From Bacteroidia bacterium (GTDB lineage Bacteria; Bacteroidota; Bacteroidia; UKL13-3), in contig JALONP010000021.1 of assembly GCA_025454875.1 (NCBI GenBank), positions 1 through 50,803 of the forward strand: a stretch of DNA of 50,803 nt. The letters are read 5' to 3'. This document shows, in pieces, positions 1 to 50,803 of the stretch. Made by a program: the position numbers and the translations under genes. The notes below the pieces were generated by a model. It did not search any database, was not told the origin of the DNA, and was given only the letters and a program-made list of their open reading frames with translations. The stretch's first letter is position 1. Each line of letters starts with the position of its first letter.

Positions 1-196
1 CCGGCAAAAGATCTAGCACTTTGCTTCGATCAAGCAACTATAGCCCGCTTTTGTTCTCTCAGGACCCGTGTGTGGGTACAAACAAAACAAGCCATGAAAA
101 CACAGTGATAATGCTAAAATAAAATCATGTTAACTTTTTGAGGATAATAATGAAGGAAAAAAACATTATTTGCAGACCACAATTACAAATGCAGTT
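1..196. other. Left-edge region with no recognised gene
   Basis: No recognisable gene lies here. Plus-strand frame 1 is open from the edge to a stop at about 106-108 and frame 3 is open to about 121, so the 3' end of an upstream gene is possible, but neither peptide resembles a family I know. Two small inverted repeats are visible: TTGCTT/AAGCAA at 21-37, and ACCC/GGGT around a GTGTGT loop near 64-79. They could belong to a terminator of an upstream gene. The A/T-rich stretch after position 110 is probably the leader of the response regulator. Confidence 0.3.
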
Positions 197-1576
197 ATGG
201 GAAAAATACTGATTATTGATGATGAAAAATCTATTCGGAATACATTAAAAGAGATACTGGAATATGAAGGTTATGTTGTAGAAGAGGCCTCGGATGGGGA
301 AAGCGGTTTGGCAAAAATTGAGGCTGAAGAATATGAAGCCGTATTGTGCGATATTAAGATGCCAAAAATGGATGGAATTCAAGTACTGACGAAAGCGAGG
401 GAACTTGATGATGATGTTCCGTTCATTATGATCTCGGGTAATGCTACAGTGGATATTGCTGTAGATGCTACAAAAAAGGGCGCTTATGATTTTATATCGA
501 AACCACCTGATTTGAATAGGCTTTTAATTACATTGAGAAATGCCATTGATAAAAAATCGATGGTAATTGAAAATAAAGTACTGAAGCGAAAAGTAAGTAA
601 GACCCGCGAAATAATTGGTGAATCGCCTGCAATCTTAAATATTACTGAAACGATTGAGAAAGTAGCTCCAACTGACGCAAGGGTATTGATTACCGGTGAA
701 AATGGAACTGGAAAAGAATTGGTAGCCCGTTGGATTCATGAAAAAAGTGCAAGAAGCAAATACCCATTGGTGGAAGTAAATTGCGCTGCGATACCAACCG
801 AATTAATCGAGAGTGAATTGTTTGGCCACGAAAAGGGCGCTTTTACTTCGGCCATTAAGCAACGAATTGGCAAGTTTGAGCAAGCGCATGAAGGAACATT
901 GTTTTTAGATGAAGTTGGAGATATGAGTTTATCTGCTCAAGCCAAAGTGCTAAGAGCGCTGCAAGAGCATAAAATTACCCGTGTTGGCGGAGATAAAGAT
1001 ATAGATGTAAATGTTCGCGTTATTGCAGCAACCAATAAAGATTTGCTCAAAGAAATAGAGAAAGGTACTTTTCGAATGGATCTTTACCACAGGTTAAGCG
1101 TGATTTTGATTCATGTACCATCATTGAATGAACGCAAAGATGATGTTGGATTGTTATCAGAAAAGTTTGTTAAAGAAATTTGTGAAGATAATGCAATACC
1201 AAAAAAGACTTTCACACCTGGCGCCATTAATGAACTAAAAAAGATTACCTATACTGGTAATATCAGAGAACTACGCAACGTAGTAGAGCGCCTTGTTATT
1301 TTGAGTGGCAGTAAAATAACAGAAGAAGACGTGGTTAAATTTGCTAGCCCGATGAATTCAAAAAACAGCGAGAAAAGCGTGTTTGAAAAGTTTGATACAC
1401 TACAAGAATTTAAAGACCACGTAGAAAAGATATTTATTGAAGAAAAGTTAAAAAAGAATAATTGGAATGTGGCAAAAACTGCCCAAGAAATTGATATTCA
1501 AAGAAGCCACTTATACAATAAAATTGAAAAGTATAGCCTACGAAGAGGGGAAATGAGTAGCACAATGAACGATTAA
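197..1576 (+). CDS. Sigma-54-dependent response regulator (NtrC/AtoC type)
   Basis: This is a cytoplasmic transcriptional activator that couples phosphorylation by a sensor kinase to sigma-54 RNA polymerase. From the ATG at 197 the order is: receiver domain (about 1-120) with acidic pair D9/D10, phospho-acceptor D52 in CDIKMP, and K102; AAA+ domain with Walker A GENGTGKE, the GAFTSA loop that contacts sigma-54, and Walker B-like LFLDEVGD; and a C-terminal Fis-type helix-turn-helix. A TTG nine codons upstream (170) is open, but ATG 197 starts directly on the receiver strand MGKILIIDD and is preferred. No cognate kinase is in the window, so the signal is unknown. lipB begins 7 nt downstream. 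Confidence 0.93.
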   Translation: MGKILIIDDEKSIRNTLKEILEYEGYVVEEASDGESGLAKIEAEEYEAVLCDIKMPKMDGIQVLTKARELDDDVPFIMISGNATVDIAVDATKKGAYDFISKPPDLNRLLITLRNAIDKKSMVIENKVLKRKVSKTREIIGESPAILNITETIEKVAPTDARVLITGENGTGKELVARWIHEKSARSKYPLVEVNCAAIPTELIESELFGHEKGAFTSAIKQRIGKFEQAHEGTLFLDEVGDMSLSAQAKVLRALQEHKITRVGGDKDIDVNVRVIAATNKDLLKEIEKGTFRMDLYHRLSVILIHVPSLNERKDDVGLLSEKFVKEICEDNAIPKKTFTPGAINELKKITYTGNIRELRNVVERLVILSGSKITEEDVVKFASPMNSKNSEKSVFEKFDTLQEFKDHVEKIFIEEKLKKNNWNVAKTAQEIDIQRSHLYNKIEKYSLRRGEMSSTMND

Positions 1577-1583
1577 GCATTTA

Positions 1584-2288
1584 ATGGTCAAAGAAATTTC
1601 TTTTGAAGATTGGGGCCTTATCGACTACAAAGAGGCTTGGGACAAGCAAGAAAACCTGTTCAAAGAAAAAGTGAACTTAAAGTTTGAACAACGAAGCAAC
1701 CCTGCATTAAGCATACTACCAATTCCGAATCACCTTGTTTTTTGTGAACATCCTCATGTATACACGCTTGGGAAAAGCGGCTCAATTGATAACCTATTGA
1801 TATCGGCCGAACAACTTAAACAGGCGGGTGCAACATATTATCCAATAAACAGAGGAGGCGATATTACTTACCACGGACCGGGGCAAATTGTTGGATACCC
1901 GATACTCGACTTAGAGCAGTTTTTTACAGATATCCATAAGTATTTAAGAATGCTTGAAGAAGCTGTGATACTTACGTTAGCAGAATATGAAATTGTAGGT
2001 GATAGGCTTGATGGGTATACAGGTGTATGGTTGGAACCTGAAAACAATGAACGTGCTCGAAAAATATGTGCGATGGGGGTTAGATGTAGCAGGTGGATTA
2101 CCATGCATGGATTTGCATTTAATGTGAATACAGACTTAAGCTATTTTGACCATATTGTTCCTTGCGGTATTGATGATAAACAAGTGACATCTATTGCCAA
2201 GGAACTTGGAAAGCAGATACCAATTGATGACGTAAAAAAACGTTTGTTAAAACATCTTTGTGATTTATTTCAATTTACGATTCATTAA
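1584..2288 (+). CDS. lipB: Octanoyltransferase LipB
   Basis: LipB moves octanoyl from octanoyl-ACP to the lipoyl domains of the 2-oxoacid dehydrogenases and of GcvH, the first step of endogenous lipoate synthesis. The 234-residue protein has the family signature RGGDITYHGPGQ (residues 90-101), the acyl-thioester cysteine C194 in IVPCGIDD, and the partner lysine in RKICAMGV (about K160). Length is normal for the family. It lies 7 nt after the response regulator and its TAA overlaps the lpxK ATG by one base, so translational coupling is likely. The partner enzyme LipA is encoded 6 kb away on the other strand. Confidence 0.96.
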   Translation: MVKEISFEDWGLIDYKEAWDKQENLFKEKVNLKFEQRSNPALSILPIPNHLVFCEHPHVYTLGKSGSIDNLLISAEQLKQAGATYYPINRGGDITYHGPGQIVGYPILDLEQFFTDIHKYLRMLEEAVILTLAEYEIVGDRLDGYTGVWLEPENNERARKICAMGVRCSRWITMHGFAFNVNTDLSYFDHIVPCGIDDKQVTSIAKELGKQIPIDDVKKRLLKHLCDLFQFTIH

Positions 2289-3358
2289 TGGTTGTTATAC
2301 TGAGAATTATACTTTCGCCACTTGCTTTGTTATACGGACTAGCGTTTTTTTTAAGAAATCAACTTTACAAACTAGGAATTCTTACAAGAAGCAAATTTGA
2401 TATCCCGATTATTTGTGTTGGCAACCTGAGTGCAGGAGGTACAGGCAAAACACCACATATTGAGTGGCTGATTCAGCAACTCTCTTCTCAGTATCGAATT
2501 GCTGTTTTAAGCCGTGGATATAAACGAAAAACAACAGGATACTTATTCGCTTCTGAAGAACTTAGCCCTAAAGACATTGGAGACGAGCCTTTTCAATATG
2601 CGCAAAAATTTAAACAGGTTGCCGTTGGAGTGAGTGAAAACAGGGTACTTGGCGTACCACTGTTACTTGCAGATGCTCCAGGAACGGATGTTGTGTTAAT
2701 GGATGATGGGTACCAACATTTACCTCTAAGAGCCGGATTGAATATTGTATTGACAGATTACAATTTACTTTACACAAGAGATTATTTGATGCCTTTGGGA
2801 ACACTTAGAGAGTTTAGGTCTGGAGCGAGAAGAGCCCAATGCATTATCGTATCAAAATGTAAATCGGACTTGAAAGAAAATGAGGCCAAAGAAATAAGGG
2901 CAGAATTGAATCTATTAGATCATCAACACCTCTTTTTTACAACCATAAAATATTTGCCTTTACAACCCATATACAACCAAGAAGCTGCACCGATTAAGTC
3001 CACTAACCAACAAATAATTGCATTCTCGGGCATTGCAAAACCTGATTTGTTTGAGCAACAACTTAAGCGTGATTTTAACCTTGCAAAACACATTGTTTTT
3101 AACGACCATCAAAATTATACGCTCAAAGAAGTGAATATGATAGTAGGACTCCATCAGGCATTTCCTGAATCGATTATTGTAACCACCGAAAAAGATTCGG
3201 TTAAAATGAATGATCCTGAAATTAGACAATTGCTATCAAACCTTCCATTGTACTATTTACCAATAGGAGTTGATTTTTTGTTTAACCAAGAACAAGCATT
3301 CAAACAAGTGTTGAAAGACTTCATTGACCCAACGTTAGCAGCATATCGTGCCGAATAA
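2288..3358 (+). CDS. lpxK: Tetraacyldisaccharide 4'-kinase LpxK
   Basis: LpxK is an inner-membrane-associated kinase that phosphorylates the 4' position of the lipid A disaccharide precursor using ATP. The N-terminus holds a hydrophobic segment (about 1-25), followed by the P-loop GNLSAGGTGKT (residues 45-55) with the substitutions typical of LpxK. The DDGYQH motif lies near residue 140, and the 356-residue length fits. The start overlaps the lipB stop by one base, giving a lipB-lpxK pair. Its presence indicates a Gram-negative cell making lipid A. Confidence 0.96.
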   Translation: MVVILRIILSPLALLYGLAFFLRNQLYKLGILTRSKFDIPIICVGNLSAGGTGKTPHIEWLIQQLSSQYRIAVLSRGYKRKTTGYLFASEELSPKDIGDEPFQYAQKFKQVAVGVSENRVLGVPLLLADAPGTDVVLMDDGYQHLPLRAGLNIVLTDYNLLYTRDYLMPLGTLREFRSGARRAQCIIVSKCKSDLKENEAKEIRAELNLLDHQHLFFTTIKYLPLQPIYNQEAAPIKSTNQQIIAFSGIAKPDLFEQQLKRDFNLAKHIVFNDHQNYTLKEVNMIVGLHQAFPESIIVTTEKDSVKMNDPEIRQLLSNLPLYYLPIGVDFLFNQEQAFKQVLKDFIDPTLAAYRAE

Positions 3359-3360
3359 CC

Positions 3361-3368
3361 TATATTTG
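3361..3368 (+). promoter_or_regulatory. Candidate Bacteroidota -7 box TATATTTG
   Basis: This is a perfect match to TAnnTTTG, the -7 consensus of Bacteroidota sigma-ABfr promoters, directly after the lpxK stop. The next gene's ATG is only 4 nt further on, so a transcript starting here would be leaderless. No clear -33 TTG lies at the usual spacing, so the match may be chance. Confidence 0.3.
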
Positions 3369-3372
3369 TTCT

Positions 3373-4842
3373 ATGAATATCTATGATAATTGTTCGCCTT
3401 GTTTAAAAACACCAAGCTCATTAACAATGCTTGTTATTCTTTTTTTGGGAATTGGTATTCAAACGCACGTGGTTATAGCACAAGGAGCTTATCGGTATGA
3501 AAAGGTTGGGCATTGGAACGATACAAATTTGGTGTCTCAAAACACTCCGTTTTCGAATGCTAAACAAACTTGGAGCGATTTAATGGGTTGGACAGATGTG
3601 AGAAACAACCGTAAATACATTATTATGGGGTCTATTGATTCAATTTACTTTTTTGACATTACGAACCCTGATTCAATTCGAAAATGTGATGTATTTTGGG
3701 GTAAAAATCGTGTGATTAACAGAGATATTGAGGTATATCAACATTATGCTTATTGCGTTTCTGATAATGGACCAGATGGGGCATTTCAGTTATTTGATTT
3801 GCAATATTTACCTGACTCAGTCAGGTTGGTAAGAGAAGATACAACTATTAGCAGAAGAACTCATTCTTTGTTTATAGATTCGGTAAGCAAAAGAATGTAT
3901 ATGAATTCAACAAACTCTTCATTTGCTCCTGGAAGAGATGGAATGCAAATTTTCTCGTTGCAAGATCCTGAAAACCCAACTTACTTAGGGAGACTAGAAG
4001 ATATCAACGGGGTTTGCGGCAGGGTTCATGAAGCCTACTTTAGAAATGATACTGCTTACTGCTCATGTGAATACAACGGACTTCAAATTTTTGATTTGAG
4101 AAATATAAACAACCAAATACACTTAGGAGGTATTACGCCCCCCTACCCCTTTAATGGATACAATCATACAAGCTGGTTGAGTGACAACGGCAAACACCTT
4201 GTATTTACCGATGAGTTACCTTATGGCCTTCCAATAAAATTGTATGATGTTAGTGATGTGCGATCGCCTGATTATATCCTTAATTTTAACTCAAATACTG
4301 GAGCTACTCCCCACAATGTAATTTGGATTGGGAATAAATTATTTACATCTGCCTACGAAGATGGCATGTGGGTATGGGATATGACTGATATAAACGCACC
4401 AACAGTTTATGGATACTATGACACGTATCCAGAGAATGAGGCGGGGTTTTACGGTGGACTCAGTGGATGTTGGGGTGTATACCCGTTTTTTAATGATGGC
4501 GTTATTGCGGCTTCGGATATGACAAATGGTTTGTTCTTATTAAAATATAACCAACAGGTATCTGTACCGAAAGTTGCAGGTAACATGAATACAACAATGT
4601 TGGCATATCCAAATCCATTTGAAGATGCCGTGAATGTATCCTATTCTGGGATGCAATCAGAGTTGGTGTATTATAAGCTTTTCAATGTGCAGGGTAAAAT
4701 AATAGCTGAAGGTAGCCAATTGTTAGTTAACGGCAATAACAAGTTGATTATGCAAAATATTAACTCGCTTACTTCAGGAATGTATTTTTTACAATTAACC
4801 ACTCCCGCCCAGATGTTAAATCAAACCCTTATCAAGCAGTAA
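3373..4842 (+). CDS. Choice-of-anchor B family protein with T9SS C-terminal domain
   Basis: A secreted or surface protein of 489 residues. A hydrophobic export signal (about residues 18-37, ending near IAQG) is followed by a long LVIVD-like beta-propeller. Its blades carry motifs such as FFDITNPDS, QLFDLQYLPD, QIFDLRN and KLYDVSDVRSPDY, and the overall pattern matches choice-of-anchor B proteins (early MGWTD, histidines near the repeats). The last ~80 residues form a type-A T9SS sorting domain (AYPNPFEDAV, then GMYFLQL and a basic end), so it should cross the outer membrane by type IX secretion and be anchored or released. The ligand or enzymatic role is unknown. It is 14 nt downstream of lpxK and 4 nt upstream of the porin gene. 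Confidence 0.85.
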   Translation: MNIYDNCSPCLKTPSSLTMLVILFLGIGIQTHVVIAQGAYRYEKVGHWNDTNLVSQNTPFSNAKQTWSDLMGWTDVRNNRKYIIMGSIDSIYFFDITNPDSIRKCDVFWGKNRVINRDIEVYQHYAYCVSDNGPDGAFQLFDLQYLPDSVRLVREDTTISRRTHSLFIDSVSKRMYMNSTNSSFAPGRDGMQIFSLQDPENPTYLGRLEDINGVCGRVHEAYFRNDTAYCSCEYNGLQIFDLRNINNQIHLGGITPPYPFNGYNHTSWLSDNGKHLVFTDELPYGLPIKLYDVSDVRSPDYILNFNSNTGATPHNVIWIGNKLFTSAYEDGMWVWDMTDINAPTVYGYYDTYPENEAGFYGGLSGCWGVYPFFNDGVIAASDMTNGLFLLKYNQQVSVPKVAGNMNTTMLAYPNPFEDAVNVSYSGMQSELVYYKLFNVQGKIIAEGSQLLVNGNNKLIMQNINSLTSGMYFLQLTTPAQMLNQTLIKQ

Positions 4843-4846
4843 TTGA

Positions 4847-6733
4847 ATGTTTGCACGGAAATTGATTTTATTTGGACTATGGGTGTCATTTGCCATCCTT
4901 GCGTTTGGGCAAAATACTCCAACCAAAAGCGTAAAGCCGCTAACGCAGCTTACTAATGAATATTTATTAGACCGTAATTATTCTTACCAAACAGTAGACT
5001 CCGTATCGAAAGCTCCCGAACAATTTTTAGCTCCATTTAAAAACTATATTCTTTTTCAAGATTTAGGAAATGCGGGCAGCGCCAGTAGAAGCCTTATTTT
5101 TAATCCGAGCCGTTCGATAGGATTTAACTACGGAGATGATCCATATGCTGTTTACGCTAAAAATCCATTGACTTCTAACTATTATAAAACTAAAACGCCA
5201 TTCACTGACCTCTTTTATACTCAGGGACCTAAGGAACTGTTATTCTTAAAAGCAACACATTCGCAGAATATTCACCCTAGGTGGAATATTGGTGTTGATT
5301 TTCAAAGACTGACTTCTGAGGGTTATTTACTGAGACAATACACGAGTCACTACAATGTGCAAGGATTTACAAGTTATCAAAGCAGAAACAAACGATACCG
5401 ATTGCTTGCAAGTGCCACTTGGAACAGAGGCATTACTGAAGAGAGTGGAGGAATTGCAAACGACTCTTCGTATGAAGCACTATCGGGAAACAACCGAGCG
5501 GTAAATATTAGATTAACTGATGCTCAAAATCGGTATAAAAACAGAACAGCGTATCTAAAGCAATATTTCTATTTTGGATCGCCCGTACAAACAATTAAAG
5601 AGAAAGATACACTATATGACTATGTGCCCAAAGCACATGTTTCGCATTCAATAGAAGCCTCAGAGCGTATCTATATTTTTGAAAACAATGGCAATCAAGA
5701 CTCTATTTTAACACCAAATCAGTATTATGACATTGGCTCCTCTACCTTTGATTCAACATATATTCGAAGAATTAAAAACACAGCACAATTCGCAAGCTAT
5801 ACTCCCTCAACTTCATTTGCCCTTGATAGCGTTCATCGGTTTAAAATGATTGGATTGTCGCATGAAATTATTGCTGTAAGTCAACAATCATTTACCAGAG
5901 GCTTTCAAAATGTGCTACTTACAGCGAGTGCAGAACGGGCAAGTCCTAAAGCTAACCAATTTGGTTACAAGGTAAATGCCTCGTATGTATTGTTTGGCTA
6001 TAACCAAGGTGATATTATTGGAGATGTTGGTTTAGGTTATTCATTTACAAAAGTTGGGGTAGAGGGCGTTGCTGGTTATTATCGGTATAAGCCTGATTAT
6101 GCATTTCAATTGTTTAAACAAAATCAATTTATTTGGGAAAATAATTTTGATCAAACCAATATCCTTATGCTTGGTATAGACTTTAAAACGAACACGCTCA
6201 AGCATAACGCTGCTTTATCTTATAGGTTATATCAATTAGAAAATTGGGTTTTTGCCAATACCAATTATGTACCTGAGCAAGCAACTTCAAAGGCTATTAT
6301 TCACCAATTGAGTTTTCAAAAGTTGTTTCAATTGGGTAATTTTTACTTTGACCACCGTTTGTTTGTTCAACACTCGGGAGCGACTTATATCCGCTTACCT
6401 GACTTTGGAGGCATGGTTCGGTATTACTTTGCCACTCGGTTTTTTAAAGTGTTAAAATTACAGGTAGGATTTAACCTATACTACAATACTGCTTACTACG
6501 CTAATGCTTACAGCCCAGCCACACGCATGTTTGTATTGCAAAACAATACACAGGTAGGCAACTATCCTTTAATTGAACCGTTTGTTGTAGGTATTGTGAA
6601 AAAGGCAAGTTTGTTTGCAAAATATGAGCATGTAAACCAAGATTGGATTAAGGGTGGTTATTATTATACACCTCACTATCCAGTATCGTTGCGTGGGTTA
6701 AGATTTGGAATCAGATGGGTATTTTACGACTAA
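4847..6733 (+). CDS. Putative outer-membrane porin (Porin_10-like)
   Basis: A 628-residue beta-barrel protein. It begins with a signal peptide (MFARKLILFG... ending AFGQ) and then shows alternating aromatic/polar strands throughout. The early block GNAGSASRSL, FNYGDDPY and TPFTDLFYTQG resembles the 'putative porin' family (PF14121-type) widespread in Bacteroidota. The C-terminus ends in an aromatic beta-strand (GIRWVFYD), as expected for a barrel closing strand. The substrate is not predictable. It lies 4 nt after the choice-of-anchor gene and overlaps the convergent aldehyde dehydrogenase gene by 4 nt at the stop codons. Confidence 0.8.
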   Translation: MFARKLILFGLWVSFAILAFGQNTPTKSVKPLTQLTNEYLLDRNYSYQTVDSVSKAPEQFLAPFKNYILFQDLGNAGSASRSLIFNPSRSIGFNYGDDPYAVYAKNPLTSNYYKTKTPFTDLFYTQGPKELLFLKATHSQNIHPRWNIGVDFQRLTSEGYLLRQYTSHYNVQGFTSYQSRNKRYRLLASATWNRGITEESGGIANDSSYEALSGNNRAVNIRLTDAQNRYKNRTAYLKQYFYFGSPVQTIKEKDTLYDYVPKAHVSHSIEASERIYIFENNGNQDSILTPNQYYDIGSSTFDSTYIRRIKNTAQFASYTPSTSFALDSVHRFKMIGLSHEIIAVSQQSFTRGFQNVLLTASAERASPKANQFGYKVNASYVLFGYNQGDIIGDVGLGYSFTKVGVEGVAGYYRYKPDYAFQLFKQNQFIWENNFDQTNILMLGIDFKTNTLKHNAALSYRLYQLENWVFANTNYVPEQATSKAIIHQLSFQKLFQLGNFYFDHRLFVQHSGATYIRLPDFGGMVRYYFATRFFKVLKLQVGFNLYYNTAYYANAYSPATRMFVLQNNTQVGNYPLIEPFVVGIVKKASLFAKYEHVNQDWIKGGYYYTPHYPVSLRGLRFGIRWVFYD

Positions 6734-8175
6734 AGTTTAATGCAAATATTTTTTGGCTCTGTGAAAAACCGCATAGCCTCCCAACCACCTTCACGTCCAA
6801 CCCCACTACTTTTTACCCCACCAAAGGGGGTGCGTAAATCGCGCAATAACCAACAGTTAATCCATACGATACCACATTTTAAATTACCAGCCATTTGGTG
6901 CGCACGAGATAGATTTTCTGTCCATAAAATACTTGCCAATCCGTACTCTGTACTGTTTGCCATTTCAAGAACCTCCGTTTCGGTATCGAATGGAGTGATG
7001 GTAACTACTGGCCCAAATATTTCTTCTTGATTGGTTCGGCAGTTGTATGGCAAACCTTCAATTACAGTAGGAGCAATATACCAACCTTCTGCAAACTCCC
7101 CTTCAAGCATAATTGCTTCACCTCCGCATAATATTGTACCTCCCTCTTGTTTGGCCAAATCAATATAACTCAAAACTTTTTCGTAATGCATTTTACTCGC
7201 AATTGCACCCGTTTGTGTTTTAGGATCTAAAGGATTGCCAACTAACAAATCGGCTTTTACTTTATTGACAAATGCATCTTTAAACTTTTGGTAAATGGGG
7301 CGTTCAACAAATATTCTCGATCCGCAAAGGCAGATTTCGCCTTGATTTAAAAACGAAGACCGAACAGTTTCGGCCAACATTTTATCAAAATCGCAGTCGG
7401 CAAAAATGATGTTGGCATTTTTACCACCCAACTCCAATGACAATTTCTTAAACATGGGAGCTGCTACTCTTGCTATTTCAGCGCCAGTTTTGGTACCTCC
7501 GGTAAATGATAAAGCCTTAATATGAGGATGACCTGAAAGCGTACTACCTACTTTTGTTCCTAAACCATGCACAATATTAAGTACGCCTGGAGGCAAACCT
7601 GAATCGATACAAACTTGGCTCAGTAAGTAGGCAGTCATTGGTGTAATTTCGGATGGTTTGGCAACAACACAATTACCAGCTGCCAAGGCTGGGGCTATTT
7701 TCCAAGTAAATAAATACAGTGGTAAATTCCACGGAGAGATACAAGCCACAACACCAATTGGATTTCGGGTTGTATAATTGATTGCATGATTGCCCATTGG
7801 ATGAGCTTCGCTTGCAAAATGTTCGGCTGCAGTTGCAAAAAAACGAATATTGCTTATCGCACGTGGTATCTCGCCATTTTTAGCAAGCCAATACGGCTTG
7901 CCTTGATCAATGCTTTCTGCTTCAGCAAATTGATGTAATTGCTGCTCTATTTTATCAGCTATGGTGAGCAATATTCTTGAACGTTTTTCGACTGGCGTTT
8001 CGCTCCAACCTTTAAATGCAGATTTGGCTGCTTGATATGCTAGTTCAACATCTTGGGCGTCACTATCAGGGCAAAGAGAATAGACTTTACCAATGGCGGG
8101 GTTATAATTATCAAGGTACTTACCTGCCTGAGGTGCAATTAACTGCCCACCAATATAGTTTGCGATTGTAATCAT
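6730..8175 (-). CDS. NAD(P)-dependent aldehyde dehydrogenase (ALDH8 / 2-hydroxymuconic semialdehyde dehydrogenase-like)
   Basis: A cytosolic enzyme of 481 residues that oxidises an aldehyde to a carboxylate. The Rossmann N-terminus carries SPWNLPL and AKPSE. General base E248 lies in LELGGK and the catalytic cysteine is C282 in NQGEICLCGSR. The double-Cys context and overall style resemble the ALDH8/HMSD subgroup that acts on (amino)muconate semialdehydes, for example in kynurenine or catechol breakdown. No other gene of those pathways is nearby, so the substrate is inference. It lies 26 nt downstream of lipA and is probably co-transcribed with it. The stop codon overlaps the convergent porin gene. 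Confidence 0.88.
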   Translation of the reverse strand: MITIANYIGGQLIAPQAGKYLDNYNPAIGKVYSLCPDSDAQDVELAYQAAKSAFKGWSETPVEKRSRILLTIADKIEQQLHQFAEAESIDQGKPYWLAKNGEIPRAISNIRFFATAAEHFASEAHPMGNHAINYTTRNPIGVVACISPWNLPLYLFTWKIAPALAAGNCVVAKPSEITPMTAYLLSQVCIDSGLPPGVLNIVHGLGTKVGSTLSGHPHIKALSFTGGTKTGAEIARVAAPMFKKLSLELGGKNANIIFADCDFDKMLAETVRSSFLNQGEICLCGSRIFVERPIYQKFKDAFVNKVKADLLVGNPLDPKTQTGAIASKMHYEKVLSYIDLAKQEGGTILCGGEAIMLEGEFAEGWYIAPTVIEGLPYNCRTNQEEIFGPVVTITPFDTETEVLEMANSTEYGLASILWTENLSRAHQMAGNLKCGIVWINCWLLRDLRTPFGGVKSSGVGREGGWEAMRFFTEPKNICIKL

Positions 8176-8201
8176 GAAAACGTTGCTATAAGTAAAATAA
8201 A

Positions 8202-9068
8202 TTAGATATGTCGTTCTGCATGGTACGATGAACGAACCAAAGCTCCTGATTCAACATATTTAAATCCTTTTTCGAGCCCAACCGTTTTGTAAAAATCAAA
8301 CTGTTCAGGCGTAATAAACTCCTCTACCGCTAAATGCATTTTGGTTGGCTGTAAATATTGACCGAGCGTTAATACATCACACCCATGTTGAACCAAATCA
8401 TCCATAATTTCAAGTACTTCCGCTTCTGTTTCACCTAAGCCCAACATAATACCAGACTTGGTTCTGCGACCGCGTTCTTTGGTTTTTAAAATTTGCTCAA
8501 GACTGCGCTCGTACTTAGCCTGAGGGCGAACCTTACGATACAAACGTTTTACTGTTTCCATATTATGCGAAACAACTTCAGGCTTTTCATCAATTACTTG
8601 ATACAACAAATCCCATTTATTCATAAAATCAGGAATAAGGGTTTCCATAGTTGTATTTGGATTGAGTTGTTTAACCAACTTGATTGTATTTGCCCAAACA
8701 GTAGCTCCTTTATCAGGCAGTTCGTCACGGTTAACCGAGGTTAACACTGCATGCTTCACCCCCATTAATTGAATTGCCTGAGCTACACGCATGGGTTCCT
8801 CTTGATCGTATTCTTTATTGCGCCCGGTTGCAACAGCACAAAACGAGCAACTTCGGGTGCAGGTGTTTCCTAAAATCATGAATGTGGCTGTGCCTTCTCC
8901 CCAGCACTCACCCATATTTGGGCAATTTCCACTTTCACAGATGGTATGCAACTTATACTCATCAACTAACTTGCGTACCTTGCGGTAGTTTTCGCCAGTT
9001 GGTAATTTTACTTTTAACCATGAAGGTTTTTTAACTCTTTGTTCGGTAAGGGTAGGTAGTTCTATCAT
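8202..9068 (-). CDS. lipA: Lipoyl synthase LipA
   Basis: A radical-SAM enzyme that inserts two sulfurs into protein-bound octanoyl groups to give lipoyl cofactors. The auxiliary iron-sulfur cluster cysteines are C44, C49 and C55 ([12 protein letters not shown]). The radical-SAM cluster is C70, C74 and C77 (CTRSCSFC), and the C-terminal RSSYHAE motif donates the conserved serine. I place the start at the ATG at 9068. A GTG two codons earlier (9074) overlaps the upstream gene's stop, whereas 9068 leaves a 2-nt gap. It is the middle gene of a probable operon of outer-membrane protein, lipA and aldehyde dehydrogenase. Confidence 0.97.
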
Positions 9069-9070
9069 AA

Positions 9071-9832
9071 TCACTTATTCCATCCGTATGTATAACACAA
9101 ATATAAATTGAGCATTAAAGTTGTTTTAGGTTGATAAGCCATCAACTCCAATTGCGTTGGGTAAACATCCAATACGAAGCCAGCTTCCAACGTATGAAAT
9201 TCTTCGGTAAACTCACCCCACTCTACTGACAAGCTTGCTTTGCCATAACCTCCAAACTCGAAAGATGTATTGTTTGCTCCTGTAAAAAATGGCGAATTGC
9301 CAATAATATTGTTTTGCGTGTGTTGTGGGTTATTGGGATCAAATTGCTCGGAGAGCACATACCCACCAATTCCATCACTATTTCGGTAAAAAACATCAAG
9401 GTAACTAGGCTTTAAAATGGCAGTTACCAATCCAATTGTGTAGTTAAAATTAAGGGACAATGCATTTTTATATGGTCGCTCTGTAATGGCTATGGTTTGC
9501 CCCAAACCTTTGCGCAGGTTAAAAAGCATGTTTATTCTGCCATATGTATAGCGTGAAGGAGATTCAGCCTGACCATAGATCCGGGTTTCTTTGGGATGCC
9601 GGGTGCGCGCAAACTCAATATCCAACATGTTTTTTTTGAGTCCAGTTCTGTGCCACCCAAACTTGAAATTGATTCCTCCTAAACCACTTGAATTGATATT
9701 ACCCCCGAACTGCGTTCGATGCCTGTAGAACATTTGTGGTTCAGTGATTGCTTGGTTTTGCGCTACACCAACATTAGTGAAAAACATGGCTGTTATAAAA
9801 CCAATGAATCTTATTGAGGAGGTTACCTTCAC
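9071..9832 (-). CDS. Predicted outer-membrane protein of unknown function
   Basis: A 253-residue exported protein with a signal peptide (hydrophobic residues 9-23, then VAQNQ). The mature part is rich in alternating aromatic/polar strands (for example [38 protein letters not shown]), consistent with a small beta-barrel ending in an aromatic strand. I do not recognise a named family. It is the first gene of the lipA operon (2 nt from lipA ATG), but an outer-membrane barrel has no obvious role in lipoylation. A perfect TAnnTTTG box lies upstream on this strand at 9853-9860. Confidence 0.7.
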
Positions 9833-9838
9833 AATTAT

Positions 9839-9846
9839 TACTTTCG
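9839..9846 (+). promoter_or_regulatory. Candidate -7 box TACTTTCG for the OsmC gene
   Basis: This matches TAnnTTTG at 7 of 8 positions, with a TTG 22 nt upstream (9814-9816) inside the divergent gene. The 36-nt divergent spacer must hold promoters for both directions. The same TACTTTCG variant occurs before the DUF6580 gene (25390-25397). Confidence 0.3.
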
Positions 9847-9852
9847 AAGACT

Positions 9853-9860
9853 CAAAAGTA
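9853..9860 (-). promoter_or_regulatory. Candidate -7 box TACTTTTG for the lipA operon
   Basis: On the minus strand this reads TACTTTTG, a perfect TAnnTTTG match, about 21 nt upstream of the ATG at 9832. No clear TTG is present at -33. It lies back to back with the plus-strand box at 9839. Confidence 0.35.
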
Positions 9861-9868
9861 CATAAATT

Positions 9869-10279
9869 ATGAATACTTCCGAATTAATCTATCAGGGTGA
9901 TTTAAGAACCATGGCAACTCATGTATACTCTGGATACAATATCATTACAGATGCCCCATTAGATAACCATGGCAAAGCCCAAAGTTTTTCGCCTACTGAT
10001 CTTGTGGCTACTGCATTGGCTGCATGTATGATAACTACAATTGCAATACAGTTAAAAAACGAAAACTTAGCCTTGGAAGGGAGCAAGTTGGAAGTTAGGA
10101 AAACAATGCAATCATTTCCAAGAAAAATTAGTAAAATAGAAATTGATTTTTGGGTAAAAGGAAAAGGGTTAACCGATGACCAGAAAGCGTCAATTGAAAA
10201 AATAGCAAATCATTGCCCGGTGGCCTTAAGCTTGCACCCGGAGCTAATTCAGTCCGTTAACTTTTACTACGAGAATTAA
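9869..10279 (+). CDS. OsmC/Ohr-family peroxiredoxin-like protein
   Basis: A small cytosolic protein (136 residues) of the OsmC superfamily, thiol-dependent reductases of organic peroxides. The two redox cysteines are in the expected places: C53 in LAACMITT on the long central helix and C116 in NHCPVALSLHP. The SPTDLVATALAAC segment is typical of the YhfA-like branch rather than classical Ohr. It is divergent from the lipA operon and seems monocistronic. The peroxide substrate is not predictable. Confidence 0.9.
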   Translation: MNTSELIYQGDLRTMATHVYSGYNIITDAPLDNHGKAQSFSPTDLVATALAACMITTIAIQLKNENLALEGSKLEVRKTMQSFPRKISKIEIDFWVKGKGLTDDQKASIEKIANHCPVALSLHPELIQSVNFYYEN

Positions 10280-10409
10280 CGGATACTGCACACGCTGCCC
10301 AGACTAATTTTAAATTGCGGGCAAGTACTTCTGCATGAAGAAAAAACGAGCAGAAAAAGTGCAAAAAATGTGTATAAAATTTGTTTCTTCATAAATCTTA
10401 AAGTCACAA

Positions 10410-11633
10410 TTGTTGGTACAAAGGTATACAAATATTCCAAATTCTGTCATTTATTTCAATTTTTTGCCCTTAATCGAAATTAATAAAGGTTTACCCTTAG
10501 ACAAAATTATTCACAAATACCGTGATCAATTGCCTTTTGACGTTGGATATTTGGCCGACCAAGTGATGCTTTACCCGAAAGCTCAAATCAAACTGCCTTC
10601 TTTTTCGACAGCCGGTTGTTTTTACAGCCCTCAAAGTTTTGAGCAAGCCAGTTCTGAAGCATTAGCCTTATACAAGGCTTCGTTGGTAAGGGGCGAACAA
10701 ATCATTGACCTAAGCGCAGGATTGGGTGTAGATGATTGGGCATTTTGCAAAACATTTTCAAAAGTTACAGGTATCGATGTTGATTATGATCTAAATATGA
10801 TTGCTGAAGCAAACTTCAAGCGACTTGGGATTGAAAATTACAGGCGAATAACTGCAACAGCAGAATCATTTTTAGAGCACTTTAGCGAAAAAGTGGATGT
10901 TATGTATTTGGATGCAGACAGACGGGCCCAAAACAAACGCAGCTATGCTTTGGCAGATTCTTCTCCCAATATTCTGGAATTAAAGGAAACAATCTTTCAG
11001 TTTTGCAACTCACTACTTGTTAAGGTTTCGCCAATGCTCGATTTAAGCGAATTGGCCAGGCAATTAACAGGTATTCAACACATACATGTGGTATCGTTTA
11101 AAAACGAGGTAAAAGAGATACTACTTGAAATAAGCGAAGGCCAACACAACCAAATTCAAGTAACAGCAGCAGAATTAAATGACGTTGGAATTCAATACCA
11201 ATATTCTGGAATTTTTGAAAAACAAAACCCAAACAACTCATTCGCTTTTGAAGGAGAATACTTTTATGAGCCAGGATTATCTATTATAAAAGCTGGACTC
11301 ACTCAGAATCTTTACGCAACAAAAGGAATTAAACCAATTGCATCCAATTCTGTTTACGGAGTTTCCGACCATCTTGTTCCTCATTTTGAAGGAAGAACTT
11401 TCGAGATTTGTAGCAATATTCCATTTTCAAAAAAAAATGTACAAGCCTATTTAAAGTCCGTGCAAATACGATCGGCCAATATCGCAAAACGTCATTTTCC
11501 AATTGATGTTTTGGCAATTAAAACACTCTTTCGGTTACAAGATGGAGGCAGAGACTTCTTGTTTTTCACTACAGATGCTTTGGGACAAAAGCGGATGTAC
11601 CATTGCAGAAAATTGGTAGTTGCTCAAGATTAA
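10410..11633 (+). CDS. SAM-dependent methyltransferase with THUMP-like C-terminal domain
   Basis: A 407-residue class I methyltransferase, probably acting on RNA. An N-terminal helical/ferredoxin-like segment is followed by the SAM-binding motif DLSAGLGVDDWAF (near residue 100), the acidic loop TGIDVDYDLN, and the catalytic-region motif MYLDADRR. The C-terminal part resembles the THUMP-like and PG_1098 ferredoxin-like domains found in Bacteroidota. The start is unclear: the frame opens after a TAA at 10392-10394, the first ATG is at residue 53 inside conserved sequence, and TTG at 10410 or 10413 is the likely initiator. The 130 nt upstream show no other gene. Confidence 0.8.
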   Translation: MLVQRYTNIPNSVIYFNFLPLIEINKGLPLDKIIHKYRDQLPFDVGYLADQVMLYPKAQIKLPSFSTAGCFYSPQSFEQASSEALALYKASLVRGEQIIDLSAGLGVDDWAFCKTFSKVTGIDVDYDLNMIAEANFKRLGIENYRRITATAESFLEHFSEKVDVMYLDADRRAQNKRSYALADSSPNILELKETIFQFCNSLLVKVSPMLDLSELARQLTGIQHIHVVSFKNEVKEILLEISEGQHNQIQVTAAELNDVGIQYQYSGIFEKQNPNNSFAFEGEYFYEPGLSIIKAGLTQNLYATKGIKPIASNSVYGVSDHLVPHFEGRTFEICSNIPFSKKNVQAYLKSVQIRSANIAKRHFPIDVLAIKTLFRLQDGGRDFLFFTTDALGQKRMYHCRKLVVAQD

Positions 11634-11686
11634 CATTGCAAGTGCTAAACAACTCTTTTCTTTAACATGATTCAATCGCTTTGGCA

Positions 11687-12427
11687 TTATTTAGGTCTGT
11701 GCTTATTGAGCAATTTGAGGGTATGTTGCAACGATTGGTTATTGGACCACCCAAAATGACCTGGAATAACAAATTGAGGATTGGGGTATTGCTTCATTAC
11801 TTTTCGAATGGTTGTAGTCCATTCAGTTAAATTTGCATCTGCGATATTCCCTAAACTTTTGTTTTCTGTGCTTTTGATGAGGCATCCACCATACAGTACT
11901 TTTTCTTTTTCAAACCAAAGAACAATATTGTCTTTCGTATGGCCTTCACCTGGAAAGAATGTTTCGAAAATGGCATCACCAATTTTAAAAACAGTATCAT
12001 TCTCAAAATAATAGTCAGCTTGCTTTTGGTTGAATTGCTTGCATAAATCAAAAGTAGCTTTTGATGAGTATGTAGGAATACCTTGCATCTTGTAAAAATC
12101 AAACCCAGCTGTTCGGTCATCATGATAGTGGGTTGCTAGTGCTAGAACAACCTTGGTATGGTGGCGAGAGGCAATACTATCTAAAAGTGGACGAAATTGT
12201 GTTGTGTCCCAAGGAGTGTCAAATAAAACAGCTCCCTCTTGGGTAACGAGGTACATACCATTTGAAGGAAAAAGATATCCATTTAAATTTTGGTAGGTAG
12301 TAAATACATAAAAGTTTCCAGTAAGGTGTTGAATTTTGAGTTTATCATTTTGCTGAGCCCAAAGCACCATATTCGATAATGATAATAAACAAATAAGCGC
12401 GTACTGTTTAGCTTGACTTAGGTTCAT
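11687..12427 (-). CDS. Subclass B1 metallo-beta-lactamase
   Basis: A periplasmic zinc enzyme that hydrolyses beta-lactams; B1 members generally include carbapenems among substrates. The 246 residues begin with a signal peptide ending near LWAQQ. All six B1 zinc ligands are present: H100, H102 and H163 (Zn1), and D104, C182 and H224 (Zn2), in HYHDD, EGHTKD, GGCLIKS and IPGHFGW. The substrate-binding lysine K185 and the LGNIADAN loop, which carries the usual asparagine, are also kept. LFDTPWD is typical of the chromosomal enzymes of Flavobacteriia and Sphingobacteriia (BlaB/IND-like group). It is flanked by ordinary chromosomal genes with no mobility marker, suggesting intrinsic resistance. Spectrum is inference. 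Confidence 0.9.
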   Translation of the reverse strand: MNLSQAKQYALICLLSLSNMVLWAQQNDKLKIQHLTGNFYVFTTYQNLNGYLFPSNGMYLVTQEGAVLFDTPWDTTQFRPLLDSIASRHHTKVVLALATHYHDDRTAGFDFYKMQGIPTYSSKATFDLCKQFNQKQADYYFENDTVFKIGDAIFETFFPGEGHTKDNIVLWFEKEKVLYGGCLIKSTENKSLGNIADANLTEWTTTIRKVMKQYPNPQFVIPGHFGWSNNQSLQHTLKLLNKHRPK

Positions 12428-12515
12428 GCCTTTATGTTGACTAGTTTATATGGATGATTGACTCTTCGTCATCATCAAAAATTGGTTTATACTAAACTAA
12501 TCTTTTAATTCAAAT

Positions 12516-13313
12516 TTAGATTGGCTGTATGGAATCACCAACTTGAATATAGCCCATTTCCTTTGCGATTATATTTTGTCCAAACAAAACTTTATTTCCA
12601 ACCTTTCGATAGAGCGCAAGTGTTTTTAAAGGTTCCTCGGTGTGGATTCCGCTGAGTGGATTTAACGTCACCACATTGCAACGAGCACATGGTTTTACAA
12701 TGGCAAATTCAAGTTTGTTAATCACCATACTTTTCCAAAGGTCTTCTGCATGCGGTTCACCACCAGTAAAGGTTAAATTTGGCCTAAAACGTTCCATTTC
12801 AATTTGCATGTTTATTTTGGATTGCAACAACTTCAACGATGCCTCTCCAACAAGTAAAATTGGGAATGTATCGGCAAAACTAACCGGCACTTCCTTTTGC
12901 GTATTGGGTAGTATTGCCTTTCTTGAATTGGCATTGGGCATGTAAACAAGTCTGACTTCTGTAGCAAGTTGATTAGTGAACCATTGGTTAATAAAAGAAT
13001 CAGCCACAACTGCTTCTACTGTATCCTCCCAAACAGTTACCGCTGCCTTTATTGAGTTGGTTGAGGGCCTTAATGGAACATGTATCTCATGTTCTCTGTG
13101 CTTAACCAATAAGCTTTGCTTTTTAATGTTTAAATGAACCTCAAACTTACACAATGCCGGGAACTCGCGTTGTGATACAAAACGGCCTTGTGCATCTACC
13201 AACATCATCAATCTATCCATTTCAAACCCCGTTGGTGTTAACTTTATTGCCGGCACCGAAATACCCTTTAAAGATTTGATTGGGTAAATAAACAATTGAC
13301 TGACTCGAAACAT
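12516..13313 (-). CDS. MOSC domain protein (YcbX/mARC-like)
   Basis: A molybdenum-cofactor-binding MOSC protein with the N-terminal beta-barrel domain (FIYPIKSLKGI near the start, DRLMMLVD, GRFVSQRE) followed by the MOSC core. The core includes RFRPNLTF and the cysteine motif KPCARCN that would ligate molybdenum. By family it may reduce N-hydroxylated compounds as YcbX and mARC do. The frame is open to a TTG at 13382, but the family begins just before the FIYPIKS strand. I therefore chose the ATG at 13313; the ATG at 13334 is an alternative. It lies upstream of the beta-lactamase gene on the same strand (88-nt gap). No molybdopterin-synthesis genes are nearby. Confidence 0.87.
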   Translation of the reverse strand: MFRVSQLFIYPIKSLKGISVPAIKLTPTGFEMDRLMMLVDAQGRFVSQREFPALCKFEVHLNIKKQSLLVKHREHEIHVPLRPSTNSIKAAVTVWEDTVEAVVADSFINQWFTNQLATEVRLVYMPNANSRKAILPNTQKEVPVSFADTFPILLVGEASLKLLQSKINMQIEMERFRPNLTFTGGEPHAEDLWKSMVINKLEFAIVKPCARCNVVTLNPLSGIHTEEPLKTLALYRKVGNKVLFGQNIIAKEMGYIQVGDSIQPI

Positions 13314-13421
13314 AGAATGCACAATAGTATCCATTTTATTTTTATTCTTGGCTGCGTGATGATTTGTATAGTGTGTGGACAATTTTGTTCAACTTAAATT
13401 AGACAAATTCATTTCGGCTTT

Positions 13422-13429
13422 TATATTTG
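13422..13429 (+). promoter_or_regulatory. Candidate -7 box TATATTTG of the B12 operon
   Basis: A perfect TAnnTTTG match about 10-15 nt before the first conserved riboswitch bases, where a promoter for the riboswitch RNA is needed. No TTG at the usual -33 spacing is evident. Confidence 0.4.
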
Positions 13430-13440
13430 CCTCGTATTTG

Positions 13441-13612
13441 GTTTTCGAATTCATGTTCGAAATTAAAAGGGAATCAGGTGAAAATCCTGAACAGTTCCCG
13501 CTGCTGTAAGCATTAAAAACCTTTTACCAAGCATGGCCACTGATAATTTTTGGGAAGGCCGGTAAAAGAATGCGAGTCAGAAGACCTGCCAGACACATTG
13601 TATCATGCAGCT
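13441..13612 (+). ncRNA. Cobalamin (B12) riboswitch
   Basis: The conserved core is directly readable. A GGGAA...TTCCC helix (13470-13499) encloses the TCAGG/CCTGA hairpin and is followed by CGCTGCTGTAAGC. The B12 box GCCACTG is at 13536-13542, then GGGAAGGC, and GAGTCAGAAGACCTGCC at 13574-13590. These elements occur in the order and spacing of the cobalamin aptamer. About 100 nt separate the aptamer from the receptor gene start. They contain an inverted repeat GTTATG/CATAAC (13634-13639 and 13664-13669) that could be part of the expression platform. Adenosylcobalamin or another corrinoid should repress the downstream uptake genes. Confidence 0.95.
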
Positions 13613-13688
13613 TTCGGGAGAAAAGCGAATTGAGTTATGGATTTTTGACCAATCGGTATTTATCATAACCCATTTCCTGTTTCCATGA

Positions 13689-15608
13689 TTGTTGCGCAAA
13701 AAAAATGTTGTGCGCAAAAAAAAGACAATTGGTTTATGTATCCTCTTAAGCAGTGTTCAAGTTTGGGCACAGCGGAGTGATACGTTGCAATTGGTTACCA
13801 TCAAAACCTCACGATTTACAAAGTTCGCTACTGGCTCTAGTCAATATACAATTGATTCTACATTAATGCTTGCTTACAAAGCGCAACATCTCGCCCAATT
13901 ACTCGCTGCCGAAAGCCAAATATACATGCGAACATACGGTCCAGGATCACTTACAAGTTCTTCATTTAGGGGAGCATCTGCCGAACACACTGCTGTTATT
14001 TGGAAAGGCTTCAACTTGCAAAATCCAATGTACGGACAAGTTGATTTTACACAAATTCCAACTGAACTCACTGATCGTGTAACTATACAATACGGAGGCA
14101 ATGGCGCATTGTTTGGAAGTGGCGCAATAGGCGGAAGTATTAGACTTGAATCGACACCTACATTTGGCCAACCCACGCGTACTAAAGCAACACTTTTAGC
14201 TGGCAGTTTTGGACTGCAACGGTATTCTGTCTCATGTGATTGGGGTAAAAAACAAAAACGTTCCAAATTGCTTGCATACCATGAACAAGCTCGAAATAAC
14301 TTCACTTTTACCAATACAGCTTTGCCTGGTTCTCCTGAACAACGAATGCAACATGCCACAGCTCAACAATCGGGTGTTGTTTTGGAAAATGTGATGCAAT
14401 TGCGAAAAAAACAAATTGTGAGTGCAGCTTTGTGGTACCATCAAGCCAATAGACAGCTGGCACTTCCAATGAGTGTAACTGGAGTTGGAGGAAACCAAAT
14501 AGATAAGTCGTTAAAGGCAACAATTGATTGGACAAAATCCCATTCGGATTGGTTGTTAATGGCTCGAACGGCATTGTTTTACGACCTGCTCAATTATGCA
14601 AATCCAGTAGATATCTTTAGTGGAAATAGCCAATCGCTTACGAGTATTACCGAAGTTGAAGGCAGGTATACTTTGAGAGCTAAGCATCACTTTAATGTAG
14701 GTATTAACCAAACAGCTATTTGGGCTGAAAGTGATGGTTATGGTGGCCGATTTAACCAATTGCGTACAGCTGTTTTTGCTTCGTACAAAACATTTGCATT
14801 TAACCAAAAACTTCAATTATCAGCAAGTGTAAGAGAAGAACTGGTATCCTCAACACTTACTCCAATAATGCCCTATATTGGTATTGAATATAAACTGAGA
14901 TGGGGCTTGCAATTATTGGCCAATGCCAATAGATCGTATCGTTTGCCAACCTTCAATGAACTTTTTTGGAGAACAGCACAAAATCAAACCTTACTGCCAG
15001 AAAGTGGTTGGGGCGGAGAGTTGGGCTTAACACATTCAACACCAAATACCAATAAGTTACGTATAGAAAGTAGGCTAACCTATTTTGAACGTGTTATTGA
15101 TAATTGGATTGTTTGGCAACCTGTTTCACTAGGCAATGGATGGGCACCCAAAAACTTAAGACAAGTACATACAAAAGGTACTGAATTTAAAATAGCTGGA
15201 ACATTCATCGCAACACAAAGTCTTCAATTCACTGTACAAAGCCAGTTTTCCGGTTTACAGAGTGTAGTTAGCAAATCGAATTTAAATGATGACGAGGCGG
15301 TGGGAAAACAATTAATATTTGTACCAAGACTTACTCACCAACACCGTTTTGTTACACATTACAAGAGATCTTATATCGGATACTTGCATACGTATACTGG
15401 ACTTCGCTTTACAGCAAGCGATAATTCGGGTTGGCTTAACGATTATCAATTGGGTAGCATCATAGCTGGCCACAAGTTTCATATCCGATCAATTTCATTT
15501 GTTACACAGTTCCAATTAAACAATTGCTGGAACGCTGCTTACACCGTGATGGCCGACAGGCCAATGCCTGGAAGAAATTACCTCATTACTTTTCAATTTC
15601 AATTATAA
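13689..15608 (+). CDS. btuB: TonB-dependent outer-membrane receptor, BtuB-like (corrinoid uptake)
   Basis: A predicted TonB-dependent transporter carrying cobalamin or other corrinoids across the outer membrane. The order is: signal peptide (ILLSSVQVWAQ), a short TonB-box region (LVTIKTSRF), a plug domain (GSLTSSSFRG, VIWKGFNLQNPMYGQVD, GSGAIGGSIRLES), and a 22-strand-type barrel ending in NYLITFQFQL. The length (639) is BtuB-like, with no carboxypeptidase-regulatory extension. The B12 riboswitch immediately upstream supports the substrate. The start is unusual: no in-frame ATG precedes the signal peptide, and the candidates are TTG 13689/13692 and GTG 13710. An ATG at 13685 lies one frame away, separated by two runs of eight A. 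The next gene starts 6 nt after the stop. Confidence 0.87.
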   Translation: MLRKKNVVRKKKTIGLCILLSSVQVWAQRSDTLQLVTIKTSRFTKFATGSSQYTIDSTLMLAYKAQHLAQLLAAESQIYMRTYGPGSLTSSSFRGASAEHTAVIWKGFNLQNPMYGQVDFTQIPTELTDRVTIQYGGNGALFGSGAIGGSIRLESTPTFGQPTRTKATLLAGSFGLQRYSVSCDWGKKQKRSKLLAYHEQARNNFTFTNTALPGSPEQRMQHATAQQSGVVLENVMQLRKKQIVSAALWYHQANRQLALPMSVTGVGGNQIDKSLKATIDWTKSHSDWLLMARTALFYDLLNYANPVDIFSGNSQSLTSITEVEGRYTLRAKHHFNVGINQTAIWAESDGYGGRFNQLRTAVFASYKTFAFNQKLQLSASVREELVSSTLTPIMPYIGIEYKLRWGLQLLANANRSYRLPTFNELFWRTAQNQTLLPESGWGGELGLTHSTPNTNKLRIESRLTYFERVIDNWIVWQPVSLGNGWAPKNLRQVHTKGTEFKIAGTFIATQSLQFTVQSQFSGLQSVVSKSNLNDDEAVGKQLIFVPRLTHQHRFVTHYKRSYIGYLHTYTGLRFTASDNSGWLNDYQLGSIIAGHKFHIRSISFVTQFQLNNCWNAAYTVMADRPMPGRNYLITFQFQL

Positions 15609-15614
15609 ACACAT

Positions 15615-16565
15615 ATGAAAAACAACTACAAACACCTAACATTGGTAGCTTTGGTATTGGCTACCGGATTTACACAAGCACAAACCGTTTCAACTTTTGA
15701 AAGCATCAACCTTAATTCAGACTCTATTTGGAATGGTGGACCAAACTTTAACACCAATAGTATCGAAAATGGAAATGCGTTGTTTGAAAATGCATTTGAC
15801 ACGAGTTTTGGAGGATATTGGGCAAATGGGTTTGCCGTTTCATCTAAAAAGAATGTACTAAAAGACAGTGTAGCAAGTGGCTTTAGCCAACTATACACCG
15901 GAATTGCAGGGAGCGGTGCCGAAGGGAGCGCACAGTATGCCATTGCACAAAATAGAAGTATGGTGGTTTTAACCGGTGCTGCACAAGGAAAACAACTTGA
16001 TGGCGTATATGTGACCAATAGCAATTATGCATATTTAAGCATGCGCTGGGGCGATGCATTTGCACGAGCCTTTAATGACAGTGACTTTTTTTTACTTACC
16101 GTATTTGGTTATGAAAATGGAACTATAAAAAATACTACTGCATCTTTTTATTTGGCCAAAGATGGAGAAATTGTAACAGATTGGACATGGCTTGATTTAA
16201 AGCCTTTGGGAAATGTAGATAGTATAGAGTTTAGATTAACCTCAAGCGATACCGGAGCATTTGGAATGAATACCCCTGCTTTTTTCTGCTTGGATAATTT
16301 TACAACACGTGATGTATTTACCCGTGTAAACGAGGTATTATCGAAAACCACTTTAAAGCTTTACCCTAACCCAACAAGCAGTAAGGCAACCATTGAAGGA
16401 TTGGCAACAGGAGATTTAGTTAGTGTGATTGATATAACTGGTAAGACTATTATAGAGCAAACTGCAACAACAAATCTTATTGAACTTGATATTGAAATGT
16501 GGAACAATGGAATGTACTTGGTTGTAGTAAATGGAACAACCGTGAACAAATTGGTTAAACAATAA
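15615..16565 (+). CDS. DUF4465 protein with T9SS sorting domain (BtuH-like corrinoid-binding candidate)
   Basis: A 316-residue exported protein with a signal peptide ending near FTQAQT. The DUF4465-type body shows SIWNGG, FENAFD, YWANGFAVS, GVYVTNSNYAYLSM and WTWLDLKPLGNVDSIEFRLTS, and a C-terminal type-A T9SS domain (LYPNPTSSKA to GMYLVVVN) completes it. DUF4465 proteins commonly sit in Bacteroidota cobalamin-riboswitch operons. From memory, the gut-Bacteroides B12-binding protein BtuH belongs to such loci, but I cannot confirm that it is the same domain. Those proteins are lipoproteins, whereas this one appears to be delivered by type IX secretion. It is 6 nt after the receptor gene and 36 nt before the BtuG-like gene. 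Confidence 0.85.
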   Translation: MKNNYKHLTLVALVLATGFTQAQTVSTFESINLNSDSIWNGGPNFNTNSIENGNALFENAFDTSFGGYWANGFAVSSKKNVLKDSVASGFSQLYTGIAGSGAEGSAQYAIAQNRSMVVLTGAAQGKQLDGVYVTNSNYAYLSMRWGDAFARAFNDSDFFLLTVFGYENGTIKNTTASFYLAKDGEIVTDWTWLDLKPLGNVDSIEFRLTSSDTGAFGMNTPAFFCLDNFTTRDVFTRVNEVLSKTTLKLYPNPTSSKATIEGLATGDLVSVIDITGKTIIEQTATTNLIELDIEMWNNGMYLVVVNGTTVNKLVKQ

Positions 16566-16601
16566 TGCAACCACCGAAGAGATTTGACACACTTTAACTA
16601 G

Positions 16602-17645
16602 ATGAAACAACAGATTTTAACATATCTCCTAATTGGTCAACTGTGTTGGTTATTTAGCTGTGACGACAAACCCAATATTGTTGCACCAGTTGTTATTCCT
16701 CCTCCAGTCAAGGGCGCTGTTTGGATTGCCAATGAAGGTAATTTCCAAATGGGAAATGCATCGCTTACCGTACTTGATTTGGAGAAAAAAGAACTGTATG
16801 AAAATGTATTTGAAAATAACAACGGGCGGAAATTAGGAGATGTGTTTCAATCAATCAATTTTATTCAAAACTTAGCCTACTTGGTTGTGAATAACTCGCA
16901 AAAAATAGAAGTATGTGATCCAAAAACGTTTCAATCAGTGGCGATTGTTTCTGGATTTACTTCTCCAAGGTATATTGTGCAGCACAATTCAACAAGTGCA
17001 TTTGTTAGTGAATATTATGCTAACGCAATCCGAAGAGTGAACTTATCTACTCAAACGATTGATGGCACGATAGCTGTTCCTTCATGGATTGACGAAATGG
17101 TTATTCAAAATAATCGGTTGTATGCTGCAGGCGCAAATTCAAAGAGTGTGTATATAATTGATTTAACCACACAAGAATTAACAGACAGTATCATTGTAGG
17201 TAATGCTCCAACAAGCATTGTCATCGACTTTGAAAACAATCTTTGGATTTTGTGTAAAGGTAAGCCAGAGTTAGGTACCAAACCTACTTTACATCGTTAC
17301 CATTCAATAAATAAAACAATTGATAAAACCATAACACTGAATATAGACGCGGAAGCTACAAGGTTGCGCATCAATGCTCTAAAAAATAAGTTGTATTGGT
17401 TGGCAAGGGATGTGTATACTTTAAATATTTTGGATAGTAATGCAACACCACAAAAACTTGTAGATGGTATTGGAAAAACTTTTTATGGACTTGGTGTTAA
17501 TCCTAAAACAGAAGAAATTTACGTAAGCAACGCAAAGGACTATGTGCAACGATCTACAGTTATTCGATACGATGCGGTTGGTAATTATTTAGGAGATTTT
17601 AATGCGGGACTCATTACAAGCGATTTTTACTTTTATTACCCATGA
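16602..17645 (+). CDS. BtuG-like YncE/DUF5074 beta-propeller lipoprotein
   Basis: A 347-residue predicted surface lipoprotein. The signal peptide ends in the lipobox-like LFSC (C20), followed by DD, a pattern compatible with surface export. The rest is a seven-blade YncE-like propeller with the signature blocks ANEGNFQMGNASLTVLD, GRKLGDVFQS, YLVVNNSQKIEV, SPRYI and GLGVNPKTEEIYVSNAKDYV. These match the DUF5074/BtuG family. In Bacteroides, BtuG binds corrinoids very tightly and caps the BtuB transporter. It lies in the B12-riboswitch operon downstream of btuB, as in known loci. Its stop overlaps the next gene's start by 4 nt. Confidence 0.88.
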   Translation: MKQQILTYLLIGQLCWLFSCDDKPNIVAPVVIPPPVKGAVWIANEGNFQMGNASLTVLDLEKKELYENVFENNNGRKLGDVFQSINFIQNLAYLVVNNSQKIEVCDPKTFQSVAIVSGFTSPRYIVQHNSTSAFVSEYYANAIRRVNLSTQTIDGTIAVPSWIDEMVIQNNRLYAAGANSKSVYIIDLTTQELTDSIIVGNAPTSIVIDFENNLWILCKGKPELGTKPTLHRYHSINKTIDKTITLNIDAEATRLRINALKNKLYWLARDVYTLNILDSNATPQKLVDGIGKTFYGLGVNPKTEEIYVSNAKDYVQRSTVIRYDAVGNYLGDFNAGLITSDFYFYYP

Positions 17646-17833
17646 GTCAAGAACAACAAAAACTTTCGCGAGCTGAGTTAATAGAGGGTATCCATTATTA
17701 TATCAATGATATGGGTTATTGGGTATTTACAGAAATATACCATCAAATGCGCGGGTATTGCTGTAAACAAAAATGCAAACATTGCCCTTACGGAAATGCG
17801 CCCAGTGAGCGTGTTAGTCCAACACAATCATAG
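17642..17833 (+). CDS. DUF5522 small cysteine-rich protein
   Basis: A 63-residue protein matching DUF5522, with [16 protein letters not shown] followed by RGYCC and KCKHCPYG. The four cysteines (CC-x3-C-x2-C) look like a metal- or iron-sulfur-binding cluster, but no function is known to me. It has no signal peptide and should be cytosolic. Its ATG overlaps the stop of the BtuG-like gene (ATGA), so it is translationally coupled into the B12 operon. The 3' end overlaps the convergent biotin-carrier gene by 20 nt. Confidence 0.82.
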
Positions 17834-18314
17834 TTTGGTTTTTGTCCACTGTTTGTTTAGGTTGAACCAGTATTTTTTTCACCGTGCCCTGCCCAGACGC
17901 TTTAATCACATTTTCCATTTTCATAGCTTCAAGCACCAATAACGAATCTCCTTTTTGAACTGATTGTCCTTCTTCAACCATTATGCGTAGCACTAGACCA
18001 GGCATTGGCGCTTTTACATCATTCACCTTGCTTTGAATCATTTTATCCATCCCTAACTGCTGCAACAAAGCATCGTATGAATCTGTAATAGCGGCTTGCA
18101 CTTTACGCCCATTTACCATGAAGGTAATTTCTTTACCATTTTCGTTGCTACCAAGCCACTCAATGGTATAAGATTGTGCGTTGATGAGCACATGGTATTT
18201 ATTTGGTGCGATGGTTATCCAATCAGCTTTTAAAGCCACTCCATTTATCAAAACTTCTTTTGCATTGAAGGCAAACTGCATTATTTGCTGATTGGGAAGT
18301 TTTATCGTTATCAT
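17814..18314 (-). CDS. Biotin carboxyl carrier protein (biotin/lipoyl domain)
   Basis: A 166-residue carrier subunit of an acyl-CoA carboxylase. The C-terminal ~70 residues form the biotinyl domain: [26 protein letters not shown] with biotinylated lysine K132, and the following hairpin. The N-terminal ~95 residues form a beta-rich region like that of the propionyl/acetyl-CoA carboxylase alpha-type BT domain. In Bacteroidota this subunit usually sits with biotin carboxylase and carboxyltransferase genes, but none are in the window, so the partners must be elsewhere. It overlaps the DUF5522 gene tail to tail and is divergent from the M1 aminopeptidase gene with about 48 nt between starts. Confidence 0.9.
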
Positions 18315-18362
18315 ACTCGATTATATTGTAAAAAAATGTTTTATTGTGCCAAATTCATTCAA

Positions 18363-20951
18363 ATGAACAAATTTTTAACCGTTGCATTTGCAACTGCTTT
18401 GTTTTTAGAATACGGTTGCAAAGTACATAAAAAGGATTCAACCTCAAACGCTTTTGATCAACAAGATTTAGAAGCCGTAACCATTACAGCAACTGCGCAA
18501 GGAGCGAGTAAAAGTATATACCGAAGCAGCGAACCACGATGGGCTGATTTAATACACACAACCCTGCATGTTTCATTTAATTACGCAACCCAAAGTGTGA
18601 ATGGTAAGGCAATTTTGAAACTAAAACCCCACTTCTACCCTATTCAAAATATAACCATTGATGCCAAACAATTTGACTTACACCAAGTAGCATTACTTAC
18701 CAAGGATACTATTCCGTTACAATACTCATATGACTCTAGCGTAATTACAATTGATTTGCCAAGACTTTACACACGAAACGATACATTCTCGTTGGTGATT
18801 CGATACACGGCACACCCAAATAATATTAAGGAAGAAGGGAGCAATGCCATTACGGATGCAAAAGGCCTATACTTTATCAATCCAGTTGACAAGCGCAAAG
18901 GAGTTCCTCGTCAAATTTGGTCGCAAGGAGAAACACAATCCAACTCCGGTTGGTTTCCTACCATTGATAAGCCAAACCAAAAAATGACCCAAGATCTATA
19001 TTTAACAGTGGATAGTTCGGAAACAACTTTGAGCAATGGGATCTTGGTTTTTAGCGAAAATCATGACAATGGCACCCGAACTGATTTATGGTCTCAACGT
19101 TTGCCTCATGCTCCCTATTTAACAATGGTAGCTATTGGTCAATTCGTGGAAACAAAAGATACATGGCGAGATTCGATAGAGGTAAATTATTACTTAGAGC
19201 CAACTTATGCTCCATATGCTAAACTCATTTTTGGTTGTACCCCGGCAATGATGGAATTTTATTCGAAAAAACTTGGAGTAGATTACCCTTGGCAAAAGTT
19301 TTCGCAAGTTGTAGTGCGCGATTTTGTAAGCGGGGCGATGGAAAATACAACTGCTGTTATTCACTTTGAGCCTGTGCAACATAACAGCCGTGAGCATTTA
19401 GATAATACATGGGAAGATATTATTGCTCATGAACTTTTTCACCACTGGTTTGGCGATTTGGTTACTTGCGAATCATGGTCTAATATTTCATTAAACGAAT
19501 CGTTTGCAACCTATGGCGAATACCTTTGGCACGAACATGCATATGGCAAAAACCATGCAGACTATTATTTTGATGACAACCTTCAAAGTTACCTCCAATC
19601 AAAAAGTGCTGCTGGGAAAGAATTGGTTCGATACCATTACAAACAGCGTGAGCAACTATTTGATGTTGTAAGTTACCAGAAAGGCAGTCGAATCTTACAT
19701 TTACTTCGAAACCAAATTGGGGATGAGGCGTTTTTTGAAGCCATTACGTTATACCTGAATCGTTATCGGTTTCAAACGGTGGAAGTGCATCAACTAAGAT
19801 TGGCTTTTGAAGAAGTTACTGGTCAAGATTTGAATCCATTTTTTAACCAATGGTTTTTAGGGAAAGGTCACCCAGTTTTAGATGTTACCTATACTTATAC
19901 AAATGATCGAAAAAAAGTAAGTATTGCTATTAGTCAAAAACAAGATTCAGCTGAATTTGGCATATTCTCTGTTCCAACAACTGTGCTGCTCAAGAGTGCA
20001 AAAGGAAAACAGTTGCATACAATACAACTTAACCGCAAAAATCAAGTATATACGTTTGAATCAGTTGACCCTATTTTATATAGCTGTATTGATGCAGACT
20101 TTCATTTATTGGCGGCCATCTCTGAACACAAAGAACAAACCGCTTGGCTGAACCAGCTTGTACATGAACAAACTTATTTACCATTAAAACAAGCAACCGA
20201 ACAACTGATTGCAATAGGTATTGATACACAATCATTGGTTCTTAAACAGCGTATCTCACAACTTCTGGTCGACTCGTTTTTTGGCAATCGCGAAATTGCA
20301 TTGAGCCTGTTACAAAATGCATCGAGAAATTTCTTTACTTCATTCAAGTTGCAAGTTGAACAAATGGCAATGAAGGACCCTCACTCAAGAAACCGTGCAT
20401 TATCATTAGCCGTATTATCTAAATGGGATTCTTCAAGTATCGGAGCTCTTTTGACTAAAGCCACTCGCGACTCATCTTACCTTGTTGCTGGCACTGCACT
20501 TCAATTGTTAGCAGAAAACAATATGCCTTTGGCTTTTGACCTTTCACTTATTTACTTGAATGAATCCAATTCGGGTATTCAACGGGTGGTTTCAAGTATA
20601 ATTGCCAAGCAAGCAAAAGGAGATTTCACTTCTTACTATGAAGGCCTGTATACAAAAGGTGGTAGGGTTAAGTTTCATATGCAGCAATACAAAAATTACT
20701 TGGCCAACATTGAAGACACAGCTATTGTTCGCAAGTCGATTCCATTTTTGGTAACAGCATCAATTGATGATTCTGAAAATGGGAAGTATGCCAAAGATGT
20801 ATTAACTGGGTTGGTTGAAAAACTCAATATAATACTTGGTGATAAAGAAACTTTATTGAAGCAAAACCCAACTATTGTGGCATCTAAAGAATTGCTACGC
20901 CAAGACCTTCAAAGGGCTTTACAAACTATCGAAAATCCAACTGGTCGGTAG
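18363..20951 (+). CDS. M1-family zinc aminopeptidase (lipoprotein)
   Basis: A zinc aminopeptidase of about 862 residues, predicted to be a lipoprotein (hydrophobic start, then GC19KVHKKD), so periplasmic or outer-membrane. The exopeptidase motif GAMEN is at residues 324-328. The zinc site HELFHHWFGD is at 356-365 (H356, E357, H360), with the third ligand E379 in SLNESFATYGEY. The C-terminal half is helical and HEAT-like, as in M1 enzymes. The frame is open 26 codons further upstream, but that extension would precede the signal sequence and overlap the divergent gene, so I chose the ATG at 18363. It overlaps the convergent DUF1223 gene by 26 nt. Confidence 0.93.
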   Translation: MNKFLTVAFATALFLEYGCKVHKKDSTSNAFDQQDLEAVTITATAQGASKSIYRSSEPRWADLIHTTLHVSFNYATQSVNGKAILKLKPHFYPIQNITIDAKQFDLHQVALLTKDTIPLQYSYDSSVITIDLPRLYTRNDTFSLVIRYTAHPNNIKEEGSNAITDAKGLYFINPVDKRKGVPRQIWSQGETQSNSGWFPTIDKPNQKMTQDLYLTVDSSETTLSNGILVFSENHDNGTRTDLWSQRLPHAPYLTMVAIGQFVETKDTWRDSIEVNYYLEPTYAPYAKLIFGCTPAMMEFYSKKLGVDYPWQKFSQVVVRDFVSGAMENTTAVIHFEPVQHNSREHLDNTWEDIIAHELFHHWFGDLVTCESWSNISLNESFATYGEYLWHEHAYGKNHADYYFDDNLQSYLQSKSAAGKELVRYHYKQREQLFDVVSYQKGSRILHLLRNQIGDEAFFEAITLYLNRYRFQTVEVHQLRLAFEEVTGQDLNPFFNQWFLGKGHPVLDVTYTYTNDRKKVSIAISQKQDSAEFGIFSVPTTVLLKSAKGKQLHTIQLNRKNQVYTFESVDPILYSCIDADFHLLAAISEHKEQTAWLNQLVHEQTYLPLKQATEQLIAIGIDTQSLVLKQRISQLLVDSFFGNREIALSLLQNASRNFFTSFKLQVEQMAMKDPHSRNRALSLAVLSKWDSSSIGALLTKATRDSSYLVAGTALQLLAENNMPLAFDLSLIYLNESNSGIQRVVSSIIAKQAKGDFTSYYEGLYTKGGRVKFHMQQYKNYLANIEDTAIVRKSIPFLVTASIDDSENGKYAKDVLTGLVEKLNIILGDKETLLKQNPTIVASKELLRQDLQRALQTIENPTGR

Positions 20952-21660
20952 CAAAGATTTGCAAGGTGCGAACGTGTTGAACGTAGGTAATTAACAATAA
21001 CTGATTAGGCGCTATATTGGCAGGAATGGGCGTTAGCAAAGAGCCTTGGTTGTTCTGAATTGTTGTTTGCTCCGAAGCAGAAATCACAACATGGTGATGG
21101 GTCAGCTCTTTACCAGCATTTTCGCCACCTGTTACCTTATTGGTTATTTGTTTATATGCCCAAATGGCAACCACTTTGCAACTGTCAGCTGGGCCATTAA
21201 GTGAAAATTGAACCAACATGCTGTCTTGTGCTTTTTTAACCTGTGTGGCAATATTCAATTTCGGCTTTTGTGCAAGTTGCTGTTGGATGCGAAGTCCAAT
21301 TTCTTTTTTAGCTCCGCCAGGCAAACCACCCAACCCATTGATAAATACCATTGGTGTATAATGAGAAAGTTGATTTTGTTGAGCCATGTAATTTTTTTGC
21401 TTTTGGGTAAATTCACTTTTTGAATAAGGATCAACCCAACCCGAACGGTTCCAGATATCAACGTGGTAATCTAGCACGAAAACTGGAGCATGCGTAGAAT
21501 CTGCCCGATTGATGAGTTCCTTCATAAACCCATCTGCTTCGGCACAACTTGAGCAACCTTCAGAAGAAAACATTTCGACCAGTACGGTAGGAAATATTTG
21601 TTGGGCAAAAAGAGGTTGTAAACCAAAAAATAAAACAATAATGGCTAGTTTCTTTTTCAT
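20926..21660 (-). CDS. DUF1223 thioredoxin-fold secreted protein
   Basis: A 244-residue exported protein with signal peptide (LAIIVLFFGLQPLFAQ) followed by the DUF1223 signature VEMFSSEGCSSCAEAD, a CxxC-like pair in a thioredoxin fold, and YHVDIWNRSGWVDPYS and TPMVFING. The family's role is not established; a periplasmic thiol or redox function is inferred from the CSSC motif. Its ATG overlaps the pdeM stop (ATGA), so the two are probably translated together. The 3' end overlaps the convergent M1 peptidase gene by 26 nt. Confidence 0.9.
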   Translation of the reverse strand: MKKKLAIIVLFFGLQPLFAQQIFPTVLVEMFSSEGCSSCAEADGFMKELINRADSTHAPVFVLDYHVDIWNRSGWVDPYSKSEFTQKQKNYMAQQNQLSHYTPMVFINGLGGLPGGAKKEIGLRIQQQLAQKPKLNIATQVKKAQDSMLVQFSLNGPADSCKVVAIWAYKQITNKVTGGENAGKELTHHHVVISASEQTTIQNNQGSLLTPIPANIAPNQLLLITYVQHVRTLQIFATDQLDFR

Positions 21661-22292
21661 TTTGTTAACTGAATTATGGATTGGTTAGCAATTCCAAAAA
21701 CTTGGTCGGATGATGTAGGTTGTACTACATGTGTTCCTGTAAAAGCGCCAAAAGCGGGTAATATAGCATATTCAGGGGTGAAGTAAAAGCAGGGGATCCG
21801 CAGGCGTTGTTGTGCTTTTCCGCCTAACATCACTGCTGGATGTACATGCGCAGTAATGTTGTAATACTGCGTATGATGAATTGGCTCATGCGTAAAAACA
21901 AATGGCTCTAACAAATAAGCTGTGCTTACCTGAATTTGCTGTGCCTTAAAAATATAGGATGGTAACACATCGTGGTTTCCGCGAACCAATCGAATAGGCA
22001 CGTTTGGAATGGACTTCAGCATTTCGGTCCATAGCTCCCACTCCGAATTTAATTGGTGGTGAAACAAGTCGCCAACGATAATGATTAATTTAGGTTGCGT
22101 AGCTTGAACGAGTTGAACAAAACGTTCAAGTTCTTCGTGAGCGATTGTAGCAGGAACTTGAATCCCATTTTTTCGAAAATGCATTACTTTACCAATATGC
22201 AAATCACCCAAAACCAATACGTGTTCATTTTGCCAAAAAAGAGCTCGTTCGGGCAACAATGTTAGTGTTTGGTTTCTGATTTGAATGTTCAT
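21657..22292 (-). CDS. pdeM: Ligase-associated DNA-damage-response nuclease PdeM
   Basis: A calcineurin-like phosphoesterase of the PdeM family, normally encoded with an Lhr-like helicase, an ATP-dependent ligase and a beta-CASP exonuclease. Metal motifs are in order: GDLHIGK, GDLFHH, RGNHD, and a C-terminal AHVHP histidine pair. The start at ATG 22292 begins with the family-typical MNIQIRNQTL strand. An in-frame ATG at 22328 would place the start inside the hairpin between this gene and the M16 protease and is less likely. The rest of the repair cluster is not in this window. It is coupled to DUF1223 by a 4-nt overlap. Confidence 0.92.
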   Translation of the reverse strand: MNIQIRNQTLTLLPERALFWQNEHVLVLGDLHIGKVMHFRKNGIQVPATIAHEELERFVQLVQATQPKLIIIVGDLFHHQLNSEWELWTEMLKSIPNVPIRLVRGNHDVLPSYIFKAQQIQVSTAYLLEPFVFTHEPIHHTQYYNITAHVHPAVMLGGKAQQRLRIPCFYFTPEYAILPAFGAFTGTHVVQPTSSDQVFGIANQSIIQLTK

Positions 22293-22306
22293 GCTATATC
22301 TAAACA

Positions 22307-22342
22307 AAACAACGGATGGCATTTTCATGCCATCCGTTGTTT
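22307..22342 (-). terminator. Rho-independent terminator after the M16 protease gene
   Basis: A perfect 16-bp inverted repeat (22307-22322 and 22327-22342) encloses a 4-nt loop that reads GAAA on the minus strand, a GNRA tetraloop. On that strand the stem is followed by TTTTGTTTA. It lies 17 nt after the M16 stop and ends 14 nt before the pdeM ATG, so it would also limit readthrough into pdeM. Confidence 0.85.
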
Positions 22343-22359
22343 AAAGAGGTTGGAAATGG

Positions 22360-25245
22360 TTACTCTATTTTAAAGTCTACCACCTTTACGCGTTCACCAC
22401 CTTCTTTGTAGTTTCCGCTATCTCCACCTAGTTGTAATTTCTCAAGGCCAGATTGAATTTTTTCTTTATCTCCAACTACAACAATCACCATTTTATTTAA
22501 TGGCAATAATTCTTTAGCCAATTGATCTATTTCTTCCTTAGTAATTGCCTCTAAAACTTTGTTTTGTTGAGCAATATAATCAGTTGGCAAATCGTAGTTA
22601 GCAAGCTGACCAATAAAGTTTGCTTTTGAAAACACGGTTTCGTAGCGCAATGCATCACTTTGTGAAAGTGACTTTTTGGTATAAGCCAATTCTTCGGCAG
22701 TAATACCCTCGTTCTTATACTTATTGATTTCGTAAATAATTTCTTTCAAAGCACTATCAGTAGAAGATGTGCGCACACCGGCTGCAATTGTATAAGGACC
22801 AGCATACCTTGTACCTGAAAATCCGGAACGGATACCGTAGGTAAATCCTTTGTCTTCACGCAAATTGAGGTTTAATCGGCTGTTAAAGTTTCCACCCAAC
22901 GGGAAGTTCATTACCGTAGCTTTAAAAAATTTACCATTGTAATCATACGGTAGGGCTAAATATCCAACACGTAATTCTGATTGCGCTGCTTTGTATTTAT
23001 CAACAACGTAGATTTGTGTTTTTTCGATTTTAGGTGCTGCGGCTGTAATCACAGGCAAGTCAACAGGTTTTGCTTGCCACCTGCGCAAGAACTCTAAACG
23101 TGGGATAATTTCGCCTTCAGTAACATCCCCTACTACAACCAAATGAGCAACAGATGGTGAGTAAAACTTATCATAATACCATTGAACATCTTTTACAGTA
23201 AGAGCCTTAATTGTTTTGATTGTACCGTTTACAGGTTCAGCAGCAATAGATTTACCGTATAGCAAACGGGCATAGGCTTTGTTCGCCAAGTCGCTTGCGT
23301 TTACTTTTTCAGCATTGATAGCTTCTGCTGTTTGTTTTTGAACCAATTTGTAATCGTCAGCGGTAAACTTAGGACGCAATAATTTTTCTTCTACCAATTT
23401 TAATGTTGGGTCAAGGTTTTTCTTAGGGCATGTAACGTACATGGTTGTTGCATCGCGGCCAGCCATGAATGAGATGCTGCTACCTAATTTTTCTAATGCA
23501 TTTGCAAATGCTTCAGAAGAATAGTTTTGAGTAGACTCGCCCATCATACTTGCAGTAAGAGCGGCCAATCCAGATTTTCCAATATCAGCACCCAAAGCAT
23601 TGTTACCACCTTTTAATGTAAGTACCAAAGTAACCATAGGCACTTCGTTGCTTGTAGAACCCATCACTTTTAGTCCATTTTCAAACTTAGCTTGAAAAAT
23701 TTTAGGGACTGTTGGTGTAACCGTGCCAACTACCTCAGGTCTTTTACTGCGGTCGAAATTGTCTACTGGTTTGGTGTATGAAAGGCCTTTGTACTCAAGT
23801 TCTGAAGATGCTTTTCCAGAAGTATTGTTCAATTTTGTTTCTTCTTTTTTAGCAGTACCTTGACGTGGGAACACATTTACGATTGCTGCTGATTTGTTTT
23901 TCAGGTACGTATTGTATACGCGCATTACATCTTCTTTGGTTACTCTTTGGTAGCGAGCTATTTCATCTTTAATGTTCATAGGCTTACCTGGCAATAAATA
24001 ATTCCACTGTGCGAGTGTGCTTGCTTTAGCTGCAACACTTGTCATGGTTGAAATAAATCCTTCTTCAATACCAGCTTTAGCGCGCGCCATATCATCATCT
24101 GAAATTCCTTTTTGTTCAAACTCGGTTAGCGTTTGTTTGAGCAAAGCCTCAACATCTACTTCACCAAATGGATACGTTAAAATAGCAAATGTAAACTCAC
24201 CAGACAATTCAAAGCATGGATTGTATACTTCTGCTTGAAGAGCCTTTTCAGACTTCACGAAGTTTTTATAAAAAATAGAGTTGTTTCCATTACCCAAAAC
24301 TGCGGCTAATATATCCAATGCTGGCTCATCTGGATGGTAATTTGGAACCCCAGGATAAACAATATAAGTTAATGGCAATACGATGTTGTCTGCATAATTT
24401 GCATATACGTTGTCTGGCAAACGAACTGGATCTACACGTTGTTTGCGCACTTCTGGACCACGTGGAATAGAACCGAAGTATTTCATTGCTAAGTTTACAA
24501 CATCAGCCGGATTAACATCACCTGCCACCACAAGGCTGGCATTGTTAGGACCATACCAACGCATGAAGAAGTTTTTTAAATCCTCAACACCCACTCGGTC
24601 AAGATCTTCAACATAACCAATAATTGGCCAACTGTATGGGTGGTTAGGTGGATACAAAATCTGGTCTTTGATTTCGTCCGTTTTTCCATATGGAACATTA
24701 TCAATATTTTGTGATTTTTCGTTCTTAACTGTTGAACGCTGAACTTCGAATTTTTTCTGAGTAACCGCATTTAACAAAAAACCCATACGATCGGCCTCAA
24801 GCCATAAAGCGGTTTCGAGGTAGTTTTTGGGAAGGGTTTCGAAATAGTTGGTACGGTCGCGGTTGGTGGTACCATTCATTTGCCCACCAGCACCTTGCAC
24901 TATTTTAAAATGTTCCTCGTCTTCAACGTGGTCTGAACCTTGGAACATCATGTGTTCAAAAAAGTGAGCAAAGCCCGATTTCCCAGGCGTTTCCCTAGCA
25001 GAGCCCACGTGATAAGTTACATCTACATGCACAATCGGATCTGAGTGATCTTCATGAATGATAATGATTAATCCATTCGGAAGTCTCCATTTTTCATATG
25101 GAATAACCAATTCGCCCGGTTGGGCGGTTACTTTTTCAAGTTGAACTGGTTGATTGGAAGGCGCGGCACCTGCAGAAGGCGCTTGCGCACGAACAGCTCC
25201 CATCAAGGCGAGCAATCCAACTGCGGCAATTACATGCTTTTTCAT
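22360..25245 (-). CDS. M16-family (pitrilysin-like) zinc protease
   Basis: A secreted two-unit peptidase of about 961 residues. From the ATG at 25245 there is a signal peptide (VIAAVGLLALMGAVRAQA). The first M16 unit carries the inverted zinc motif HFFEH (H94, E97, H98), and a downstream glutamate lies in the VKNEKSQN region. The second half repeats the fold without HxxEH, as usual for the inactive partner unit. Substrates are probably periplasmic peptides. A GTG at 25284 is open in frame, but the ATG gives a clean signal peptide. A strong hairpin terminator follows the gene. Confidence 0.93.
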   Translation of the reverse strand: MKKHVIAAVGLLALMGAVRAQAPSAGAAPSNQPVQLEKVTAQPGELVIPYEKWRLPNGLIIIIHEDHSDPIVHVDVTYHVGSARETPGKSGFAHFFEHMMFQGSDHVEDEEHFKIVQGAGGQMNGTTNRDRTNYFETLPKNYLETALWLEADRMGFLLNAVTQKKFEVQRSTVKNEKSQNIDNVPYGKTDEIKDQILYPPNHPYSWPIIGYVEDLDRVGVEDLKNFFMRWYGPNNASLVVAGDVNPADVVNLAMKYFGSIPRGPEVRKQRVDPVRLPDNVYANYADNIVLPLTYIVYPGVPNYHPDEPALDILAAVLGNGNNSIFYKNFVKSEKALQAEVYNPCFELSGEFTFAILTYPFGEVDVEALLKQTLTEFEQKGISDDDMARAKAGIEEGFISTMTSVAAKASTLAQWNYLLPGKPMNIKDEIARYQRVTKEDVMRVYNTYLKNKSAAIVNVFPRQGTAKKEETKLNNTSGKASSELEYKGLSYTKPVDNFDRSKRPEVVGTVTPTVPKIFQAKFENGLKVMGSTSNEVPMVTLVLTLKGGNNALGADIGKSGLAALTASMMGESTQNYSSEAFANALEKLGSSISFMAGRDATTMYVTCPKKNLDPTLKLVEEKLLRPKFTADDYKLVQKQTAEAINAEKVNASDLANKAYARLLYGKSIAAEPVNGTIKTIKALTVKDVQWYYDKFYSPSVAHLVVVGDVTEGEIIPRLEFLRRWQAKPVDLPVITAAAPKIEKTQIYVVDKYKAAQSELRVGYLALPYDYNGKFFKATVMNFPLGGNFNSRLNLNLREDKGFTYGIRSGFSGTRYAGPYTIAAGVRTSSTDSALKEIIYEINKYKNEGITAEELAYTKKSLSQSDALRYETVFSKANFIGQLANYDLPTDYIAQQNKVLEAITKEEIDQLAKELLPLNKMVIVVVGDKEKIQSGLEKLQLGGDSGNYKEGGERVKVVDFKIE

Positions 25246-25366
25246 ACGTAATCTGATTTCAAATGATTGAAGGTGCAATTTCACGTTTTTACGTTATCAA
25301 ATACAAGCATTTTTTTTAATGGCTCCCTTTTAGGATTAAGGGTAAAATATTGTGCAAAAAGGGTTA

Positions 25367-25397
25367 TTGTTAATTAACTTACTCCGCCTTACTTTCG
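25367..25397 (+). promoter_or_regulatory. Candidate promoter TTG-N20-TACTTTCG for the DUF6580 gene
   Basis: TTG at 25367-25369 is spaced 20 nt from TACTTTCG (25390-25397, 7 of 8 match to TAnnTTTG). This fits the Bacteroidota -33/-7 layout and would give a leader of about 20 nt before the ATG at 25422. Confidence 0.4.
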
Positions 25398-25421
25398 CAT
25401 CCGTATAATCAATTACTAAAT

Positions 25422-25964
25422 ATGAACAAACGAACCATAGCTATTATAACTATCGTATTTGCCGCGGCATTGTTACGCTTGCTTCCCCATGCTCCAAACT
25501 TCAGCCCTTTAACGGCAATGGCATTGTTTGGAGGTGCTTACCTCACAAATCGCTATTTGGCAGTTGCAATTCCATTATTAGCCATGTTGGTAAGTGATGC
25601 ACTTATGGGCTTTAATGGCTGGGCATTTACAGAACAAGTTGCCATTGTATACGCTTGCTTTGGTGCAATTGCATTAATTGGAACTGGCATGCAACGCAAC
25701 AAATCAATTTTATCAGTTGGAGCCTATACTATTGGCGCATCTGTATTTTTCTTTTTGATAACCAATTTTGCTGTTTGGGCTGGAGGTTTTGTACACCAAC
25801 CTGCACTTTATACTTTAGATGGAGCAGGCTTAGCAGCATGTTATGCAGCGGCTATTCCTTTTTTCCAAAACAGCTTAGCCGGTGATGTATTTTATAGCGC
25901 ATTGTTTTTTGGAGGTTTTTACTTAGCAAGTATCAATATTCCATTTTTACAATCACAACGTTAA
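25422..25964 (+). CDS. DUF6580 membrane protein (putative transport component)
   Basis: A 180-residue integral membrane protein with about five hydrophobic segments, starting directly with a transmembrane helix (AIITIVFAAALLRLLPH). The LLPHAPNFSPLTAMALFGGAY block is characteristic of the DUF6580 family, which resembles small-molecule uptake (ECF S-like) proteins in size and topology. The substrate is unknown. It is a single gene between the divergent M16 protease gene and a convergent metalloprotease, with its own terminator. Confidence 0.8.
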   Translation: MNKRTIAIITIVFAAALLRLLPHAPNFSPLTAMALFGGAYLTNRYLAVAIPLLAMLVSDALMGFNGWAFTEQVAIVYACFGAIALIGTGMQRNKSILSVGAYTIGASVFFFLITNFAVWAGGFVHQPALYTLDGAGLAACYAAAIPFFQNSLAGDVFYSALFFGGFYLASINIPFLQSQR

Positions 25965-25996
25965 GTTTTGGGGTTAACAACATATTATCTTCTAGT

Positions 25997-26025
25997 AACC
26001 GATTCACTTAAGAATCGGTTTTTTT
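25997..26025 (+). terminator. Rho-independent terminator after the DUF6580 gene
   Basis: The 9-bp stem AACCGATTC/GAATCGGTT (25997-26005 and 26012-26020) has a 6-nt loop and is followed by a T run. It starts 33 nt after the stop codon. Confidence 0.85.
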
Positions 26026-26145
26026 ATGCATACGAGTATAATCATAGCTGTGCCATATGCTTCTAAATTAAGTGCGTTAAACAACTTACCACTTAATCAT
26101 TGTTCCAATTCACAGTTAATGGAATGCTGTTGCAAACACTAAACA

Positions 26146-26173
26146 AAAAAGGCAAGGTTACCCTTGCCTTTTT
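26146..26173 (-). terminator. Terminator after the M43 protease gene
   Basis: GGCAAGG/CCTTGCC (26151-26157 and 26162-26168) forms the stem, extended by A/T pairs on both sides. The loop reads GTAA on the minus strand, again a GNRA tetraloop, and a T run follows on that strand. The ~120 nt between this and the plus-strand terminator hold no recognisable feature except a weak TTAAGTG/CACTTAA repeat. Confidence 0.8.
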
Positions 26174-26193
26174 GATGAATGCTATTTACGGTA

Positions 26194-28425
26194 TTATTCG
26201 CCAACCAATACTTTGGTACTGAAACTGCTGGTGCCAACTGTTGTTTTCACAAAGTATAAACCTGTGTTCAAATTGTAATCTTGCTTACTGAAAGTAATTG
26301 TTTGACCACCGGCTGTTTGGTTTCCTTCAAACAAGGTGGCTACCTTTTTACCAACGATATCATACAATTCAATTTGTACAGTTGATGCTTCAGGCAAATC
26401 GTAGTTAATCGTAGCTGTTTGGTTAAATGGATTTGGCAAAACAGCAAATTGAATGTCTTTGGCAGTAAGTTCAGAAACAGATGAGCGCACACCAACTGAT
26501 ACTGCATCAAGGTAAAAATTATTTCCACCTCTGTATTTGAACAAAATTCTGAACTTCACACTTCCCAATTGTGCACCCGAACCCACTGAAGCTCCAGAGA
26601 TGCCATCTGTGCGCCATTGATTTGGATTGATTGGAATATAATATTGTGTACCTTGAACAGCAGTACCTGCAGTTGTTAAGGGATTTGGAGTTGTAGCGGC
26701 AGCAGCCTCTCCGTCAACAGTTTTGCGAATGAGCCATGTTTTTCCGCAATCGTATGAAACTTGTATTTGCATTCCATCACGAGAATCGTTGGTGTTTGCA
26801 GCACTGATAAAATTGGCAGCAAATGAATAGTTGAATGATAAATATGGCACGGCCGCATTGCTTAAGTTGAAGGTCGGTGATACTAATGAGTACGAACCGA
26901 TTTCTATGCCTCTAGTTTCAAGCATTAGGCTATTGATACCGTTTACCTTGGCATTAGACGTTACTTTCCATTGATTGGTAGGATAGTCATTTTCAAATGT
27001 CCATCCGTCTTGTAAAAAGGTATTTAGATAATCCCAATCAGCGTTACTCACACCAGTCGAAATGGTTTTGTAATCAGCTGGACCTTCAACATAAATGTAT
27101 TGGGTTCTGGTAAATGAACTTGAACCGTTCGGGCCAGTACTTGTAAGTGTTACTGTTTTCCATCCCGGAGTTGTCCATTCAACTGTAGGATTTTGAGTTG
27201 TTGCTGTTGCTGGATCTGCACCATCACCAAAATTCCAAGACCAAGCATTTACGGTTGCATTATAAGTGTTGTCTCTAAAAGATACCGGACTTCCAACACA
27301 CACTCTGTCGCCAGGGGTGGTTGTACTAAAACGAGGAATTGGCAAGGCCGTGCACGTTGTTGCCCCGTCAACGCCAGTTGCAACCAAATTAGCTGGTTGC
27401 CACAATTCCCTGCGGTAGTTTTCTAAGCAAAAATGCATCCGCGCTACTTGTTGCAAAGTGAACATATTGGCGCATCTTTCCATACACTCGAAATAATCCA
27501 TGTAATTCTCTTGTTGATCTGGTAAGTCAGGATTATCCGTGCTGCATGAATTAAAATTGGCATCATTGACATTACGGGTAACACCTGCGGGGTTGTATGT
27601 AAAAGGAGTTTCCAAAATACCATCATTATCACTGTCGCAACTATCTCCTTGGAATGGATGAAACAAACCTAACCAATGACCTACTTCGTGTGTTGTAGTT
27701 GTGTGAAATGGGCTTTGTTTTGGGCTAATGCTTCCAGTTTGGCCAAAAAAACTACGATTAACCATGATACCGTCAGTAGAAGCTGAACTCGCCCCTCCAG
27801 CAAAAAATGGAAACTGTGCATAACCAATTACTTGCCCCCCGCTTGAAGATCCACCTCGGTTAATATTTTCTACTACCCAAATATTAAAATACCTTTTTGA
27901 ATCCCAAACGCTTTTTTTCTTCAACTCATCGTTACCAACACTCGATAGTTCAGTTTGGTAACGCACAATTCCATTAGTACAATTTCCTTGAGGATCTTTT
28001 TTGGCAAGCCTAAACTCAATTCTTGAATCAGCAGCAATATCCCTAAATATTTGACGGATATTACCAGTGTCGGAGTTTAGTTTTCTGAAACTTTGGTTCA
28101 AAAAGTTAATTTCACTATTGATTTGGGCATCAGAAATATTATCAGATGCATTGTTGTGAAAAACGTGCACTACAACCGGGATGATGTATATTGGCCCATC
28201 AGCCTTACCTAAGCCTTGTTTAGCTCGGTAATCATTAGGGTTGTAGTTTTTCATTGCTTCTTTGATTGCCGCATTAAACTCGGCCCTTTGTTTTGCCAAC
28301 TCAGGGTTTTGTGCTTCTAGTTCTTTATTGTGTTGATCTGTTTCACAACCAATTGGTTTTCTGGTTTGCGAAAAAGCAAAATGACTTACCAATATCATTG
28401 CTGCGCAGTAAAGAATTTTTTTCAT
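26194..28425 (-). CDS. Secreted M43-family (cytophagalysin-like) zinc metalloprotease with PKD-like and T9SS domains
   Basis: A 743-residue secreted protease. A signal peptide (ending AFSQ) precedes a propeptide-like helical region and a catalytic domain with the metzincin motif HEVGHWLGLFH (residues 246-256) and a Met-turn in ENYMDYF. After these come an Ig-like PKD domain (SWNFGDG), a jelly-roll region (SLVSPTFNLSN, FYLDAVSVGV) and a type-A T9SS sorting domain (LPNPFNQTAT, then GLYFVKT). This layout matches cytophagalysins and ulilysin-like M43 enzymes that process extracellular proteins. Secretion by T9SS is inferred from the C-terminus. It is probably monocistronic. Confidence 0.93.
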   Translation of the reverse strand: MKKILYCAAMILVSHFAFSQTRKPIGCETDQHNKELEAQNPELAKQRAEFNAAIKEAMKNYNPNDYRAKQGLGKADGPIYIIPVVVHVFHNNASDNISDAQINSEINFLNQSFRKLNSDTGNIRQIFRDIAADSRIEFRLAKKDPQGNCTNGIVRYQTELSSVGNDELKKKSVWDSKRYFNIWVVENINRGGSSSGGQVIGYAQFPFFAGGASSASTDGIMVNRSFFGQTGSISPKQSPFHTTTTHEVGHWLGLFHPFQGDSCDSDNDGILETPFTYNPAGVTRNVNDANFNSCSTDNPDLPDQQENYMDYFECMERCANMFTLQQVARMHFCLENYRRELWQPANLVATGVDGATTCTALPIPRFSTTTPGDRVCVGSPVSFRDNTYNATVNAWSWNFGDGADPATATTQNPTVEWTTPGWKTVTLTSTGPNGSSSFTRTQYIYVEGPADYKTISTGVSNADWDYLNTFLQDGWTFENDYPTNQWKVTSNAKVNGINSLMLETRGIEIGSYSLVSPTFNLSNAAVPYLSFNYSFAANFISAANTNDSRDGMQIQVSYDCGKTWLIRKTVDGEAAAATTPNPLTTAGTAVQGTQYYIPINPNQWRTDGISGASVGSGAQLGSVKFRILFKYRGGNNFYLDAVSVGVRSSVSELTAKDIQFAVLPNPFNQTATINYDLPEASTVQIELYDIVGKKVATLFEGNQTAGGQTITFSKQDYNLNTGLYFVKTTVGTSSFSTKVLVGE

Positions 28426-28470
28426 ATTGATTATACTGGATTAAAACGTTTAAACTTTCGTTTGAAAGGC

Positions 28471-28500
28471 GAAAAATAATACTTTTTTCACTTTAGACAA
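28471..28500 (-). promoter_or_regulatory. Candidate promoter TTG-N19-TATTTTTC for the M43 protease gene
   Basis: On the minus strand, TTG (28500-28498) is 19 nt from TATTTTTC (28478-28471, 7 of 8 to TAnnTTTG). This would give a leader of roughly 40 nt before the ATG at 28425. Confidence 0.38.
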
Positions 28501-28505
28501 CCCAT

Positions 28506-29024
28506 TTATTCATTTGGTTGCACCAGCGCCTGATTTCGTGACAATTCCCACACTTCTAATTCAGATAATTGCTTTCCACTAACATTAAACCTTAGGGCTG
28601 TGCAGAAAGTATGGAACCCATGAATTCCAGCTGCGCCTGGGTTCATGTGCATCAATCCCAAGCTTTGATCTTTCATTACTTTTAAAATATGTGAATGGCC
28701 ACAAACCATTAAGTCTGGAGTGTAGCGTTTGAGTACTTTTGCAAAACCAGGGGCATATTTACCAGGATAACCCCCAATATGCAACATACACACCTTGAGC
28801 TCTTCTATTGTAAATTCAAGTATTTCAGGCATTTCAGCTCTAATTTCCCTTCCATCAATATTTCCCCAAACAGCACGTATGGGTTTAAAAGCATGCAGTT
28901 CTTGGTAAAGAGAAAGGGATCCCCAATCGCCAGCGTGCCAAACCTCATCACATGGTTCTAAAAACGAAAACAAGGCCTTGGGAATATACCCATGTGTATC
29001 TGATATTAGCCCAACTTTTTTCAT
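28506..29024 (-). CDS. YfcE/MJ0936-type metallophosphodiesterase
   Basis: A 172-residue cytosolic calcineurin-like phosphoesterase. The motifs appear in order: SDTHGY, HAGDWG, WGNID, LHIGG and CGHSH, which together form a two-metal site. The length and the compact GHSH ending fit the YfcE family of phosphodiesterases with broad substrates. It is divergent from the rhomboid gene with only 21 nt between start codons, so their promoters must overlap or extend into coding sequence. Confidence 0.92.
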   Translation of the reverse strand: MKKVGLISDTHGYIPKALFSFLEPCDEVWHAGDWGSLSLYQELHAFKPIRAVWGNIDGREIRAEMPEILEFTIEELKVCMLHIGGYPGKYAPGFAKVLKRYTPDLMVCGHSHILKVMKDQSLGLMHMNPGAAGIHGFHTFCTALRFNVSGKQLSELEVWELSRNQALVQPNE

Positions 29025-29045
29025 ATTTGCTTACAATTATACAGC

Positions 29046-29645
29046 ATGACTATTTATATTATCATTATTACTTGTGCCATCAGTTTTATTGGCTTTAGCA
29101 ATCCTGCTTTTTTACAGGCTTTGTTATTTGAACCTTATTCAATTAACCAGAACAAACAATATTATCGTTTTGTTACTGGAGGATTTTTACATGCCGATTG
29201 GATGCACTTATTTGTGAATATGCTTGTGCTTTATTCATTTGGGCAGGCAGTTGAATATTATTATGATGGCTTGTTTGGCACATACAGTGATGCAGTGTTT
29301 GTGTTATTGTATGTCTCTGCAATTTTTGCTGCCAACGTATCCACATATTTTAAGCACCAAAACAACTCAAGTTTTCGTTCATTAGGAGCATCGGGGGCTG
29401 TAAGTGCTATCGTATTTGCGTTTATTTTATTTGCCCCCTATCAAAAACTCTACTTGTTTTTTGCACTGCCGTTACCAGCTATCGTTTATGGAATTTTGTA
29501 TTTAGTATATGAATATACAATGAGCAAGAGGGGTAACTCAATCATACACCACGAAGCACATTTGGAAGGCGCTATTTATGGAATGTTATTTACCATTGCA
29601 CTGAAGCCAATGGTAGCAGCTTCTTTTTTTGAAAAGCTTTTTTAA
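29046..29645 (+). CDS. Rhomboid-family intramembrane serine protease
   Basis: A 199-residue membrane protease with about six hydrophobic segments. The oxyanion-side HLFVN motif is in the second segment, the nucleophile is S116 in GASGA, and the catalytic histidine is H172 in EAHLEGAIYG. It lacks the cytosolic N-terminal domain of GlpG, as in short bacterial rhomboids. Substrates are unknown. It overlaps the convergent downstream gene by 4 nt at the stop codons. Confidence 0.92.
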   Translation: MTIYIIIITCAISFIGFSNPAFLQALLFEPYSINQNKQYYRFVTGGFLHADWMHLFVNMLVLYSFGQAVEYYYDGLFGTYSDAVFVLLYVSAIFAANVSTYFKHQNNSSFRSLGASGAVSAIVFAFILFAPYQKLYLFFALPLPAIVYGILYLVYEYTMSKRGNSIIHHEAHLEGAIYGMLFTIALKPMVAASFFEKLF

Positions 29646-30268
29646 AACAAAATACCAAACCTGATATCCCAAGGAGAGGGCATAAAAGAGCGGCTAAAAC
29701 TTGTTGGGTCAATACTTCGGTCTTGCCACAACACATCGTAAACAATCAAAATATAAGCGCCTGATTGACCATTATTAAACGACTGATTAATTCCTCCTCC
29801 TAAGTATAATGGATTAGACCAAACACGCTTGCTATCGCCCAAACGATTGTAAGATGTAAAATTGGTTGGCTGGTATTCAGCATGGGCGAATAATGGTGAA
29901 AACAATACTTGCCTTGCAAAAAAGTTGAGTCCCCATAAATTGTCGCTAAACTCGAGCCTTGTGCCATTTGTAAGTAGGTATTTCTCGCTCCAATAAATAT
30001 AGGTAAAACCAGTACCAACCATTGTTTTATCAGTAACACGGTAACCAACCAAAGGCTGTATAAAAACGGTAGACCGAACGTTGCCAAAACCAACAGCAAA
30101 ATTACCTCCGTATGTAAGTTTTTCTGCAAACGACTTAGTATCACTATTAGACCTTGCCATTTCGCGCTCTTCGGTGCGGTCAGGGTCCATTTCTTTGGTT
30201 CTGCGTTGGGCAAAAACAGAAAGACACATCACAAACAAAATCAAAAAAGATAAGGTGGCTTTTTTCAT
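29642..30268 (-). CDS. Predicted outer-membrane beta-barrel protein of unknown function
   Basis: A 208-residue exported protein with a signal peptide (LSFLILFVMCLSVFAQ), a charged linker (RRTKEMDPDRTEER) and then repeating amphipathic strands (GGNFAVGFGN, QPLVGYRVTDKTMVGTGFTYIYW, NPLYLGGGINQSF). It ends WDIRFGILF, an aromatic C-terminus typical of outer-membrane barrels. I recognise it as a Bacteroidota-type small barrel but not a named family. It is divergent from serC. Confidence 0.7.
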   Translation of the reverse strand: MKKATLSFLILFVMCLSVFAQRRTKEMDPDRTEEREMARSNSDTKSFAEKLTYGGNFAVGFGNVRSTVFIQPLVGYRVTDKTMVGTGFTYIYWSEKYLLTNGTRLEFSDNLWGLNFFARQVLFSPLFAHAEYQPTNFTSYNRLGDSKRVWSNPLYLGGGINQSFNNGQSGAYILIVYDVLWQDRSIDPTSFSRSFMPSPWDIRFGILF

Positions 30269-30311
30269 ACTTGTCTCATTCTAATTGTTTACTATTGGTT
30301 GTTTTACTTAA

Positions 30312-30319
30312 CAAATTTA
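30312..30319 (-). promoter_or_regulatory. Candidate -7 box TAAATTTG
   Basis: On the minus strand this reads TAAATTTG, a perfect TAnnTTTG match, about 44 nt upstream of the ATG at 30268. No TTG lies at the expected -33 spacing. Confidence 0.3.
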
Positions 30320-30386
30320 AGCTATAAATTGGCAATTGCCCGATTATGGATTTAATTCGCATAGCTTTTCAATTAACATATTTACC

Positions 30387-31463
30387 ATGAGCAAAGTTCA
30401 CAATTTTTCGGCAGGTCCTGCCATTTTACCACAATCAGCAATACAAGCATCGGTTGACGCGTTGCAAAATTTTGCCGGAACCGGCTTATCACTGTTAGAA
30501 GTTTCGCATAGGAGTAAAGAATACGAAGCAGTAGTTGCAGAAGCTACTCAATTGGTTAAAGACATTTTAAAACTAGGTGATGATTATGCAGTAGTGTTTT
30601 TACAAGGTGGCGCAAGTTTGCAATTTGATATGATACCCATGAATTGGTTGGGCGAAGGTCAAACGGCAGCATACACCAATACTGGAGTTTGGGCAAGCAG
30701 GGCAATTAAAGAGGCTAAACTTTTTGGAAATGTGAATGTAGTGGCAAGCAGCGAAGACCAGAACTTTAGTTATATCCCAAAAGGGTATACCATACCTGCT
30801 GATGCTTGTTATTTTCATTATACAACAAACAATACCATTTATGGAACGGAAGTATTCGACATTCCAAACGCTAACGGAGTGCCGTTGGTATGCGATATGA
30901 GTTCCGATATTTTTAGCAGGCCATTTGATGCATCAAAATATGACCTTATATATGCTGGTGCACAAAAAAACATGGGTCCGGCAGGAACAACACTGGTAAT
31001 TGTAAAAAAGTCGTTTTTGGAAAAAAGGGTAAGCAAAAAATTACCAACCATGCTCGACTATGGCGTTCATATTGAAAATGGCAGCATGTACAATACCCCA
31101 AGTGTGTTCGCCATTTTTGTGTGCATGCACACTTTACGTTGGATTAAACAAGTAGGACTTGAAGCCATGGAAGCACGCAACAAGGCCAAAGCTGATTTAC
31201 TTTACAACGAAATAGATCGAAACAGCCTATTTGTTGGAACAGTTGCTAAAGAAGATCGAAGCCGAATGAACGTAAATTTCGTATTAAAAAATAAAGAACA
31301 CGAAAGTGAATTTTTGAAATATTGTGAAAGTAAAAAACTAAGTGGTTTAAAAGGACACCGCTCAGTAGGTGGCTTACGGGCCAGTTTATACAATGCATTG
31401 GAATTAGAAAGTGTGCAAGCTTTGGTAGATGCGATGAGGGAATTTGAGCAATCGAAAAGTTAA
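30387..31463 (+). CDS. serC: Phosphoserine aminotransferase SerC
   Basis: A PLP enzyme that transaminates 3-phosphohydroxypyruvate with glutamate to give phosphoserine; the family also acts in pyridoxal phosphate synthesis. From the ATG at 30387 the protein begins with the family-typical HNFSAGPA. The PLP lysine is K194 in [11 protein letters not shown]. Substrate-binding motifs include [15 protein letters not shown] and, at the end, [11 protein letters not shown]. The frame is open 17 codons upstream, but that extension is not family-like. It is followed 150 nt later by serA. Confidence 0.97.
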
Positions 31464-31613
31464 TCAAATTTAACCGCTTTCGATAGCTACCGGGATATGC
31501 TAAATTAGCATCTTACAGACTGCTGAAGGTTCCTTAACTATCAAGCGAAGCACATAGTCTTAAAACAATGAAGCTTCAAATCCAAAGAACCAATAACCAT
31601 ATTAACACAAAAA
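31464..31613. other. serC-serA spacer with small inverted repeats
   Basis: This 150-nt gap holds CGATAGCTACCGGGAT (31481-31496), which resembles the near-palindromic CGATAGCTATCGGG element often seen between genes in Bacteroidota. It also holds TGCTAAATTAGCA (31498-31510), a perfect 6-bp inverted repeat around one base. No T run follows either, so neither is a clear terminator. No gene or recognised riboswitch is visible. Confidence 0.35.
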
Positions 31614-32576
31614 ATGACAAAAATACTAGCAAACGATGGCATTGATGCTAACGGAAAAAAGATACTTGAAGCCGCAGGCTTTACTGTTGATACCAACAAA
31701 ATACCTCAAGAAGAATTACCCGAAAAACTCAAAGGGTATGATGGTATTTTAGTACGAAGTGCTACTAAAGTTCGAAAAGACTTAATTGATGTGTGTCCTA
31801 ATTTAAAATTAATTGGACGCGGTGGTGTTGGGATGGATAATATAGATGTTGCCTATGCTAAAAACAAAGGCATTGCAGTAATTAACACCCCTGCATCTTC
31901 TTCGGTTTCGGTTGCAGAACTTGTATTTGCGCATATTTTTTCAGCCTCACGCTTTATTCAAATAACCAATAGGGTGATGCCAGTAAATGGCAATGCTGAG
32001 TTTAATAATTTAAAAAAGACAGCCAGCAATGGAATTGAATTGCAAGGTAAAACCATGGGTGTTTATGGGTTTGGGCGCATTGGACAAGAAGTTGCCAAAA
32101 TAGCTGCAGGACTTGGTATGAAAGTACTTGCTTTTGATCCATATGTATCAAATGTGGATTTAAGTTTGGATTTACCTGCGTTAGGACAAAACTCACGTAT
32201 TAAATTTACCGTAAATACAGTGAGTGAAGAATCAGTCATTGCCCATTCCGATTTTATTACCTTTCATGTTCCGTTTAATGAAGGCGATAAAGCAATTATA
32301 GATGCGGCTAAAATGGCTAAGATGAAAAAAGGGGTTGGTTTAATCAATTGCTCACGTGGAGGTGTGATTAGTGAAACTGATTTGCTAGCCAACCTTAATA
32401 GTGGCCATATCGCCTTTGCCGGATTGGATGTATTTGAAAAAGAACCACCTGTTAATATGGCTATATTAGAACATCCTCATGTGAGTTTGAGTCCGCATAT
32501 TGGAGGAAGTACAATTGAAGCACAAAACCGCATTGGAATTGAACTGGCAGAAAAAGTGATTGAGTTTTTTAAGTAA
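31614..32576 (+). CDS. serA: D-3-phosphoglycerate dehydrogenase SerA (short form)
   Basis: An NAD-dependent 2-hydroxyacid dehydrogenase of 320 residues. The nucleotide-binding motif GVYGFGRIG is at 149-157, an arginine in NCSRGGV and the catalytic histidine in LSPHIGGST. It oxidises 3-phosphoglycerate to phosphohydroxypyruvate, the step before SerC. It lacks the C-terminal ACT domain, so serine feedback through ACT is not expected. The neighbouring serC supports this identity over other 2-hydroxyacid dehydrogenases. The DUF1015 gene follows after 6 nt. Confidence 0.92.
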   Translation: MTKILANDGIDANGKKILEAAGFTVDTNKIPQEELPEKLKGYDGILVRSATKVRKDLIDVCPNLKLIGRGGVGMDNIDVAYAKNKGIAVINTPASSSVSVAELVFAHIFSASRFIQITNRVMPVNGNAEFNNLKKTASNGIELQGKTMGVYGFGRIGQEVAKIAAGLGMKVLAFDPYVSNVDLSLDLPALGQNSRIKFTVNTVSEESVIAHSDFITFHVPFNEGDKAIIDAAKMAKMKKGVGLINCSRGGVISETDLLANLNSGHIAFAGLDVFEKEPPVNMAILEHPHVSLSPHIGGSTIEAQNRIGIELAEKVIEFFK

Positions 32577-32582
32577 AAAGGA

Positions 32583-33827
32583 ATGGCAACCGTTAAACCA
32601 TTTAAGGCTCTCAGACCTTCAAAAGAGAAAGCAGCACAACTATCTGCTCCATCATATGATTCTGCAAGCCGCGATAAATCCTACCAAGAATTAGAGACGA
32701 ATCCTTACTCCTATTTGCATATAGTAAAGCCGTATTTGCATTTTAAAGGGGAGACCAAAAATCCAGATAAACATTTTCCATTGGGATTGTCCTTCTTGGA
32801 ACAATTTAAAAAACAAGGATGGCTTATTAAGGATGAGAAAGATGCATACTACATATATCGGGTTATTAAAGGCAGTAATGCATACACAGGTATCATAGCA
32901 GCTGCAAGCGTTGATGATTATCATAATAACCGCATTTTAAAACACGAAAACACACTTACTGAAAAACAAAATGAACTTGCCGATCATATCAGGTGGTTCA
33001 AACAATTAGGCAACCCGGTGCTCCTCACCTACCCTGACTCTTCAAAAGTTGAAGGCGTGATTGAGCATTATATTGAAAACCATATTCCCGAATACAATTT
33101 TATCAGTCCTGATCAATTGAAACACAATTTATGGGTGGTAAATAAACAGGAAGATGTCGAATTGATTCGAAGCGAATTTGAACAAATTCCGAATTTGTAT
33201 ATTGCAGATGGGCACCACAGAAGCGCAGGTTCTGCAGCATATTGCGAGTATGAACGCAACCAACTTCCAAACTTTACTGGTAATGAGTTATTCAATTATT
33301 TCCCCGTTTGCTTAATTCCATTTTCAAAACTTCATATTTACGAGTACCACAGGCTTGTTAAAGATACATTGGTAAATTCACCTTTGTTTATGGAGAGAAT
33401 TCACCATTACTTTGAAGTTATTCCGAGTGGACATTTACCCGTGCAACCCTTAAAACCAAAAGAATTTGGTTTGTATTTTAACCACACCGCATATCTTCTT
33501 AAACTCAAACCAGAATATGCAACACAACTTAAGGGTGTGCTTGCAAACCTAGACGTAAGCATTGTTGAGGAATTTATCCTAAAACGCATTTTTGAAATAA
33601 ACGATAGCAAAACTGACAAACGAATTACGTTTTTAGATGGGACAAAAGGAATCTTTACGTTGCAGGAAACCATTGACCAAAAAGAAAGTGATTTAGCCAT
33701 CACCTTATACCAAACAAGTATTGATGAGGTGAAACAAGTAGCAGATGAACATTTAATTATGCCACCAAAGTCAACTTGGATTGAGCCAAAATTGAGAACA
33801 GGATTGGTTATTTATGAAACTATATAG
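32583..33827 (+). CDS. DUF1015 family protein
   Basis: A 414-residue cytosolic protein of the DUF1015 family, whose function is not established. Visible family blocks are KPFKALRPS at the N-terminus, YYIYRVIKG, the strongly conserved IADGHHRSAGSAAYCE, and LDGTKGIF near the end. The repeated linkage to serA and serC suggests a role connected to serine or phosphoserine metabolism, perhaps a kinase- or phosphatase-like activity, but this is context inference only. It starts 6 nt after serA, so it is in the same transcript. Confidence 0.9.
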   Translation: MATVKPFKALRPSKEKAAQLSAPSYDSASRDKSYQELETNPYSYLHIVKPYLHFKGETKNPDKHFPLGLSFLEQFKKQGWLIKDEKDAYYIYRVIKGSNAYTGIIAAASVDDYHNNRILKHENTLTEKQNELADHIRWFKQLGNPVLLTYPDSSKVEGVIEHYIENHIPEYNFISPDQLKHNLWVVNKQEDVELIRSEFEQIPNLYIADGHHRSAGSAAYCEYERNQLPNFTGNELFNYFPVCLIPFSKLHIYEYHRLVKDTLVNSPLFMERIHHYFEVIPSGHLPVQPLKPKEFGLYFNHTAYLLKLKPEYATQLKGVLANLDVSIVEEFILKRIFEINDSKTDKRITFLDGTKGIFTLQETIDQKESDLAITLYQTSIDEVKQVADEHLIMPPKSTWIEPKLRTGLVIYETI

Positions 33828-33925
33828 AGGATTGGTTTGAAGGTTTAAGGTTTAACTGTTTTGATAACATACAATCAAAGTGCCACGATTCAATAAAGCC
33901 ACAAACCCAAAATACACAACTAACC

Positions 33926-34717
33926 ATGGCAAATACTAAACAACAAAAACTTGAAGCATTTGGACGACTGATTGATATTATGGATGAACTAAGGGAAAAA
34001 TGCCCTTGGGATATGAAACAAACCAATGAAAGTTTAAGGCACTTAACCATTGAAGAAACTTATGAGTTAAGCGATGCGATTTTGAAAAACGACTTAACAG
34101 AAATCAAGAAAGAATTAGGAGATGTATTGTTGCATATTGTTTTTTACGCACGAATAGGAAGTGAAACTGGAGCCTTTGACATTGCAGATGTGTGTAACAG
34201 TTTATGCGATAAATTAATTACCCGCCACCCACATATTTACGGCAATGTAAAAGCAAATACTGCTGAAGAGGTAAAAGAAAATTGGGAGCAAATCAAACTT
34301 AAGGAAGGAAACAAATCCGTTTTAAGTGGCGTAGCCAAAGGAACTCCCAGTTTAGTGAAAGCATTGCGCATGCAAGAAAAAGCGGCACAAGTTGGTTTTG
34401 ATTGGCCTACAGCAAAGGAAGTTTGGGCCAAGGTAGACGAAGAACTGGCTGAACTAAAAACAGAGTTTGATGTGGATGCCGGATCTGATAAAACCGAAAA
34501 TGAGTTTGGTGACTTTTTGTTTTCTTTGGTTAATCTAGCTCGTAAATCCAATATCAATCCTGATGATGCATTGGAAAAAACTAATCAAAAGTTTTTAGAC
34601 CGTTTTCAATACATAGAAGAAAAAGCAAGAGCCCAGAATAAACTACTCACACAAATGTCGTTGGAAGAAATGGATGTTTATTGGAACGAAGCAAAACAAC
34701 TTCAACCCAAAAAATAA
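33926..34717 (+). CDS. mazG: Nucleoside triphosphate pyrophosphohydrolase MazG
   Basis: A 263-residue cytosolic enzyme that hydrolyses NTPs and dNTPs to monophosphates, a house-cleaning role. It has two MazG domains. The first carries LREKCPWD and the metal motif EETYEL with KKELGDVLLH. The second carries DEELAELK and ENEFGDFLFSLVNLAR. This tandem layout and length match E. coli MazG rather than the short toxin-linked MazG-like proteins, and no toxin-antitoxin pair is adjacent. It lies 98 nt after the DUF1015 gene. Confidence 0.95.
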   Translation: MANTKQQKLEAFGRLIDIMDELREKCPWDMKQTNESLRHLTIEETYELSDAILKNDLTEIKKELGDVLLHIVFYARIGSETGAFDIADVCNSLCDKLITRHPHIYGNVKANTAEEVKENWEQIKLKEGNKSVLSGVAKGTPSLVKALRMQEKAAQVGFDWPTAKEVWAKVDEELAELKTEFDVDAGSDKTENEFGDFLFSLVNLARKSNINPDDALEKTNQKFLDRFQYIEEKARAQNKLLTQMSLEEMDVYWNEAKQLQPKK

Positions 34718-34863
34718 CTTTAGGCTCTTTCAGACATTGTTAACAATTCTAAAACATCTGCATAAGATTACCGAAACTCAAACTTAAAAATCACTTCACA
34801 TCCCCATAACTTACACATTGGTTATAACATACAATTTGCAGCCTCATTTTAAACACAAATTGT

Positions 34864-37800
34864 ATGATTCAACATTTATCCAAACTATTGTTATGCTTGT
34901 TGCTTGGGGTTGGCACAAGCACATTAGCGCAAATTAATCCGCAGTTTATTGGACGTTACTCAACGGGCATTTACAATGCTGCCGCTGCCGAAATATCGGC
35001 TTATGATGCACTATCAAAACGCATGTTTGTAACCAACGGCCCTGACACTAGTTTAAAGGTGGTGGACATTTCAAATCCAGCCAATCCTATACAAGTAAAC
35101 AGCTTTTCGATTAAACCTTATGGTAGCGATTTAACATCTGTGGCTTGTTACAATGGTATTGTTGCTATTGCCGTGATTGATTCGTTGGGTAAAACCGAAA
35201 ATGGAAAAGTTGTTTTCCTTAATGCAGCTACTTTAGCGTATATTAATCAAGTAGATGTTGGTCCATTACCAGATATGTTAACCTTTTCACCTGATGGTAA
35301 AAAAGTGCTTGTTGCCAATGAAGGTGAACCAAATGTAGGTTACACAATTGACCCAGAAGGATCAGTGAGTATTATAGATGTAAGCAATGGCGTGGCAAAT
35401 ATTACCCAAGCCAATGTGCAAACGGCAGGTTTTACTTCGTTTAACAACCAAAGTATCGACCCTAAGATTAAAATAACAGGACGTATTCAATCAGGTGGAA
35501 CATTTTTACGCAACGCAACCATTGCCGAAGACTTAGAACCTGAATACATTGCCATTTCAGCAAACTCACAAACTGCTTGGGTTACTTGCCAAGAAAACAA
35601 TTGTATTGCAGTAATTGATATTCCATCTGCAACTGTAACAAGTCTTATTCCTTTAGGATTTAAGAACTACAACTTACCAGATAACAAAATGGACGCGAGT
35701 GACCAAGGTGGGACAATTAACATTACTAATTATCCAGTGTTCGGGATGTATCAACCTGATGCCATTGCATCCTTTCAAGTTGGATCAACAACCTATTTAG
35801 CAACAGCCAATGAAGGTGATGCGCGCGCTGATTGGGGAGCTGCTAATGTTGAAGAAATTCGTTTTGGAAATGCCGGGTACGTAGTTGATACGGTTAAATT
35901 TGGTGGCACATCAAATGTTACCGCAATGAAGGCTAATACTGCCATGGGTCGTTTAAATGTGACCAACCGTTTTGGGGATTTTGATAATGATGGAAAATTT
36001 GATTCAGTATTTTGTTTTGGTGCACGCTCATTTACCATATGGAATGGCACAACCGGTTCATTGGTATGGGATAGCAAAGATGAATTTGAACAGCGTACAG
36101 CTGCAATTTATGCGGCTAACTTCAATGCCAGCAATAGCAACAACACATTAAAGAATAGAAGTGACGATAAAGGTCCAGAACCTGAAGCCATCGCTATTGG
36201 AAAAATTCTTGATTCAACTTATGCATTTATCGGATTGGAACGTATTGGCGGAGTGATGATTTACAATATCACCAACCCAACGGCTCCATATTTTGTAAAC
36301 TATATTAATACACGTGATTTTGCTGTAACGCCAAGTTTGGCCAACCTCAATACTGTTGGTGATTTAGGACCAGAAGGATTGGTATTTGTACCTGCTGCGC
36401 AAAGCCCATCTGGAAAAGATTTGTTACTTGTTTCCAATGAAATTAGTGGAACCGTTGCCATCATTCAATTGAATTCGAGAAGTGCTTTCCAAATGCAAAT
36501 ATTGCATTCATCAGATATGGAAAGTGGTTTGGCCGCAGTGGTTGACGCACCTAATTACGCTGCCATTGTAGATAAATTGGAAGACCAACATGTGAACACA
36601 TTGATTTTATCATCAGGTGATAATACGTTGCCTGGTCCGTTTCTTTCAGCTGGAGAAGATCCATCGCTTCAAACACCTTTGCGCAATACAGCTTCGTTGT
36701 ACTATAGCGGTACTCAAGCTTTGAGAGCCGCAATTGGTCGCACAGACATCGCCATTATGAATATTATTGGCTTTAATGCTTCAGCGTTTGGGAATCATGA
36801 GTTTGATTTAGGAACAACAGACTTGAATGGACAAATTGGGGTTGATATTCGAAACAGTGGTGCAGATAAAAGATGGGTGGGCGCTCAATTTCCATATGTA
36901 AGTTGCAATCTCAATTTCAGCAATGATGCAAACTTAAATTACTTATTTACCAACCAAATATTACGAGATACTGCTTTCCGTACATCGCCTACAATTACTG
37001 CCAATAGTCAAAAAAGAGGAATTGCTCCATCAGTGATAATTGTAAGAAATGGTGAAAAAATTGGAATTGTAGGTGCTACAACACAAGTGCTTGCCCGCAT
37101 CTCTTCTCCAGGTTTTACAAGTGTTATCGGTCCTCAAGTAGATGATATGCCCGCTTTGGCTGCTATTATCCAACCAGTAGTTGATTCATTGATATCAAAA
37201 GAAGGGGTAAACAAAATCATTTTGTTGGCACACTTACAACAAATAGCAAACGAAAAAGCATTGGCTCCATTACTAAGAGATGTAGACATTATTATTTCGG
37301 GAGGTAACCATGCCTTCACGGCAGATGGCAATGATAGATTAGGTGCTGGAGTTGTTGCTACAGAACGTTATCCTATTATTACACAAAGTTCGACTGCAAA
37401 GCCAATGGTTATTTTAAACACCACAAGTGAGTGGAAATATGTTGGCAGATTTGTATGTGATTTTAACACAAACGGTGAACTCTTGTTAAACGTGCTTGAT
37501 TCAAACATCAACGGTGCTTATATAGCCGACTCGGCAATGGTTACTTCATTATGGGGTAATTATTCTGATGCATTTGCAGCAGGAACAAAAGGTGCTGGCG
37601 TGCGTACATTGTGTACTGCAATTGGCAACGTAATTACAACCAAAGATGGTAACTTATTTGGCAAGAGCAACGTGTTTCTTGAAGGCCGCAGAAATGCTGT
37701 AAGAACAGAGGAAACCAACCTTGGTAACTTATCCGCTGATGCTAATTTATGGTATGCCCGTCAATACGATCCACAAGTACGGGTTTCTATTAAAAATGGG

Positions 37801-40473
37801 GGCGGCATTCGTTCAGCCATTGGATTTGTAAATGCAGTTGGAGGCAACGCTGTTTTAGAACCTACACAAGCAAATCCATCAGCATCTAAAGCCAGAGGAG
37901 ACATCTCGCAGTTGGATATTGAAAACTCATTGCGTTTTAACAATAGCTTGGTTATCGTTACAACTACTGCTGGAGGTTTAAGAAGATTGCTTGAGCATGG
38001 GATATCTGCAACAAGACCTGGCGCAACTCCTGGTCAATTTCCACAAGTAGGTGGTGTAGCTTTTAGTTATGATACTGCCAGAACACTAGGCAACGAATTG
38101 TGGTCGCTTGTCATTACTGATTCATTAGGTAACCGAACCGATACCATTGTACGTAACGGATTACTCGTTGGTGATACCACTCGTACCTACAAAATTGTTA
38201 CGTTAAATTTCTTGGCCAACCCTTCATCAGGAGGTTCGCCTGTAGGCGGAGATGGTTATCCATTCCCATCTGTAACAACTGCAAGAGTTAACTTAGATAC
38301 CGCAATTAAAACAACAGGAACAGCAACATTTGCAGGAATTGGAAGTGAACAAGATGCATTTGCAGAGTATATGCTTGCACGCCACAACACTGTAGCTACT
38401 GCGTTTAGCGTAAGAGATACCACTTTGCAAGGAGACAGACGCATTCAATTGTTAAATGCGCGTCCGGATGCTATTTTCCCAGAAACAAACCCAGCTATAT
38501 CGATTGCTGCAGCAAGAACAATTGCTCCGCCAAGTCTGGTTAGGGTAAGAGGCATTGTATCAAGAGCTTGGGGTCGTTTTATCTATATCCAAGACTCAAC
38601 CGGAGGTATTGGCGTACGTCAGTCGTCAGGAGCAATGGTTGATGCTATCACAGCTGGCACTTTAAAAGAAGGAGATAGTGTAGAGGTAATTGGTCCACGA
38701 AATGACTTTAACAATTACGCACAAATACAATTAGCATCAGGCGTATTTACAGGTGCAAATACCGTTATTGTTTTAGGCTCGAATAAAAATGTGACACCTA
38801 TTACCATTACGGTAAAACAATTGAACCAAGGTGGCGAACAATATGAAAGCCGTTTGGTTCGGATTTTAGGATTAAGAACAAACGTTAGCGGAACATTCGC
38901 AGCTAGTACAAATTATACTGTTTGGGATGGAACCACTACAGGTGATACAACTGTACTTAGGGTAATTGCTGCTACCGACACTGAAGTTGAGGATGCCCCT
39001 GCCCTTTCAATTCCGAATGGTGAATTTGTATTCGAAGGTATCCTTGCCCAATTCTGCTCTGGAAGTTCAGGTTGCACAACAGGTTACCAATTGTACGGCA
39101 TCCGCAAAAAAGATATACGTCCTGTTTTAGGTACGTTTGCTTTAGCTGCTCCAGCCAACAATACAAGATTGGTAACAGCAGCTAACAACCAAACTAATGT
39201 AAACATTCAGTGGACTCGCAGTGGCAATGCATTATCATACAAATGGTTTTTAACCTCGGCAAATGGAACATTTACAAATCCAATAGTGGTATTGCCTGCT
39301 AACAATAATGGAGTAGATACCACACTTACCTTAACTGTTGGTCGAATTGATTCATTGTTGGCACAACTTGCAATTGCGCAAGGCGACTCGGTTCAAACCC
39401 AGTGGACAGTATACAGCTACTTAGGTAACGACTCGTTAAAAGCTGGTCAGAACTTCAATTTGCATTTGGTTAGACAAGCAGCACCAATTGTTTTGGGAAG
39501 CTTTAACTTAAGCAACCCTGTGAACAACACAAGAGTAACTGTTGAACAAGGCAACCAATCGCTTATTACAATTAATTGGACCAAGAGCGCAAATGCGCAA
39601 CGTTACCGTTGGAAAGCCACAACTGTGACAGGCTCTTTCACCACACCGTTGCTTGATTTGCCATCAAACACAAATGGAACAGACTCTGCACTCACTTTAA
39701 CTTCTGAAGCACTTGATGCTACATTAAAGAGTTTAGGCATTGCAAGAAAAGATTCTGTTACGTTAAAATGGACAGTATATGCTTACCGTAATACTGATTC
39801 TCTAAAAGCAACAAACGACTTCCAAATTACACTCATACGCAAGCGCATCTTAGGTAACTTTACCTTAACTGCTCCTGCTAATAACCAAACCCTTGGTGTA
39901 GATTCAAATACAACAACACCAGTGAACATTACATGGAATGCATCTTCAAATGCAACCCGATATGAATGGTTAGCAATTCTTCCAGGAGGCAATTTTAATG
40001 CTCCATTATTACGTTTCAATTCAAATAATAACGGCCAAAATACAACACTTACCTTAATATCGGGAGCCATCGACTCCATTGTAGCCAATTTAGGAATTGC
40101 AAAAGGTGACAGCGTTTTAATCAATTGGAATGTTCGCGCAATTGAGCCTGAAGATTCAATTTTAGCGAACGAAACATTTGCACTAACCATTCGCAGAAAC
40201 AAAGCAGTTGGTTTGGCTAAAATCGACCTCTCAAATCAGTTTACCATCTACCCTATTCCTGCCACAGAATCGTTGAATATTAAATCAAACAATGGAATTG
40301 TGAATGCAACCATCCGGTTGATCGACTTAAACGGAAAATTGGTAAGCGACACTTTTGTTACAAAAGATTTAGCAAATACAAGCATTCCAGTTGATGGTTT
40401 ATCAGCGGGTGTTTATGTTTTGCTTATAGAAACAAACGAAGGAATTGCTAGGGTTAAAGTGAATATTCATTAA
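34864..40473 (+). CDS. Giant multidomain T9SS protein: choice-of-anchor I propeller, 5'-nucleotidase-like phosphoesterase, OB-fold, three repeats
   Basis: A 1869-residue secreted protein. Order: signal peptide (to about 24); choice-of-anchor I/LVIVD propeller (about 25-540; FSPDGKKVLVANEGEP, GPEPEAIAIG); metallophosphoesterase (about 544-880) with HSSDMESG, LSSGDN, GNHEFD near 644 and SGGNHAF; 5'-nucleotidase C-terminal domain (about 950-1170; NLGNLSAD, NGGGIRS); YhcR-type OB-fold (about 1212-1330); three repeats of about 120 residues beginning near 1422, 1545 and 1662 (shared pattern APANN, SYKW/RYRW/RYEW, LTLT, DSLKA); and a T9SS type-A domain at the end. It probably releases phosphate from extracellular nucleotides. 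The His normally following the first metal Asp is absent, as in other choice-of-anchor I fusions I recall. Confidence 0.87.
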   Translation: MIQHLSKLLLCLLLGVGTSTLAQINPQFIGRYSTGIYNAAAAEISAYDALSKRMFVTNGPDTSLKVVDISNPANPIQVNSFSIKPYGSDLTSVACYNGIVAIAVIDSLGKTENGKVVFLNAATLAYINQVDVGPLPDMLTFSPDGKKVLVANEGEPNVGYTIDPEGSVSIIDVSNGVANITQANVQTAGFTSFNNQSIDPKIKITGRIQSGGTFLRNATIAEDLEPEYIAISANSQTAWVTCQENNCIAVIDIPSATVTSLIPLGFKNYNLPDNKMDASDQGGTINITNYPVFGMYQPDAIASFQVGSTTYLATANEGDARADWGAANVEEIRFGNAGYVVDTVKFGGTSNVTAMKANTAMGRLNVTNRFGDFDNDGKFDSVFCFGARSFTIWNGTTGSLVWDSKDEFEQRTAAIYAANFNASNSNNTLKNRSDDKGPEPEAIAIGKILDSTYAFIGLERIGGVMIYNITNPTAPYFVNYINTRDFAVTPSLANLNTVGDLGPEGLVFVPAAQSPSGKDLLLVSNEISGTVAIIQLNSRSAFQMQILHSSDMESGLAAVVDAPNYAAIVDKLEDQHVNTLILSSGDNTLPGPFLSAGEDPSLQTPLRNTASLYYSGTQALRAAIGRTDIAIMNIIGFNASAFGNHEFDLGTTDLNGQIGVDIRNSGADKRWVGAQFPYVSCNLNFSNDANLNYLFTNQILRDTAFRTSPTITANSQKRGIAPSVIIVRNGEKIGIVGATTQVLARISSPGFTSVIGPQVDDMPALAAIIQPVVDSLISKEGVNKIILLAHLQQIANEKALAPLLRDVDIIISGGNHAFTADGNDRLGAGVVATERYPIITQSSTAKPMVILNTTSEWKYVGRFVCDFNTNGELLLNVLDSNINGAYIADSAMVTSLWGNYSDAFAAGTKGAGVRTLCTAIGNVITTKDGNLFGKSNVFLEGRRNAVRTEETNLGNLSADANLWYARQYDPQVRVSIKNGGGIRSAIGFVNAVGGNAVLEPTQANPSASKARGDISQLDIENSLRFNNSLVIVTTTAGGLRRLLEHGISATRPGATPGQFPQVGGVAFSYDTARTLGNELWSLVITDSLGNRTDTIVRNGLLVGDTTRTYKIVTLNFLANPSSGGSPVGGDGYPFPSVTTARVNLDTAIKTTGTATFAGIGSEQDAFAEYMLARHNTVATAFSVRDTTLQGDRRIQLLNARPDAIFPETNPAISIAAARTIAPPSLVRVRGIVSRAWGRFIYIQDSTGGIGVRQSSGAMVDAITAGTLKEGDSVEVIGPRNDFNNYAQIQLASGVFTGANTVIVLGSNKNVTPITITVKQLNQGGEQYESRLVRILGLRTNVSGTFAASTNYTVWDGTTTGDTTVLRVIAATDTEVEDAPALSIPNGEFVFEGILAQFCSGSSGCTTGYQLYGIRKKDIRPVLGTFALAAPANNTRLVTAANNQTNVNIQWTRSGNALSYKWFLTSANGTFTNPIVVLPANNNGVDTTLTLTVGRIDSLLAQLAIAQGDSVQTQWTVYSYLGNDSLKAGQNFNLHLVRQAAPIVLGSFNLSNPVNNTRVTVEQGNQSLITINWTKSANAQRYRWKATTVTGSFTTPLLDLPSNTNGTDSALTLTSEALDATLKSLGIARKDSVTLKWTVYAYRNTDSLKATNDFQITLIRKRILGNFTLTAPANNQTLGVDSNTTTPVNITWNASSNATRYEWLAILPGGNFNAPLLRFNSNNNGQNTTLTLISGAIDSIVANLGIAKGDSVLINWNVRAIEPEDSILANETFALTIRRNKAVGLAKIDLSNQFTIYPIPATESLNIKSNNGIVNATIRLIDLNGKLVSDTFVTKDLANTSIPVDGLSAGVYVLLIETNEGIARVKVNIH

Positions 40474-40493
40474 GCCAATTCATCATTACTTAC

Positions 40494-40522
40494 AAAAAGC
40501 GGATCATTTGGTCCGCTTTTTT
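40494..40522 (+). terminator. Rho-independent terminator after the giant T9SS gene
   Basis: AAGCGGATC/GGTCCGCTT (40497-40505 and 40510-40518, one G-T pair) with a 4-nt loop ATTT, preceded by an A run and followed by a T run. Confidence 0.85.
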
Positions 40523-40562
40523 GTTTTGTGTGTTTCTGTATATTGCATCAAGAAACACAATT

Positions 40563-41975
40563 ATGGCAACCCTTCAATTTTTCGGTGCTGCACAATATGT
40601 AACGGGCAGTAAACATTTGCTTACCACAAATAAAGGAACTAATGTTTTACTCGATTGCGGACTCATTCAAGGTCGTTTGCAAGGTAAGGCTGATATAAAC
40701 AGGCATTTTGGTTTTAAACCTTATGATATAGACTACGTAATACTTTCGCATGCGCATATTGACCATTCTGGATTATTGCCCCGGCTGGTGCGTGAAGGTT
40801 TTAATGGAATCATTTTTGCTCACCCAGCAACCATTTCATTATGTGAAATCATGTTACTTGACTCAGCCCATATTCAAACAGAAGATTTAAAAAGGGTAAA
40901 CGAACGCAGAAAAAAAAGAGGTGATACAATTTTAGACCCACTCTATGATACAAATGATGTTCAACAAACATTAGAAAAGATGCAACCTATAGGTTACGAT
41001 GAACATGTGAAAATTGACAGTGAGCTTTCTTTTCATTTTACCGATGCCGGCCATTTGTTAGGAAGTTGTGCAGTGCATATCGACATCACACAAAACAAAC
41101 ACAAAACTAAAGTCACCTTTACTGGAGACATTGGTAAATATGGAGACCCAATCTTAAGAAATCCACAAGAGTTTAGGCAATGTGATGTATTAATTTGTGA
41201 GAGCACTTATGGAGACCGTTTGCACCCAAAAATTGCAGATAGTGAAGCAGAACTATTAACAATTGTAACAGAAACCTGTGTAAACAACTTAGGTAAGTTA
41301 ATTATACCTGCATTTAGTGTCGACCGAACGCAAGAACTGATTTATACTCTAGAGAAAATGTTTAATGAGGGTCTACTACCTAATATTCCCATTTTTGTTG
41401 ACAGTCCTTTATCCGTAAGAGCTACGGAAGTAATCAGAAAGCATGAAGAATGTTACAATGAAGTTTTTATCGAATACATGCATATTGATCCTCATCCTTT
41501 TTCATTTAAACACCTAACTTATATCACCAAAGTTGAGGAATCAAAAAAACTCAATGCATATAAAGGACCTTGTATTATTATTTCGGCATCAGGCATGGCT
41601 GAGGCAGGTAGAATTAAGCACCATATTTTAAACGGAATTGAAAACCCAAACAATACCATTTTATTAGTCGGCTATTGCACACCAGAGAGCCTAGGTGGGC
41701 AACTCAAAGCGGGTGTAACCAGTGTTCGAATATTTGGAGAGGAGAAAAAAGTGAATGCCGCTGTGAAGGTTCTTGATTACTATTCATCACATGCTGATTA
41801 CGAAGAGATTTTCAATTTTCTTAAATGCCAGAAAAAAGATAAAATACAAACAATTTACTTAGTGCATGGTGAAATTGAAACACAAGTCGTTTTTAAACGC
41901 AAATTGGAACAAAATGGATACAAACATGTTATTATTCCCAAGTTAAAAGAATCATTTTCGATTAAAAACTATTAA
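40563..41975 (+). CDS. MBL-fold beta-CASP ribonuclease (CPSF-like)
   Basis: A cytosolic metallo-hydrolase of about 470 residues in the Ysh1/CPSF73-like RNA nuclease group. Zinc motifs are SHAHIDHSG and DAGHLLGS. The beta-CASP insert shows PAFSVDRTQEL, FVDSPLSV and SASGMAEAGR, and the C-terminal RMMBL region has SSHADYEE. These motifs point to RNA endo- or exonuclease activity rather than a small-molecule hydrolase. The frame is open back to a TTG at 40521, inside the upstream terminator, so I chose the ATG at 40563. The transporter gene follows with no gap. Confidence 0.92.
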   Translation: MATLQFFGAAQYVTGSKHLLTTNKGTNVLLDCGLIQGRLQGKADINRHFGFKPYDIDYVILSHAHIDHSGLLPRLVREGFNGIIFAHPATISLCEIMLLDSAHIQTEDLKRVNERRKKRGDTILDPLYDTNDVQQTLEKMQPIGYDEHVKIDSELSFHFTDAGHLLGSCAVHIDITQNKHKTKVTFTGDIGKYGDPILRNPQEFRQCDVLICESTYGDRLHPKIADSEAELLTIVTETCVNNLGKLIIPAFSVDRTQELIYTLEKMFNEGLLPNIPIFVDSPLSVRATEVIRKHEECYNEVFIEYMHIDPHPFSFKHLTYITKVEESKKLNAYKGPCIIISASGMAEAGRIKHHILNGIENPNNTILLVGYCTPESLGGQLKAGVTSVRIFGEEKKVNAAVKVLDYYSSHADYEEIFNFLKCQKKDKIQTIYLVHGEIETQVVFKRKLEQNGYKHVIIPKLKESFSIKNY

Positions 41976-42737
41976 ATGCGGGAATCAAAACGAAACATTC
42001 TTTTTTTGGCCTTAGGGTCATTTTTTATTGCCAACGCCATCATTGCCGAATTTGTAGGAGTTAAGATATTTTCGGTTGAAGAAACTCTTGGTATTCCTCC
42101 TTTTGCCATCCGCGTTTTTGGTGATACCTATTCGTTTAACATGACAGCTGGTGTTTTGTTGTGGCCTGTTGTATTTGTGATGACAGATATTATCAATGAG
42201 TATTTTGGTAAAAGTGGGGTGAGGTTGTTTTCTTATATCGCAGCGGCCCTTATCACCTATTCATTCATTATGGTTTACACCAGCATTCATACTGCTCCAG
42301 CTAGTTTTTGGGTCGAAAAGCAAACCGACAATGGCCCATTGAACATGCAAAATGCATTCACTCAAATCTTCGGACAAGGCTTATGGATTATAGTTGGCTC
42401 GTTAGTAGCATTCTTACTTGGGCAACTTATAGATGTGTATGTTTTTCATTATATCAAAGTTAAAACGGGTAATAAAGCGCTATGGCTTCGCAGTACGGGA
42501 TCCACATTGGTTTCGCAATTAATTGATAGTTTTGTGGTACTGGTAATCGCCTTCTATATTGGTGGGAACTGGCCACTAAAGCTGGTGTTGGCGGTTGGTG
42601 TGGTAAATTACATTTACAAATTCACAGTTGCCATTCTCCTCACACCGCTTCTTTATGTATTGCATGCAGCAATAGACGCGTACCTTGGAAAGGACCTTGC
42701 TGCACAGCTAATTGAGGAAGCTGCTCAAGATTTTTAG
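41976..42737 (+). CDS. Queuosine-precursor transporter (YhhQ/VUT family)
   Basis: A 253-residue membrane protein with about six hydrophobic segments. Family signatures include FVMTDIINEYFGK and SQLIDSFVVLVIAFYIGG. The YhhQ family imports 7-cyano-7-deazaguanine or related queuosine precursors in bacteria. It carries an extra loop (about residues 26-50 and 105-125) compared with E. coli YhhQ. The start follows the beta-CASP nuclease stop directly, so they share a transcript. No queuosine synthesis gene is nearby. Confidence 0.9.
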   Translation: MRESKRNILFLALGSFFIANAIIAEFVGVKIFSVEETLGIPPFAIRVFGDTYSFNMTAGVLLWPVVFVMTDIINEYFGKSGVRLFSYIAAALITYSFIMVYTSIHTAPASFWVEKQTDNGPLNMQNAFTQIFGQGLWIIVGSLVAFLLGQLIDVYVFHYIKVKTGNKALWLRSTGSTLVSQLIDSFVVLVIAFYIGGNWPLKLVLAVGVVNYIYKFTVAILLTPLLYVLHAAIDAYLGKDLAAQLIEEAAQDF

Positions 42738-42820
42738 ATGACTAATATCAATTGTTAACGAGCATTGCCACTGAATTTTGGCTGTTAACAAAATGTGTAG
42801 GTAGCATAAGACGCATTTTA

Positions 42821-42828
42821 TATATTTG
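42821..42828 (+). promoter_or_regulatory. Candidate -7 box TATATTTG for carA
   Basis: A perfect TAnnTTTG match 17 nt before the carA initiation codon, in a 108-nt spacer after the transporter gene. No TTG at the ideal -33 distance. Confidence 0.38.
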
Positions 42829-42845
42829 CCCAAATCTATCCTACC

Positions 42846-43949
42846 TTGAACAAGTCGATTCACAAATTCCCAGCTTTATTGGTGCTTGAAGACGGCACCG
42901 TTTTTAAAGGAACTTCAATTGGTAAAATCGGAACCACAACCGGAGAAATTTGCTTCAATACCGGAATGACAGGTTACCAAGAAGTGTTTACGGACCCTTC
43001 TTATTATGGCCAAATTCTAATTCAAACCAATGTTCACATTGGCAATTACGGCATCCACCAAACCGAAATTGAGTCGGAGAGCATTAAAATTGCAGGCCTT
43101 GTTTGCAAACAATTTAACGTACCCTACTCACGCAAACAAGCCGATAGCACTGTTCAAGATTATTTTGCGCTGAACAATATCGTTGGTATAGCGGATATTG
43201 ACACACGTGAGTTGGTTTTACATGTTCGAAGCAAAGGTGCCATGAATGCCATCATTTCTTCTGAAGAAAAAACAGTTGAGCAATTATTAGCCGAATTAAA
43301 ATCGGTACCATCGATGGCTGGACTCGAACTTTCGTCACAGGTATCAACACAACAAACATACTATTTGGGTAATGAGGCCGATGCTACCAAACGTGTTGCA
43401 GTGCTTGATTTAGGAGTAAAGAAAAACATTCTTCGAAACCTAACCCAACGCGGCTGTTACTTGGCAGTATTTAATGGTAAAACTTCGTTTGCTGATATGA
43501 TGAAGTTTAAGCCTGATGGTTTTATGATTTCGAATGGCCCTGGCGATCCTGCAACCATGGAGTATGCTGTGGATACAGTCAAAACCATTTTAGAAAACAA
43601 TATTCCATTGTTTGGTATTTGTTTAGGCCATCAAATTTTGGCAGAGGCGAATGGACTCAAAACCTTTAAAATGCATAATGGACATAGAGGTTTAAACCAC
43701 CCTGTTAAAAACTTACTGACTGGTGTGTGTGAAATAACTTCTCAAAACCACGGCTTTGCAGTTAAGGCAGATGATATTAATAATAACCCTAATGTAGAGG
43801 TTACACATATTAACTTAAACGACCATACGATTGAAGGGATTCGGTTAAAAAACAAAAAAGCCTTTTCTGTTCAGTATCATCCCGAAGCTGCACCTGGCCC
43901 GCATGATGCCAACTATTTGTTTGATGATTTTGTAACCTTAATGAACTAA
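42846..43949 (+). CDS. carA: Carbamoyl-phosphate synthase small subunit CarA
   Basis: The glutaminase subunit that supplies ammonia to CarB for carbamoyl phosphate (arginine and pyrimidine synthesis). The N-terminal CarA domain has LVLEDGTVFKG and NTGMTGYQEV. The C-terminal class I amidotransferase has GICLGHQ with nucleophile C259, and the catalytic QYHPEA. Initiation appears to be at TTG 42846, since the first ATG is at residue 40, inside conserved sequence. Length 367 is normal. carB is not adjacent. Confidence 0.95.
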   Translation: MNKSIHKFPALLVLEDGTVFKGTSIGKIGTTTGEICFNTGMTGYQEVFTDPSYYGQILIQTNVHIGNYGIHQTEIESESIKIAGLVCKQFNVPYSRKQADSTVQDYFALNNIVGIADIDTRELVLHVRSKGAMNAIISSEEKTVEQLLAELKSVPSMAGLELSSQVSTQQTYYLGNEADATKRVAVLDLGVKKNILRNLTQRGCYLAVFNGKTSFADMMKFKPDGFMISNGPGDPATMEYAVDTVKTILENNIPLFGICLGHQILAEANGLKTFKMHNGHRGLNHPVKNLLTGVCEITSQNHGFAVKADDINNNPNVEVTHINLNDHTIEGIRLKNKKAFSVQYHPEAAPGPHDANYLFDDFVTLMN

Positions 43950-43954
43950 AAGGT

Positions 43955-45977
<2,023 letters not shown>

Positions 45978-46072
45978 AAAAGGTGTTGGTTCATTGATGT
46001 GTATAAGTTTATGCACGTGTGTCAATATCTTCGTGAGCCAACTCTTTTAATGTAGCATTATATTGCGTTACC

Positions 46073-46384
46073 ATGTTGCGCAAGGTTCTTACAAAAATAT
46101 TCACAAACAAATACTGGATTACCTCCATGGTGTTTGTTGCGTATCTTTTTTTTGGTGATAAAAACAATGTGATTGAACAATACGATTTGCAGCAACAATA
46201 CCTAAAAGTAAAACGTGAAAACACGTATTACAAAGAGCAAATCAAATTATCAGAAAGGCAATACACAGAACTATTTACCAACAATAAAAACCTCGAAAAA
46301 TTTGCTCGTGAAAAGTATTTGATGAAACGCGATAATGAAGATGTTTTTGTGATTGTTCCGCAAGCGGAGCAGGTGGCCAAGTGA
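46073..46384 (+). CDS. Septum-formation initiator protein (DivIC/FtsB family)
   Basis: A 103-residue bitopic cell-division protein. A short cytoplasmic start is followed by one transmembrane segment (about 15-28), then a coiled coil (EQYDLQQQYLKVKRENTYYKEQ and onwards) and the family ending NLEKFAREKYLMKRDNEDVFVI. The REKYLMKRDNED block is the typical DivIC/FtsB motif. In Bacteroidota this gene is often just after eno, as here (95-nt gap). It would act with the FtsQ/FtsL-type partners at the septum. Convergent with the following gene with a 1-nt gap. Confidence 0.9.
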   Translation: MLRKVLTKIFTNKYWITSMVFVAYLFFGDKNNVIEQYDLQQQYLKVKRENTYYKEQIKLSERQYTELFTNNKNLEKFAREKYLMKRDNEDVFVIVPQAEQVAK

Positions 46385-46385
46385 C

Positions 46386-47018
46386 TTATTTCTTTTTGTT
46401 GTAATCACCTCTTTTCCATGCCTCAAAAAATTGGCTCCAAGCAATAGGGTCGAATAAGCGCTGTGGCGGCAACTGTCCATTGTAATAATATTGGTATGCC
46501 TGGCCCTTTTGGGTGAAATCAGCATTTTCATTTCCATCCATACCCATGGTGTAGTTCATATCGCGCATGCCTTTATCTCGTAAGTTATTATTCGCTCTGG
46601 TAAAGTATTCATCAGGAATATTTGCCTTTACAAAATAGTAATTAAACTCCTCAGGTGTTGGTCCAGGTCTAATCACGGTCTCAGGCAAATAGATTGTATC
46701 CTCTTGCATCGGTATCACCACCGAAAACTTGGTAGATTGCATCGCACTTGGAATCACATATTCCACACTGCGCATTCCGATAGATGAAAACAATATAGTA
46801 TCGGATTGTTGGACTACAATAGAGAAAAACCCGGAGGCATCAGTATACGAACCCCTTCCACTGCCTTTTACCCTAATCGAAACCAATGGAAGCAATCGAG
46901 AACTATCGGCAGAAATTACCACACCCGCAAACTGCACAAGTTTAATAGTTGGCTTGGGTTGAGCTTGGGCAATTACACCCATTAAACACATCAAAGCAAT
47001 AAAAACGATAGGTTTCAT
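46386..47018 (-). CDS. Carboxypeptidase-regulatory-like (CarbopepD_reg) exported protein
   Basis: An exported protein of about 210 residues. From the ATG at 47018 there is a signal peptide (IVFIALMCLMGVIAQAQ), then a CarbopepD_reg-like beta-sandwich (FAGVVISADSSRLLPLVSIRV, GSYTDASGFFSIVV, SSIGMRSVEYVIP). The tail is polar and tyrosine/asparagine-rich (AYQYYYNGQLPP, FEAWKRGDYNKKK). Many such Bacteroidota proteins are envelope-associated with unknown roles. Alternative starts at 47027 and 47045 overlap the chrA stop; 47018 leaves a 1-nt gap and gives the cleanest signal peptide. It is probably co-transcribed with chrA. Confidence 0.75.
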   Translation of the reverse strand: MKPIVFIALMCLMGVIAQAQPKPTIKLVQFAGVVISADSSRLLPLVSIRVKGSGRGSYTDASGFFSIVVQQSDTILFSSIGMRSVEYVIPSAMQSTKFSVVIPMQEDTIYLPETVIRPGPTPEEFNYYFVKANIPDEYFTRANNNLRDKGMRDMNYTMGMDGNENADFTQKGQAYQYYYNGQLPPQRLFDPIAWSQFFEAWKRGDYNKKK

Positions 47019-47019
47019 A

Positions 47020-48222
47020 TTATCCATTGTAAAGTAGTCCGGCAATAATACACATTAACACGATAACCGGATTGGGTATTTTGGTTGTTAGCAGCACAAA
47101 CAAAGTGCCAATTAAAACCATCATATTCATTTCCGTAACTTCTACAGGCAGAAAAAGCAAATATGCCGAAGCGATGACCAAACCAGCTGAAGTTGCGTTG
47201 ATTCCTTCAATCGCATTTTTTACTGGAGAAAAATCTTTTACTTGACTCCAAATAGGGTACACAAAAAAGATGAGCAAAATGCCGGGCAAAAAAATCCCTA
47301 CTGTGCCAATAAGGCTACCTAAACCCATACCCCAAAGGCCCCAGTCTTTCATGGCCATGGCACTGGCAAATGTTGCAAAACTAAAAACCGGACCCGGTAT
47401 GGCTTGTAAAATTCCGACTCCCGCCAAAAATTCGTTACTTGTGATATAATGCTTAAATTCAACAAACTGATTGTACATCATTGGTATGAGTACATGTCCA
47501 CCACCAAATACAATGCTTCCATAACGATAGGTATTTTCAAGCAACCGAATTGGCAAACTTTGGGTGACTACACCTAACAAAGCCACCCCAATAAAAATAC
47601 CCAGAAACAAAATGAAGTTATCCCATCTTATTGAATGAATTCGCTTCACATCAAGGTAATTTGACCGATTGATAAAATTAGATACAACACCCCCAATAAT
47701 TAACAATATTGGAAAAACAAAGGGTGTTTGTAAAGTAATTGCAGCCAACGCTGCTAAGATCATTAGAACCCAATGGTGTAAACGTGTAACAAACAAATTC
47801 TTGATTTTGTATGCAGCATAAATGATGAAACCAACAGCCATTGGTTGAATAAAACGTAAAAAAGTAAGTTTGGGATTTTGCAAATCAAACAAATAAAACA
47901 CGATAGCTAATGCCGCCATGAGTATGGTTGCTGGCAATACCCAAATACCCAATGTTAAAAAAGCCAATGAAGGACCTCCAAGTTTGAATCCGATTGCTGT
48001 GATTGTTTGTGTTGATGTTGGCCCAGGAAGCATATTGCAAAGTGAGTTTAATTCTTTTAGCTCATCTTCTGTGATATAGCCTCTTTTGACTACTAACTTT
48101 TTATGAATCATGGTAAAATGAACCTGTGGCCCACCAAATGCAGTTAGTGCCAAGGCAAACACATCTAATAAAAATACCAAATTGCGCCTAAACCGAATAT
48201 TATTTGAAGCAAATTGTGTCAC
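47020..48222 (-). CDS. chrA: Chromate transporter ChrA (CHR family, two-domain)
   Basis: A 400-residue inner-membrane protein of the long-chain CHR family, which exports chromate using membrane potential. Two homologous halves are visible: the first has LTAFGGPQVHF and MLPGPTSTQT, the second FGGGHVLIP and LQAIPGPVFSFA. About 10-12 hydrophobic segments are present. The GGP and PGP motifs are the hallmark of the family. Chromate is the tested substrate in a few members, so the actual ion here is inferred. No chrB or chrR gene is adjacent. A good promoter lies just upstream. Confidence 0.93.
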   Translation of the reverse strand: MTQFASNNIRFRRNLVFLLDVFALALTAFGGPQVHFTMIHKKLVVKRGYITEDELKELNSLCNMLPGPTSTQTITAIGFKLGGPSLAFLTLGIWVLPATILMAALAIVFYLFDLQNPKLTFLRFIQPMAVGFIIYAAYKIKNLFVTRLHHWVLMILAALAAITLQTPFVFPILLIIGGVVSNFINRSNYLDVKRIHSIRWDNFILFLGIFIGVALLGVVTQSLPIRLLENTYRYGSIVFGGGHVLIPMMYNQFVEFKHYITSNEFLAGVGILQAIPGPVFSFATFASAMAMKDWGLWGMGLGSLIGTVGIFLPGILLIFFVYPIWSQVKDFSPVKNAIEGINATSAGLVIASAYLLFLPVEVTEMNMMVLIGTLFVLLTTKIPNPVIVLMCIIAGLLYNG

Positions 48223-48230
48223 TCAGATTC

Positions 48231-48260
48231 CAAAATTAGTGCTTTATCAATAATACGCAA
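48231..48260 (-). promoter_or_regulatory. Candidate promoter TTG-N19-TAATTTTG for chrA
   Basis: On the minus strand, TTG (48260-48258) is 19 nt from TAATTTTG (48238-48231), a perfect -7 consensus at consensus spacing. It ends 8 nt before the chrA ATG (48222), so the predicted transcript has almost no leader. The rest of the 183-nt gap to the next gene holds nothing recognisable. Confidence 0.5.
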
Positions 48261-48405
48261 TAATCGAAGGTAGAGTTAGAATATACTTAACTATTTTATT
48301 AGGTTAAAGCGTATTTTGTTATAAATGATGTCGCTTATCAAAATCGTTCGTTTACCCCATATAAAAGATGCAGTATTTTAAGGTGACTTGTTGTTTGAGT
48401 AATAC

Positions 48406-50803
48406 TTAATCTTTTACCAATTTCACAACCTGCATTTCGCCATTCATGTAGATACGCGCAAAGTAGATACCTGCTTTCAAGTTAGCACCTTCCTTAACTG
48501 CTATGGCATTTGCACCTTCTATAACAAAAGCATGACTTGTTGCAACAACTCGACCTTGTATGTCGACTAATTCAATTGATACAGCTCCATTTAACATAGC
48601 AAATACCGAAATATTAAAGTTATCGGTATACGGATTAGGAGAAACTGAAATAGCTTGAAGGTTTTCACTTACACTATTCACTCTTACCGTTGGAGAGAAC
48701 TCAAACTTACCATCAAAGTCAACTTGACGTAAACGGTAGTACCAAACAGTTGCTTTGTTGAATATACCTTCATCAGTAAAGCTGTAGTTCAATACTTTGT
48801 TACTGTTACCAGCACCCCTTACAAATGTTACTTTTTCAAAGGTGCGTCCGTCTAATGAGCGTTCTACATCAAATCCATGGTTGTTCAATTCAGATGCTGT
48901 AGTCCAAGATACTTGAACATTTTTACCTGCAGGAGTAGCAGTGAGCTGAGTTAAGGTAACAGGTAATGGGTTCATGGTAGAATCTGAACCAAAGCTCCAA
49001 ATACCATATACTGATACACCTGTACGAGATAAAACCGGAGTGGCAGCGGTACCTGTAGTTGTGACATGTGTACCTTGCAAAGTCCATGGATTTCCTGAAT
49101 TTATACGGTGTAACATTACCAAACTAGCTACATTGGTGATACCAACCATTGAGTCGGCATTCAAACTGATATCATATGTACCACCTGATAAACCATTTCC
49201 TACAGTAATAGTCCATAACCCATTAGGTGTTTGTTTATTGACGTTCATTATTCCACTAGTTAATGGCAAACCACTGCTGCTAAGAATATAATTAGGATAA
49301 AAACTAGCTGTAATAGTACCTAATGTTGCAGGAACTGTGGTATAGTTTAATACAACTAAGCGATCATGATTTACACTTGCTATCGGGAAACTATAACTAG
49401 CCGGAGTTCCAGCGATCCAACGGGTAAGGCTACCGCGTATACGACCAGGTCCGCTTGTTACCATTCCAGGCTGAGCTGCGCTGGTTCCTACCACCATAAT
49501 TAAAGATGATGGTGTGATATTTCCTGAATCTAAGTTTAATGAATCACTAATTACTAATGTTCCACCAGCACTGTTCAATTCAACATTGGTAGAGCCAGAA
49601 ACAGTAAAGGAAGAAATAGTTTGGTTAACAACATTATTTACGGTGATGTTACCTCCCATATTAAACACGAGTTTATCACTGAAACTTGTAAATGATCTTG
49701 CAGGAGTCCAATTTGATGCAGTATTGAAATCAGCAGGGCTTGTTTGGTTCCAAGTATAAACAGTTGGAGGAGGCGTAGGAACAACTTCAATATTGTATTC
49801 TTCTGCTTCTCCATATCCTGATCCTGATGCTCCACATGATTGATGAGCAAGTGGTTGGACATTTTCACCACCTCTAATTCTCATTCTGCAAATTCCTATA
49901 GGAGCGCTTATTGGTACCATGAAGGACACAGTACTGGTTCCGTTTGCTCCTGCATTAGCTGGAGTTTGCATTCCAATATCTTCACCAACATCTGAATAAT
50001 CGCCATCATCATTCCAATCTATCCAAACGAATGCAGTTTGGAATGCATTTGGGCCATAGGTGAGTGTAATGGTTTGAGACGTTCCTCTAGGAAGTTGAGG
50101 AGCTGGAATCGCATTATAATATGTTAATGGACCAGTACAGCCAGTAGCATTGTCTATACTACCAAGCTGAACTCGAGCAATAAAGTCGGTACTGCATCCA
50201 CTACTATAACTAACTGTACAATATTTACTTCTAATTTGTCTATTACCTGATGGAGCTGAAATTGTCGGCACTCGAGCAGTGTCCGCAACTCTAATAGTGG
50301 TAATTTCTCCATCAATAAAATTACCAACAGATGCGCCTGTCTTTACATCATAAGTTACCCAGAAATAATTGTTGCCATTTAGCAAAGCTTGAGAGCCTGT
50401 AACTGTTAAAGTGAAAGGATTAGCGGCAGCAGGTGCAAATGCCCGTGTGGTTCCAAACTGCGTTGTAGTAGCAAACGTACTACTTGCTCCGGTATACCAA
50501 ACTCTGATATTTCTGATATCAGCGGTATCGATGACACCGTTTAAATTTATATCGATACTCGTAGTGAAAACTGGTATGCCAACACTTGATGTTACAATTT
50601 CTAAACCAACAACAGCATTGTTGACAGAACCGACCTCAACCTTATTTGTTGCAACAGCAACGGCCGTTGAACTCAAATAACTCATTGGTGCAACAATCAA
50701 AACATTACCTGAAGGATTGCCAACAGAAGGCACTTGATAATTACCAAGCACTAAGATACTGTCTAAGGTTGCATCTAATGTATTGCTTATGGTTGCACCT
50801 GTA
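48406..50803 (-). CDS. GEVED-domain T9SS surface protein (5' end outside window)
   Basis: The reading frame stays open to the window edge, so at least 799 C-terminal residues are seen and the N-terminus is missing. Order in the visible part: a beta-sandwich repeat resembling sialidase BNR-type N-terminal domains (GNNYFWVTYDV); a GEVED domain (VWIDWNDDGDYSDVGEDIG, then YGEAEEYNIEV); a passenger-like beta-helical region (SSFTVSGSTNVELNS, GTLVISDSLNLDSGNI); an Fn3-like segment (VSWTTASELNNHGFDVERS); and a type-A T9SS sorting domain at the end (VSPNPYTDNF, GIYFARIYMN). It is probably a large adhesin-like or matrix protein; no catalytic motif is visible. Confidence 0.87.
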   Translation of the reverse strand, partial: TGATISNTLDATLDSILVLGNYQVPSVGNPSGNVLIVAPMSYLSSTAVAVATNKVEVGSVNNAVVGLEIVTSSVGIPVFTTSIDINLNGVIDTADIRNIRVWYTGASSTFATTTQFGTTRAFAPAAANPFTLTVTGSQALLNGNNYFWVTYDVKTGASVGNFIDGEITTIRVADTARVPTISAPSGNRQIRSKYCTVSYSSGCSTDFIARVQLGSIDNATGCTGPLTYYNAIPAPQLPRGTSQTITLTYGPNAFQTAFVWIDWNDDGDYSDVGEDIGMQTPANAGANGTSTVSFMVPISAPIGICRMRIRGGENVQPLAHQSCGASGSGYGEAEEYNIEVVPTPPPTVYTWNQTSPADFNTASNWTPARSFTSFSDKLVFNMGGNITVNNVVNQTISSFTVSGSTNVELNSAGGTLVISDSLNLDSGNITPSSLIMVVGTSAAQPGMVTSGPGRIRGSLTRWIAGTPASYSFPIASVNHDRLVVLNYTTVPATLGTITASFYPNYILSSSGLPLTSGIMNVNKQTPNGLWTITVGNGLSGGTYDISLNADSMVGITNVASLVMLHRINSGNPWTLQGTHVTTTGTAATPVLSRTGVSVYGIWSFGSDSTMNPLPVTLTQLTATPAGKNVQVSWTTASELNNHGFDVERSLDGRTFEKVTFVRGAGNSNKVLNYSFTDEGIFNKATVWYYRLRQVDFDGKFEFSPTVRVNSVSENLQAISVSPNPYTDNFNISVFAMLNGAVSIELVDIQGRVVATSHAFVIEGANAIAVKEGANLKAGIYFARIYMNGEMQVVKLVKD

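Follow-up and report, generated by a model that had tools for sequence, protein, structure and literature searches.

The question raised by this locus is how corrinoid would be captured by an operon in which a protein of the DUF4465 family ends in a sorting domain of the type IX secretion system (T9SS). The window, which is the whole stretch of 50,803 nucleotides analyzed here, carries the following features, with the genes arranged in the order riboswitch, BtuB-like, DUF4465, BtuG-like and DUF5522, all on one strand:

13422–13607, plus strand: cobalamin riboswitch aptamer RF00174 at the head of the operon (Rfam, full model)
13689–15608, plus strand: BtuB-like TonB-dependent receptor, 639 aa (scores over the Pfam cut-offs for PF00593 and PF07715; top PDB matches include BtuB chains)
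15615–16565, plus strand: DUF4465 (BtuJ-type) protein, 316 aa (Pfam, TIGR04183, AF2 model, fold matches)
15807–16301, plus strand: DUF4465 beta-jellyroll domain, PF14717 (Pfam; fold match to BtuJ1-B12)
16359–16550, plus strand: T9SS type A sorting domain, Por_Secre_tail (Pfam; fold matches to the CTDs of PorZ, NucA and mirolase)
16602–17645, plus strand: BtuG-like beta-propeller lipoprotein, 347 aa, lipobox LFSC (PF16819; PDB matches)
17642–17833, plus strand: small Cys-rich DUF5522 protein, 63 aa (PF17653)

The aptamer matches RF00174 over its full length (model positions 1–189) with 114.8 bits against a gathering threshold of 31.5 and is the only such match in the genome. Gaps of 6 nt between the receptor and DUF4465 genes and of 36 nt between the DUF4465 and BtuG-like genes, and a 4-nt overlap of the DUF5522 start with the BtuG-like stop, agree with the closely spaced, riboswitch-headed operon described in an earlier sequence-only reading. 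Scans of the operon for promoters and terminators returned 11 and 3 sites, respectively, which are below the shuffle means of 17.0 and 4.7.

The receptor contains Plug and TonB_dep_Rec domains, and its best PDB match (E 6e-49) is followed by 8p98, “Vitamin B12 transporter BtuB”. It scores 69.1 bits against the BtuB equivalog TIGR01779, for which 599.7 are required, and is therefore named BtuB-like; its start codon is uncertain, being either the listed TTG or a GTG close by. The propeller protein matches DUF5074 with 62.8 bits (cut-off 27.2), and its best PDB matches (E 1.8e-44) include the chains that partner BtuB in entries 8p97, 8p98 and 8bmx. With a DUF5074 propeller, a lipobox that can be read off the sequence and an adjoining btuB-like gene in a riboswitch operon, it has the features by which a BtuG would be recognized, as the earlier reading had proposed, and is a likely B12 catcher, as is the DUF4465 protein. 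The DUF5522 protein scores 71.4 bits (cut-off 25), and its gene is found in 38 of 55 loci of the window's order. Among the BtuG proteins of relatives, the lipobox is matched by a strict pattern in 72/102 and by a loose one in 88/102, both tallies containing duplicate contigs and frames whose starts are unsure; in most of the misses that were listed, a lipobox-like cysteine is still visible by eye. The operon resembles the BtuB-BtuG complexes (BtuB2G2, BtuB3G3 and BtuB1G1) in its best PDB matches and in combining a receptor with a propeller lipoprotein under a single riboswitch, whereas it differs in the order BtuB-DUF4465-BtuG, in the T9SS-tailed protein in the middle and in a genome that lacks a FecCD-type permease.

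The DUF4465 protein matches PF14717 with 143.1–144.5 bits (cut-off 25) over residues 65–229, and its AF2 model (pLDDT 87.4) consists of two parts. Modelled residues 20–234 match BtuJ1 with B12 (9qpm) with Z 25.6 at 2.1 Å over 201 aa, and their predicted fold is an augmented beta-jellyroll like that of BtuJ1. B12 binding has been shown for eight diverse DUF4465 proteins (PMC13398666), so that the similarity to corrinoid binders on which the earlier claim hinged is found, and the window protein is related to proven binders and is predicted to bind B12 itself. Fluviicola taffensis F2I9N3 is reported to bind B12 in the same work. In the alignment, the BtuJ1 contacts Tyr146, Asn241 and Thr242 are conserved: Tyr146 of the DE helix is aligned with a Tyr in the motif TNSNYAY, and the HI-loop motif MNTPAF retains Asn and Thr. 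Two of the three halo tyrosines, Tyr97 and Tyr245, are replaced by Phe, the latter in the HI loop, where Tyr occurs in 97% of DUF4465 homologues and is thus usual, not universal (PMC13398666). The two replacements suggest caution about the affinity of the window protein for B12.

These changes, together with the long branch of the window protein in the domain tree, could mean that the protein is exported by T9SS but does not bind cobalamin tightly, the loss of halo tyrosines having re-aimed it to another corrinoid or ligand. By Pfam score, it also diverges further than any other protein of its order (144.5 bits, compared with 149–194 for the best domains of the others). However, the aromatic ring is retained in addition to Tyr146, Asn241 and Thr242, as is a Trp present in 76/76 domains of the order, and the predicted fold is the same. 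Moreover, tandem DUF4465 proteins, which occur in 21/55 loci of the order, have Phe at the Tyr245 position in 21/21 first and 20/21 second domains, and the riboswitch is present in the eight tandem loci examined (L077, L082, L096, L105, L072, L081, L086 and L093), which indicates that Phe is tolerated there. A loss of tight cobalamin binding is therefore considered improbable, although a different corrinoid is a real possibility as the ligand. Conservation at the NTPxF/Y motif was taken from the order set alone, since residue counts in 69 further named loci are biased, these loci having been found through a pattern on that motif. Similar helix-loop motifs had suggested that the window protein is a shortened descendant (second domain) of a tandem form; the domain tree, in which its long branch lies near single-domain proteins with weak support, does not bear this out.

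The second part of the protein carries the sorting signal. Por_Secre_tail (PF18962) is matched with 43.7–46.8 bits (cut-off 27) at residues 249–312 and the type A sorting domain TIGR04183 with 40.8 bits (cut-off 23), which upholds the earlier assignment of a DUF4465 protein with a type A tail. Modelled residues 243–316 match the CTDs of T9SS proteins (PorZ, Z 11.1; NucA, 9.6; mirolase, 9.6; FspA, 8.3), and the tail as modelled resembles those in structures of the T9SS translocon (8glk, 8glj). By eye, the N-terminus is a Sec-type signal peptide with no lipobox cysteine. The machinery presupposed by the earlier reading is encoded in the genome, with SprA at 2548.7 bits and PorV at 422 bits plus paralogues; PorV-family matches are found in 64/64 genomes of the order, and Por_Secre_tail has 118 matches in the window's genome, of which 110 exceed the cut-off. 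Secretion of the DUF4465 protein by T9SS is thus predicted from its sequence and model.

The tail is present on 55/55 DUF4465 proteins of the order, by our own profile and by Pfam, and on 67 (own profile) or 66 (Pfam) of the 69 further unique named Bacteroidota loci; L071 (G077, 26.3 bits), missed by our own profile, is excluded from the counts. Two of the named loci, L186 and L200, are truncated near or at contig ends. Outside the order, tailed DUF4465 proteins come from records that name Flavobacteriales, Saprospiraceae and Chitinophagaceae in their titles. Because the tail is kept throughout the order, the pattern of operon and tail goes beyond chance, and on these sequences the tail is a lineage-wide trait and not a local oddity. 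It is not general among DUF4465 proteins, since among eight other DUF4465 proteins of a broader phylum sample (G012 and G308, partial matches below cut-off, are outside the counts) three have the tail and five a lipobox. The strict lipobox pattern matches 5/5 of the untailed proteins in this sample and 2/125 tailed DUF4465 proteins (L154 and L172), in which the Cys is taken to lie by chance within a normal signal peptide. The loose pattern was rejected as a discriminator, as it also matches 17/125 tailed DUF4465 proteins and 32/80 of the tailed X proteins described below.

The surroundings of the gene are similarly conserved. In the order, a BtuB gene on the same strand is no more than 4.5 kb away in 55/55 loci, and a BtuG gene in 52/55. 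The RF00174 riboswitch is found once in each of 44/44 related loci examined, the window aside, which were chosen from 123 unique loci mainly for long flanks. A scan for the B12-box motif GCCACTG was discarded as a proxy, having missed many loci of the order that were later positive by Rfam.

Published DUF4465 members are lipoproteins or carry periplasmic targeting signals (PMC13398666), and the non-lipoprotein ones would be compatible with the tail being a relic and the window protein remaining in the periplasm. This is regarded as very improbable, because the tail is kept in the order and in nearly all of the named loci while the number of domains shifts from one to two, because its model folds like the translocon CTDs and because SprA and PorV are encoded in the genome.

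The riboswitch and gene order, the BtuJ1 and CTD folds, SprA and PorV, and the lineage-wide tail are together best explained by a riboswitch-controlled corrinoid scavenging operon of the BtuB-BtuG kind whose soluble BtuJ-type catcher crosses the outer membrane by T9SS rather than as a lipoprotein, a combination that we consider likely. At low cellular cobalamin, the riboswitch would permit expression of the operon, and the outer membrane would hold BtuB with its lipoprotein lid BtuG. The DUF4465 protein would cross the inner membrane by Sec and, after recognition of its C-terminal sorting domain, pass through T9SS to the outside of the cell, where it would either lose its tail and be anchored or be released. 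In that location, it may bind corrinoid and boost capture at or beyond the surface, from which BtuG-BtuB would take over the corrinoid and import it. The replacement of Tyr97 and Tyr245, the divergence and long branch, the tail in only 3/8 of the phylum sample and the absence of FecCD are counted against this explanation.

A refinement of the same explanation, whose probability overlaps with it, is that the DUF4465 protein mainly scavenges B12 in a vesicle-borne or free form, as the B12 counterpart of a hemophore or siderophore, instead of helping BtuG-BtuB at the surface. Vesicle-borne BtuJ1 and BtuJ2 of Bacteroides thetaiotaomicron act as a B12 source and have been likened to siderophores (PMC12751083). 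The tandem and fused forms look made for capture, but type A tails can lead to surface anchoring too, and we consider a chiefly released protein possible but on the whole unlikely.

The window protein shares with BtuJ1/BtuJ2 and the DUF4465 family (PMC13398666) the PF14717 domain, the augmented jellyroll, the three conserved contacts and a riboswitch operon with BtuB and BtuG, whereas it differs from these lipoproteins in having a Sec signal and a C-terminal T9SS domain in place of a lipobox, and Phe at two halo positions; among its relatives there are tandem forms and fusions with a domain that is probably BtuH-like. Compared with T9SS type A cargo, it has the CTD family and fold and a genome with SprA and PorV, but the domain it carries is of a vitamin-binding type and is encoded downstream of a cobalamin riboswitch, and no such case was found in the literature searched. 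The terms “T9SS” and “type IX” are absent from the main texts of PMC13398666 and PMC12751083, and T9SS as a delivery route was not found in the papers on B12 capture that were searched. The suggestion of a distinct, possibly undescribed variant stands for the predicted export route, whereas the link between DUF4465 and corrinoids had already been published; the T9SS-tailed class represents a widespread version of the Btu capture system already known, new for its predicted export route. If correct, this would give a vitamin-capture protein a second export route, link T9SS to vitamin nutrition and competition, and add a class to the lipoproteins and periplasm-targeted proteins of the 2026 DUF4465 survey (PMC13398666). 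The predictions are testable in culturable bacteria, and Taibaiella soli (L152) is a cultured relative with the operon.

In many relatives, a second T9SS-tailed protein, termed protein X, adjoins or is fused to DUF4465; it is absent from the window operon, and no match was found in plasmids. Its model has as top PDB neighbours BtuH2 (7biz, Z 12.7) and, with its BtuH part, BtuG1 (8blw, Z 11.8); PAPP-A (Z 11.3) and CBM32 (Z 10.4) are also matched. The comparison concerns the C-terminal domain of BtuH, which binds B12. A direct profile match to BtuH is weak (E 0.0012, probability 19%), and the match through remote X proteins reaches E 1.5e-6 for the pair (probability 90%, 57 columns); sequence searches of the PDB found no BtuH up to E 1 (A2 and one X protein) or E 10 (A3). 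Protein X is probably BtuH-like, although the link is not conclusive, and would represent a T9SS-tailed family that has no Pfam model. It differs from BtuH in that the T9SS tail replaces the lipobox and PKD domains. The BtuH similarity that the sequence-only reading had sought in the DUF4465 protein would fit this other gene. Another candidate for BtuH, L065:8201–10408, was rejected, as it has no PDB match and carries a Recep_L domain.

No match to FecCD (BtuC) was found in the window's genome or in 64 genomes of the order, which points to a missing transporter for the inner-membrane step of corrinoid import. Tentatively, and with somewhat less than even confidence, we propose that T9SS-bearing Bacteroidota capture extracellular corrinoid by T9SS-secreted modules (BtuJ-type domains, single or double, and BtuH-like domains, separate or fused with a single tail) that would serve BtuG-BtuB as released or surface-held protein “B12-ophores”, as Bacteroides does with lipoproteins and vesicles, and that a transporter independent of BtuC, with DUF6580 as a candidate, would complete import across the inner membrane in this order. 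Users of B12, which count in favour of the scavenging operon, are present in the genome, with six B12-binding-domain matches, one of which is linked to MeaB.

The operon proposed by the sequence-only reading is confirmed in its order and its close spacing, with a riboswitch followed by four genes on the forward strand:

13422-13607 (+): cobalamin riboswitch, full-length match, 114.8 bits
13689-15608 (+): BtuB-like receptor with Plug and barrel domains; BtuB chains among the best PDB matches
15615-16565 (+): DUF4465 protein ending in a type A T9SS sorting domain; its DUF4465 domain scores 143.1 bits
16602-17645 (+): BtuG-like propeller lipoprotein; PDB matches at E 1.8e-44
17642-17833 (+): DUF5522, a 63-aa Cys-rich protein

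The genes are separated by 6 nt and 36 nt and then overlap by 4 nt. In a genome of 2.98 Mb on 37 contigs (99.97% complete), the riboswitch and the DUF4465 protein are each the sole match of their kind. The receptor misses the TIGR01779 BtuB cut-off by a wide margin. The lipobox ascribed to the propeller is recognizable by eye, and the best PDB matches of this protein include partner chains of BtuB entries, which we take to be BtuG; 8blw is named as BtuG in the database itself.

The DUF4465 protein carries a Sec-type signal peptide that, by eye, has no lipobox cysteine, and its C-terminal sorting domain is matched in two libraries (43.7 and 40.8 bits). An AlphaFold2 model built from a 33-sequence alignment (pLDDT 87.4, pTM 0.69) reveals two parts, residues 20-234 and 243-316. 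In a fold search with this predicted model, the first part is closest to the cyanocobalamin complex of BtuJ1, a DUF4465 lipoprotein of Bacteroides thetaiotaomicron (9qpm; Z 25.6, 2.1 Å over 201 residues), with other DUF4465 structures next, and the second part resembles the T9SS CTDs of PorZ (Z 11.1), T9SS-bound NucA (9.6), mirolase (9.6) and FspA (8.3). The type A sorting domain claimed from the sequence is upheld, and the protein is related to proven corrinoid binders. T9SS genes, also anticipated, are present in the genome: SprA is matched at 2548.7 bits and PorV at 422 bits, plus paralogues, and 110 of 118 Por_Secre_tail matches lie over the cut-off. PorV-family matches occur in all 64 genomes of the order. 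Four further T9SS tails lie in the window, at 4606-4815 (+), 26203-26439 (-), 40246-40449 (+) and 48415-48642 (-), one of them borne by an M43 metalloprotease-PKD protein (26194-28425).

PMC13398666 reports B12 binding by eight members of the DUF4465 family with identities as low as 16%, and states that more than 70% of DUF4465 proteins are predicted lipoproteins, the remainder having periplasmic targeting signals; the terms “T9SS”, “type IX” and “sorting” are absent from its main text. PMC12751083, whose main text contains neither “T9SS” nor “type IX”, gives a Kd of ~0.15 nM for BtuJ1, lists five residues that surround the corrin (Tyr97, Tyr146, Asn241, Thr242 and Tyr245), and shows that BtuJ on vesicles provides B12. 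In an alignment to BtuJ1, the window protein keeps Tyr146, Asn241 and Thr242 and has Phe at Tyr97 and Tyr245. Because B12 binding by the family is published and the contact residues are kept save these two, the window protein likely binds B12.

The operon anatomy, predicted folds, T9SS machinery and conservation are documented directly, and a mechanism that we consider quite probable can be outlined. Low B12 would release the riboswitch, BtuB and BtuG would then be produced, and the DUF4465 catcher, presumably leaving the cell via T9SS and then either surface-anchored or set free, would pass corrinoid to BtuG-BtuB, with an affinity and a hand-over that we infer. A riboswitch also precedes a TonB receptor in Flavobacterium, as stated in PMC9723704. 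The T9SS-tailed DUF4465 protein is a new, widely distributed version of the known Btu capture system. The suggestion of a distinct, possibly undescribed variant stands, in that titles and abstract openings of the literature searched, a set with most subscription papers and preprints outside it, describe no T9SS-exported corrinoid binder.

DUF4465 is found in 55/64 order genomes, and the T9SS tail ends all 55 proteins, both by our own profile and by Pfam at E 0.001. Further relatives, termed named loci, are the best 80 of at least 572 from a single scan with a window-led profile; 11 duplicate order-genome proteins, leaving 69. The own profile detects the tail in 78 of these best 80 (of at least 572) and in 67 of the 69 unique loci (66 by Pfam), shares that overstate the whole family because the best 80 lie closest to the window-led profile. 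The two misses are L186, whose frame stops within the tail start ~100 nt short of the contig end, and L200, which is truncated by the contig end; L153, with the weakest own-profile tail score (22 bits), may be the one other Pfam miss. Among 395 Bacteroidota genomes, 11 have DUF4465 at E 0.001 (9 above cut-off), and the eight classable proteins besides the window's comprise three with a tail and five with a lipobox. Record titles of carriers, given as deposited and in some cases seemingly wrong, include Saprospiraceae, Chitinophagaceae (Taibaiella soli), Flavobacteriales and Cytophagales. One cobalamin riboswitch each is present in 44/44 loci besides the window (22 order and 22 named, drawn from 123 unique loci mainly for their long flanks), and it heads the operon in the relatives' gene maps inspected. 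The DUF5522 gene is present in 38/55 order loci, whereas only 3/69 named loci have it.

Two DUF4465 domains precede a single tail in 21/55 order proteins and 5/69 named proteins:

L096:7183-8844 (+) and 20 further order loci: tandem DUF4465 proteins
L197, L167, L173, L179 and L192: tandem DUF4465 proteins of named loci

A tree with rough bootstrap values suggests that the tandem form arose separately at least three times. Within the order, Phe replaces Tyr245 in 41/42 tandem-protein domains, in contrast to 4/34 single-domain proteins (the window's counted in); the first domain has this Phe in 21/21 proteins and often Ala two residues past Tyr146.

A second T9SS-tailed protein of ~330 aa, here called X, adjoins DUF4465 or sits between DUF4465 and BtuG in 24/55 order loci and 50/69 named loci, for example:

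L098:5297-6274 (-): X
L130:6941-7939 (+): X
L152:6952-7956 (+): X

The own profile finds the tail in 80 of 81 X frames (duplicates counted), the remaining one being cut by a contig end. The Pfam tail cut-off (27) is passed by 8/11 X scanned, the other three, including the window genome's copy, scoring 18.9-20.9; these 11 have no other Pfam domain above cut-off, and 4/5 scanned weakly match the NCBIfam LIC_13355 lipoprotein family, far under cut-off. X and DUF4465 form a single fusion protein with one shared tail in L147, L149 and L192. The X model (pLDDT 95.0, 47 sequences) is nearest to the B12-binding BtuH2 (7biz residues 318-593, Z 12.7 over 161 residues) and the BtuH part of BtuG1 (8blw 392-660, Z 11.8 over 169 residues). 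The fold alone is not decisive, since PAPP-A (Z 11.3) and CBM32 domains (Z up to 10.4), with shorter alignments, rank close behind. In profile comparisons, a remote X profile (A5), which matches the X set (A3) at E 5.8e-27, aligns over 57 columns with the C-terminal domain of a BtuGH protein (90%, E 1.5e-6 for the pair); PDB matches at E 1e-124 and 8e-56 identify that domain as BtuH. X alone matches this domain weakly (E 0.0012, 19%), as A5 does another lipoprotein-operon gene (E 0.0016, 16%), and unrelated-protein controls stay below 3%. X is probably BtuH-like on these profiles and models. It occurs in 47/395 genomes of the phylum sample at E 0.001 (9 strong), and riboswitch operons of the form BtuB-BtuG-X, without DUF4465, are found in L231, L233 and L234. 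The window genome has a single X elsewhere (contig C1, L229:10350-11336 (-)), with no riboswitch nearby and no Btu genes within the 19.5 kb examined. In the riboswitch operon of L238, a weakly BtuG-like propeller with its own T9SS tail (7131-8492 (-), 40.7 bits) sits between BtuG and an X-like protein.

FecCD (the BtuC family) is matched in 0/64 order genomes and in 13/14 control genomes, which makes the DUF6580 protein, present in 61/64 order genomes and in the window at 25422-25964 (+), a candidate inner-membrane corrinoid importer; its name was not found in the literature searched. L230, L236 and L237 have DUF6580 flanked by a weak cobalamin riboswitch (35-41 bits) on one side and X on the other. 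The window genome probably uses corrinoids, given its six B12-binding-domain matches, of which the three scanned are MeaB-linked, radical SAM and MerR proteins.
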